This document shows, piece by piece, positions 1 through 64,000 of a stretch of DNA of 64,000 nt (position 1 is its first letter; the number at the start of each line of letters is the position of its first letter). The notes beneath the pieces are model-generated. The model was not told the origin of the DNA. It did no database searches and saw only the letters and a program-made list of their open reading frames with translations. This DNA comes from Pomacea canaliculata (taxonomy: Eukaryota; Mollusca; Gastropoda; Architaenioglossa; Ampullariidae), in the NCBI RefSeq assembly GCF_003073045.1, contig NC_037598.1, forward strand, positions 24,675,822 to 24,739,821. Direction: 5' to 3'. The position numbers and the translations under genes are program-made.

Positions 1-3000
1 CCCAGCAACAGCTGAAGCCACAAACAAACCCATCAAACTATTTAAGGCCTGGTTTAATGATGGTCTTTTTCTGACCCCACACGGCAATAAGCGAGGTTGT
101 TGAAATACACAGGTGTAATAAATGTCATAGAGACACAATCACAAAGGCTCTTCAGATGTTGGGGATGGTGTGCACGGACCTTGTCAGTCCTGATCGCAAA
201 ATTGACGGGAACTGGGGCCGGCAATTTCCTCCGGGAACAAACCTTGTTGGACTTCTTCTCTGTGCAGTTTGTTTTTCATCTTGCACGTCCCACGAAAGAT
301 AATCGGTGACCAACGAAAAAGATGTTAATATTGCTTCTGTGTGTGTGTGTTGCTTGAGTATGCTTATTGGGACGAAGTGTCCACCGAACAAAATTTGAAT
401 GATCTAAGGTTATTTGTTTACGAATGATGTCGAATGATTACCTTCCAATAAATATTAATACTCAGAACAGATTTTAATTGCTGACATGAGTTTTTCATTC
501 CTCTCAAGTTAAATTTGGCTTATGATTATGTTTACGATTTTGAGTTTTGATATTTTTTCCCGTCTATTTCTCACCATTTTCTCCCCACTTCTAACAGATC
601 ACTAGCTCTCTGTCATATCAGATTTTAACTACAAATATAGTACGTGAAAGATGGTTGGAATATAAATTTCATGTAAAGTTGTTGAGACTACAAACATCAT
701 GCCAGTTTATGAGTCTTTAAGTACAAAGTCAGTCTGGTGAGACTCCCCAACCCATCCACCTTACAGCGCATGAAAATGGTGATTCAAAGATCATGGTGTG
801 GAGGGCTGAAATAACCAATTAAACTTGATGTACCTGCTGAACAAATTTGCATCCGATGATCCCAGTAGTGCAGTAGTCAGCTTAAATAAAAAATCAGGTT
901 TTTACGGGAATCGACTCCCGCTATGGTCTGAATAGCGCACCACGCATGTCAGGACGAGGACGGAGCATGGATGATATTAATTTTCAGGTCCATACGAGGC
1001 GAGGACGTTTAGAGAATCAGCATGGAGACACGGTTTGTTGCAGGAAACTCTAGGAATGATAAAATACTATTTGGAGCCAACCAAGACGGAGAAATATAAG
1101 AACCTTCTCTTTGTATCGTCTTTAGCTAACGAGAATAGTCTCGCCTTACGTCCTTCTCCTCATACTTCTTTCTGTCACATATTCCTTTGATGACAAGGAA
1201 ACTATCAAGCACTTTGCAAGGTACTAAAGTATATTTAATGACCAAATTCCTTTTATCATTCATTCCCTTTGGTGTATATACTGTCCAAGTCTGGACTGAG
1301 AAGTGGGCAAGAGACGAGAGATTTTCTACTCCTTCCTTTCTTGAGTGGTCAACACGACCTGCGTTGTGCGGTTAATGTATTACTTCTACTTGCCAATAAG
1401 TGTTTCTACCCAGCTCTGCTTTGGCCTCCCTTCAAGATTCCAGAGAGGATGCTGTTAGTGTCGTGCCGGGTCACGTGGCGGAAGTAGACAAGCTCACACA
1501 CTTTCACTTATCAGCCCACGTGGTCTCTCTCATCTGCTTCTCCCGACCTCCTGCGTTTGTCAGATATCAGAGAGATAAGTTGGGATGCCATTAGTTTTCT
1601 TTTTTCTAGCTCACACACACAGAGGGGCACCTACAACCCATTAATAACTTTTTTCGTCTGTGGCGGAGGTGAATAGGATAATAGATGTCTGATAAGAGTA
1701 TAAACAAATTTAAATATCCTGTCGTCTGCTGGTAGAAGCCATAGAGACAGCGACCATGTCATCCTTGTAAGACCCGGAATATGGAGGGTCAACCCTCTCC
1801 TACCTCCCATCATTCCTTCAGGACAGTTATTCTCCGGGAAAGAGAAATCGTTATTCACCATTCTACATTATCTCCCCACAAAAACATGAACAGACCTTTA
1901 GGCTCGTGCAGATAAAGGAAGACATGTCTTGAAAGAAAGGAAAATCCATGGTTTTTCTTCCTTCAAGTAGCCCTGGATTTTCGTTTCTTTATGTTCACAA
2001 CAATCATTGTTACATTAATCGATCTCGGAAATTAATGCGAGCTTTAAACTGAAAAACACAATGGACATTAACATATATACGGTGTATTCTGAAGGAAAGA
2101 GCAAAGGAAAGTTTTATAATAATTTCGTCACACTAGGTATGCATGAAGCTAAAGAAACACAGAAACACATCCTACACTGGTCTTGACTCTCAGTTCCAGC
2201 TACTGGAAGTAACACGAGCCAAGATTTCATTCTGTGCTTGATTTTTATTGCTGATAACAAAGGACCAAAAAAATAAAAGTTTTCTCTCACGTGCACAGAA
2301 CAACTTCAGCACGTGCACGCAATATTCCTCCTTGTTCTCTCGCTCTCTCCAGCACGCGCGCGCAAGAAAACAAAGCTCCACTGAAATCCTGAGTGTCAGA
2401 GAATATCTCGTTAAACAGAATCTTTCCTTCGTGACAAACATTTACCACAATGCCAAGCCGATCTTTTGTTTGCAGTAGAACGGGAGGAGACATGAAGAGC
2501 GTGGCAAGTAAACCCAACGACCTGAATACTGGGATTGCTAAGTGCCAGCGCCGTCTGTTGGTGGGAGGGAACATTGCAGGCAAGGACCAGGAGGCGGAAC
2601 TAAGGGAGTCTGAGGAACTGTCAGATGACGGAGCACACTCTTGAGAGTCTGTCCACGCCTGCTTGTTTCAAGACATACTCGGTGGCAGACACATAAATCT
2701 TCTACACACATTAGTGTGGCAGTGTGTATGTGTGTGTGTGTGTGTGCGCGCGCTGGCATCAGTATGCGTTTGAATGTGTCTGTACAGTGTTCAGTTCTGA
2801 TGTTAGTAATGAACATATGCTGGTCCTCATGTGCCTCCATCTTTGTATTGAAATTACTTTGGATCTGAGAATGAATTGGAAATTTCCGTGTTGACTGTTC
2901 TCGAAGGCCAAAGAAATGTTGGAGTTTGGTGGTTGGGTGGGTAGGCGGGTGGGAGAACCGGTTGGCCGACAATTCTTTGTGATGGACGGCCTCCTGCAGT

Positions 3001-3780
3001 TCCACTAATTAAAAACCAAGTCCCAGCAAGCACAGAGACAGTGATAGTTCTCTAACATGCCTTGTAGAATAGTGTTTGATAATTTCATCCTGCGTCGTAG
3101 GATAGTCGCGGACAGTCGTCTAGCGAGCCTAGCCAGATAGCGCATCCTCACGTGACCAAACCACGTGATCTGTGACGAGGACTGGCGCCTAGAGGCCGCT
3201 CACGATGTCTAACTTGTTCTCTCTTCAATTTACAAGATAAACAAAAGAAAAAAAGGAAGACAAGAAGAGTAGAAAGTCATTCAAGGGGAATAACTGAAGT
3301 ACCATCATCATGATGAAGGCTGCAAGATGGCGGACTGAAATCGAGTTTTAAAAGACAGAACACAAGTCATGATGGTGGAATGCCCAGCAGGACGACAGCC
3401 AAACATTTCCAGCTGCTGTTAGCATCGTCTGACTGGTTTGGGCAATCTTCATCTGTCACTCCAGCCTCTTGCGCATGAGTTGCCTCCCGTTGGGACAGAA
3501 GCCCGCCAGCCATTACCAGTCCTTCAAGCCCAAGGTGTAAACCCGCCTCTTCATCAAAAGATGAGAAATTATTTTTAGTCCCTGAACTCGATCTCGTTAG
3601 GCTTATGTTAAATCAAAACAAAATTGCAATAAATTTGCAGTTTCCTCGACTGTTTCTTGTCAGAGCTGGCAAAATAAGATAGCAACGGATCCCCTCCAAC
3701 TTTCCCCATCCAGTCATCCTGTTCCCAAAGCTCAATATTTTGTCATCAGATTCCAGTCTGTAAATTACAAATAACAAGAA
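1..3780. other. Gene-free stretch, left edge
   Basis: I see no supportable gene on either strand. Open frames are short, lack recognisable domains and overlap in several frames. Present are a TG microsatellite near 2.73 kb, a G-rich run at 2928-2953 with several GGG blocks, and AT-rich filler. A motif near 900-950 resembles the 3' part of a tRNA-like repeat (AGTCGATTCCC on the minus strand) but is too weak to annotate as a SINE. Confidence 0.5.
2722..2752. repeat. (TG)n microsatellite
   Basis: A run of TG dinucleotides ends in a short CG-rich alternation. It produces a spurious Cys/Val-rich open frame. Confidence 0.9.
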
Positions 3781-3879
3781 ATTTAATGACAATTGCAGGA
3801 AACTTGAGAGGAAGAAAGATTCAATAGGAAATCGTGAAACGCAGGCGGCGTTGTCAAAGCAATTGTACGAAACCTGATA

Positions 3880-4160
3880 CTTATTGTGTCTCGTGCAATC
3901 TTACTCCCTGGATACTGAGAGAATCGAATGCCAGGGTTTCGTTTTGGAGCTTCGAGAAGACAGCATAGAGTTCTGCGCTGCACATGTTAGATGATCCTAA
4001 TTTAAAAAAACACAGTAAAGAAATTTGCAGAACTGAAAATATAAAAAAACGCGAAAGAAAAAAAAATACCTTGCAGTCATTAATGAATTCAATTGAACAT
4101 CACAAGCGCAATGGCTGGAGGGAAAGAGAATAAAAAGACAGATTAAAAAGAGAAAACAAG
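3880..4160. repeat. Dispersed repeat, copy 1
   Basis: This stretch aligns by eye with 4755-5000. Both contain a TCCC-GATA start, a shared CTG-GCTGCA segment followed by GATGAT-CC, then an AAAGAAAT-TGCAGA-TGAAAAT block and a purine-rich A/GA tail. Two diverged copies lie about 870 bp apart in the same orientation. The family is unknown to me; the A-rich tail would fit a short retroposon, which is inference. Confidence 0.5.
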
Positions 4161-4233
4161 AGTGAGAGGAAATTAGTCTCTAAGGTGCAATGGACACTCA
4201 TACATTTTTGAAAACTAAAAAAAACTCATCGAA

Positions 4234-4602
4234 AGGAAAAAGCAAACCAGCGTCTGCTTCTTCAACTGAGCAAATGCAGCAAAGATCAGCCAGTGGTATC
4301 ATTCATCATAAGAACTGATTTAAAGAATTTCCATATTGATGAAAGACTCGCCTACAGCCCTAATATGGCTGCTGAAGGGAAGAATTATTTCATTAACTGC
4401 AGGAGTAGAGTATCAGGGTATTCGAATCTTTTCGCTGTCAGCACCCGGGATGACTCTACCTCCTCATCCAGTAGATCACGGTGTTGGGGTCGGTTGGTGA
4501 TTTACGCTGAGAAAAACATTGTGCCCGAGGCGAGATCTGAACCCAGATGATCCAATCTTCACTGTATTGGAGAGAGCGCTAATAACTGCATCCCAGACCA
4601 CC
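4234..4602 (-). mobile_element. tRNA-derived SINE-like element
   Basis: On the minus strand the region has a tRNA-like head. A degenerate A-box-like stretch near 4580-4602 is followed about 50 nt later by a B box, GGGTTCAGATC (4533-4543). This is the spacing of an RNA polymerase III internal promoter. The part at 4234-4330 aligns with 6745-6840, which supports a dispersed family. The body is diverged and the boundaries are approximate. A functional tRNA is unlikely because no consistent cloverleaf can be drawn. Confidence 0.5.
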
Positions 4603-4754
4603 ACAAGGGAATCGCAGGACAAACCTACTTCACCTTAATAATACTTACTGAAAGCACTCACATTATTACTCAAATTATTACTCTTAAGTACTCGTGTGAT
4701 AAAACATAAGCGGGGACATCAAAGCAGCCAGAAGAAATCTGAGTTTTCTTGAGC

Positions 4755-5010
4755 TCTGTGTGTAATCACATTTCCCGGATATTAATGGATCCGCATGGCA
4801 GGATTTCTCCGTCCAACAGACAGCCTCAAGAACTGTGCTGCAGATGATTCCAGTTTTAGAAAGGAAGACAGAAAGAAATCTGCAGATTTGAAAATCCAGA
4901 TGTGGTAAAAAAGACTAAATTAATGGAAAAAAGAAAGAAAAAATGGATGGGAGGGAGAAAAGAAAGAAAAATAAAAAAGAAAGGTTTGAAAATAGTAAAA
5001 ACGAAAGAGA
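4755..5010. repeat. Dispersed repeat, copy 2
   Basis: This is the second copy of the repeat described at 3880-4160, in the same orientation and with the same order of blocks. It leads into a purine-rich tail and the AG microsatellite that follows. Confidence 0.45.
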
Positions 5011-5014
5011 GAGA

Positions 5015-5015
<1 letters not shown>

Positions 5016-5060
<45 letters not shown>
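5016..5060. repeat. (AG)n microsatellite
   Basis: An almost pure AG dinucleotide run at the end of a purine-rich tail. It explains the Ser/Leu-rich open frames on the opposite strand. Confidence 0.9.
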
Positions 5061-5062
<2 letters not shown>

Positions 5063-6181
5063 AGATCGAGAAAAGGACAGAAATATTATCAATAAATGAT
5101 AATATGCGCAAGCAGACTTAATGTATGGACAGTCAATCAACAATCATCCCTCAATCATACAATCTTCTAAAAAGGATTTTGCTAAAACTGAAGCTTTATT
5201 CCCTTGCTTCCCAAGTTCTTTCCCCTTTCACCGCATCGAGACATTAGTGAGACATGATGCAGGTTGTGCTGAAAAAAGCGGGTGGAACTTCAGTCTGGAA
5301 TTTGCAGAAATATTTTGTGTGTGAAGCTGTTCTGTTTAAAGGGTTAGTAGGGTGAGTTTTCTTCAACTGACAGAGCTGAGTCTGACCCACATCCTCCACA
5401 TCAGAGGGAAGAGTACCCCGAGTTCCCCTGATGCATTACCCTCGAAATAAGAGGTCAAAGCTATGCCATCATCAAAATTTGGCAAAATAGCATTTTGCAC
5501 TGAGCTCGACATTTTCAATTGGAAAAAAATACCCTCATAATTCTTTGAGCCAAAACCTAGGGAGACGACATTCTGTATCTTTGTCCCGAAAGTGATCAGT
5601 GCTGTCCTCTGGTGGCAAGAAAGTGTAAATCTGAGATCACCCAGAGGTCTTCGAACCAGGCTTGTTACAAAGCTACTAGAGCTCCTCTTTGACACGACCC
5701 CTGCTTTATTACCTCAAGTCCATAGGTACACACAAAGAATTTGAGACAAAGAAATCCTCTGGGACACAAAGAAATGCTCTTTACAAAAATAAATCAAGAA
5801 AAGAAAACAATCAGGCGCTGGGGGCTGTTAAAGTGAGAGCCATTTTCGCGATGAAGGTCACTCAGTGTCTAATAAATGTTGAAGGCTGAGGGCTGGCATC
5901 CTGGCAAAGTTAACCTTCGTCAGACGGACCAGACATCGTGGGCACAGACAACACCGGAGGAGACCTCAATGTCATGACCAGAATGATGCAGAGGCAAAAT
6001 GGAGACGAGGAGGGCAGAAATCAAAATGTTCACAACACTAAGCATGTAGGTACCTCACACAGTTGAAATATTATAGGATTGGTAGTTAGTCATCCCTGAT
6101 GTCTACACAACAGGTCTTCCTTTAAACATGTGGTGTAAAATATGACATTTTCTTGAGAGAGAAAATCCAAGAAAACAGATT

Positions 6182-6198
6182 CACACACACACACACAC
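6182..6198. repeat. (CA)n microsatellite
   Basis: A short CA dinucleotide run. Confidence 0.85.
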
Positions 6199-6744
6199 GC
6201 TCATGCTCACAAAGAGAGAAAGAGAAGGGATAACAAGAGATCAGATGACCCCTGACAATATCAACGAGACTGTGGTTAAGAATAATGTAAATGAGGCCAT
6301 GGTGGACAGAAGATTTCGACAAGTCATCCTTATCAAGACTCCGCAGGGAAGAAAAATATTCAGAACGGACGATAACAAGAAAATGAAAATATTCTGCGAC
6401 GCACTTCGTGGGTGGGTTTTGAAAACATGAGGGAAAGAAGGAGAGAGAAAAATTCATGGAACATTCAGAGAGGAAAAACATTCATTTGGCATCAAAGAGA
6501 GAAAGAGTGATAAAAAGAGAGAACATTCAGTGAAAGGACATTAAGAAAGAAGAAAGAGAGAGAGAGAGAATATTGAATCAGTTTGCTTAACAAAGCGATG
6601 ACTGGAGAGACAGAGAAAGAAGAAATAAAAGAGAGAGAATGGTAAAAGGGAGAAACATATGAGCAAATTATGTTACACTTCTGCATGGCAATAGGCCAAA
6701 GTGGCAGCCATCAATATTTTGCCAATTCAGAAAATATACTCGAA

Positions 6745-6995
6745 AGAGAAAAGCCAAGCAACGTCTGCTACTGCAACTGCGCACGTGCATCACGGATCAG
6801 CCAATGCTATCATTCGTCATCATAACAACTGTATTAAAATCCCTCCTGTCTTCAAACTTTGTCAGCGCCAGACTCGCTCACAGCCCTGAGAGAAGAATTT
6901 ATTCATCGACACATTGGAAAGATCGCACCCGGGATTTGAACTCTCGCTGTCAGCACCGACAAGCTCACACCTCGCACTGCAGCGTAACCCATGAC
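6745..6995 (-). mobile_element. tRNA-derived SINE-like element
   Basis: On the minus strand there is a tRNA-like head with a B box, AGTTCAAATCCC (6931-6942), and an upstream A-box-like stretch around 6975-6990. The part at 6745-6840 aligns with 4234-4330, sharing the GATCAGCCA and TATCATTC blocks. The same segment thus occurs twice in 2.5 kb. The ends are approximate. Confidence 0.5.
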
Positions 6996-7659
6996 AACCA
7001 TTTCCTTCGCTTTAATTAAAACTCTGAAGGACTTCTGTACTCCCAAAAATTTATGATCTTAAATTTGATCATTAAAAGAAAAAATATTAAGTATAAAATT
7101 ATATAATCCTAGTTCTCTCTGTTGATACCTTTAAAGCATCACTGAATTTTACTGCGCTGCATCCATTGAGTACATGTTTATATACCGAATATAAAGTAAA
7201 GTAAACAAGTAAACAAACAAAAATAAAGACCTAGAAATTAGAAATACCAAACCATAAAATATCATAATTAAAGCTTAATACTTTAGAGTGTGTTGGGACA
7301 TGTCTTGCACAAAGAAAATAGTTTCGATATAAGTGTCCAGGACGAAGTTAAATGTGTTTGTGGTTGTAAGTGTTTGTGTTTGTGGTTGCAGGGAGGGACG
7401 AACACTTTCAATAGAAAGGGCGGACAAACACATGAACAGACAGTCCCTAGAAACAAGTCCCCGGTGTATTCCAATTGTTTTTGCTGTGTGTGAAGCGGTT
7501 TAGAAAGCTTCGTATCAATCAAAACACTCGCAAAGCACAGTTAAAGCCCATCTGTCAAATGGAAACACAGACACAGCGAAAAGAACTCAGACCCTGAGGG
7601 AAAAGTCTGAGATTTCACAGCTCAGCAGGAGATGCCCAGAACACTACGCACTTAGAACA

Positions 7660-7800
7660 CAAACACAAACAAACAAACAAACAAACAAACAAACAAACAA
7701 ACAAACAAACAAACAAACAAACAAACAAACAAGCAAGTAAACAAACAAACAAACAAACGAACGAACGAACAAACGAACCAACCAACCAACCAACAAAACC
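7660..7800. repeat. (AAAC)n microsatellite with variants
   Basis: A long tetranucleotide array, mostly AAAC, grading into AACG and AACC units at the right end. The Cys/Leu/Phe-rich open frame on the minus strand is an artefact of this array. Confidence 0.95.
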
Positions 7801-8030
7801 AAACAGAAATCCGTTTAATATCTTTATGGCGAAGCATACCAGCCACAGTTGCCTGTTTCACAGGATACCCCGGGTAGCATGTTAAATACTCGCTAGCAAC
7901 ACATCAATCGCTTCACTGGACACCAAGGAACGCTTTTATAATTCCAGAGCTCGACGAGATCAGTAGTGCTTCTGTATCGACATTTTATAGGCCAGATAAT
8001 TAGCCACAAGTCCTCCTCAATCTCTCCACT

Positions 8031-8073
8031 CACACACACACACGCTCTCTCTCTCTCTCACACACACACACGC
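8031..8073. repeat. Compound CA/CT microsatellite
   Basis: CA, CT and CA runs follow one another. Confidence 0.85.
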
Positions 8074-11000
8074 TCAATCTAAAGAACATTCTCGGCCAGA
8101 AATGTAAAGCGACTCCACAGCTATTGCAGTAGCCACATCAAAGAAATGGTTTTCAAAAGAAAGCACAAACGCTTTTAAAGACAGGACAGGCAAGATGGAT
8201 GGAAGCATGAGAAGTGAACGAGAGGTCGAGAGTAAAGCGCCCCCTAGGGGAAGGGTGGCAGAGAAACAAGTCCGGCTACCATCGATTTCCAGTGAAAGAT
8301 GCCCGAGTTTTTAAACACACTGCACTTTCAAAATATTTACTGTAGGTCGGCAGTGAAAATGAGGTCGTAAAAGCTTGGACAGACCTTGGCTTTGTCATGG
8401 ATCCTCGTCAGGCCTCGAGCCCGGCTAGTCCAGTCTGAAGTAAAAAATAAAGCACTTTGCTGCGACCATGAAATTTGAGCTTTAAGTGGACAATAAATTC
8501 TTCCACGAATATACAAAGAGCAGGATGGTCTGCTATCACTGTCGCTTTATGTAGATCATGGCGCCCACCAGCTTTGGCAGGGAAAGGAATCTCGGTACGT
8601 CCACCCACATCGAGGTTCTTAGTGAGAAGACAAGAAGATTCGTTAGACGAGTGAATAAATTTCTTTGATATGGCGTACACAGTTTATGGCGATTATGCCT
8701 TTATGCTTTTTGCTGGCTCTGTATGCCATTCTGCAGCCTGCTTTTCACTTCTGTACATCCTCCTCCATCCTCCAGCGGTCATACGCTTTGCCGACATCCT
8801 TTGTCACAGATTTATTTCCCTTGCATACCTCAATGTCTTGGCACGAGTCTATACACCTACTGGAAGCCTGGAAAACACCCATTATTATCTCTCAACCACA
8901 AATGGGTTCATTACATTACCTGTAATCTGTTTCCCGTTCAAAGCATTCTGTGGAAGATAACGCTTCTGAGACAAGTTTCTGCTGTTTTTAAAACGATATT
9001 TTTAGTGGCGAGAAATGTTTGAGGATAAAGTGCCTATCTGAAAACTCCAACAAATTTAAATTGCGTGAAAAGAGATTGGTGTTCGTGAGAGATACTGGAC
9101 CACTCCCAGCTAATCACCAATCTTTCTTGTCGAGGGCCGTGGAGCAGCGCGCGCTACAAACTCTTGTCAAACACACGCCATGATGCGTTTCCATCCAGCG
9201 TCCATCTTATCGAGCGTTCGTCAGATTCTGATGCACGTGAATACAACTTCCGCAAGAGGTGATTAGCAGAAGGTAGCAGGTTTGAAAATATCACACCTGG
9301 TGGTATTGACAGAACATCGTCAGCAGCAGAAACAAAGATCACAAGAAGAACATTAATGCCTTCCTTCATCTACCTTAACATCCTGATACATTTCTACCCT
9401 GACCTCTTTCTTTCTCTTCCCCTACATTCTCTGGTTCCATTTTTTCCCCTAAACAGAAGGAAATCGCGTTTAAGTGAAAGCACTTTTCCTTCCAAAACTC
9501 AACAACAACAAAATCCTTTCAAGGGATTACATTTGTACACAGACAAGAAAACAGGTTGTAAGATGATCCTAGATGACTGCAGCAACTGGGACTGAAGAAA
9601 CATCGATAAGCAGACGATGAGGCTGTAAAAAGACAAGAGTCCTGTCAGGTGTAATATTTTACTTCTCCCAGAGCAACAACATCAGATTTAATACTGCTGC
9701 AACCACCCATATGTATTTATGATTAACTTTGAGCCTTCCATCCCAAATTGGATTTCCAAAACCCTAGAGACTTGAACAGCAATTTATGGCAGCCCACGAT
9801 GAGCTGTAGCAGAAAATAAAATAAAAATAAAAATAAAGCAGGATGGAGTTTCTGAATCTTGAAATACGGTACTAATTGAATTTTTTCTCGTGTTGTGCAA
9901 TGTCCAGCCTGGAACCATGCGGTTCTACAAGTTAGTGCATGGAAAAAACAATGTACGGGAGAAAGAGTCACAGAGTGACAAAGAGGAATGACAGAAATCT
10001 TGTTGGAGTATATTTATGACAATCCTTTATAGAATTCAAACAGTACTAGAAATATTTCATGTAGCAAGCTGGCCGTCTGTTTGTAATTAAGTACACATGA
10101 AGACAGATTACAGATCATGGCGAGTGGCATACACATGTAGACAATACACAGCCGCCCAGTGAAACCATAACAACAACTGACAATAATCCAGAACTTACAA
10201 TTCACCCATACCACTACCGAGATTAAACAATCCTCCATTCATGGCAGGCGTAAAGCGGGGTCAGGGGAGGAGTTCATGAAATGTGAGCCGATACCCGTGG
10301 ATGGAATGGGAAGATCAAGGAAAATCTGTCTCCATAGTTACAAGGGGCTGTCTTGACCCCCTGAGATAGGTTTTATGTTACTTTACCTTAGAAATGATTT
10401 GCTACTGGTTTTAACTGTTACCCCAGTGGTAAGGGATCGTTCGCGAAGTCTGGACACCGCCTGATGAGTACAGAGATAAGCTACTTTATTTACCCGGGAC
10501 AATGACTAACCCTCGCTCCCTGCAAACACCTCAGGTCAGGTATCTCTGGGGATAGAGCCAGCGCCTGACCCCTGGACTCAGTCATTTCATATCATCACAA
10601 AGAACACAGCAGCATCACAGGCACCAGACTCCAAATATTTAGTTTGCTGAATTGTCTTATGTAATCATTTGCTGTACGGATGTGCAGAGGTGGACAACTG
10701 TATATCCCATCCCTTCTCTCATCTATTTTAACAGACTGTTGACTCATCTGGATCACGTGATCACGAAATTGCCCAGCGCTGGCACGAGAGACTAAACACA
10801 TTCGTTCTTATCTTCGCAAAACAGCTGAGTGTTGATAGAATTCTCATAGGAAAACAAAAAACGAAAAAAATCGTTCAACGCATTTATTTCTTGATCCATT
10901 TCGCTAATTGCGAAATAAGGGTCGAGATCGATTGACCTATAAACGCGCGTTCTCCCTGCCCCCTAATCAGAAATCTCGAGGGTAAGATCCACCCTACTTC

Positions 11001-14000
11001 CGTGGAGGAGACTGTCATATCTGCTACAGCTCCATCAGGTTTACGCATGACATGACCCCTGACCTTTCAGGACCGCATCTCACATCAATTCTGGAACCCA
11101 CTTATAGCTCGTGACCCCAGAACCTCTGTCATGCGTTGTTAAATGGACAAATATAGACGATATAGGCTATAAAAAAATCCCTTTACAAAGTTTAATCCAG
11201 ACCAGTGGAAGCTTGATCGGATATCCAGACCAGCATTTCAAAGAGGATGGACAAAGCTTTAAAATAAATGAGGACCAGCGTTAGCAGTAGTCTGCCAACC
11301 ACCATGAAAGCAAGGACTACCATGATTTGATAGAGACAACTATCGATGTAAAAGAGCCCTGGGTGGTGATACAGGAATTGTTTTAATTAAACAAAGGGAT
11401 TTTTCAAATTGATTACTTGTAAAGCAGGTTGTGCGTTTCGCTCTGCTTGTTTTAAGAACAATCGTCTCATGCTCACATTACACACCGAAGGACAAACATT
11501 ATCACCAGCAAACCAACATCAAAGTCAAAACAAAAGTGCAGGAAACTGATTCTCTCAGTTCTGTCCAGTCATTCATCTCTCGGTGTTTGAAAGCCCAAGC
11601 CACCACCGCCTCAGGGGAAGGCTGCCAGATGGTGAATATGTTCTGTTAAATTCTCTCCCCTTGCGAGATCCCAGTCGATCAGCATTGTCTGCCCAGGAGT
11701 TCAGTTCCTTCCACACGTTCGTTAAACAAGGGGAGACAAGCAGGCTTGCGTTAAGCCGTTGCCCAGAGACTGGCAAACGCGTCGTCTTCATCAATTACTC
11801 GCCCCTGTCCAAGACCATGGGTCCCTCCCAGCTGCCCCGCCTCCAGTGCACGAGTTCGCTTAATGGGGTTCATCGGACAAAGCCCTCTACCCCGTCTTAG
11901 ATCACGTTTAGCAAATGGCACCAGCCTCCTGGATTTGAAACAGCTCTCTCCCTTTGAAATAATTCATTCCCCTTGACGGTCTCTTTTGATGAATGTCTGT
12001 CACCACCCATCCACCCACCCTGCAATCACAGAGCGAACCTTCTCGAACCTTCAGGACTGACCTACTTCAGCTCAAGAGGAGCCATGTCTTTGATTGTTTG
12101 CGTACAGCCGAGGTCATAGGCTAGACAGTCTTGCAAGGGTTGCCGGTACTTCTAGGGTTTCTGGACTGCCTGAAGGGTTTCTGTCCTGAAGTTGATGTCT
12201 CTGCCGAGGGAGACATAACACAGACACAGAGGGCTTGTCTGACACGTGGACAGACAGTTTAAAGTCAAACAGTGTAACCTTTGGCTCAAACATTTCACAC
12301 ACCAACGGTGCCAGACACTCATCGGTCTGACAACCAGCTACATTTAGTCTACCATCGACTGAACTAATGACTACCCACACGAAGTTTCTTGTTAGGGTTC
12401 TGCATTTATTATTACTATTTCTTCATGCCGACAGAAGTGTGATGACAGCCACGCCGCCATGTCTTTACCATCATCGAGACAGACGAGAGCTGAAATCTTC
12501 GCTTCTGAACGGCGCGCGGCTTTCTTCCAGAGATGTTCTGGAACATTCCCATAAGACTCCGACTAAAGATTTGGATTGATTTTTTAAAAAGTTGTTTAAT
12601 GGGTTTTGCCAATCAATGCTTTTTTGTTCTTTTTCACTTCTCCCAACAACCCGTTCTTTATTTCTTTGTAGACAGTTTTGCTCGCTGCCAAGGCGAGAGG
12701 CGGATTTATGAGTGCAAAAAGCTGCATTTAGAGGATAGAGAATCCATTAGCTCACTAAAGTGCACCAACAAGCAGAGATGTGCCTTTTGTGCCTTGTGCA
12801 TCACGGGGAATGACGGAGGGGTAGGGGCAATAGAGGGAGGGAAGAGGAGAGGAAAGGAGTGCTAGCACATCCCCCTACACACACAGACATCCTCTCCAGG
12901 AGACTGAGGACCACTTCCAGTGCGAAATGATCCCACGGGGCTTACTTCACCCGAGAGGTCCCCGGAATGTAGAGATAATTACTCCTCCCTCCACTGCTGA
13001 GCCACTTCACATACTTCGCTGACCTACAATATCAAGTATTAAGAAAAACAAACAAGGAGCCTGCATGCATCTCTTTCACCCAGAGCCCATTAGCTCTTTC
13101 ATCTCTCTTCACTGCATATCTCATTTATCTTGTTCTCATAAGGGAAACCAGAAAGATAAAAACATATTCCAGTCTGGAGGCAGCTTGAGCTTAGGAGTTT
13201 GGGGAACATTATCGTTCAGCCCCTGAAATACTCTTTGATAGAGTGGAATGATCCCAGTCTAGTTATCCACGTGCTGGACACAAAATAATAAAAAAATTGT
13301 TATAAGTAAGCCACGTGACTTTTTCTTCCTTTTTTTTTTCTTCCATTCCTGTTGCTTTTCGACCTAGAACCCATTCCATCTGCATCTTACGAACTCCTTA
13401 AGATCACGCGAGGTAACTCAGTTTTCGAGTAATGTCGCGAGATGGCGCCACGGACTCTGAGCACGAAAAGACAGCAGCTCTCGCCAGTCGCGTGAACTCA
13501 CTTGAACTTCCGTTGATTCTGGAATCTCAGGCCCAAAGAAGGAGCTTGAAGATTCAGCCTTTTAATGTCTGTCATCTGCACGCATCAAAGTGCGACACCA
13601 GGGGGAGAGGAGGACAAGGGGAGAGCATCTCACCATTTGATTGTTCAGTTTTCGTACCTCGCATGTAGTCCACCCCATTGTACCCAGAAAGGCACGTGGA
13701 TGGTAAAAATCAATTCAAATGAAACGGATGCGGGTGGATTGCAGTGCACACAGCGCACTTGGTGAGTGAGATCATCTCGATGGGTGGCACCAGCACCTCA
13801 GGACTAACTGCTGTTTCCGTTCACTAATTGCCTCTTTCCTGCTACACTATACTTTTAGCTGATTTTTTTCTTTTTTCAGGACATGAGTTCGAAACATGGA
13901 TAATTTGATTAGTCTGAAGAAGAAACTGTACAAATTAGGTTCTGAAAACACTTAAGACATAAGTTTTAACGACTATATTATGAAGTATGCAATAGCTAAC

Positions 14001-14469
14001 GTGAAGATCAAGTAGTCCCCAAGAGACAGCGCCACCTATGTAAACGGTTTACCGTATCCTCAACCCCAAGTGCTCGTTAAAATTCTTTGGAAGGATGCAG
14101 TGCACAGTGCATGTCCCCACACGTGCATGCCATCCCTTCAGGTGCTTGGCAAAATGCTGGAACATGCATGTGAGACTACTTCTGTACCTGAGCTACCTGT
14201 GCTACCTACATTTATTTACCTCAAGTGTGCAAGAGTGTTTAAATTTATCGTGTTCGTAAAATATTTAGTAGAACTCGTGGGTTAGAATATCTTCAGTCTC
14301 CCTACAGCAGGCTGGCGAACTATCTACCTTGATTACTGGGCACAGCGATGCATTGTACAGGTGGTCTGCACTTTACACCTTGATTTATGTGTGGCAGTAA
14401 ACTGTTTAAATGGAATACTCAGTGTACACAAACAAGTGCATTCAAACACATACTGGCACTCACACATAC

Positions 14470-14521
14470 TGCACACACACACAGACAAACACAAACACAA
14501 ACACAAACACACAAACACACA
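14470..14521. repeat. ACA-rich simple repeat
   Basis: An imperfect CA / ACAAAC run. It generates overlapping His/Thr-rich frames that are not genes. Confidence 0.8.
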
Positions 14522-17500
14522 GAGGCGCACGCGCATGAAGACACGTCCACCCTGGCCAAGAGGCAGAGACTAACAAGACCTTGTTGATGACATTAGTGTT
14601 TGTGAGGAGGATGCAGACAGGAGAGCGCTGCAGGCGGATAAAGACAGCTCTGTGATGGGCGGGGGGTCACGTGACAGGCTGAGGGAGGGATTGGCAGTTT
14701 GAATGACCTTTCGATGGTTCATTACCAGCCTCCAGATGTCGCTGATGAAGTAGATGCGATACAAGCTGCGATATCTACCACAGTATTTATCTCCACGTAG
14801 TTTCTAAGTCTTTGCCCAGTATGTTGTTGTCATCTTTGTGTCTTCATTTTTCTCTCATCATCGGTCTCTATCTCTGTCATATTTCTTTTTTGATTAAGCA
14901 AAATTCTACTGGAATGTATTTACAGTCGATTAAGATGCGAGACAATGATATGCGATCAGTGATTAATGCTAATGTATTCAGCCGGTTGATATAGCGTTCT
15001 TGTAAGGCTATTTTTCAACATTTTTCAACTTAGTTTTTAGCTGTGTTAAAGTCCTCAGTGACTGACTTCTTACAAACTCCTCTCCGTGAGGCACAGCTTT
15101 AGAGCCTGTTTTATTACAAACTGCAAACGAACAGCCTCTGTTTCACACCTGTAAACCTGAAGTCAGATTTCAACAGTGTTGACTCCAGCAAGCTCACAGT
15201 TTTCCCCTGAAATGTAAATATTAGGATGTGATGCTGTCATGTATCATCACCTAATAATCTGATAGACTGGACGAGGGCTTTAGAGTGCTGTGGCCCACCC
15301 CATCAAATACAGAGACTCGGGTGTTGAGAATGAGTCAGCAGCAATCCAATCATCAGAGCGACCATCTTAGCATGCTTAATTTTGTTAATGTATCCTTAAA
15401 TCTGCATATCACCGAGGGGTGAGCATCATAGAGTATGAGTATCCTACTCATGGACAGAGGAACACATCTTCACGAATGTAGGTCCTAGTGGCCGCCTACG
15501 GACTGTAAATAACAGACCAACGCCCCATGCAAGCCGACACACGGAGGAATGTTTTCCAGCTGTTGTAAACTGTATAAAAACTTATATAAACTGTATAAAG
15601 CACCAGCTCCCGATTACAAGCATTTCTCTGATAGTTACATCTCCTGGCATATTATGTTTCATCATCATCGAGGAAAATTTCTGGGTAGAAGGTATAATCA
15701 TAGAAAAAATTACAATGAAGAAATAAAAATTGAAAGAAAAAAATTGTTAAAACGAATTAATAAATTGATAAAATGATAAAATAATAATAATAAAAAAAAC
15801 TATGAAAGGAAACAAACAAAGAAAAAAAGAGAAGAAAGATCTTCGCTGACCATCGATCAATGATTGGCCACTGGTTGCTGTAGCAACCATATCCTAAAGA
15901 CCCTATAATACAGAGACTGTCTACCGGAGATCATGTTTCTTACATCCGATAAGAAAACCAACATCTGCCTCCCGTCGCAGGGTTAATGTCCCCGACATGT
16001 CAGACAGGACCGCTGGACCGACATCCTCCACCTGCTCAGCGTCCCACCAGACTTGCTGTCCAATCAGCCTCGGGTCTCAGCGCCCGCTTCTAGATGCTTC
16101 CCTCCAGAGCCAGAGGTCGATAGAGAGAAGAAGGATGCATTCTGGACGACAGCAAATCCACTTGTTTGAACACTGAACAGGCAAATTGACAACCGACACC
16201 AATACCACAGGTTTGCAAAGCTCGATGGTATTACTGACACCTCTACAGATATTTGTTGTATGGAAGTAAAAACTGTTTAAACATAAACTGCTTTCTGTTA
16301 GGAATACGGGGAACTGGAATGGTTGCAAGCATGAGGTGGACGAATAATATTTTCTACGATAATGAATAGAGAGAAGGGTGAGGAAGAAAGAGAGTGATTA
16401 CAGTGTGACAGTAATCATCGGAGAATGCATGTGGTAAGTGTCAGAAAAATTTCCATTTAATAACCGAATTATACAACCACAGACTGGTGGAAGAGGAAGC
16501 TGTCAGCCGACACAGCCTGGATCCTCCATGGAGAATTACACTCCCTCGGAACGAAAAATCAAATACAAAAATTGTGGAGGAGCAGCAGAAGGGACTCTAC
16601 AGACGCAGCGCATCAAGCCACCGACATCAGTGATACACAGGACCGCAGGGGAGGCTGGGATACTCAGTAAAATGGTTGCCATCAACTTCTAGAAAAATAG
16701 AAATAGAGAGGAGGAGAGAGAGGAATGGTACAGTCTGTGAGGACTGAGTGGTGACACGCTTGAAGCTATAGAACAGTCTAGAAATGGTGATGAGTAAAGG
16801 TATCAGACATTTTGGATGGATTTTTAAAAATTCTAAAAAGTGGGTTAAAGATGCTGAAAGAATGTTTCCAAAGCAAAACCCAGAGAATAATAAAAACATC
16901 ATTAGTTTTACAGGGTGAGCAGGTCCCACTTGGTCTTTGACATTAAATTTGAATTTAAAGGTTTATACAGACCATTCTGAAGACCCTAGCAGGGGCTTAT
17001 TGCCTAAACATTGCCCACAGTCTAGTTGCCGTTGTGTATTTAGCACAGAGCTACGACCCCAGCAAAAGGTAGCTACCTCCTGTTGTATCCCCCATTTCCT
17101 GCTCCCCCATCAATCCAACACACACAGGCCACCGAGACGGTGTTGTCATAGCTACTATTTCTGTGTAGATGTATTTGTCTGTGATGCAAATAAGAAATAC
17201 AAGGGAGGACAAATTTTGTGACCAAATGGCTGAGACGGATTTTGGTTGACTTGGCAGGAGAGTACTTCCACCTTGATGTGATTTTGCATTTGGGAAAGGA
17301 GAAGGAATCTTTGCTTCCCGGGGCTTGTTTTACATCCTATCCTCCGTTTTTCCTTCGATGTCTTGTCCATGGAGCTCTTAAAAGGAGGGAAAAGCTAATA
17401 GGTTAATGTCATTAGCCAATTATCTGAATTAGCGGTTGATGGAAGTAGGGCGGGGAGTCCGGACAGCAAGGAGTGGACCCTTCCGCGAGAAAAAGAATAA

Positions 17501-19723
17501 ATAAATACTTGATTATTTTCTGTGAGACAAGCTGTCCTCATATAAACAGTCTCTCCAGTCTGACGACAAAAAAAGTTGGCGACTGGTTCTGTGAACTTCT
17601 CGTCCTCGCTGGCCTTGTCAGAGGTCAGAGATAAAGTGTTTTGTTGTCCTCTCAAGTTCAGCATGTGCTGAAACAACAAACAATCGGACCTTTGATGGCA
17701 AAGAAGCTGCGGCTTTCATTCACGAACCCGAAATGTGGTGTATATTCGTCTGTTAGCGACAGGACAGAAACCATGTCTGTGTTCTTGCAGGAAACCGTTA
17801 GCTATTCCCACTGCGTTTATTTGTTTTAAATTTTACTTCCACGATCTGACAATCACGATTTTTCCTAAAGAAGTCGGATGCACGAAGCCTTGCAAATTAA
17901 GTTCTAGACTTTTGTAACCGAGCAAAACACGACAGGACAGACTTAAACTATTTTATACATTCCAGGATTTGGAGGTGGAATTCCAGAAGCTGTTTATAGC
18001 TTCCTGCCTTGTCTCTTATAATAACTTAAACCTTTGATTTGTTTCTTGTACGACCTCATGGTCAGGTGGGCAAGAACGTCCTTCAATATCCGCTTTTTTG
18101 TTTTATTTTGAGACTGACATAGTCGAGGTGGCAGCCTGTTGTATAAGACCAAGACAGCAGCAGTTAGCAAGACTGATGGAGACATAAAACAAAGTGCACC
18201 GAGGTCTGTTACAAAGTACTTGATGAGAGTTAATGAGCTTACTTGAAACTCATTATCTCCACGGGTAAGTTGACATCATAACGATAACATATCAACGACC
18301 GTACTATTTTTTGTTCGTGCACAACTCTCATCTTCACATCACATGAACTCAGGACTTGGTGAAAAGGTCACAAGTCTAAGATTACAAAACCCAAGGTGGT
18401 AATGTTTGTTCCCTCTGTTCATGTTTGTTAATTTGCATCGTTAAGTACTTTTCTCTCTTTTCGTTAATTTTGCAACACGAAAAAGCGTTTTGTAGGTGAT
18501 CAGGTTCATGACTTGAAGGCTACCAGCTGACATTTCCATCAAACCAAAGAGTATTTAGTGTCTGCATTCTGTTATTCCTGATAGTTCACTGGTGTTTGTG
18601 CTCGGCCTCATTACAAATCAGTCATGAGCTTAGCGGTGAATGTTCATGAACAAATTACTGAAACTATTTTAAAAAAAATAAATTAGTTTTTTTCCCCTGA
18701 TTATTCCCTTCGCCATCACATAAATGGAAGAATTTATGCCGATGGCAATCTCTGGGCAGCGTCCCAATGTGTTTCCGGGAGACAAAGGACAAAGGGCCGA
18801 CCTTCTGGACTGAGTGGTTCCATCATTATTCATTCTGCGTGACGACGACGAGTAGTTGGCTGAAGGTTAGAGTTGAGCATAAAGGCAAACGATGAACGAA
18901 TAAACAACTTCCATTTCTCCATCATTTACTCATAAAGTCCAAGCTCTTCCGTAGACAGTTCACAGATGAAGAGAATGAATCGTCAGCCAAGCTCTGACAT
19001 TGTCCCAACAGCTTTTTGTCAGAACTAATGTTCTGTGGATGTCAGGTGTTCTAACAGATCAGTATACTGAATGTTCTGTGTACACAAGAACTGTAGCCAC
19101 TGGTGTAGTGTTGCTAGGTGTTCTGGTGTTGTGAACACTACTCAGTACTGTAGTGTCGTGTGCACAGAGTGCATGTAGTAGTGAGTCACAAACGTGGTTT
19201 GTTCTGTTGAGCTTTCCTCCGTTGCCACAGGTAACCCTTAACTAACCATGTTATCCACATGGCCACCAGACACCTGATATCTGTATGTGTGTGTGTTTAT
19301 TCTAGAATGAAAGAACCGGAAGTCTGGGATTCAGATTTGTTGACGATAGCGCCTTCCCCTGGAATATCTTTCTTTCTTGCCCTACTTCCTGCCACCATCA
19401 TAGATTCTGACCCAAGAGACACGTGATCAATCTGACAGTAACTAGCATGACACTTGAACAAGAAAAATTTTCGATCCTCTTTCGACAACTTCAATTTAGT
19501 AACCGGAAGCAATGGATGATTGGTCCAGACACTCACACTCCCCAACTCTTCATTTAATAAAAGTTTCTGGTTTCCCATACAGTGCTGGGTCAAATGACAC
19601 CAAGGCTACAACAGCTGTAACATCCAGTGCAAATAAGCAAAATCTATTTTATTATAATATAATTTATTTATATAGGATTAAGCAATCTTATACAACCACA
19701 TACGCGCGCACAGGGAAGAAGGT

Positions 19724-19771
19724 GACAGAGAAGCAGACAGACAAGCAGACAGACAAGCAGACAGAGAAGCA
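19724..19771. repeat. 12-bp tandem repeat, four units
   Basis: Four head-to-tail 12-mers of the form GACAGASAAGCA are present. The two inner units are identical to each other, as are the two outer ones. The array is related in sequence to the GACA array 350 bp to the right. Confidence 0.85.
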
Positions 19772-20122
19772 CTCAAAAGCTAACTCAGAAAATTTGAAGC
19801 CAGACGGGATTGTCGAGGCTGGTAACTACATCCCGAATTAAGCGCCAGACAGCAGCTGGTGGAGCTGAGTGAGCCTGTGTAAGCAGGGCTGTAGACCCAC
19901 TCAGCTCTCTGTCCGCCCGCCAGGACCACAAGCGTTGAGCTCACCAACGGCGGACCTGCGCAAAGCCGCTTAAGGACGAGGACATCGATTGCTGGTCGAG
20001 TTCGCAATGAATGGTAAGCTAGCGAGCGAGCTCAGGAAATTGGAAATATAATAGGGATAGTTTCTTTCTTTCTTTTTTAAAATCCCTGCGTGAAGTTTTC
20101 TGTGAGGCTTAGAGGCTGATTA

Positions 20123-20123
<1 letters not shown>

Positions 20124-20201
<78 letters not shown>
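20124..20201. repeat. (GACA)n microsatellite
   Basis: A pure tetranucleotide array of about 19 units. Confidence 0.95.
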
Positions 20202-20300
20202 AATTTGATGCTTGAATAACCGGGCTCACAAATTATGGAAATTGCAAGAGTCGTTAATAGTGAACTAATTACTATAAACGACAGAGAGCGACATGGACAG

Positions 20301-20348
20301 AGAGACAGAAGAGGGGAGACAAACAGAGACAGAAGAGGGGAGACAAAC
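20301..20348. repeat. 24-bp perfect tandem duplication
   Basis: Two identical adjacent 24-bp units starting AGAGACAGAAGAGGGG. It lies 100 bp right of the GACA array in the same purine-rich tract. Confidence 0.9.
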
Positions 20349-20349
20349 A

Positions 20350-22496
20350 TGGTCGTAAAGCACATGTTATTCAAGATCCTTTCATCGTCCTGTCTGCCTC
20401 CACCCACTTTCACTCATCCTTACCCTCCTACATGTTGATGCCAATTCACTTTCTTCATTTTGTGTCACGTGCACGGCATACACCTGAACAGGTGCGTGAC
20501 GGATCCTCCCGCAAACAGTTTTCTGACATCACCGCGATAAAGCCTTTCTCACCAGGCCTCCGGTAAAAAAAAAAAATAAAGAAATAAAACTGAGTATCAT
20601 TAAACCTAATTCCTTTCCTTATTAGATTCTTTAAATTCTTCCTTATTATTCTCTCCCGTCAGTAGGTAAGTATTCAACTTACCTGTGCATTCAGTTTGTT
20701 TAGGCCGTTTGGATAATAGTTACAAGCTCTCTGTTTTCAGCTTTACGAGTGAAGCATCACGTGGTTTTATTTAATGACTAAACGATCATGGAGAGAGTGT
20801 TTGTCTCTTCCTCCTTCGTATTTTATCCTCTCTCCCTCTCCCTGCCTAGCCTACTCTCGTCCCATCTCTCCTTCCCGGATCCCACCATCTAAAGTTTAAA
20901 CAATTTTTAAGAGTTGAGCTGGCATCTTCAGTGGCAAGAGCGTTACCAGGTAAATGTTTACAGATTTTCACGACTTCTTTAAGTTTGTTTTAGTTAGTGC
21001 CACAAATAATCTTTGAATGGATTCTCATTACAAACTGTGAGGAGCCGAAATTATTTCTTAAGCACGTAAAGTCTGACATGTTTCTACAAAATTCGGAAGA
21101 CTATCTCTCACCCGACTCCACCCTAGAAACCCTGATATCTATCTTATCCTGGAAACCCTTTGCTGTTTATTTGTTCTTATTTATTTAATGCGCAATGAGA
21201 TCAAGTAGTCTTGTTTTTTTTCCTAATAACATCAGTATGCATTGTAAAAGGTGAAAGTGGAGACGAAGTTTGTCCAGAAACACCTCATTAACATACGATT
21301 CCATTGGCTGTTGCCTCGACAACATGGACATCTCCATGTACAATCCTGACATCTGTGTTGTTGGCCTTGACCTGTGAAGGTGATATGAGAATGAAAATAT
21401 GGTGTTCACCCAGATTCTGGAAAACAGTTTCTCACTGAGCTGTATTTAGGATGAAAAAAGAATTTTGTACCGCAGTAGACCTTTAACTCAGCCCACTTTG
21501 CGCCCTCGCGGCTGTCAGCGATAATCAGCAGCTGGAAACCTGAGGCCATTTCTCACCTTCTCTGGAACTGCTTGTTATAAATGGCAGCCTTGTCCTCTCG
21601 TCCTACTACTGTCTCTGTAGTTTGTACCAGACAGCGACAGTTTGTACAATTCAATTTTCATTCACAACTCATTTGTATTCTCGCACATTAACACACAGAT
21701 AATTATACGCGAGGACATATCAGAAAAGGCTGAAAGGTTGCACACACACTTGCACACCTGTATAATACCTTTGAGAGAGAGAGAGACAGAAGGCGTGTGT
21801 ATGATGTGATGTGACCTTTGACCTGTCATGCTTTATCTCATGCTGCTAATATCACGAAATCTCTATTTGCTCTCAAAACTAGCTTGTAGCCACTACTCTC
21901 TATTGTCCTCTGCCCCCACACACTTCCATCACATCTTTTATCACCGTGAGTCTCTCCCGCCTTCTCCTCAATATCCTGCTGTTGCTCACACGTGCTCTAA
22001 CAAAACACTCGAGAAAATGTCAGAGTCCAGATGTTTAGCTTCACCCTTGATATTTTGTTTTGAATGAGCATGAATGTTTGCAGTTTCTAGGCGGGAAAGG
22101 GGAAAAACATTTCCCAGTGTTTTTCAATTAAGCTTTCAGACAAAGTAGTAAAAACCGCTAAGAACAGGGGAAGACAACTGTTCTGATTGTAACTGACTTA
22201 CAACTCACATACCTCCTACATCAGAAGATGGAGGCTCAGTAAAATGGTTAATAACAGTTTTATATTTAAAGACTGATTTAACTAGCAAAGTATCGTCGAC
22301 CAAGTCTGGCAAAATCGTTAGGGAAGCTCACAGAAAATCAATGTTTAAACTTTGTGGACATTGGAACTTTGGCTAACATGGTGAGAACGGTCCAGAATAT
22401 TCTGTCAATACGTTTGACAAGACAATGGAACTTTAGAGCAAGGGAGGTATGAAGACTCTCTACTCGTAAACATTTTAAACATTGAAATTTCACTGT
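20350..22496. other. Gene-free stretch, possible USP intron
   Basis: This would be intron 1 of the minus-strand USP gene that starts at 22.64 kb. I see no convincing second exon here. One candidate acceptor near 21.09 kb was considered and rejected. A short GA run lies near 21.78 kb. Confidence 0.4.
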
Positions 22497-22560
22497 ACTC
22501 ACATGTAAACATAAACACTCACTCTACTCACATGTAAACAAGAAACCTCACTCTACTCAC
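22497..22560 (-). repeat. 29-bp repeat carrying duplicated 5' splice sites
   Basis: Read on the minus strand, the start of this USP intron holds two full 29-bp units and the start of a third. Each begins with a strong donor context (ATGTGAGTA). The GT dinucleotides are at 22560-22559, 22531-22530 and 22502-22501, exactly 29 bp apart. The first is the donor that fits the exon phase. Use of the others would read through an in-frame TAG just after the first donor. Confidence 0.8.
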
Positions 22561-22642
22561 ATTTAAAGGTGAACTCGCTGTACTCGCTCTGGTCCACGGC
22601 CAGCACCACATTGAAGGGGGCGCCCTGAGCGCTGGTAGACAT
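22561..22642 (-). CDS. Universal stress protein, first coding exon (partial gene)
   Basis: The exon encodes 27 residues from an ATG at 22642, which has a purine at -3, and ends in phase 1 at a GTGAGT donor. The core NVVLAVDQSEYSEF is the first beta strand and nucleotide-binding loop of the USP fold, in which the Asp after the strand contacts ATP in ATP-binding members. The exon ends at the same place and phase as exon 1 of the USP gene at 55.15 kb, and the phase matches exon 2 of the gene at 63.3 kb. The frame stays open upstream of the ATG to about 22741, with an in-frame stop further up, so a non-ATG or upstream-exon start is possible but not needed. No second to fourth exon was found between here and position 1. 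They may lie beyond the left edge (intron 1 of the 55 kb gene is 7 kb) or the exon may be orphaned. Family assignment rests on the motif alone. Confidence 0.7.
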
Positions 22643-22739
22643 CCTGAACGTCAGCGACCGAATGGTGTCGGGCAGGTCGATGATGTTGTCGGTGCCGTCG
22701 CCTGCCGTCACTTTGTTGACCTTCTGTCTTCTCTTTTTC

Positions 22740-23130
22740 AACCCTCGCTCAGGAGTTTAGTCGTCCGCTTGAGGAGCGGGGTGTGTGCGGCACACACGCA
22801 CGAGCCTGGGTGCACGTCAATGCACGCGCACGGCTGCAGGCTGGCGAGATAAGCCCCGCGCGCATGCGCCAGCCTCTCCAAACTTTTCTCTTCTCCCCAC
22901 CCCCTGGTCCCCTGCCATCCACCCCGCCGCGAGCTGTGGTCGACCCCCGCCTTGATCATGGCCACCCTTACATCTCCTCCTCTCCACCCACCACTGCGTG
23001 CATCCAACATCCAGTCTCACCCTCACGTGCAGTTCAAGGTCGTGGCTGCTGACGTCATCAAGATGCTGCTGCTGCTCGACACCAGGAAGTCTCACGACTA
23101 GTCTCCCCTTTTCCATCTCTCCTGTCAAAC
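22740..23130 (-). promoter_or_regulatory. GC-rich probable promoter of the left USP gene
   Basis: Compared with its surroundings, this stretch directly upstream of the USP first exon is rich in C, G and CpG. It contains overlapping open frames in both directions, a usual by-product of GC-rich DNA. I could not place a TATA box or initiator with confidence, so promoter function is inferred from position and composition. Confidence 0.35.
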
Positions 23131-26100
23131 ACTAAACAACCCAAGATGATGTTTGGCACATCAGATCGCTCAGAAGCTGGTAGGACTGGGTACAGGGAGG
23201 GGGATAAGGGACTGCGTGGTGACCTCCTCTCCACCAGCGACGATAGCAGCGGCCGGTAGTTGTTGCTGTAGTCGTCTCTTCAAGCTGATCGATGGTCTTT
23301 AAGAATCCGGATTCTGTCTCGCTCCAGCACGTGTACAAGGTACAAGGTACCCAGCTGCAGGGAGGTGGGTGAGCAGGTGGTGGGGTAGCACTAAGCTCAG
23401 GAAAGCCCTTGGCATGGTGTAGGAAGTGGTTGGGAGGATGTTCTGAGATAGTTGTCATCAAAACAAACCCGAAGAAAGCTACCACAATCAATCTGGATTG
23501 TAACAAGATGGACTAAAAATACAAGAGGATTTCTCCAAACAACAATACTCAACTGCTATTGAGACACAAGAGGCTGTCCACTTCATACAATGTTCACACC
23601 ACAGCGAAGACAATGTCCATCCAAACTGTTCTCTACGATATATTCGTCAATATAGAGTCTATTCTATGATACAATATTGCACACACAAGATAATGTGCAA
23701 CCCACGTATGTTGTCGGTGTAGTGTTGTATTCACACAATATTTAGCACAGACAAGATGTACACACGACTGTCCGTTGTTGTACCACCAGCGACCCCGATG
23801 ACCTAACTGCTGAGCTGAGTGAAAGTTTTACGAATCCTGATAACATTTCATTGCAGTCACTTAAACCCTCGCCTGCTGATCACAGATTTCTATCGTCTGT
23901 GTACATCTGTGGCCGGGGCAAGCGTTTAACTTATTGTCCTGAATACAATGGTTCCTCCAGTCGATGTTTTGGTTTTGTAGACAATCATGGCGTCACGTGT
24001 CGCGGTCCTTTGTCCTGGGCGGTGAGGACAGGAGGAGTGAAAGGCCGAACATGAGTTTTGCCTCTAGCATATTGGACTAACCTAAACAATTACAACTATC
24101 CAAGCTTATCTTTCCACAAAACAAGGGTGACTGGGATAGCTTTCATTTAAACATTTGTTGGATCCTGACTTCTATGTCCTTGACCTCGCGCTGTGCATGA
24201 CCCTTGTGAACCTGTATTGAGAACGGAAATGTGGTATTTACCCACACATGTGGAAACAGTATTGTGAAAGGAAAATTTCCCAATCACTTTGGAAAATTAT
24301 TCCCTTATTTCTTTAATGTACCCTGTTGGTCTCACTGGAAACTAGTTCTCAGCCAGTCAGCTGTCTCGACCTTCAGGCAACAGCCGGTCGGCTCCCACAG
24401 GACGTGGATGAAATATTTTACAATCTTGACCTTAGTTCCTGACCTATGTTTGAAGAGGAGTTCTAATTTAAGAATGAAGCTGGAATCGCAGATCTTTGTA
24501 AACCAGATTTCCACTGGGAAGGACTGTTGTGTAAACATGGCCTAAATGTCCGGCCCATGCAGACTCAAATGCGGACCCAAAATGCGACACGAGTGCGGAC
24601 AACCGAGTGCTAATTAAGACTACTAATTGCATAAGAAGCAATCAGCTGTACAAGGTTTCTAGTGTCAACAATAGGCCAGCCATCGACTTGTAAACCTTGC
24701 CTGTAAGACCCTGTACCCTCGCTTGCAAGTGACATGAATTAGGGTCAAGAGGTCACGAGCGTTAATGTCGCGGTTACCTCGCTGATTGACTTTGTAATGT
24801 CTGTTGATGTTATTTTACATTTTCATTGCACATCTGGACATGACACCACAGTCGAGACTAGCAGCAGAACATTCTACATGGACTCTCTTCATTACATCAT
24901 AGAAATGAAGAGATTAGGTGCGTGTTGTAACTTCGCAATTGATTGATTGATTGATCGATCTGTGCTGAGATTGACTGTGTTGTTGTGTGGTGTACTGTGT
25001 GACCTCTGTGGGTCCCAAGCAGCAAGGAAGTGTAAACAAACAGTTACAGTCGCCCTGTAACACGGAAATGGATATCAGTAAACAACAAAGAGTTAGTCAC
25101 CTGGGCGAACCCAGTCAAGTCGCCATCTTTCCTACTAAAGACAACTCATGTTCTTGCAGTTCATTGCGCCATCTGCTCGGGTGTGTTTGAGGACCTCAGT
25201 GAGACCCTCGGCCATCTGTATCCGTGGCGACTGCGACAGATGGAAACTTTATTGCCGTTACTGGCTGGAGCCTCTTGGCTTGTTAAGGAAAGTGCTTAGC
25301 GGTTGGTTTGAAGATAATATTTTATTCTTATCTTGTGGGTCGCCATCGTGGAATTCTCAAGCGTTCGTGCTCTCAGACACGCACACAGACCTACACACAT
25401 ACTTACAGCCGATGCACATATATACACAAATGTGCTCGACATGTACATACGCGCGTGCAACCACATACGGGCAACCACATACACGAACGCATGTACGCAT
25501 TTACACACAGGTTGATACATATACACACTCACACACATAAACCCATACACACACACAAACAAAGCACACGTACACACACCCACACTGACACAGATAACGC
25601 AAGGTAGATGCCACGAATATTTTTATCTCCTTTACTTTCGCTTTTATTTGAAACAGATGTTTGATCACCAGCCTTGAACCTTTTACATTTCTAAGCTGTA
25701 AAAGGGGCTGAGACGTGTTCACGGACCCTATTTACAAGAAGCTATGTTGGATTCTGTCATTGCATTATTATATTCACCACGAGAGGTGTGATCAGTGCGC
25801 AATCTGTGCGGGCGCCAGGCTACGGGAGCGGCGACCAGTTGCTAAGTGCGTGCCACCAACACACTGCGGCGAAGACTGTCAAGCTTAAGCTAATGATTAG
25901 TTAATGATCAGTGGGTGTGACTGCACCACGAGATAAACAAGGCTGAGAGTGTGAAGGGGTCTGTGAGGCTGGGGTCGACTGGCGCCATGTCGCCCCACCT
26001 GCACCGCGGCACCGAGCAGCACGTGCACAAACCCGTCGTCTGCTTGTGAAAACACTGCCACAGTCTTTTTTTTTAATTTTAGGAACGATGGAAAATCCAT

Positions 26101-26560
26101 TAGCTGTGTCCGCTGTCCAGAAAAGCTAGGGCAGTGTTAAATTTTATATATTAAAAAAGTATTTCTTAAAGAAATCTGTACTCGATGCTCCATGTTCCGC
26201 GCATGCGTAGTTATTCGCTTTTTTTCTGTCTTTATTTACTGCCGCAAAAACTCAAAGTTCTTAAAAAGAAATAAAAAAAGTACTTCAAACCTTTGAGCAA
26301 CAAAGTGTAAATACAACCGCAATTACACAGAAACATCAACACACGTGTGTTTAACACGCTGTTGATACTCTTACACCGGAAATGGTGAGTCACCACGTGA
26401 CTGTAGCACCGGAGCGAGTCGTATGCATCACAACTGAAATATTTGTCAGAAAGAAAAGCTTCATTCATGGCGCAGGCGCTCGGCAATTCGAAAAGCCTGA
26501 GACGACAAAGTGAGGTGGCGAGAAAGTTCGTGTACAGACACCCCGACAGCCTGACAGGAG
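23131..26560. other. Gene-free interval between USP and SHFL-like loci
   Basis: A TTGA run lies at about 24.94 kb and a long degenerate CA-rich tract at about 25.38-25.59 kb. A CpG-rich patch at 25.78-26.06 kb has an exon-like minus-strand segment, but its product is not recognisable. The interval separates a minus-strand USP exon from the plus-strand SHFL-like array, so it must hold two divergent promoters. Confidence 0.4.
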
Positions 26561-26569
26561 GAAGAGAAA

Positions 26570-26577
26570 ATATATAA
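26570..26577 (+). promoter_or_regulatory. TATA-like box of SHFL-like copy A
   Basis: A TATATAA motif lies about 150 bp upstream of the copy A start codon, which would place transcription start near 26.60 kb. The sequence after it (GGCAGACAACTCTC near 26.60 kb) is matched upstream of copy C by GGCAAACAACTCTC near 37.40 kb, so this block is conserved between paralogues. No experimental support. Confidence 0.4.
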
Positions 26578-26700
26578 CAGCATTTTCAACACCTACCAAC
26601 GGCAGACAACTCTCCTGTCGTTATTTTGTCGCGACTCGGGACTTCCGGCGGGAGAGCAGCAGGGGAAAGTAACCCACACCGACCTCCTGTAATCGGTAAA

Positions 26701-26715
26701 GATAATCGCACAGAC
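26701..26715 (+). promoter_or_regulatory. Conserved 15-bp box before the ATG, copy A
   Basis: GATAATCGCACAGAC lies just upstream of the copy A start codon. Near-identical 15-mers sit at the same place before copies B and C. Being so close to the ATG, it is probably 5' UTR or core promoter sequence. Function unknown. Confidence 0.6.
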
Positions 26716-26722
26716 TACACAA

Positions 26723-29700
26723 ATGGCAGCAGTAAATTATGATCAGGAGAATCGCGCGCCACATCGACAGGTAAGTGAACAGTCAGACTCACATCAGCTG
26801 CTGTGGCTGGTGTGGCTCAGACCTGGTGTGCATACACCCGGGTGCAGCTTTTTGTAGTGCTCAACATTCCGGATCACTTACTCCCGGCACTCCAAAGATT
26901 GTATTTCAGGCGAGCCATGGCTTGTTGCATGTGATTGCCTTCCTGCACACAGCTGTGACTGTAATACACAGGCTGGGCAGACTCCTGCCTGACTCGCGAG
27001 TATTAAATCGAAAACGAAAGTAGGGAGTTTGGAGGAGATTGCTGTTGGAGAAGTTGTTGTATGTAGTTTTAAGATGTTTCAGTCGTCAGCATCTGTTAGC
27101 ACGCACCACTTGAATATTTTTTGGTGGTCTAATGAGGGCAAGGGAGGAGATTTATACTCTTCGTATTTGAAACACTTCCTAGTAAGGACTCACGTTTCGC
27201 TGAAAACAGAGACCGATGACTGTTGTCCAACTTCTTTCTTTCTCCGTCTCAGTTGTCTACCCCTCCCCCTCTGTGTGTGTGTGAGAGTGTGTTGTTACAG
27301 AAAGTGTGTGTGTGTCACTGTGTGTGTGTATCTCCGACTGCCGAGGGCTGGCGAGGGCTCACCCGTGTAGTCGCTCACTCAACATCTCCGTCATGCATGA
27401 TACGCATCTGACGTACCAGGCTTTGTGCGCCTTGCCGCGCGCGAGACAGCGACGTCAGTGAGTAGTCCGCAGGCTGGCTCACAGACTTGCTGATAAACAT
27501 CCTGCTCAGGACAAATCTGCAGAATTAATTAACTCAGGTGGTTACATGTGTGCACAGCGCTTGCACTGACGTCAGCGCACGTGGAAACCACTTCCTCTGG
27601 CTCTGGTGTGCGTGCGCGTGTTTTCTGATAAATAAAGGACGACAGGCAGTCAGATATTAAGTCAGGTGTGATTGCTGCTTTTTTATTTCCTGTATGATGG
27701 TTAAAAAGTAATGTTGTTTCCACGTAGCAGGCGCCAAGTGTGGAAGGTGTGTGTCACGTGACTGAGATGATTGTCTTGCAGGCCCGGCAGCTACAAGAGT
27801 TGTTCCACGGCCGCTTTTCCTTTGAGGAGGCCGGGAACTGATCGCAGCCAAGGGAGACTTGCAAGAAGCTGCAAACTTTGTGCTCAATGGTAATCTTAAC
27901 AACAACTGTAATAGATGTGAATGAATGTAGCAATGTTTTATGTGTGTATTTTATGTATGTAACGGCTTCCCAAACAGTTTTTAAAATCTGGAAAGGTTAA
28001 TAATATAAAAGATTGGAAAACATGTCAGTGTGAAAGTTTGTTTACAATGGACAGATAAGTGTGGAAATTTGAGAAGACTATTTTTTAAACATTCTTCCTA
28101 ACTTGGATAAACTCAAAATCTATCATAAGGACATGTTGTGTATATGTTATGTTCACATTATGCATGCATGATGTATTTATTATTGCTACACCATTCATAT
28201 ATTATATACACAATCTATGATACTGTAGTATGCCAAAGTCATGTATATATTGTATACATATTGTACATACATTATTATATATTGTGTCATCATCATTGTG
28301 TATTGTGTATACATTATACATGTGTCGGATATTATATACACAGTATGCATGAAGTAAATATTTACCTATTTTCATTATGAATGAATTATGTAAGTGATAA
28401 TGCATGTACAGTATGCGCTTATGTGTATCATATATTTCTGATTATTTATAAATATGTATCAGATATGTGCTTATGTAGCTGTATGTTAATGTTGGTGACC
28501 ATAATAGTCTGTAATGTTTGCGCAGTTCTGTGTGTGAGTACCCGCTATTTCATGCTACTAGTATGACGGGTAGGTTCATGTCTGTCTACAGGGGATGCTG
28601 CTGAAGTCACGGCTTACATCTGGGTCGGAGAGAGGTGAGTTTCCTCGAACATAGAATAAATATAAGGGAAGGTCAATGAATGTTTTTGAAAAAAAAAAAA
28701 AGGTTAAGATTTTTCCTAGCTTAACCTGAAGGTTTACTTCATTAACATTTTTCCGATGTCAAAGTTCAAGAGACAAAAGTCAAAACAAAATGGTTAGCGA
28801 GAAATTCCTCAAAATTTGATCTCCGCTTGTAAGAGAAAATAAAATAAAAGAATAAAGGTGTACTAGGCGCAGTCACAGGTTAGACAAATAGTGTTTAACA
28901 TTTCTTTAGCAAGGTACTTAATGCAAGTTTCTAAGCAAGCAAGTGTTGTGTGTACAGTGAAGAGGATGTTTCAGGACCTGAGGGAGCTGAGGCAGATCAA
29001 CGCTGCCCGAGTTCGAGAAGAACTGACCAATGGGATGCCAGCTTCCACTCGACTCTTCGCCTGCACAGACTGCAACCGTTATTGGTGGCGGAAAGTTCCA
29101 GAAAGGAAAGAGGTGCGAATAGTTTAATGTATCACAGTGTCAGACAAAATATCACAAACCTCCTCAAAATTACACTCGTTCATTCTTAGCAATTGTTTCT
29201 GTGACCTATCACCGTTAGGTTTACGATTGTTATTGTAAACAATGCTGTGATGTTGCCTTCACGTGTGTATGTATTCACAACTCCATGTTAGAGAATCTTC
29301 GAAAACAACATTTATTTCTCGGTTGGATTGATTCATGATAATTAGTAAATGCTAAAAATCTTTGCTTAAGGATTACATATGAAAACCGTGTAGTGTCCAT
29401 GGTGCTTATTGGTATCCATGGAGACCTCATCTCAGGTAGCATGCTGTACTTTGTCTACGCTCTAAACTACCCTCAGGGTCCAGATACAATAATAAACCCA
29501 AGGTTAGCTTTGCCACCGCTCTATAACTACAGTTCCGTGGGTAAAACATCTGTAAGGGAGGAGTCTGGACACTCATTAAAAATTTAGGATACCCTGTCGC
29601 TTGTCCTCGAGTTCCCAATGTTACCTACAGGACAAGCAACCCTCGGTAACTACCACCCAGATGTTGCAGATATAGTGGCATGCCTACACAAAACTCAGGT

Positions 29701-30822
29701 GATAGATGAGGTGATAGAAGAATCATTAAGTTTGTAAGTCACCTGTCCATGTGTCTCATAGTGTTCTGTGAATCACACTGCCTACCTTGTACTGCAGGTG
29801 TCCAGGTGTAACAAGTGTCGCAGCAAGTACGACCCTGTACCCCGGAACACGAGTGGGGGCTGGCGGACTTTGAGTGCGACTGCGGCAACTCCTTCAGGTG
29901 AGTCTCTGGCATTTTCTCTCTTGTAGCACACATGTACGATCGTGTGCTGATATTTTGTTTACTTACCTGTGAAGGCATTCTACAATCGACACTAATCGCG
30001 GCAAGAGGACTTCAAAATAATTATGTTGACACTTGACATCCGAGGTTCATCAAACGTGACGCGTTCTTGTTTACACTTTGTAAAACAATTTGTTGACGAC
30101 TGCTGTGCTCTTCATATATCAAACAGTATTATAATCACAATAATGCTTTTTATTATGACTACTACTTAATTTTCTTCTCATAATTATCATCATCATTATT
30201 GCTCAGAGCAACGGGGCTCATGAATGAAACAACCCGGATTTGTCTGAGATGTAACGCCTACGTGTACCCGGCACGGATTATTCCTCCATCTGAAAATCTG
30301 GAGAGAAGACCGCGGAGAGGTGAGAATGTCAAGGGACATAAGCTACGACACCAGACATTTAGTTTTACAAATTTTTTTTTTTTTTTTTTTTTTGAGATGT
30401 CTGGTATTTTTGTAGATTTAAACGATACATAAACGTGTAATTTTTGAAAAAGCTATTTATAAACGCTGTCTGTGTTTCTGAATCGGACCAATCTGAGTCC
30501 TGATACCTGTTTACGTGTCCGATGTATCTGAGCTTTGATAAATTTCATATTGTATTTCAATGATTAATAACTTGACAGTTATTTCATCTTTTTTATCAAA
30601 CATGTTTTAGCACCGATGAGGCAGTTCCTGCAGTTGCATGAAGATCAAAGAATTTTAAGGGAGGTGTACTACCCGAGTCCGCGACACCTCAGCACAGGTT
30701 CCACGGTGCCCACGTGTCTCACCCAGGGTGACTTACAGGAGAGGTACAACTTTCCCATCGTCCTCCCTGTGATAAGGGAAGAACAAGGTGGCAGTGATGA
30801 CGACGACAACGATAGCAACTGA
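26723..30822 (+). CDS. SHFL-like: SHFL-like antiviral frameshift inhibitor, copy A (7 exons)
   Basis: Exons: 26723-26770, 27782-27889, 28592-28634, 28975-29112, 29798-29897, 30207-30319, 30611-30822. All introns are GT..AG. The intended protein is about 254 aa; human SHFL is 291. The order of parts matches SHFL: an N-terminal helical segment (ARQLQELFHGRFSFEE; human has LREKFHGKVSS), then FAC-x2-C-NRYWWRKVPERKEV, then C-x2-C with KYDPVPR, then FECDCGNSF, then C-x2-C before VYPARIIPPS, then STGSTVPTCLTQG and an acidic tail with DDDDND. The cysteine pairs form the zinc-ribbon core. Vertebrate SHFL binds frameshifting RNAs and ribosomes and blocks -1 frameshifting of viruses; the same role here is inference. 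Compared with copies B and C, exon 2 is one base short (after FEEA), as are exon 3 near its donor and exon 5 after PVPR. The exon 2 shift gives an immediate stop. Whether these are consensus errors or true lesions is open. Confidence 0.85.
27010..27021 (+). promoter_or_regulatory. ISRE-like motif in intron 1 of copy A
   Basis: GAAAACGAAAGT fits the interferon-stimulated response element consensus GAAANNGAAASY, about 240 bp into intron 1. Vertebrate SHFL is interferon-induced and molluscs have IRF proteins, so an IRF site is plausible. By chance alone, about one such match would be expected per 130 kb of double-stranded sequence, so support is modest. Confidence 0.3.
30371..30392. repeat. Poly-T run in intron 6 of copy A
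   Basis: An intronic homopolymer of about 22 T. On the minus strand it would be the A tail of a retroposed element, but nothing recognisable is attached. Confidence 0.8.
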
Positions 30823-31004
30823 TGGAGTCTTCGCGAACCTCAGGTCTTGCAGTTCCTCGCGATACCTCCTCGTTGCCTAGCAACCTCAGGTTGTTCGTCT
30901 GTTGCCTCCCGACCATCTGTTATCAACCTCTTGTTAAGGAGTATCGCTGTTTCAGAGTTGAAGCTTTGTGGTTTTTTTTTAAAAAAAAATTATAACCGCC
31001 TCTG

Positions 31005-31010
31005 AATAAA
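31005..31010 (+). terminator. Polyadenylation signal, copy A
   Basis: AATAAA lies about 180 nt after the stop codon of copy A and is the first canonical hexamer downstream of it. Confidence 0.6.
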
Positions 31011-31644
31011 TTCATGCAAAGGGGAGACAAAAGAATGGTGTTATGCCTTGCAAAAATGGAACAGATGAACGAACGCGATGAAAAACTCCCGCAAAATTCC
31101 AATTTTAAACTACATTAGTTGATTAAAATATCGGACAAACAAACTAAAACAAAAAGTCACAAAAGTTGAAATAAAAACACAAAACAAAACAAAGAAAAAA
31201 AAATCCAGAACATCAAACACCTTCAATAAACCACCACAGACTTCGGTGAGGTGAAAGTTTTATTTTTTTCATCGCTCGCTGTTGTCTAGCACAAAGGTGT
31301 GAAGACCTGACTGTTTCCCAGGAGGTACAACCAGCAACTTTATTTGTTTTCTCTAACCAGACTGATTTCCTAGACTGGATGTGATTAAAGGAACCGAGAT
31401 AATTAATGCTCCACTCGGTCAATTTAGCAAAGGGAGTACGGGTAAAGGGAGATTAATTTATTTTTCTGACTTCCAGACTAATTCTCTTCTCTCACCCGTT
31501 ACAAGGGACGTCAGCAGTTGTGTTAAGTTGCAGGATTTCTAACAAGATTTAGGATTAAAAATACATTTTCACATTACCTGAAAGGGGCTTTGGGAACAAA
31601 CAACGCAGGAAAAGAATAAACACATGTCAAGTACTCGTAACATA

Positions 31645-31667
31645 CCTCCTCCTCCTCCTCCTCCTCA
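31645..31667. repeat. (CTC)n microsatellite
   Basis: A short trinucleotide run between copies A and B. Confidence 0.85.
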
Positions 31668-31983
31668 TATCTGTCTGCATGTTTATACCTCTCTCCCAAG
31701 TCTCTCTCCCTTACATAGAAACTAAAACTGATCGCACTTTTTAATCAGGATGTTGCTAACTTTATTTACTAATTTGCTAATGTGTCCCTCATTTCCCATT
31801 CCCTGACAGTCTTGTAGCACCCCGGGTATTTCGTTAGTCAGTCAATTAATATTCTCCATCATCAGTGATGATAAAGGACAAAACAATGAAATAGGTTGGG
31901 GTGTGGGGTGGGGGTCAAATCCTACCAAAGGAAGATAACTCAGTCTTGCTGTCTTCCTGTTCCGGCTGAGTGTTATCATCAGT

Positions 31984-31998
31984 GATAATTGCACAGAC
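31984..31998 (+). promoter_or_regulatory. Conserved 15-bp box before the ATG, copy B
   Basis: GATAATTGCACAGAC, one base different from the copy A box, lies a few bases upstream of the copy B start codon. Confidence 0.6.
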
Positions 31999-32004
31999 TT
32001 CAAA

Positions 32005-35000
32005 ATGGCGGCGGATGAGGGACAAGCAGAATACGACCGACAGGTAGGTGAATCCTCTTCACTCGCGATGCAACCAGCATCCACCCTGTTGTGTAGAGGA
32101 TGTGAATGAGGGTGTCGGGTGGGTGTCGTGCTACATGTATCCATATTATTAACAGTTACACTCGACACTGGAATGTTGTTGCTGACATCTGTAAAGTCTT
32201 GCTACTTGGGTCACCTGACCGCCGTTGAAACTGTTAGTAAAGTCAGGAATGTGACTATTTCAGTCGCTAACACCTATTAGTTTAGTTGATTAGTTTATTT
32301 TTCTTCTAATCCGTCAAGATGTGTACTTTCGTTTTTAAAACATTTCACTAGACGAGTTTGTGTGTCGCTTAAAACAAAGACAACTTTATATTTTTATCAT
32401 TTATCCTTATTCCCCATCCTCTCTAGCCCCTGCCCTCTCCCCAGTGTCGTACTTGTGTGTAAGAGACAGAGGGAATGAATGAAAGTATCCTCAGCACTCA
32501 TCAAAGGGTGTGTCACGTGACTGATCTTGCAGGTGCGGAAGCTGCGAGAGTTGTTCCATGGCCGCTTTTCGTTTGAGGAAGCGCGGGAGTTGATGATAGC
32601 CAATGGAGGATACCGAGAAGCTGCACAATTTGTACTTTCTGGTAATCTTAATTAACATTGCCTTTGGTATATATTTATATATCTGTCTGTGTAAGCGCCC
32701 TCGAGAACGAGAGAGTATAGATGTGTGTGAGTGTAACAAAGATTTATCAGATGAAAGAATTATCTTTTGACGATGGTCCACAGTTTCAACAACTGCTTGT
32801 TATCTGCTTTAACAGTTAAATCAGGAAAAGATAATAACTGTATGTTTAGCCAGAACACAGATCATTATTTTAATGAGATTATTTTAATGAGTCATCGTCA
32901 CACCTGAGTGTGTGTGTGTATGTGTTTATCTGTGTGTTTGTATGTGTTTACATGTGTTTATGTGCGTCTGTTAGCGTGTTCTTTCAAGGTTGGGTTTACT
33001 CATGTTCGTATTGTATCAACTGTTGACAGCTTTTGTGAAGTCATGTGCTCACGCCCTTGCTTATATTGTCTTTATGTTACTCTTCTTTCATTTGTGACTT
33101 GGGTGATGTTTTCTCATCTGTTCAGGGGATCCAGATGAAGTGACAACTTTTATTTTTGGTCTGAGTGAGGTAAGTGTAACTAGTGGGTAAGACAAAGTAA
33201 TGTTCATACTATTGAGATAATTTGTAGCCTCAGACACGACACCCAATGATCACTGAAGACTGTAGACTCGGTGTCCAATTTTAAACATGAGTCAAATCAT
33301 GTTATCAATTAAACATGTCTCATTCATGTCCGAGGCGCAGTGCCAAGTGTGACTCAATGTTTTTAACAACACTAAATGCCGTAGGAGCTGTTTGAAATAT
33401 ACAAAATTAAAAAGGAAATATTGAATGTCAGACAAGTGAAGTCCATGTTGCAGGACCTGAGGGAGCTGCGGGAAACCAGTGCTGCGCGCGTGTATCATGA
33501 GCTGACCTCTGGCATCACCACCTCCACTCGTCTCTTTGCATGTAAAGACTGCGACAGGTACTGGTGGCGGAAGGTCCCACAGCGGAAAGAGGTACAAAAC
33601 ATATCTCATCTCACCGATAATGCAAGAACCACTAACAAGGAATCCCTCTGCATATCTTCCTTTGGTTTCATCCTTTTTTACGAAGTCTCTGCTCATTGTC
33701 ATCGTTCATTCCATATCTTGACGAGTCCAAGATAATCTGTCAATACTATCGAACACTTTTTTTCGTCACCTACATCTCCATATTCAGTACTATCTCATCA
33801 TCTATATATTGACCAGCATCCAAAGTCTGTTTCCTTAATCAACTTAATGTGGGACCGTGAACTGTAAGTGACTCACCGTGTCTACCCGGCATGTACAAAT
33901 CAGAGTTTGACTTTTTTCCTACCACTTGTTATCATCCCTGATAAATTACCTAGACTGGTGGGCAAATTTCCAGTCGAACCTTACACCGACCATATTTTGC
34001 TAGAATGTCCTGCCACCACACCTGTCCCTCAGGTAACAGGTCACAGTTTCCTGCTCTCAACATTCGTCTTACATGTCTTCAGTTACAATAAACTTTGTCT
34101 TTGTTTACATGAAGTGACACTAATAATAACAAGTATTTTCTTGCTTGAGGGGGTAACTACACACCGACTCAGTTGCTGACAGTTCATTGCAGGTGTGTCA
34201 AAGTGTTATCAGATGTCATTTGACACAGGACTGACATTTCACTGCAGACATTTCAAAGTATCATGGGGAGGTAGGTGACATTTTACACAGAAATGAAATG
34301 TCATTGCAAGTGTCAAAGTGTCATGGAGTGTCAGGTTTAAAGTAATTCTCACTTCGCTTCACAGAAGAGGGGGGGGTGGAAGTGTCAGGAGTAGATGTTA
34401 GGTTTGACACAGTCCTGACATTTGACTGCAGGGTGTCAGATATGTCAGATTTGACACAATAGTGACATTTGACTGCCTGACATTTGACTGCAGGGTGTCA
34501 AGGGTAGATGTCAGATTTGACACAATAATCACATTTCACTGCAGGTTTCAATGTGTCAGAGTGCGAAGTCAGGTACGACCCGGTACCCCGCGATAAGGAA
34601 TGGGGTTTGGCTCTGTTCGAGTGTGACTGCGGCAACTCCTTTAAGTGAGTTCACATCGTGCATGGTTGCATGTTCTTGTTGTACATACAGCTGTGGTTTA
34701 ATTTATTTTCTATTTATTTGCTGTTAAAAGGTGACTTAGACCTTTACATCCGGTCATGTGAATAACTTTACCTGTCGGCTTTACGTTTTGGCTACAGTAT
34801 AATTGAGACTGGTGTTTGGGATACATTATAATTACGATTGGAATTCGGATACATTATAACTAAGACTGGTCTTCAGGACACGTTATAACTGAGACTAAAC
34901 TTTGTAATACATTATAAATGAAACTAGTCTTCTTATTCTAGTCTGGGAAACATTATTGCAACTGTCTTCTGTTGATAGTTTAAACCAAGCTCATACCATA

Positions 35001-35927
35001 CACATGTTTACTTCAATAGAACTGTCCTGAGATGTTTTTCTATAACACTATTGTATTACTTGCCTTAAAATGCTGGCAAAATATCATGATGATGATGATG
35101 ATGATGATTTTATTCTCAGAGCGCAAGGGATCATGAATGAAACAACTCGGCAGTGTTATGAGTGCTTCGCCAATCTGTACCCCACAGAGATTATACCTCC
35201 ATCCGATGATCTTCAGCTAAACCCGAGAAGAGGTAAAACAAGAAGAAAACAAAAGTCTGTTTACTTTTAAAGGACTGTTTGTGTTACTGCAAGCTCTGCT
35301 CTTCCCTCTCCAAAACATACTGTTCACATTGACTTTGGTTGACGCCCTCTGACCCCGACAGGAAGCTCGTGTCTCGTGTTGCAAACACATCTAGTCAGTC
35401 GTTAAAGATGCTACTATCCTGTTTTCCCCTTTCTTCAAGCTCTACTACGATGTAAAAATGTACAAGTCTGACCTGAACATCATGCCAGATTGTATTCACA
35501 AAATGAGAGGAAACAACCTCTCCCTCCCAGAACATCGTGACCATGCCAAGAAGAGGTCAGACACCTGAGGTCACGTTTGTTTACGAATAAAGCCAGTTAG
35601 TCCCACTTGTTCCATTGCTGTATCCTTGACAACGTGACACAATAGATTCTTGGCCTTAAGAATTGGGTTTTTTTTATGTGGATGGTGTTGTTTGTGCATT
35701 AAATTGAATTTTATGTTTGTTTCTTCCTTTCTTCAGCTCCAATGCGCCAGAGAATTGTTCAGAGAATTTCCAGAAGGGTGTACTACCCAAGTCAAGTACA
35801 CGAGAGCACCGGCTCCACGGTGACAACCTGTCTTACCCAGGGTACCCTGCGGGAGACTTACAACTTTCCCATCGTCCTCCGTGTGATAGAGGAAGAACAC
35901 AGCGATGATAACAGCGACAATAACTGA
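32005..35927 (+). CDS. SHFL-like: SHFL-like antiviral frameshift inhibitor, copy B (7 exons)
   Basis: Exons: 32005-32043, 32533-32641, 33126-33169, 33454-33591, 34545-34644, 35120-35232, 35737-35927. Exon phases are the same as in copy A. The intended length is about 244 aa. Visible parts, in order: start MAADEGQAEYDRQ; VRKLRELFHGRFSFEEAREL; the zinc-ribbon half FACKDCDRYWWRKVPQRKEV, whose VPQRKEV is identical to human SHFL; RYDPVPRDKEWGLALF; FECDCGNSF; C-x2-C with NLYPTEIIPP; STGSTVTTCLTQG; an acidic Asp/Asn tail. The start is the first ATG after the conserved 15-bp box. Copy B has a single defect, one base missing early in exon 5 between the two cysteines of its C-x2-C knuckle. Exons 1-4, 6 and 7 are intact. 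It lies about 1.2 kb downstream of copy A. Intron 4 carries a tandem repeat of its own 3' splice site region. Homology is clear; antiviral action is inferred from the vertebrate family. Confidence 0.88.
32325..32336 (-). promoter_or_regulatory. AAAACGAAAGTA motif in intron 1 of copy B
   Basis: On the minus strand AAAAACGAAAGT lies in a stretch of intron 1 that aligns with the matching stretch of copy C, where the core AAAACGAAAGTA is kept. In copy A the aligned site has diverged. The motif is one base short of the ISRE consensus. Confidence 0.3.
34180..34560 (+). repeat. Minisatellite that duplicates a 3' splice site
   Basis: There are about six imperfect units of roughly 50-75 bp, sharing TGTCAGATTTGACACA, GACATTT and ACTGCAGG blocks. 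The last unit contains the real acceptor and first bases of exon 5 of copy B (ACTGCAG at 34538-34544). Further ACTGCAG or ATTGCAG acceptor look-alikes occur in earlier units, near 34.19, 34.24, 34.43 and 34.49 kb. None of these restores the exon 5 reading frame. Confidence 0.8.
35086..35108. repeat. (ATG)n microsatellite
   Basis: A short trinucleotide run just before exon 6 of copy B. It gives a spurious poly-Asp start to the exon's open frame. Confidence 0.9.
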
Positions 35928-36049
35928 CGAATCCTTCCCAAATCGTAGGTTATATAGCTGCTGGCCATACCACTTCATCTCCTGGCAACCTCATGCAAGG
36001 AAGCCATCTTTGTTAACAGTTTTAATTTCGTTACTTGTCATTATCGTTG

Positions 36050-36055
36050 AATAAA
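36050..36055 (+). terminator. Polyadenylation signal, copy B
   Basis: AATAAA about 120 nt after the copy B stop codon. Confidence 0.6.
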
Positions 36056-37250
36056 CAATTATGCCGGATAAAAATAGAGAATGGTGTAACATATTGTAAA
36101 AATAATAAAGAGATGGTCGACTATTAAAAATAGAAAACAAATACACTACAACAGCAGAAAAGTAGAAAGTAACAAAACTAGCAAACAAATAAATAAACCT
36201 CACTAAATCATCAAGAAGAAGAAAGTCTGTTAATCGATTGATATTATTGGTGACAGAGCGAATAGCAACGACATCTCATTTAGAAATATGTCAAGACTGG
36301 TTAGTTTATCTTTTTCAGTGACAATATCAAAGACCAACTTTATTAATCCCAGCGATAAATTATACTGGAGAAGTTTGCTTTGGTATAAACACAAACAAAA
36401 CAATAAGTACAACAAGTGCTGCTTACAAGATGATGGGGACAAGGTTGTGTATCATAGCAAACTTTCATTTTTCATGTTGTACAACCAGAAGGTTCATTTG
36501 TTGTCTTTACCCAGACCTGTCTGATAGGGTGGGGGTAGTTGGGGGATTGAGTAAACTGCCCTTCGGTGACTCAGTGAGTTTATATGTCTGCAATAGGTCA
36601 GGGGTGAAAATGTGTTTCTGTGTCTTCCACATTAACTCAGGTTTTCACCGGTGACAACAATGTTCACAAGTTTGTTGTAAGCTGAACGATGTTTCAACGA
36701 TATTTGATTCAAAGTAACTTGAGATTATCATAAGAATTACACACCAAAAGAATAACCCAATATTAAGTAATATAATTATCCCCCTTGCTCATATCTCGTT
36801 TATAATTTTCTTCAACACAATCAACATTTATTATCATGTCAGTTTCATGTCTTCTATTGTTACATTAAAGTCTCATTCTCTTATTTCTCCTTCTCTCTCT
36901 CTCTCTTCATGTCTTTTTTTAATTTTAAAATTTTTTCCAGGTTTTAATACTTACAATCATTAGTTATTATCATCTTTTCATTAGTATCTTCTATTTAGTC
37001 TTACTCTCACTTTCTTTCTTTCCTCTGGCCCCGACTCTCTTAATCCCGCACTCATTTCTGACTGTAGTTGTCATCAGTTCACTTCTGTCCATTCTGTTGG
37101 AAATAAACTGTAGCTGGTAATACTATTGAGAGTGATGTCCCTTTGAGGAGATAACTCTATGTATTTGTGATTTTACGTTGACCTGTTGTGAATATCGTGC
37201 TTTTTATTGAATAAAGACTTTTTCATCATTGTGGTGAATTATTTACTAGT

Positions 37251-37265
37251 GAAAGTGAAAGTGAA
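37251..37265 (+). promoter_or_regulatory. IRF/ISRE-like GAAAGT repeat upstream of copy C
   Basis: GAAAGTGAAAGTGAA lies about 245 bp upstream of the copy C start codon. It contains a full GAAANNGAAASY match and resembles the PRDI-type IRF sites of vertebrate interferon-responsive promoters. It could also be a short hexamer repeat of no function. No equivalent was found upstream of copies A or B. Confidence 0.4.
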
Positions 37266-37489
37266 TGAGAGGCGACTGTGTGTTAATATTTGTCTTGTGT
37301 TCAGACATTATATATAATTTGTGTTTGGACTGTTCGTGTTTTGTGGTAAGAGTGACTGTGTGTCTGTGACACCACCACAGTCTCTAACAACCAAAATCAG
37401 CGGCAAACAACTCTCTTATTCTTATCCACCTTGTCACTACCCGACTTTTTTCCTTTACGGACGTGCTTTGACGACAGCTGGTCGTCAAT

Positions 37490-37504
37490 GATAATCGCTC
37501 AGAC
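37490..37504 (+). promoter_or_regulatory. Conserved 15-bp box before the ATG, copy C
   Basis: GATAATCGCTCAGAC, one base different from the copy A box, ends four bases before the copy C start codon. Confidence 0.6.
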
Positions 37505-37508
37505 CAAG

Positions 37509-40500
37509 ATGGCAGCTGCACCCGATGACGACCAAGGGGACGCCAGTCGACAGGTAGGTTGTCTGGGGAATTCTGTTCACCTGTGTGATATGGTGTTGTG
37601 TGGGGGATGTGGGCCTGTAGACTTGCTGTCCTCTTATGTATACTGTAGCAGTTACACCCGACACTCCATTGTTCTTGTTTGTACACCTCAGTGCTTGCAT
37701 TGACTTGCATCGTCTGACTTGCAGGCCAGGCTTTTGGGAGACTCGCGGCTAAACATTGTTCAGTTTGAGCTGGTAAACATAAGAAGTGAATGTGAAGAAG
37801 TGTTCGGACAGGTGGTTAAAATAGTTTGAAATTTATTTAGTCGACATCTGGATAGTATAGTTCTTCATATTTGACGAGAGATCTACTTTCGTTTTACAAG
37901 CTTTTCGTGAGAAGAATTGTGTATTGCTTAAAGCAAAGACCAGGCCATGATTTCTGTTATCACCTTTTAATCCCCCCCTCCAAACAGTCTTTCTATTGCT
38001 TGGTGTGTGTGATGTGTGCGTACGTGCATGCAAGGGAATGAGGAAGTGAGAGGATGTGTGTGAGAGAGAGAAAGAGAGTAAGAGAGATCGCATATGCTTT
38101 AACTCAAAGTTTACAGAGCAACAGAACTGGCAGGTTAAAGCTGTAGATTATTTGCGGGTAAAGTACTAGTTAGAAATTCAGGAGAAATGTGTATTAGAGG
38201 GAGATCACAACATGGTTGTAATTTAATTTTCTATGCTTTCACGTTCGTCTGTCTGGTTTTGGATAAAAATGCTAAACAAGTAGTAAAATTATTGCGGGCT
38301 ACATAAGCAAACAAGTAGCCCGTGAACAGATGTTGGTCTTTTGTGAAATGAAAGAACAGGTGGTGTATGTTTGTGTGGCACACCTGTCCATTACAGCCAT
38401 TCAGAATAAAGGAATAAAAGTTATATGAGAACTGAGCACGCCATGTGTTAAATATGTGTGACAAGTGACTTACTGCCCTTGCAGGACCGGAAGCTGCAAG
38501 AGTTGTTCCGCGGCCGATTTTCGCTTCAAGAAGCGAGGGAGCTGATAGTGGCCAAGGGTGGATTAGAGAAAGCTGCTCTCTTTGTACTCAACGGTAAACA
38601 TAAGATACTTTAGTGTTTATGTGTATATGTGTGTATGCGCATGCGCTCCAATGCGTGTGTGCGCGCGCGCGTGATATTGCGTCCTCTACCTGCAGGTATC
38701 TCTGTATACACGGTGTGTGGTAGTGTCACGTGGGTTTTAAACATTGACAGGTTTAAATTTTTTTGAAAAGTTGTGCTGATAAAGCAAATGTTTGAGTTCT
38801 TTTTAAGCTGCTGTTCTTCCAGTTATTACATCAACATTATTGCTCATTACTCTGTCAAGGCAATCCAGATGAAGTCACAGCCTTCATTCTTCATCGGAGA
38901 GATGTAAGTGTCACCAGTGGCAACCACAAGTTTACTTTCATGTTTCTTTTACCACGGATGTAATTTGCAGACACCAATACGACAACCCATGATGACTGAA
39001 GTATATAATGAGTATCTTAAAAAATGAAACAAATAATGGTAGCAACGCGAGTTTTCCAAGAACTACTAGATGATTGTAATAACTCTCAAGGAAGGTCTGT
39101 GTCAGATTCTGAAACACAAAAACAGAACTCAAAGGAGATCAAAGAAGCTAAGCCCAGGCTGTTTTATCAAGCTGTCGGAAGTAATGTAGAGGTCGCTGTG
39201 TGGTCGACTGTACAGTGAGTGGATGTTGCAGGCTCTGAGGGACCTGAGAGAAATCAGTGCAACGCGCGTGAAACAAGAACTGACCAGTGGTGTCAGCGCC
39301 TCCATCCGACTCTTCGCCTGCGGAAACTGCAACAGATACTGGTGGAGAAAGGTCCCAGAAAGGAAAGAGGTACAGACAACAATTAGAGTTGTTACTGAAA
39401 CTATAAAAAATGGTCATTACTCCAAGTCTTGGCTGGTTCAGCACCAATCGACATGACAGGAAATTCCTTTTATCAGTCACTTTGATACAAACAGTTTTCT
39501 GTCAAACTCTCGTCCATCCATCGTCCTGAAGGTCAAGACAACAGCTTCCATAGACTGAGAGCCTCAGGGAACACGAGAAGTGACTTATTGTGATTAGACA
39601 CGGCTTGAGGAAAGCTCGCCAGACTCTCATTGATACCACTCTTACCTCCTGATTAATTAAACACAAACATACTGGGTAGACTGTTTTGGTTTTGAATTTT
39701 TGGGAGATCAGTCAAGTTTTGCTGCCGAGCCCAGAAATTTTACTTAAGATGACTAAGTGTTCTGGAGGTGAAAGTTTCGAGATGCTCCTGACCTCTGGTT
39801 GCAGGTATCTCAGTGTCATCAATGCGACGTGAAGTATGACCCCGTGCCCCGGGAGCACGAGTGGGGGCTGGCGGTGTTTGAGTGTGACTGCAGCAACACC
39901 TTCATGTGAGTCCAGGTTATTTCACGCGCACAAGGTGTGGTTTGAAAGCCTTTTTTAAAGTATGGTCTACATTCTACATGATTTGGCTGATTTCCCTTCT
40001 CCTTCATAGGTCTGGGTGTCTACAGATGGTAATTCTTTCCTTTTTAACTATAAGCAATAAATAATAAAATTATGTTTAAGAACAAAAGTATGATTATTGC
40101 TATGCTGATGGTGATTATTTTTAAAAAATTAAAAAAAATTATATTAATTATATTAAAAAAAAATCAAGAAATGCTGCTGCTGCTAATGATGATGATGGTG
40201 ATGATGACTGGTTTCAGCTCAACAGGTCTCATGAATGAAACAGTCCGTAGTGTTTCAAATGCAAGAAGGATGTGTACCCAGCACGAATAATTCCACCCTC
40301 TGTTGATCTGGAAAGAAAACCACGAAGAGGTACAAATAAGCGAAAAAGTATGTTTTTTAAAAAGTTGGATGATAACTAGTTAGGTTTACACCACAGACTG
40401 TCACAGAAAAATGTGACTTGATGTAACCTTTCATTTCATACGGTCTCAAAGTTTTTACTTTAGCCTTAATTCCTTACTTTCTTTAATTTTGTTGTAAATG

Positions 40501-41033
40501 TCAGCATCTTAATGGAGCCATTACAAATGTGCTATCATTTTTTTCCTTTCTTTTAAGTCTACTAATCTACAAAACGTATTTTCAAACGCCTGAGCTCATC
40601 TCTGTAACAGATTGTATTTACTAGTGATATACAAGTTGTATTTACTAGTGAGATACACATTGTATTAATTTCTGAGTAAACCACCACTGCCATCATTTCC
40701 AGAGGTATAGCCTAGTCAATGAATCCCAGTAATCATATGATTGCAGTACTGGATGTACTTGAGTACCCTGTAGAACGGGGTGCTTTAAGTCCCAAATCTC
40801 ACTTTAAGTGTGTTTTTCTGTTTTTCTCCAGCCCCGATGCGCGAGTTCTTGCGCAGGGATCAGACTATTTTCAGACAAGTGTACTATCCAAGCAGAGTGC
40901 ATCATAGCACAGGCTCCACTGTATCCACCTGTCTCACCCAGGGTGACCTACAGGAAAATTACAACTTCCCCATCGTCCTCCTGTGATAGGTGAAGAAGAT
41001 GGCAGTGATGATGACAACAACGATAACAACTGA
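37509..41033 (+). CDS. SHFL-like: SHFL-like antiviral frameshift inhibitor, copy C (7 exons)
   Basis: Exons: 37509-37553, 38485-38593, 38860-38903, 39232-39369, 39805-39905, 40218-40329, 40832-41033. Exon phases equal those of copies A and B. The intended length is about 250 aa. Parts in order: start MAAAPDDDQGDASRQ; DRKLQELFRGRFSLQEAREL; FACGNCNRYWWRKVPERKEV; C-x2-C with KYDPVPREHEWGLAVF; FECDCSNTF; a C-x2-C knuckle with DVYPARIIPPSVDL; YYPSRVHHSTGSTVSTCLTQG; an acidic tail. Exons 1-5 are intact. Exon 6 is one base short just before its first zinc-ribbon cysteine. Exon 7 is one base short in the C run after the segment NFPIVL, giving a TGA at 40984 instead of the aligned stop at 41031-41033. 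Intron 1 holds a relic of exon 2. No canonical AATAAA follows closely, and a tandemly repeated 3' UTR segment is visible at 41.04-41.14 kb. Family assignment is strong; function is inferred. Confidence 0.88.
37725..37772 (+). pseudogene. Exon 2 relic in intron 1 of copy C
   Basis: After a good acceptor (CTTGCAG) come GCCAGG and, after an internal gap relative to exon 2, a GGGAGACT-GC-AAC-TTGT stretch that ends at a GTAAAC donor. This aligns with the two ends of copy A exon 2. The segment is 48 nt, open, and phase 0 on both sides, so if spliced in it would add 16 residues without shifting the frame. It is either a decayed duplicate exon or a cassette exon. Confidence 0.45.
37885..37896 (-). 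promoter_or_regulatory. AAAACGAAAGTA motif in intron 1 of copy C
   Basis: Counterpart of the motif at 32325-32336 in copy B, at a similar distance from exon 1 and in the same orientation. Confidence 0.3.
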
Positions 41034-41283
41034 TGCCCCCGTGAGCATCTGGTTGTACAGCTTCTTTGCCTTATCACTTCTTTAACAACCTAGGTTGTAC
41101 AGTCCGTACCATTTCATCTTCTGTCAACCTCATGTTAAGAAACCATCGTTGTTTCTCATTTAATCTTTTTATTACTTGACATCTGTTAATGAGTAAAAAT
41201 ATTCAAAGAAACTTTTGAGAGTGGTTTTAAGTAGTATCAACGACCAGCAGACAAAAATAAGAAGAGATCGAAAGTAAGGGAAC

Positions 41284-41350
<67 letters not shown>
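41284..41350. repeat. (ATG)n microsatellite
   Basis: About 22 ATG trinucleotides. It encodes a meaningless poly-His run on the minus strand. Confidence 0.95.
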
Positions 41351-41351
<1 letters not shown>

Positions 41352-41786
41352 AAGATTCTCCAGGCAGTCCCCTCAGAACGTTTTCATGCCCTGCAAACCC
41401 TTTTCCGTCCCGTAGGCCAGACACAGTTAAAATTATTGTATCAGCGATTCAGTGACAATGGGTAGGAGACATAAATATCTGTCTATGGCTTAAGTTCTTC
41501 GTCAGCTCAGAAAACCCACCACAAAGGTCAGATGTCAGCTTAGGCCACAGACTTAATAACCATTGTGTAATCTTATCGCCGAACATTCCTCTGGCGCAGG
41601 GGAGCAGAACTAAGCAAGCACACCTCTAATTTCCTCTGACAGTTAGTCTGGTTTGACAGTCCAGTAATTTCAGACAGAATTAAGATACAAACATACCCAG
41701 AGCTTTGCAGCCAGTACAAGCAATGGGTTAGTGCGGTTGTACAACATTCCCAAGGATGGCTGTCGCAATCAAAAGTTCACTGTTGC

Positions 41787-41809
41787 AAAAAAAAAAAAAA
41801 AAAAAAAAA
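41787..41809. repeat. Poly-A run
   Basis: A run of 23 A, possibly the tail of an unrecognised short retroposon to its left. Confidence 0.8.
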
Positions 41810-44633
41810 TTGTAGAGGCAGATGTCCTTGTAAATTAATACCAGAATATGATGCCCTTTGTCATGCGTTCTATGAATAAATGTGCGCGAGGTTATTGGAG
41901 CGAAATAATGATTCTTTATGGGTTATTATACGGTGAGTAATTCATATAATGGTTTTTCTATGTTTGTATGACTACCTTCTTCCAAGGGTATTTTTCAATT
42001 CCGATTATACAGGAGCAAAAATTCAAAATATTTCTAAAAGAAAGAGGCCTCGACATAATACCTCGATGTGCCTTCGTAAAACAGTTTGTAAAAAAAAAAT
42101 AATTAGACTTATCTACAAGGTCTGTACATTATCTGTGGAATGCAATGACCTCTTTGCACGCTTAGGTTTTTGCTTAACTTCCTCGAACCCCCTACTTCGT
42201 TCTTTGTAAGGCTCTTTATGTGCTTTAATCCTTTTATTTACTATTATCTTCTATCTGTAGCAAATCTGCAATGTTTCTAATTTAGTGTCCGTTTACATGT
42301 GCATGATCGCACAGCCCGTAGCTAGGTACCGCAGTTATGGCCTCTTGGCTGTTTAGCTCCATTGTTTTACTGCAGCTGTGAGCGGTTGAAAGTTTAGAGA
42401 ACAGGAGATAACCCACGTAAGGGATACACCGCCATTTGTATCTGTGAGGGAGGGGAGGGCATCGAGGATCTAAGCTGCAGTTATATCCCTTTAATATTTT
42501 AACAAAACGGCTATTTCTGGTCTCAATAATGTGTCCTGATTTCAAAACTTTAGGAACTTTAGAAAAATCTGATTTTTTTCCCAGTTAAAATATAGTATAA
42601 TGCAGTTCTCTCCCCACGAAATCACCTCGAAGTGGAAGCACTTTCCTACTAACTAAACCAACCAACCAACCCTTGTTCAAAAAGGCAACAACCAGTCAAC
42701 TATTTAGAATTTATCTAGCCTTTTTTAATACAGCTGCAAAGAGAATATTTGTTATATGTATACCAACTATGACACAACGAGCAATCTTCTCTGACCTACA
42801 ACTCTTACATCTCACTTGTTTATATTTTTACTCTTTATTCTTGTTTATCCTCGCGGTTAAGCTGATACACTGGCATTGGTAGTTAATATGTAAGAGTGGG
42901 AAGGTAGCTTCAGGACGCAGGAGAGTGGAACGAATGGACTTCCTGCCATGCAGCAGCCATGGGACAAACCCTGATATCAAGGCGCGATGGAAAAGGTCAC
43001 GTGATCGATAGCCAGGGGCTTATACTCTTGCAGACGGCAGATGGAGGGTTGTAGGTCTTGAAGCCACCACAAGATGTTGACAATGTCGCAGATGAAGCTA
43101 AGATGGCAGTTTTTTTTTTTCACTTTTTTTTTTTAGTATCTCTTGGGTTAGCAAGCTCGAAAATGCATCTCCACCGCACCGTCCTACCTTCATCAATTTC
43201 CACTGTCATGTTGGGAGCTAGTACACCAGCTATCCCTCGACCATATTCATCAGCATATCTACCTTGCGTTTCACACAGACATACCAGAATGAAGAGACAT
43301 TCTATTTTGGTTGAAAGACTTTCCACTCATTTCTTGCTTTCATAATAACTTGTGTCAAGCTACATTCAGTTATAAAAAGAAGTCGATGTATCCATGGTAC
43401 CAACAAAATTAACATTATTCATATACATTTGCGCTTGGTAGATGTACAAGAGTTAGAAAGGGTTTTCGAGATTTTTCTTAACGACAAAAATGTCAACCGT
43501 AAGAAAAGCTCCTGGTCATGTTTAAACCACAGGCGTCAACAATGAGACAAGGTTTCTGTAGCTTAAACATGGTCAATAGTTGAAGTTTTGTTCATTACCT
43601 ATTATATGTCCGGGTGAAGCCTTTTTACCAGGTTGTAGACCATGCTCTGTCAAAAAACTAAACAAAAAAACAAAAAAAAAACAAAAAAAAAAAAACAAAA
43701 ACAAAACTACCGTAAGTACAATATTTGTTAATCCTCCTCTCACACACAAAAGGTCAAAGGAGATCCATAGAACATAGAACCACTTTATTTCAACAAGATG
43801 CCTCAAGATCACGTTATGCACAATAATTCGTGGGGATCAAAGAAAGCTGTACAAGTATCCTTACAAAAATTTGTTGAAATACAAAGCACTGCTTTCTGTA
43901 TTACAAACGTATCACACAATCTGAAACAAGTAAAAACGATCGAGACGGAGATGGTCTTATGCAGAAATAGAGGGAAGTAACTCTTTCACGTTTACTTCCG
44001 ATTCAAAGCAGCAGTGACCTCCCATGGACCATGTAGCCTTGGTCGAGTTCGTTTGGGGTGCCAAGGGATGCCAGTGCTCTTCATTTTGCTTTCATCGCTC
44101 CGTTCATCTGCGCAGTTTAGTACCATTCTTGATAATAGTTTGGATTTCCAGCACAATAATTTATGTCTGCAGAGTTGTTTACTTGAACTTCAAAGGATTA
44201 GTTCCATTCGTGAATTACCTCACTACCCATGCAACCACAATACTAGTCTGTGTTCTAAAGGATTGATTATTGTACTTCTGTTTTAACTTAATAGACTTGA
44301 AAGACAAATGCTGCTCATCTGTTAATCGTCTAGATAAGAACATCAACATCCATCATTCGCTTATCTGACTGACCGTTTAACCTCTAAACTATCCACATTG
44401 ACCTACTTCGCTGCCAGCACCGCACCGCTCATTTTTCTACACCAGGCTTTGACTAAGACACAGATGTAAGAACAAAGGTCAATTTTATACCAAACGCCGA
44501 CCTTCCTGTCTGCCTACGATATGTTAAACACTCTGGCCTGCTTTCAGTCCAAACTGTTTTGAGACTAAGATTTTCTTACTCCAAGATCAGCAGTTCACAC
44601 AAGTTCCTCCCGTCAGCATTATAGAAAAAAAGT

Positions 44634-44639
44634 TTTATT
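44634..44639 (-). terminator. Polyadenylation signal of the central USP gene
   Basis: AATAAA on the minus strand (TTTATT on plus), about 230 nt past the stop codon of the USP gene at 44.9-55.2 kb. Confidence 0.6.
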
Positions 44640-44866
44640 GGCAGTACCATTTTTATCAATTGAAAGAAATGGAGTAGATGAAAGACAATGACGCCATCCA
44701 AGCTGAAGCATATAATGGTAAGGATCAGGAGACAAAGAATAAAATACGAAAGTTAATGAAAAACATGTACAGACAACTTTAAAAATACACGAGCAAGAGT
44801 ATGTCCATGTTCGTGAAACCCGCCATGGTCTATGTGGGTACTTGTTCAGAGGCCAGACCGCCCTCG

Positions 44867-47800
44867 CTACTTGTGCGGGTGGTTACATACAAGCACCGGG
44901 CAATGCGCGTGGTGCAGCACGTCGTTGGAGCAGCTGCCGAGGATGGTGCGTCTGATCGTGCTCACGCCACGTGACCCCATGACGATGAGGGACGCGTGTT
45001 CGGCGGAAGCGTACTTGACAATCTCTTCGGATGGACGCTTTCCTACCAGCTCCACGAACTGCCCCGTCACCTGTGGATCGGATATTAACAGTTATTTAAA
45101 CATGGCTCTCGTCTTGTTAATATAATGTTAATTAATACGGTCTCTCTTTCACACACAGGCCAAAGGGACGCAACTAAGGATCTGCGATAGCTAGCAGGTG
45201 GTCTTTCCTTTAGATGCCAACTAGTGCTGTCCCCGTCAACCAACAGGTCTGGAATCCGAGGAAAGATGCGTGACCATTGATGTCTTCTTTTCGTACATAA
45301 AGCTGCTTGTAATGTTTAAATGTCGAACGGCAAGAAAAATAAATGAGAAAATATGACAGAAAATTGAGAGACTGAAGTACGAACAAGAAAAGACAGCGAG
45401 TATGTAAAAGCGGAAAGGGCAGAATTTTCTCAACCACTCCACGTTTTTCTCATTTATTGAAGTGTGTGATAACATCTCCTCCGATACCTAACACACAATC
45501 ACACGGCCAAGACCACAAGGTGCGGACAATCAGTTGGATTTTTCCGCGCTGTAGACAGCACGTGACCTACCTGAGCGGCCTCTAGCATCTCCATGGCTTT
45601 CTCCCTCAAAGCATCGACCTGGGCCCTCGTCTCCGCCCTCAGCTCCTCCAGCCGCCCTGGTGTGGGACCTGCAACAAAGGGGCGCAACTTGTTATGCCTT
45701 CCACACTTCCGACGCGTTTATCGACTCTTGTGGTCTGGAGGGGCGTTAGCTTACTCAGAAGTGAAATCTAGTGGGAAATAAAAGAGGAGGCAATATTCGG
45801 CATTATAAGAAGGAAATATTGTGCACATAACCTGGAACCCGGAGCTCAATAATACAAAAAATATTTTTTGTAGTAAGCTGAAAACTGGAACTCACTTCGA
45901 ACTGATTTTTATTCCCCTATTTGTTTCTCGTGAATATTACGATGTTTAGACACAGCCTACATATCCTCCACGCACACACAAATATAATTATGACAAGAAA
46001 GACTAGTTATTGCACTGACGACAGGATCAATAAATAATGAGAAAATGTCACAAGGAAATGTTTTTACATGCACAATTATTTCATTTTAACAAGTATTTAG
46101 ATTAATCTTCCCCGCTTTTTTTTTTATCTGTGCTCCTATTGATGTTAGAGACATATTTGCATTAGAAAACAGAGCTGAATTGTTGCAGAGAATTAGATTA
46201 TTGAATATTTATGACTTCGATCATAGGCCTCTCGTTTCTTTAGGAGTCTTTTTGTACCTCCCTTATCTCATCCCATTTTCTCTGTCAAGTTGGTGTATCG
46301 ACAGGAAAGTTCAATAAAGTCGTAGAGGACTGAGGTGTTAAAGCCCTTAACGAGGGTATTTCATCAAGGTTGCCGGTCGGTAACCTACGGCAACATCCAA
46401 TCAGCATTTAGCAGCTTTCTTACTGCGGAGCGCTAGCCGGAAGTTGGGGGATGAGCCTACATGCGTGGCTTGGTTTGTAGCGTTCTTCACTTTGTCTTTT
46501 ACAAGCTTTGTCCTTTCAGCTTCATTAACATGGAGAAGAGGCCATTTAAATCAAAGAGAAGTTCTTGGCCACTTTCGCGGTTTCCTGCTCTTGCCGAAGT
46601 AGTAATTTTAGGTAATGGGTAGAGGAGACAAAGCAGACCCATGAAAGCGAATCGCGACTTAGTGAAAGAGTCCTGCTTGGTCTGCCTGAGTCTAGCTCTT
46701 CCACCGTTAGCTGTGGGCTGGCGGAGAGAACATCTGTCGGCTGCTACTATCAACACTTTTCTTCCCGAGTCAGGATCACAAGAGAGAGAGGTAGGAGGGA
46801 GTCGTTTTCACTCATTTCAACCAAAGATGCACAGTAGCTTATCCAAAACAGCATATTTGTTGATCAGCATAACTAATAAGCTAACAATAATTATATCGGC
46901 TTTTAATGAAATAGCAGGCTTAAAACAACAACGATTATTTAAATTTCTTATTTATTGCTTTCTCTCTCTCTATATATATATGGGATATGGAAAACATATT
47001 TCGCAGTGAAGTAAAAGCAATAGGCAAAAAACATCACTCTGCACATTTCTGTTTCTCCTACGATTCGGTCCTGTACCAAAACAATATTAATTGTTTAATA
47101 GTTTAATAGATATTTATTATTAATACATTTATGCTTTGTTTCCTCCGCCCGTTGTTATTTCGAAATCAGTGTCTGACGCTGCAGTACGAATCTTCGACAT
47201 TTTCTCCAAGTCTGGCAAAGAAGTTCGAACAGTGACACTTGTGTGCTCAGACTTTTTATACCCACGATGTAATGTTGGGATGTAGCTGATAAAACACATT
47301 TCATTTGTGGGAAAATCTCATTACGAAATGTCGGCTGCATAGACTGTTGAGTTCTCTCTTCGTACCACGGACATCATCACAATTGTCGTCTCGCGAGTTT
47401 TTGACATTTACCGTCTGGAAAGTAGATATTATTAACTTTTTTCTTGCCTTTTAAAAATTTACTGCTGCAGCAATTTATAACACAGAAGTGATTTTTTTCC
47501 TCCTCTCTTTTTACACTCACGTGTCTCGGTAAAAGCAGGAACGGCTTACCCCTACTTCCGCTTTGGCCACCGACCAGCGCGTACTGCGCATGTGCTGAAT
47601 AATTGATGAAATACCCTCATTGTTCCTGGAAAGCCCTTGTTAATGCAGTGCCCATGTTGTCTTCCATGCTGCAAAAGCCCTGAAGTTAATCGGGTACCTA
47701 CTCCGCATGCATGTTGCACTACACGTGTGCTCGAAATCGGGTTCACTACACTATCCGCTCCCCTTTTACTGTAGAAATAATTTTTAAAAATATTTTGAGG

Positions 47801-50800
47801 GCGAAAGAAGGACTAACACAGTTCAACACGTGTTTGAAGCCTTCCATTTTAAAGACTGATGATAATGAAGGCGACGACGACGATGATACTGGCGTTAGTG
47901 TGGAAGACAGCTCACCTTCTAAAGGACCGATGTTGGACCAGTTTTCTGGGCAAAACAGTACCCTCACCTTGGTGTTCTCTTTGTGAACATACTTGAGATA
48001 GTCTGTCAACAAAAGAAAGGGTTAGAATAACACGAGCATCTGTCAAGTTAGAGGACATTAATAAATGATTGAAATGAGCAAGGTAATTTGTAGAAACAAG
48101 TGGAACACAGTTTCCTGCTTCTTCAAAAAAGGGGACATTAGCAAAGATATAGCCAACCAAAGTAGTAGACAAGTGTACAGATTAGTAGAGAACAAAAAAA
48201 TACTGTTGGAAATGTAGGTGGCGTGGGGGGGGGGGGGGCAGTCTTAATGGGCATCCTCGTATGGTATGGTGTTTGAGACAGACTACTTTTAACAAGTGTT
48301 ACATTTATCGCATACTTTTTACAAAAATAAGTCTTTCGAATAATTTAAGAATGAACTGTTTTAAGAGAACTAGCAACAACAGTGAACAGTTTTTGCAATT
48401 TCTTTGTTTAAGCTGTTCAGTTCAGCAAAACCCTCGACCAGACTTCCGGGGTATAGATAAAAAAAACTATACAAAACACACCAACAGTAATTCCGGCATT
48501 TAGTTACTGATCTGCAATGCGCTGCTTCACATCCATTCAGGGAACAGCCAGAATATATTTTGTATACCCATGGGGAACATGAACATGTATCAAACCCTAG
48601 TCTCGGTCTTAAATCCCGACAGCACTGTTCGCATTCTGACAGCCGCGTTTTAAAAACTCCAAAGAAGACAAAACTATTGCATGTTTTTGTTTGCATTTTC
48701 TTTCCTTCAAAATATTCGCGCTGACCTCATCCATCTTTGGCTGACATGAGCATTCCATGGCAGACATGGCCGCCTCACGTGTAACTCTAATGAAGGAAGT
48801 AATCAAATCATTCAATCTGCACACACTGGAGGCACACGCGAACTTTTGTGAGCAAAAACTAGCGAGCTAATCAGCTGGCGGCGATAATTCGAGAAGACCA
48901 GCACCTGTGAGACACAAGAACAGCCCTATTGTTATTGATTCAACATCAGGCCTCAGCTTGCAGCAGGCAGTAAAATATGGCCGAACTTCCAGCAACTGTC
49001 TAAACAGGCTTCAACTTGAAATAGAACAGAAGCAAATTGAGATAAGTTTAACAGATATTGTAGATGCATCATTTGCATTTTAAACTTTGAAAACATAAAC
49101 AAATATCTGCGGGGGAAAATGATAAATTCTAATGCTGTCCGTGTTATGTAATATATGTAACAAATAAGTAATAGTATACACCGATTTCAAGCCACTGGTA
49201 CGTATTAAACTTAAAATTTATTTATTAAATCACATTAACAACAAAAAGTACTAATGTTATGATGTTCAGTAAACACTTGCTACTAGAAGTCCAGACGCAG
49301 TTAAAACAGTCAAGCGTTCCGCGGCCATGTCTACAGCTTTCCGGTACTTCCGGTTCAGCGATAAAACTCGACTTCCGCTGTTTTATGATCTTAAAGGACT
49401 GTAAAGGCTTTTGATATCTAGGCTTCAAATCTTCTCTGCACGCAATATATATATATTTGCCCAGTTCAGAGAGAAACATAAACATCATTCACAGATATGC
49501 ACATCAGACTTCTTGGCGTGCTTCCACACTTCTGTTAAATCGATCCTCACGCAGCAATTTGTTCTGGCGAATATTTTATAGAATAAACACTAATGGCAGC
49601 TGACATAAAAAGGCTACGAAATGCATTTAAGATAGTAATGCAATTTGTCGACTGCTTGCAAGGCCCCATGAGCAAAAGGGAAATATTTCCTGATCAGCCA
49701 GTAATACGGTTACTATTACAACAAAGCAGCCAGCTTTGAACACAGATGCCACGTACACAGAAAGTATAGCGTGCTCGAAACGAGATCTGAACCGACTGCA
49801 TTCACACTGTACGACCATCCACGAGTGGTAAGGATATTATACTGATATGTTATAAAATATAAATGATAGTTTAGACCAAAAGCTTGGTACAACTGTTTCC
49901 ATCACTAAGAAATACACTCGTGGTGCCCCTAGTGCCGGCAGCGGTGCTTACAATATCATGTCCACTGAATCGATTCAAGGGTGCTCTGAGCTCAACAGTT
50001 CTCCTTGAAAAAGTTCTTGTCTTACCCGGAAACTTTCAAAGTAAACTGTTAACATACAAACTGAATGTCTGGACTAGTTCCAAGAAAAAGCAGTAATCAC
50101 GAGTTTCGCAATCACTTCGCACATTATTAACAGTTCTGGACTGTATCACTGACAGCTTTGTAGAAGAAATGATGGTTGAGAAAGGATGGAAATCACCTGC
50201 ATCTTGCCAAGTGTAATTATGTTTTTTTTATTACACATAATATTACCGAGCATACTCGACCCTACGCTGCTGCAAGAAGTTTTATTGCGGAAGAAAACAT
50301 CAACTGATGGTCCACTACGCATGTAAAAATAGTGCGAGGGCTTAGACAAACTGTGCATCATCCCATCGCACCCTCTCGAATTCTCTCTCGTTATGTCATG
50401 AAGAGCCTGGAGTCTGTAGGTGTGCAGAATGCAACAACTTGTTTGAAACAGATTCATCTTACATGACATCAGCCAAGCTGGCACTAAAAGAAAGAATTTC
50501 CAAGTGTGCGAACCTCCACCCTTGCACTTTTTACATTTCAGCCAGTCTGTTCATCTGTGCGCATGCATTTATTACAGGCACAAATCCACAGCCTTAATGG
50601 CAGTTTCTTTATTTGCTTTAAATAAAAAAAGTATTGTTCTTAACTTTACGATTCATTTAAAAAATATCTACATATACACACAAACTTTTCCGCCTACTAG
50701 TAAAACATTTTACAGGTTTAGGATGCTGCGAAACTGAATCAGTTCTTTAATTATTTTGTCATTATTAATTATTCTTGCTCTAACATTTTGGAGCAATGTT

Positions 50801-53800
50801 TTTGTGTTTGTGTTTGACAAGGGAGCGAAAAACGCCAGAGCGCGAGCATGCGTGTGAATGACTGAGCGAACGACCGAGAGAATGAGTGAGTGTGCACCTT
50901 CCTCAGCCTCAGATGTAGGCGGGTACTGACTTCAATCCAAGTTTGTGTCTGGCAAACCAAAATAAAAGAAAAAAACCTGAGCAGAACAGAACGTTACGGG
51001 TGGCATGGCTCTGAGCTGCAGTCGCCTCAACCCCTCTCTCTTGACGAGGGTGCAAGTGCGCCCCAGCAAGTGCACTTGATTCCCACGTGCGAGGTCAACC
51101 ACGTCATTGGACTTTCAAGCGTTAAGTGCAGGAGCTGTGGATGGGGTGTGTGTGTGGGTGGCGAGAAGGGGAGGTAAATAGGAGGGAAGGTGGAGGTTGT
51201 TCTGGGGAAAGCGTGGTTGGCGTGGGAGTACGCTCGTGCCACAGGTGAAGGTGAGAAGGTGAATGTGTAAGCCGATGAGCGTGCCCTTCACGCGAGACAT
51301 CTCCTCTAGTCACGCCTGGCACAATGTTTGTGACCAAGAACAACAATGAGAGGATATTTGATTCAAGGAACCTTCATCGGTTCATAGCTGTTACAAATGC
51401 ACACATCAACACCTGAAATGTACTTAGCAGTTAAGTGTAAGAGTCACGACTTTGAGCAGGATGACTGCATCCACAAGCACCTGTAAGAAAAACCACCTTT
51501 GCTGAGGGTGAACATGGATGTGGGGGAAAAGCTCGTGCGAACGAGTGCAGCATGACAAATTAAAAGACGAAGTGAAGCCGACGGCAGTAGGTGCCCCTCA
51601 TTCCCACACATACCTACACTGGCATGTCAGTCAGACTGAGTTTGGGCAGAGTGAATTTACAAATGAACCATGTCCAGGCGGTGCAGTCATCTGCAATGTG
51701 ACAGCCAAGCGACATAATAATGACAAGGCGGGAACCACGCGCCGACCAGAACAAAGATAAACAAAACAAAATGCGTTTGAAGGGTTCTAGCATTTTAAAG
51801 CCTTCTGCTAAATTTTAGCTTGAACCTTTCACCAAGGACGATTCAAGTCAGGACCCTAACAGCTTACACTAGCAACAGCTGCAACAACTGCGGTTGTCTG
51901 GGACTGAGTGTAGTCGCCGTCGTCGTATCCTGAATGGATCTCCATTCAAGATGCATGTCAGGCACGACAATGTATTTTCATGCAGTTCCTCCCCCACCTC
52001 CTCCCTCCGCAAGATTTACGATGCAGGAGATAAAGCAGTGTACATGGGGCAAGCTTAGCAGGTAAAGCTTCACACCTGGTGCCCAAGTTGCTCTACCCTG
52101 TGGTAAAACACCCTTAGGTAGCAGATAGGTTTCAAACACGTGTATCTATTTTCCTCCTTGTTCATAAGATTTCCAGGTAAGTTCTTTCTTGCTCGTGGTC
52201 TTTCTCACAGACACACGCATCATCTCTCTCTGCATACCCGGGAAAAAAAACCAACAACAACCGGGAGCACTAAGATTCTGACTATATTGTTGTCATGCGC
52301 GTGTTCGACCACTGCACTACGGAGCATGGGGTGACTGGGGGAGGGTCAGAGGTGGCGACTGTTCAGCTCTAGGTCGATCATTCGGTTCAAACTGTCGTCC
52401 TGATTACAATGAGTCGCAAATGTTCAGTGTAATGTACTAATGAGTATGTGAATATCTTAATTGCCCTTTAGAAAGTGGAAAGAATAATTCATTCTTAAGG
52501 TGAAGGTCGCGCAGAAAGATCAAAGAGATTAGTGGAATGTGTCTTTGCACCTGTATGTCGAGGGGAAGGATGTGGCTTCTCTCACACTTCTGTTTGCTTT
52601 GTCCACTTGGCATCTGTCCAGCCTGTGACCATGTTTACCAGACATTGTTACGAATAAACACACTAAATAAAGTAATACATCACACAGCAATGGGTGTCTT
52701 GTATAAAGGTCTTTCAGCAAAACACTTACAGCGATAACCAGGGGTCACGGTCACTTCATGTTGTTGACACCTGATAGTCTATTCCTTTTAACAGGAACTT
52801 CGCACAACTACGAGCCGACATTGTTTTGGTGCAACCCTTGAGCATTCACGAGCTGTTTATTTACTGGAGCACCGGAATGCCAGCGCATTGCATTTCAAAC
52901 TAATTATAAGGATAAGAGAAGGAGAAAAAAGCTTTGAAAAGGGAGCCACTTATCCATGGGTGTCAGCTGGCAATAACCTTTCTCCAAATGCAATAATTGT
53001 CTGTAGTTTGGGAGGTTTAAAAATTTAGCTGACTGTTGCCAGCTGGCAAAGGTAGCAAAGTTAATTAGTTCCATCCTCTACCTTGTGCCTGAACGTGACA
53101 TCCATCAACGTCCACGTTTCCGTCAAATCCTGAGTACGGGTACACTGTCATCTTCCGCCTCCTCACCCCATGTGCACACACACGAACACACGTACACACG
53201 TACACCACATTCTGTGTACCTCAGGCAAAAATTCAGGAAAAAGTGACCTGGAAAACGGAGGACTGACATTTAAGAAGAGTTTGGTCTATGAGTTTCCTTT
53301 CTGGTTCATTTTTGTAAGCTCTACCTCTAGAACTTTTTCTTGTTGCTTTTTTCGCTGTGAAACTCCATCTTGTCTGCAGGTTGATCCGCAGGCTGTACTA
53401 ACGACTTGTGGCTCAACACAGGGAATACCAAGGTAGTCGGTAGGCTATTAGCCCTCGTCAAGAGGACTTTAAAATGTCAGTTTATAAAACAGATTTACTG
53501 GGCTACTCATATTCTAAGATGCTAAGGAGTTAATTAGTTTGGTCAATACTTATGGCGCAAGTCAGAATCCACCGATCTTTCTCTGCGTAAACAGACATAA
53601 AAACTACCCCAGACTGACACCAAGGTCCTACTTTTACTGCCTAGTCACCCCCATCCCACACTCATAACTTGGTAAACAAAAGGGAGTGTGCTGAGTTAAA
53701 ACACTGCACCTCACGACGGACACACCGGAGCAGTGACAGGTCATAAGGTCGAGGTGTCAGGAGCTTATATGACAACCACAAAATTCCAGAACTCAACTTC

Positions 53801-55217
53801 GATCGTTTTCATCACAAGGCCCTGAGTTAGTAATATGTTGTGTAGTGCTCACTGGCTCAGCGAACTGAACAGCTGTTTCCCACCTGATCTTTCTTTGTGT
53901 CCCCTATTTTCGTCTTTTATTACTTGTCTACATAGTTGTTTCTCCTTCCGTTCTTCTCCTTCTGTCCATGTTATCTTTATCTTATCTTTATCTTATCTTT
54001 ATTAGGACATTGTGGACTGGATAAATGTTAGAACTGCATGCATACCACACTCCAGGACACGCGTATATACAGCTGCTACTGACACTAGGCTGCTATGGTT
54101 ACTGGTTCCATGTAAGCAGTTTTGTAACAGTAGTTCTGTATGTCCATTATTGGGATGTAAACGGTAAGTTGCGTGTAATGACTAACCGGAGTGACCAGTT
54201 TACAGCTGTAACACAATACCCACATTACCTAGCACACTCCACACAGCTGCAGTGATGAGGGTGCATACACTTGCAACATCTGAGACCACTGCCCACAGCA
54301 GCCACCATTAACGAACAAAATAAAAATCCTCAGCATATGCCAACGCATTCAGTCGAAACTTGTCGAGCAGGTGACAACGCGTCAAAGGGCCGATCACACG
54401 TGACCACGTCCCAGCTGCTACGTGCCCGTTACGTAGTGTACAGCATGTCAGCCACTCGTCACAAGACAACAACTAACCGTCCTTGCTTATAAATACCGTG
54501 CACTAATCCCTCAGATAACTGTAAACCTTCTCTGTCTCACGTAACGCGCACTTCCTCAAGGCTGTGGCCTCGCATTCCACTCAGTTGACAGACGAGACCC
54601 AGAAGCAGGTCATGTGACCTTTTAACGAGGGGGTCAAGTCCGGGTCCTGTCATTCTTTTTTACAGTTTGCGACTTCCACCCGAAGCTGATCGGGTTTGGT
54701 GGATGATTGGTGTGACATAACCGGCGCGCACACACACATGGAGGCATGCACTGAGGTGACTTCCGAGGTGTTCAAACACTCCAGTATCATTGTCATCTTG
54801 ACATGTCACATTGTGCACTTGCGTCATCAACCATTTCCCACTCAGCCACATCCTTCTTTTTTTTTCTTCCTGTGCTTGTGGATGTTGATGAGTGTACACA
54901 CGTGATTGTGTGTGAGAGGTCATAACCTTCGTAGCATTCTTAGTGTCAACAAATACAGGAAACAGTACTTGCCTCAAGTTCCCTTCCTGTCAGTCTTTTT
55001 ATAGAATAAATCTTACAGTGGAGGTAGTAGTGAACAAACGATCTCTCTGTATGTGTTCATCCAAAGACTGACTATTCTACAAACCGCTGTCTGCTACCAT
55101 GCCAGAATTTCCGTCTACCATCAACAACACCAGAATGAACTAAGTGTACTCACAGTCAAGTGCATAATCACTGTGCTTGCTTGGATCGAAGCAGACGACC
55201 ACGAGGCGTTGCTCCAT
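44867..55217 (-). CDS. Universal stress protein, complete 4-exon gene
   Basis: Exons in transcript order: 55217-55154, 48002-47916, 45668-45571, 45070-44867. They join in phase to 453 nt, 150 aa, the usual length of a single-domain USP. Exon 1 (MEQRLVVVCFDPSKHSDYAL) holds the first strand and Asp loop. Exon 2 holds YLKYVHKE and VRVLFCPENW, the second strand. Exon 3 is a charged helix (RLEELRAETRAQVDALREK). Exon 4 holds VMGSRGVSTIRRTILGS, matching the G-x2-G-x9-G-S/T ATP-binding motif, then HHAHCPVLV, the final strand. Such proteins bind ATP and are linked to stress tolerance; animal roles are poorly known. The start was chosen because the ATG has an A at -3 and opens directly into the motif. 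Exon 1 has only 21 codons and sits 7.15 kb upstream of exon 2. No coding lesion is seen. A cytosolic location is likely, as there is no signal peptide. Confidence 0.85.
48225..48238. repeat. Poly-G run
   Basis: A homopolymer of 14 G. Its length is probably uncertain in the assembly. Confidence 0.8.
49720..49830 (-). mobile_element. Possible SINE fragment
   Basis: On the minus strand CGGTTCAGATCTCG matches the B-box region of the SINE at 4.2-4.6 kb. A GATCAGCCA block near 49.70 kb is also shared with that family. The head and body are too diverged for firm ends. Confidence 0.3.
53971..54003. repeat. TTATC-type simple repeat
   Basis: Alternating TTATC and TTTATC units. Confidence 0.85.
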
Positions 55218-55560
55218 GTTTCGTGTCGAGGGTGAACCGTGAATAAAGCCGGTAGCGAGAGACTCGATGAGCAGACGACCAGTGAGTGCGCGCGCAGCCG
55301 CAAGGCGCAGCCACCACTCGACGAGCCGCGCCTCGCTCCCACTCGGAAGTGTTCGGAGGGTCGGAGGTCACACACGAACTTTGCCGAGTGTTGTTGAGTG
55401 CGCTGTGCCAAATAAATAGTTTGCGTACAGTCGTATGCGGGTCAGTCTCTCGTCTTCAAACGCACGATGACTCACGCAGCGGCTTCGCGATGTCAGCTAG
55501 CGGGTTCGTGCAAGTTAAATCCCTCGACTGATCATTTTGCGATCTGACCGAGCCTGCGCT
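55218..55560 (-). promoter_or_regulatory. CpG-rich probable promoter of the central USP gene
   Basis: Immediately upstream of the USP ATG is a stretch of about 340 bp, clearly richer in CpG and GC than the AT-rich sequence around it. Position and composition suggest a promoter. No TATA box was placed, and no clean heat-shock element (GAAnnTTC) was seen. Confidence 0.4.
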
Positions 55561-56019
55561 TTACAGCTGTGTGGTGATGATGATGGCTTGGGAGGCCAAG
55601 CGCATCCTGTGTGGCAGACAGTCATTGAGGTAGGAAGCCGGTCCTCGTACAACTGGTGGAGACTGAAGCTGGTTTCGTGTGATACAACGAGTGAACGCGG
55701 CGATCAATATTTTACATTGACTGCTGCAGAAATCCATATCTAATTTCGAGGGAGAAATTACACCCTCCAGCCAAAACAATTTTATTTGTTCCTTGCTGAA
55801 AGGCCTTTTCATTTCGACATTTTCCTTTGACTTGATCGAACAGTATGATTTAATCTTGTGGAACATAGATCGAATATTAATATTTATAATATATTTAGAG
55901 TATTTATCATAAATATTTAAAAGCTTATCCGGAAAAAATGGGATCATTCTCCAGAAAAAATCGACAACCCAATTCAGCCAAAATGCTTCAGCGCCTGCTG
56001 CCCTTGAAGTAAAGGTAAA

Positions 56020-56260
56020 ACAAAAGTGAAGGTCATCCGTAAGGTCATTAGGGAGAGGGGGGAGGTGTTAGAGATCTCACTTTTCTCGGGGTCCAGCTTT
56101 ACATGAGGGCGGTGCCCATCTCCTCTCCCTCCTTATTTCCCTCCGAACCCTCTATGCCGTCTGTGGAGTCAGGTACCCATTCCCGCCTTCAGGTCGTTAA
56201 TCGGGCATTGAACCAGCGCGCTCTCAGTTCGGACGCCAGAGCTCTGACCATGGATGTGTA
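56020..56260 (-). mobile_element. tRNA-derived SINE, near full length
   Basis: Minus strand. An A-box-like TGGTCAGAGCTCTGG is followed by a B box, GGTTCAATGCC (56204-56214), that fits GGTTCRANNCC exactly. A tRNA-unrelated body of about 180 bp follows, containing GGGTACCTGACTCCACAG and GGAGATGGGCACCGCCCTCA. The two boxes at tRNA-like spacing plus a longer body are the hallmark of a SINE transcribed by RNA polymerase III. The body resembles, from memory, repeats common in molluscs, but I cannot check this. No protein is encoded. Confidence 0.65.
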
Positions 56261-56394
56261 GGTGGACTGCTGTCTGTCTGCCAAGACCAACGATTAGCCA
56301 CTTGCAAAGTTCTCCGCTGTCAGTCTCGGCGAGCCTAAATAATGTGACTAAACCGGAAGCTTTGTACAAGCATGCCTCATTTTAGGAGTTAACT

Positions 56395-56472
56395 GGAAAA
56401 AAAAAAATCAGTCAGCCAGCAGTCGAGTAATACAAGTTTCGTGCTTTAACCACTCGGCTATCCGCTTTCCCA
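56395..56472 (-). mobile_element. tRNA-like fragment with A box
   Basis: On the minus strand, GGATAGCCGAGTGGTTAAAG is a good tRNA D-arm and A box of the Leu/Ser type. No matching anticodon arm or B box follows; the sequence runs instead into a T run. It is most likely the truncated head of a tRNA-derived SINE, not a functional tRNA gene. Confidence 0.45.
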
Positions 56473-57179
56473 AGTGAAATGAACCTCGCTCAAGTCCAAA
56501 TTTTTTTTTTTTTTGTTTTTTTTTTAAAAAAGAAACAGATTACTATAATTATTAGATAAAATTGTAATTGGTTTCTCTTCGTCGAAGAATAGTTGTCAAT
56601 TATTTCAGCTTCTCGATGAAGTTGACAGAATTTGGGAACAGCTCAGCCCATACAGACCTAAGTTGTCATGAACCATGACACCCGAAAACACTCTAACCTT
56701 GTTATTAATCATTACCCACCCCACAGTTTAGCTTTTTCTCCAGCTTGTGATTGGAAATGGACGACCTAAAGTCGTACAGCACAAACATATTTAGTTCAAG
56801 TGCATCTCTTTATGTCTGAAAAATTAAATACACATGAAGCAATCCTGTGATAACAGGCTCCAATCTTTTTTGTTTTTATTTGATGTGGCTTTGTGTGTCA
56901 ACTGACAAAAGCTCAGCATGGACAGGTATTTGTTAAAACTGTTTTTGAAGCTGTTATGTGGTGTTACATTGCCACTATTTTTTTTTCACACTCACACACT
57001 GGCATTTCACACTCTCAGCTCTTGTTCTCGCTATTTGGTTCCTCTTTATATTTTCTGTATTTCATTTATTCTTCGTTTAGTACGGTTGTTTACTTTTTTA
57101 CAGTTCACATGTTTGTTTTCCTGTCCCTCGTACGCTGTCCACGTTTCGTTCTTGTTCTTAGGCGCTAAGAGCTTGCTCC

Positions 57180-57796
57180 TTAGTAATGTAGGTATGCGCT
57201 TTACAAATTTTACATTTACCGAGATGGTGTCGTCAATATCGCCGCCACTTCGACGCTCTGCGCTGCCGCTTTAAATTCTGGAGCTTCGCGGCGTAGTCGA
57301 CCACTCATTGTGGCACTGATGTCTGACATTTACGCCTTAGGTCTTTCTCGGCGTATCTCTTATGCGGAAGCACAACACTCTCTTCTCCGAGCGAGTCAAG
57401 ATGTAACCAGAGCGCATTGACACATCGTAGAGGCTAACTCGACCTCTGTTTCAATCTCGTCGACCTCGTTGGTCCACGGCAAACTACTGAAAGCGGACTA
57501 AGTATAATGCTCGTAGAGCCTCTGCCCACCAACGGATAGCATCGGTCCTCTCTATGTAACTAATCTTCTGTCGTGGGCTTCTGCGTGATGACAAATGTCC
57601 TTTTAGGCCCTTGGTCCCCCATTAGGATAAACATACACTGCCCTTTGGATGGACTAATCAACACTATTTTACTCCTCACTTTTTACTCCTAACTGTGTGT
57701 TAAATGTCTGTATGGTATGTGAGCAAAGACAAATTTCTGTCCTCCTGGGCAGACAATAAAGTCTGTTTTGATTTGATTTTGATTTGATTTGATTAT
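57180..57796 (+). mobile_element. LINE-like 3' end
   Basis: A gene-free tract ends in GCAGACAATAAAGTCTG, a polyadenylation-type hexamer, followed directly by short repeats of the TTTGATTTGA type. This is the usual end of many invertebrate non-LTR retrotransposons. No reverse transcriptase or endonuclease frame was recognised, so only a 5'-truncated tail is present. The left boundary is a guess. Confidence 0.45.
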
Positions 57797-60780
57797 TTTT
57801 ATTATTTCCACCTTTGAACTTCCGTCATTAGCTTGCGAAGAATTGACGATACAAGGCCCCTACTTCTCTCTCACCCCCACCATCACCAACTGAAGGAATA
57901 GACAGAGAGAATGACAAGTAAAAAGTGAGAGTCATGAGGACATTGAAAGAACAAACAATCGAACTCACAATGCGAAGGTCGAGCCAAAGCAGAGTGAACA
58001 CAGGTGGAAGAAACTGGAGGAAAAGTTCAAATACAATTGTTTTGATGTTACCGTCCACGTTCGCCATTCACCAGTATATAAAAACAGACTTCTTCTTTGG
58101 CTTAAACTTTATTTCAAAAAGAAATTATGATAATTATGTCATAGTACTTGGTCGCAGTGACAACAACTCTGCATCGTGTTACAATTTTCGGGAAAATGCA
58201 TTCAGTTTACGTGCGCACGAACCTCAGACGAATCTCATAAAAGAGTCAATTAACAGTCTTCCACTCTTTCAGTTTGTGGATTATTAATTGGTTTTTACAA
58301 ATTTTTGTCTTGTACTGAGAAAGATTCGGTCAGCAATACACAGGAGTGAAGCGTGCTTTGAGCATTGGTCTTCAAAATGTCACGTGAGTACCGCATCAAT
58401 ATTTTAAAAAACCAATAAAACAAACCTTTAAAAATAACATTGGTAGTCCACACTTTACGAATATATCTCCTTTATAATACAGCTTTGCCACAATCACTCG
58501 ATATCAATCAAACCATGTCGCCCTAGATCGAGGATGTGTTAAACAAATTATGGAAAAAAAAAAAGAAAAAAAGAAAGAAATACAAGGAGCACAAAGGGTT
58601 TGCAGTGAACCTTCAGATTGTTAGCAACACACCTGTAAGGCAGAGGTCACACTCTGAACTCACTTTTTCTCGCACTTTTCTCCTTGTAACTACGATGCTG
58701 GGAACACCTGCTCTCTATCCCTCCCTACCCCAACGAGCCAAATCGGTTTAGTTTGCCGAGAAAACAGCCTTGTCTGGTTTCCTGCAAAAACTGTATCATG
58801 GCTCATTTCCATTGAAATGATTGCTCGTAATCAAAAGTAGGCCGAGCACCTGGCATTCGACAATACGAGATGCGATAGAATTTTAAACTTGTCCTGAAAA
58901 TTCCGCATGCATGTCAATCTGAGACAGGATTACAAGTGTGGGGAAAAAAATGCACGTGTCCCATGGCAGGAATGACAATGATTACTCTCATGGAAATCTG
59001 TTAAGTAGGCGATAACACTTATCCTTTAAGATTACAGTGCTGAGACCTAAAGCATTTTCCTCTTAAGTTGAACATTTTGTGCATTAAAGGTGAATGATTA
59101 TTTCTCTACATTTCATTTTTTGTACATCACAAGCAGAACTATTAAGAATTTACACCAGGAACAGTTAGCTCTGTTTAATTTCGCATTGCATTACACAATA
59201 TTGCTTCCCCGACAGGATGCAGCTGGGCATCGAACGCATCACCCCCGTTCTAATCAACTCAGAAGAAGGAAGTGTAGAGACAATAGCTGTCCTATCGATC
59301 GCCCTTCTCAAATTCAATATTTGTAATTTGTTTGTGAGCAACTGGCATGTCGACTTCCATTATAAAATGTACTGCCATACAGTAACAGTGCTGGCTGGAT
59401 GTCACTCCATCTGTGCTTCTGGAACAGTTCTAGGAGGCCCCCCCAAGTCGCTCGATCAGTTTACAGAATCGTGCACCGTTTATCAACAGGGCAGAACAGT
59501 CGAGGGCGCGGCATCACCGCACCGACTGTTGGCAATGCAGGCTAAAATATTTGCACAGCAAAGCTTGGCAAATGCTGTAAGAAACAACGATCACTGGCTA
59601 GGCTGATCGACATGAACTCATATGACACGAAACACACAACACTGAAATAACCAGGATGTTATCAAGACTACAAAGGTGTGATTAATTCTCGTATATGATA
59701 CGTCGAACATTAAATTATGTTGATGGCTAGGAAGGGAACCACCTCCACAAAAATAAAACTTATAAACAAAGAAAAGATTCAAGGCGTGTTCATAACGCTC
59801 AAGAAGACTTCAGTATCAAAGGATGTTTGATTACAGAACATACTCATCCACTAATTTGACAATGCCTGACACGTGATGTAATTTAATGCGGCACGTGCCA
59901 GATGTTTTCCGATTATGGAACTCGCACGCTTTTTAATGTCTCAGGGAAAGGAGAGAGTGAGGAATGAGACTAAGAATGTCCTTCCCCCTACCCGAAATCC
60001 GCCTCCCGCGCTTTTCTTTTCTTTTCTTTTCTTTTTTTTCTTTTTTTTTTTTTTTTGGTGCATCAGAAACAAATCTTTTTGCAAGGAGATGAGCTAAAGC
60101 TTCCCGGAAATCCCAGAAGCCACTGAGAGGTGCATGTCAAGAGAGTTGTATAAATACTGCTAACAATGAGAGTTTTTTTTTAAATGCCAGGTGCAGCAAG
60201 GAACGAGTCTCAATCCAACCGAGATAATCAAATGAATGATATTCTCAAAGGTTGAATAATAAAAAAGGAACCGATAAGAAATGATTAAAATTAAACTTAT
60301 ACCTGAGGATCTATTTTCGCTATTTTACTCTGTAACCGAGCTGAAGAGGTCACTTGTTTTCACTCAAACTAATGTTACCAGGAAACCATTAATGGCAGTT
60401 GTCCCCCTTAGTAAACAAACTTCAACCGAATGCAGGCAACAAACAAATAGGGTAAGGGTGGGGGAGAACAGCCACTAGAGCCTTCGCTCTTGTATGAAGG
60501 GTCCCGGAGAAAAGAAGGGGGATGCGGTTGGTGGGGCAACGGGGTAGAAAGTAGCAATTGGGGGAGATTAACTGTCTCAAACATAAAGATTCAAATTCAA
60601 GCTACAAAACATGTGCAGCACTTTGCCGCTGTATCTGTCTGGGCAGCATCTGACACACACACACTTACATACGTTTTAAACTCTTTTATAATCAACATGC
60701 ATGGGTACACGGCTAGACAAAGCATGGAGGGTCAATGACACGATAAGGAGGGGGCGAAGGAAAGGTCAAGGGTCAAGGCG
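57797..60780. other. Gene-free interval left of the right USP gene
   Basis: I see no gene here. Apparent frames are unrelated to known domains. A tRNA-like fragment may lie near 59.21-59.28 kb (GCATCGAAC on plus, a weak B box on minus). A TTTTC/T-rich tract lies at 60.01-60.06 kb. Confidence 0.4.
60009..60057. repeat. TTTTC and poly-T tract
   Basis: Several TTTTC units followed by long T runs. Confidence 0.9.
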
Positions 60781-60804
60781 AAAGGTCAGTCTGTGTCGCC
60801 GGCA

Positions 60805-63300
60805 TCACGGGTGTCGGCAGACGAGAACGGGGCAGGAGGCGTGATGCACGATGCTGTCGCTGACGCTGCCCATGAAGGTCCGGCGGATGGCGTTGAGGCC
60901 ACGTGACCCCACCACGATCATGATGGCGTTAATGTTATGCTGGTACTCGATCACCTTGTGCCACGTGTCCTTCCCGCCCAGGATGTGGAACTCTCCTTCC
61001 ACCTGCACACAATACGGCTCCAGACCTCAACAGGAAGTGCATGCCATCTAACGACCAAGCTCGCTGGGGGTTTATTTTCTGGTTTACGCAATAACAAGGC
61101 GACCAGTGTTGCGATTGCTTCCTCCCTCGTGGCCAAACGGTTGCTATGGTGACAAGATTGCTTATGCATTTGGCTGTTTTCTTTCGACTTTCTGCCTTTA
61201 TTTACAATCTTCACCACCACCCCCACCACCATCAGAAAAAAACCCCCAACAAACGGAAATTCAAATTTTGCGATTATTTTTAAAGCTACGTTTAAACAGA
61301 GTTAAGAATACTTTGACAGCATAAGGCACTGTTTTTATAAACGCTATCTGTCACACTGAAAAAAGACGAGGTGAAACAAATATGTTCATGAAAATGGGCT
61401 ACTGTCAGCGGTGCCTGAATGTTTAGAGAGTTGAATAGTAATGCGATAGATGATAACAGCAGTGGCAGGTGGTCGATACAGGAGGTTGGGAGGGAAAAGC
61501 AGGGATAGAGAGACAAAAAGCAAACCTAGTGAGCAGATTCCAGAGGGGTAAACAAATTAAAACTGTTGGGCAATAAAAATTAGGCCTCCTCGATTCAACA
61601 GATCTCTGATGACTATACAGTCATGATGAAAGAAATATTACTCCCTTCCGCTGTATATAATATCTGTATAAACCTAGCTCTTGCTTGCAAGCTTTTCATT
61701 CTATTAATCAGTACACAATGTTGAGCTCTGTAATGTCGGTGATTAACCTTTAACATCCTTCACCCCTTGGCATTCCCTTATCCACTCTGCTACACAAGAC
61801 AGACTGCACACTAGGGAATTCTGCGTGAGTATGAGACATGGGAGTGCGGTGGGTGGGAGGACAGGGGAAACGAGTTGGGGAAAAAAGGGAAAGATGATAA
61901 AGAGATCGAGAGATCGATAGATTGAATAGGAGAAAAAACAGAATTGCTGGGAAAATATGGCCCTGAAACCTTACATTATTCTCTTCCATCAGCTTGGTGA
62001 ACTTCTCCTTCATTAGTTTGATCTTGTTATCTTCCTTCAACTTCAAGTCGTGAATGCTATCTGAGAATAAAAACAGAATACAAATGTACCATGACTATTC
62101 ACAGGCCACCTATATGATAACAATATTTGTGGTATCACTAGAATACAATCTACCTCTCTACACTTATTTCTACTGTTGCTAACCAGGATCGTAATACCAA
62201 AATACTCTTACTGTGACCTCTCGGGTATAAAATGCTAATCACTTGGCAAAGGTAGAGGTAGTCCTCGTTCGTTTATTATGGAAGGAGGCGTTACAGACTA
62301 TCCTTTATCGGGGCCAGTTCCTTGAGAGGGTGGTGCACAATCCCTCTCCCTCTCTTTCTCCTATCAACCCTCCAAGGGAGCAGGTGCCCACTGAGAAGTT
62401 GGGAGGAAGGGAGAGTTCGAAGCATTGTGGGACTGTGCCATTACCGGTGCCTCTGGCTTCAGTTTGCACTCTGGAGAACTGCGCCATCACTAGGCTCTTC
62501 ATTTCTTGCTTCAAGATAACATAACTTTTTTTAAAGCTTGTTTTCGGAATTAATTCTCTTGATGAAGCACATGAGGTTCACGTGCTTATTTTCTGCAACT
62601 ATCTATAAATTATTTTCTTTATAACGACTGCCCTCTCTACCCCATTTTTTTTCCAAAGCTGAGAATTGGCTTGACGCCATCTTCTGTCTGCTCCTGATCA
62701 TCCAATGGGGTGGTCTACACCTACCACCAAGACAACTACTCACAACCAACCCAGGCACCATGGAACCGTGTTAATAACATTTCAAAACTGGCTTAGAGTT
62801 GTAGAAATCTCTACAGTTTTAAATGAAGTTCAAAGCGTGTTAATACAAAATAAATAGTACTAAGACATTTTCATACGTTTTACTGATGTAGAAAAGATAT
62901 AATTTAAGCTGAGCGTTAAGAAAAATATATTCTCAACGTTTAATTAAAATGTTTAACAAGTGAACGCTTCTTCTATCAGAATCTAAGAACTTTTATAATT
63001 TCAGCCAAGCGTGCATCGTTTTTTTAGTAGTACTCTTGAACTAAAGAGGATTTTTTTTTTAACCTTTTGTGCTTGAACGTCTAGTCATCTTCAGTTTAGG
63101 GTTAGAGGAAGAACTGGTTATCTTAATGGGTTATTATATGAGTGATTGCGCATGATAGAAAATAACCACCGAGAGCTAAGCTCGTCAGGTGTCAGAATCT
63201 CCTGACCTACCTTCCTCCAGGGAGGCTAGGTGGGCCCAGGCCTCCGAGCAGTGAACCACGTGCAGACGGTAACCTGGCCGGTGAATCTCTTTGATGTAGT
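60805..63300 (-). CDS. Universal stress protein, exons 2-4 (5' end beyond window)
   Basis: Exons in transcript order: 63300-63211, 62060-61975, 61002-60805. They match the phase and role of exons 2-4 of the central USP gene. Exon 2 encodes YIKEIHRPGYRLHVVHCSEA, the second strand ending in the usual H-C. Exon 3 is a charged helix (KLKEDNKIKLMKEKFTKLM). Exon 4 has HNINAIMIVVGSRGLNAIRR followed by TFMGSV, fitting G-x2-G-x9-G-S/T for ATP binding, then HHASCPVLVCRHP and TGA. Together they give 124 residues without any lesion. Exon 1, with the first strand and Asp loop, was not found up to 64000 and must lie further right. Its junction must be phase 1 for the frame to hold, as in the other two USP genes. 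It is a paralogue of, not a recent copy of, the central gene. Confidence 0.83.
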
Positions 63301-64000
63301 CTGCAAAACACAAACAACGTGCAGGGACTGATCATAATTATTGTCCTCTTCTCAACAGTTGTCCGCAAATCGTAAAGAGTGGAAGCACACATAGTTTTGT
63401 GTTCGTGACACAAGAAAGACTAGCAAAAAAAATCTTATATGATATGAACAGCAGAAACACAGTGAATAAATTATTGGCTACAAAGTTCATATATTAATTA
63501 TAGCCAATCTCGCAGCAACTAACACGCACACACCCTCTTCCATCGACAATGCTCATCAACAATTGTTGAAACCTATGTCAACCTATTTCTGGTGCCGTGC
63601 AGTTCGAGAAGTGTAATCTTCATATTTTGTGAGATATTGAACTAAGTTGAGACTGATAAGGGGAAGTGCCCCGGATGTAAACATTAAGTTAAGCGTTAGA
63701 TGTTTGTCGTCTTTAGAATAAGGTGTGTTGATGTGAGTTGTTATTAATGGTATGAGTGTTGTAGTCTGTAAAGTCCTGAGTCACTCGGCAACGAAATAAG
63801 CAAGATTTGGGCAGCCTCGGGCAATCGTCTTGTGTTGTGTTGAAAGAACGGGCATTAGTCTGGCTGAGTGAGTTGTTAAGCCACCCGTGCCGTGACATAT
63901 ATATTCTTACAAACAACTGTCTATCCCCAATCTAACAGCTACATAAGAAACACTGAGCGGAAACCAAACGGCTCATGTCTATGGTCATTTTGTTGTTGCT
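63301..64000 (-). other. Intron 1 of the right USP gene (partial)
   Basis: The sequence runs from the exon 2 acceptor to the window edge. I found no first-exon motif and no other gene in it. Confidence 0.5.

Follow-up and report, generated by a model that had tools for sequence, protein, structure and literature searches.

The Shiftless protein SHFL has been studied mainly as an interferon-induced restriction factor of vertebrates, and in human it is encoded by a single-copy gene. In published accounts, the human protein is described as attaching to ribosomes that shift frame and bringing in eRF3 (PMC10747187), and its form with R131, R133 and R136 jointly replaced by alanine was the least active at binding RNA and inhibiting frameshifting (PMC8310280). 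Homologues from hemichordates and echinoderms are already in print, as an excerpt of PMC5309953 records. Here we analysed a window of 64,000 nucleotides (the whole stretch of DNA under study) from the gastropod Pomacea canaliculata, which carries a tandem array of three genes of this family. We consider it probable that the array represents an old tandem expansion of SHFL in a gastropod, accompanied by a canonical-type copy on another contig (C13), with SHFL-like action, a shortened and possibly antiviral subtype in the array, and frame changes that are likely to be assembly errors.

Structure of the tandem array

Three SHFL-family genes of seven exons each, known here as g1, g2 and g3, lie head to tail on the + strand at 26723-41033 of the window, which corresponds to C9:24,702,544-24,716,854, between the start codon of g1 at 26723 and the stop codon of g3, which ends at 41033. 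The original prediction of this arrangement was exact at both ends, and all 18 introns are of the GT..AG type with no splice site lost. The exon lengths follow one common pattern, namely 48/108/43/138/100/113/212 in g1, 39/109/44/138/100/113/191 in g2 and 45/109/44/138/101/112/202 in g3. The features are as follows:

26723..30822, +, array copy 1 (g1), coding span, 7 exons; frame changes in exons 2, 3 and 5; UPF0515 match
26723..26770, +, g1 exon 1, start codon
27782..27889, +, g1 exon 2, FHG-type N-terminal segment; one base short
28592..28634, +, g1 exon 3; one base short
28975..29112, +, g1 exon 4, first CxxC and YWWRKVPERKE
29798..29897, +, g1 exon 5, second CxxC, KYDPVPR, WGLA..CDC; one base short
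30207..30319, +, g1 exon 6, aligned to human SHFL 164-199 (needed for antiviral activity)
30611..30822, +, g1 exon 7, STGSTV-x-TCLTQG block, acidic tail, stop
32005..35927, +, array copy 2 (g2), coding span, 7 exons; frame change in exon 5; UPF0515 match
32005..32043, +, g2 exon 1
32533..32641, +, g2 exon 2
33126..33169, +, g2 exon 3
33454..33591, +, g2 exon 4
34545..34644, +, g2 exon 5; one base short
35120..35232, +, g2 exon 6
35737..35927, +, g2 exon 7, stop
37509..41033, +, array copy 3 (g3), coding span, 7 exons; frame changes in exons 6 and 7; UPF0515 match
37509..37553, +, g3 exon 1
38485..38593, +, g3 exon 2
38860..38903, +, g3 exon 3
39232..39369, +, g3 exon 4
39805..39905, +, g3 exon 5
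40218..40329, +, g3 exon 6; one base short
40832..41033, +, g3 exon 7, acidic tail and stop; one base short

A short stretch with GATAAT and CAGAC directly 5' of the start codon is common to g1-g3. It was rejected as a regulatory element, being too short and represented by three rows only.

Family membership and a fourth copy

Against a cut-off of 29.8 bits, the Pfam family UPF0515 (PF15135) was matched at 137.7 bits by g1 (E 6.2e-40), 130.3 bits by g2 (E 1.1e-37) and 135.9 bits by g3 (E 2.2e-39). On its own, g2 matched the human SHFL chain (PDB 9kbo) in two separate stretches (E 2.4e-33), and a profile of four snail sequences gave one alignment across human residues 4-280 (E 8.4e-45). The Pfam matches and this alignment bear out the predicted homology along the length of SHFL; both the N-terminal and the C-terminal block were matched, as opposed to a placement in another zinc-ribbon family. 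The SHFL-type motifs are present in all copies as foreseen, with FHG in g1 and g2 and FRG in g3.

Human Cys 112, 115, 132, 155, 158, 174 and 177 are kept in all four snail sequences, and Cys 135 in three (g1, g3 and C13), the g2 position falling on a frame change where it is unreadable. The second Cys set (155, 158, 174 and 177) has one residue fewer between its first two members in each of the four. Conservation is among the highest in the zinc ribbon, which holds YWWRKVP-RKEV: 26-30 of 49 residues are identical over human 102-150, and R121, R126 and K127 are found in every snail sequence. On this sequence evidence, g1-g3 are members of the Shiftless (SHFL/UPF0515) family.

The fourth family member lies at C13:12201181-12204141 of the same genome, which brings the number of copies found to four, at two loci. 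It is open through exons 2-7, without a frame change there, and its exon 1 was not identified. Exons 2-7 have the same family phases as the array genes, exons 2-5 measuring 109/44/138/101, and the motifs are those of the array copies, with 48-51% identical residues. However, its exons 6 and 7 are longer than those of the array (161 and 272), its UPF0515 score is higher (172.4 bits compared with 130-138), and it has no acidic tail, whereas g1-g3 have short D/E/N-rich tails. Human SHFL has a glutamate-rich C-terminal helix at 261-291.

The C13 copy also retains the HSC..CYNR block, and positions 131/133/136 are all basic in it. Only 6 of the 34 positions of the human 200-233 block align in each of g1-g3, against 34 of 34 in C13, and human H203, C205 and C210 are missing in the array together with most of this block. 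The residues at 131/133/136 are K/R/K in C13, R/N/R in g1, M/Q/E in g2 and Q/H/D in g3; thus two of the three arginines remain in g1, while g2 and g3 have none and carry an acidic residue at 136. The human region 164-199, which is required for antiviral activity, aligns with exon 6, where 28-29 of 36 positions are aligned in the array copies and 10-11 are identical. Conservation of this exon is on the lower side, at 38-44% to C13 and 56-72% between array copies. By the residues that each retains, C13 is a canonical-type SHFL copy that stands beside an array of a shortened subtype.

Other origins were also searched for with the four-sequence alignment by means of two short peptide patterns, with which distant relatives can be missed; 83 pattern matches in viral contigs and 85 in the prokaryotic scan included no relative. 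Viral capture was rejected on the outcome of this pattern-based scan of viral contigs. A profile of exon 2 from g2, g3 and C13 (g1 being left out for its frame change) hit 19 sequences in the PDB with E values between 0.17 and 5.6, GRB7 (0.69-0.87) included. A likeness of exon 2 to the start of an SH2 domain or to a UBA helix bundle was rejected since these matches are at chance level, and a Pfam search of the array proteins at E up to 1 returned neither SH2 nor UBA.

Frame changes and their probable cause

As assembled, none of g1-g3 can be read in one frame. There are six frame changes in total, located in exons 2, 3 and 5 of g1, exon 5 of g2 and exons 6 and 7 of g3, and each of the six affected exons is a single base too short for the family phase. 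Because all three copies carry such changes, the words "if active" in the original prediction mark its weak point. Read in the family frame, the pieces of the array copies contain no stop. Pairwise comparison gave dS values of 1.01-1.11 and dN values of 0.19-0.26, with dN/dS of about 0.17-0.26 for every pair at dS of about 1. Judged from this substitution pattern, the array copies have been under long purifying selection.

The published P. canaliculata assembly was built from PacBio reads with smartdenovo and Pilon, according to a portion of PMC6129957. As a control within the same assembly, long actin exons and intronless HSP70 genes were drawn from 37 actin and 58 HSP70 matches, the rest being left out as mostly parts of intron-bearing relatives. 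Frame-breaking small indels were found in three of six actin exons and three of six HSP70 genes. The density was 6 changes in 2,247 nt (2.7 per kb) for the array and 19 in about 16.8 kb (1.1 per kb) for the control, a mild excess (Poisson P about 0.045). The intact copy closest to b3, one of the broken actins, is just 85.5% similar to it, so the indels of b3 may be old. Among 16 universal-stress-protein matches, 15 of them on contig C9, one had an internal stop, which indicates that C9 is not broken everywhere; this is a weak control, as a frame change would shorten the match.

Since the copies bear the mark of purifying selection, all 18 introns have GT-AG ends and actin and HSP70 genes carry indels in the same assembly, residual indel errors of long-read assembly are the most likely cause of the six frame changes, a cause that we favour rather than regard as proved. 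Alternatively, one or more array copies could be recent pseudogenes, with C13 as the functional gene and the array decaying through frameshifts. Such decay would fit a distribution in which all six changes fall in g1-g3 and exons 2-7 of C13 are free of them, as well as the higher density in the array, and the broken actin and HSP70 copies used for comparison may themselves be decaying. We nevertheless think it rather unlikely, given the low dN/dS of every pair at dS of about 1. Under neutral decay, the chance of finding no family-frame stop and no lost splice site would be 0.11-0.005, assuming 5-12 substitutions per indel (ratios from recall), and that of all six exons being one base short would be 0.047-0.0007, assuming one-base-deletion fractions of 0.6-0.3. 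Antizyme regulates itself through ribosomal frameshifting, and a family that acts on frameshifting ribosomes could conceivably do the same, with programmed frame changes in all three array copies. Programmed frameshift sites are normally conserved in place, but here only exon 5 is hit twice (g1 and g2), at different places, and C13 has no change in exons 2-7. This idea was rejected as highly improbable because the sites are not common to the copies.

Proposed function of the snail proteins

The snail proteins most likely act broadly as SHFL does. On this view, the zinc-ribbon core would bind RNA as well as stalled or frameshifting ribosomes, and translation would end there through the recruitment of release factors. 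The C13 copy, with its full Cys/His set and basic RNA-binding positions, would keep a general surveillance role. The array copies, having lost one Cys/His block and, in two of three, the RNA-binding arginines, may form a shortened subtype with a changed RNA or ribosome preference, possibly put to antiviral defence. We infer ribosome and RNA binding, antiviral use and a division of labour for the snail SHFL proteins.

It is also conceivable, although we doubt it, that the array copies, though expressed and retained, have left translation control and serve as zinc-ribbon scaffolds for another RNA or protein partner, in which case the antiviral reading would be wrong. That g2 and g3 retain none of the three arginines linked in human SHFL to binding RNA and inhibiting frameshifting, and have an acidic residue at 136, strengthens the scaffold explanation and weakens that of SHFL-like action. 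Loss of most of the 200-233 block, the lesser conservation of exon 6 as counterpart of the antiviral region, and family scores below that of C13 point the same way. Against a scaffold stand the well-kept zinc ribbon with YWWRKVP-RKEV and the retention of R121, R126 and K127 in all four sequences. To return to SHFL-like action, a tentative and not especially likely extension is that the Shiftless job is split in snails, the conserved canonical gene serving ribosome surveillance and the members of the old, shortened tandem set, with a third Cys/His element gone and the RNA-contacting arginines exchanged, each being tuned to different frameshifting viral RNAs or protein partners. Were this split real, the array would act as an antiviral locus that restricts frameshifting in an invertebrate, independently of interferon.

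Comparison with known SHFL systems

The mollusc lineage is, to our knowledge, without the classical interferon system of vertebrates. With three shortened copies next to a canonical-type one, and purifying selection acting on them at dS of about 1, SHFL would be a family that has become multi-copy in such a lineage. The natural variants in the array are all missing a Cys/His block, and two also lack the RNA-binding arginines; with them, the protein parts that serve to bind ribosomes, arrest frameshifting and act against viruses could be told apart. If the frame changes are real, the array would instead document family turnover and loss.

The predicted expanded locus outside vertebrates stands as an expansion, with four copies at two loci, and as one outside vertebrates, but the latter is not new for the family in view of the homologues noted in the excerpt of PMC5309953. 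We read the array as an expansion of old date within a family already known, one that includes a shortened subtype. There was no mollusc SHFL study among the matches listed from open-licence PubMed Central papers. In the portions of the texts that were matched, PMC11349179 names C19orf66 in its reference list only, and PMC8310308 does not link C19orf66 to molluscs. The public gene annotation of P. canaliculata may already name these genes.

Human SHFL (C19orf66, IRAV, RyDEN) resembles the array copies in its N-terminal F(H/R)G segment, its zinc ribbon with CxxC pairs, the WWR-VP-RKEV, Y-PVP and WGLA-F motifs, the second Cys set, a P-x-RI-PP type stretch, the (S/T)GSTV block and an acidic end. 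It differs in length, with 291 residues compared with 244-256 in the array, and in having CxxC at 155-158 where the array copies have CxC. The snail also has three tandem copies and one elsewhere. As described in the excerpt of PMC5309953, the hemichordate and echinoderm homologues are, like the snail copies, non-vertebrate members of the SHFL family.

Genomic organisation of the SHFL-like genes

We found three seven-exon genes resembling Shiftless (SHFL), the vertebrate antiviral protein, lying head to tail in the window, with matching exon lengths and phases and GT..AG borders in 18 of 18 introns; the array that the original prediction placed at 26723-41033 is real and exact. The array and the features around it are as follows:

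26723-30822, plus strand: array copy g1, seven exons
32005-35927, plus strand: array copy g2, seven exons
37509-41033, plus strand: array copy g3, seven exons
About 26700-26722, 31980-32004 and 37485-37508: short GATAAT ... CAGAC sequence immediately preceding the start codon, common to g1, g2 and g3
44870-45091, minus strand: universal stress protein match from the genome search, downstream of the array
55143-55367, minus strand: universal-stress-protein-like first exon, found by eye
60808-61026, minus strand: universal stress protein match from the genome search, downstream of the array

A repeat search of 24000-44000 returned the exons with short flanks as the longest three-copy families, the pattern expected of an old duplication. 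A perfect run of 22 ATG triplets lies just downstream of g3 (41284-41349). Outside the array, 198 open frames of at least 66 residues (low-complexity frames were dropped, uncounted) were compared with Pfam at E up to 0.01; the only strong match was to the universal stress protein family (two frames, best E 2.6e-19), and four further families matched one frame each (E 0.0026-0.0083). Scans of the window found no Rfam family at gathering score and no tRNA.

The window spans C9:24675822-24739821, and the genome holding it comprises 440,159,624 bases in 24 contigs. Genome-wide searches, which score the best candidates only and so could miss a very diverged copy, gave 9 matches by family and 15 by g2, all in the array or at 12.20 Mb of contig C13, the site of a fourth family member. 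The identified exons of this C13 gene, exons 2-7 (109, 44, 138, 101, 161 and 272 bases), form a single open frame and score 172 bits against the SHFL family, above the array copies. Identity is 48-51% between C13 and the array copies, and 65-71% among the latter. The original interpretation is borne out in part: the locus is an SHFL expansion outside vertebrates, in a family already recorded there, with SHFL homologues noted in hemichordates and echinoderms and functions independent of interferon suggested (PMC5309953, excerpt).

Membership of the SHFL family

With X placed at each site where an exon is one base short and breaks the frame, the array proteins matched the SHFL family of Pfam (UPF0515) with E values of 6.2e-40 (g1), 1.1e-37 (g2) and 2.2e-39 (g3), and the next best Pfam families reached 0.046, 0.028 and 0.31, respectively. 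The g2 protein alone retrieved the human SHFL chain 9kbo in two stretches (E 2.4e-33); a profile of all four snail sequences retrieved it in one alignment (E 8.4e-45) over human residues 4-280. The predicted homology is borne out, as both termini are matched and no other zinc-ribbon family claims these proteins. Exon 2 of each copy carries a segment F(H/R)GRFS..EA..L (for example 32533-32641), which we take to resemble the first helix of SH2 domains; an exon 2 profile matched GRB7 at chance level only (E 0.69-0.87).

Assembly error or decay

As assembled, none of the three array copies has a single open frame. Each affected exon lacks a single base relative to the family phase, giving six frame changes (g1 exons 2, 3 and 5; g2 exon 5; g3 exons 6 and 7). 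All three copies are disrupted in this assembly, and the suggested activity of the locus is unproven. We consider assembly error considerably likelier than decay of the copies. Pairwise dN/dS values between copies (0.26/1.01, 0.19/1.11 and 0.24/1.05) indicate that all have been constrained through most of their history; read in the family frame, the pieces contain no stop, and no splice site is lost. The six changes are also uniform in type, which speaks against decay under assumed ratios. PacBio reads, smartdenovo and Pilon went into the published Pomacea canaliculata assembly (PMC6129957, excerpt).

As an error control we took six long exons of conventional actins and six intronless HSP70 genes from the same assembly. 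Frame-breaking indels were present in three of the six actin exons (4, 5 and 2) and three of the six HSP70 genes (1, 1 and 6), adding up to 19 over about 16.8 kb; deletions account for 12. The copies concerned, which call for caution when genes are modelled or pseudogenes called from this assembly, are:

C10:25318506-25319481, actin
C10:25327972-25328988, actin
C1:4730804-4731781, actin
C1:13863214-13865023, HSP70
C1:13868280-13870090, HSP70
C1:14727105-14728920, HSP70

Such indels in conserved genes weigh against decay of the array, but the broken control copies may themselves be decaying, and six changes in 2,247 nt exceed the actin and HSP70 rate (Poisson P about 0.045). Decay is likewise favoured by C13 exons 2-7, which carry no frame change, and by the universal stress protein matches, 15 of the 16 listed genome-wide being on the array's own contig, C9, and only one of the 16 having a stop inside. 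Taken together, an old tandem expansion of the SHFL family, its frame changes most readily attributed to assembly error, is the explanation we favour with moderate confidence.

Comparison with human SHFL

Aligning the four snail sequences with human SHFL, we found Cys 112, 115, 132, 155, 158, 174 and 177 in all four and Cys 135 in three, the g2 frame change falling at that position. Two subtypes can be told apart. Over human 200-233 (H203, C205, C210), C13 aligns at 34 of 34 positions, 12 identical, whereas each array copy aligns at only six of 34. An acidic tail is present in g1, g2 and g3 and absent from C13. A human short isoform is without a 36-residue region required for activity against HIV (PMC9324250, excerpt). 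Snail exon 6 aligns with this region (164-199), which is moderately kept (10-11 of 36 residues identical in the array copies, 17 of 36 in C13); because the 112-113 bases of the array exon 6 are not divisible by three, skipping this exon would give no in-frame short isoform.

Joint replacement of human R131, R133 and R136 by alanine gave the form least active in RNA binding and frameshifting inhibition (PMC8310280, excerpt). These positions read K/R/K in C13, R/N/R in g1, M/Q/E in g2 (one position from its frame change) and Q/H/D in g3, and the stretch 121-138 contains 10 basic residues in human SHFL, eight in C13, eight in g1 and five each in g2 and g3. Given these losses, g2 and g3 probably contact RNA in another way, if they do so at all; C13 looks canonical at these positions. 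The arginine pattern argues against simple equivalence with human SHFL; it slightly lowers our confidence in the favoured explanation and slightly raises the likelihood of a changed function of the array copies, which still seems to us unlikely overall. Human SHFL requires the basic residues of its ribbon for suppression of Gag-Pol expression, but not for anti-HIV-1 activity (PMC11055011, abstract).

Human SHFL binds ribosomes while they shift frame, recruits eRF3 (PMC10747187, excerpt), binds RNA through zinc-ribbon arginines (PMC8310280, excerpt) and depends on residues 164-199 (PMC9324250, excerpt); by sequence comparison, the C13 protein retains features tied to these functions. The snail proteins may likewise arrest frameshifting ribosomes, and might act against viruses. 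The non-vertebrate homologues and their suggested interferon-independent functions (PMC5309953, excerpt) would fit surveillance first and antiviral use second. In the array proteins, the zinc-ribbon cysteines and the WWRKVP-RKEV stretch of human SHFL are conserved, but not all of its RNA-contact residues are.
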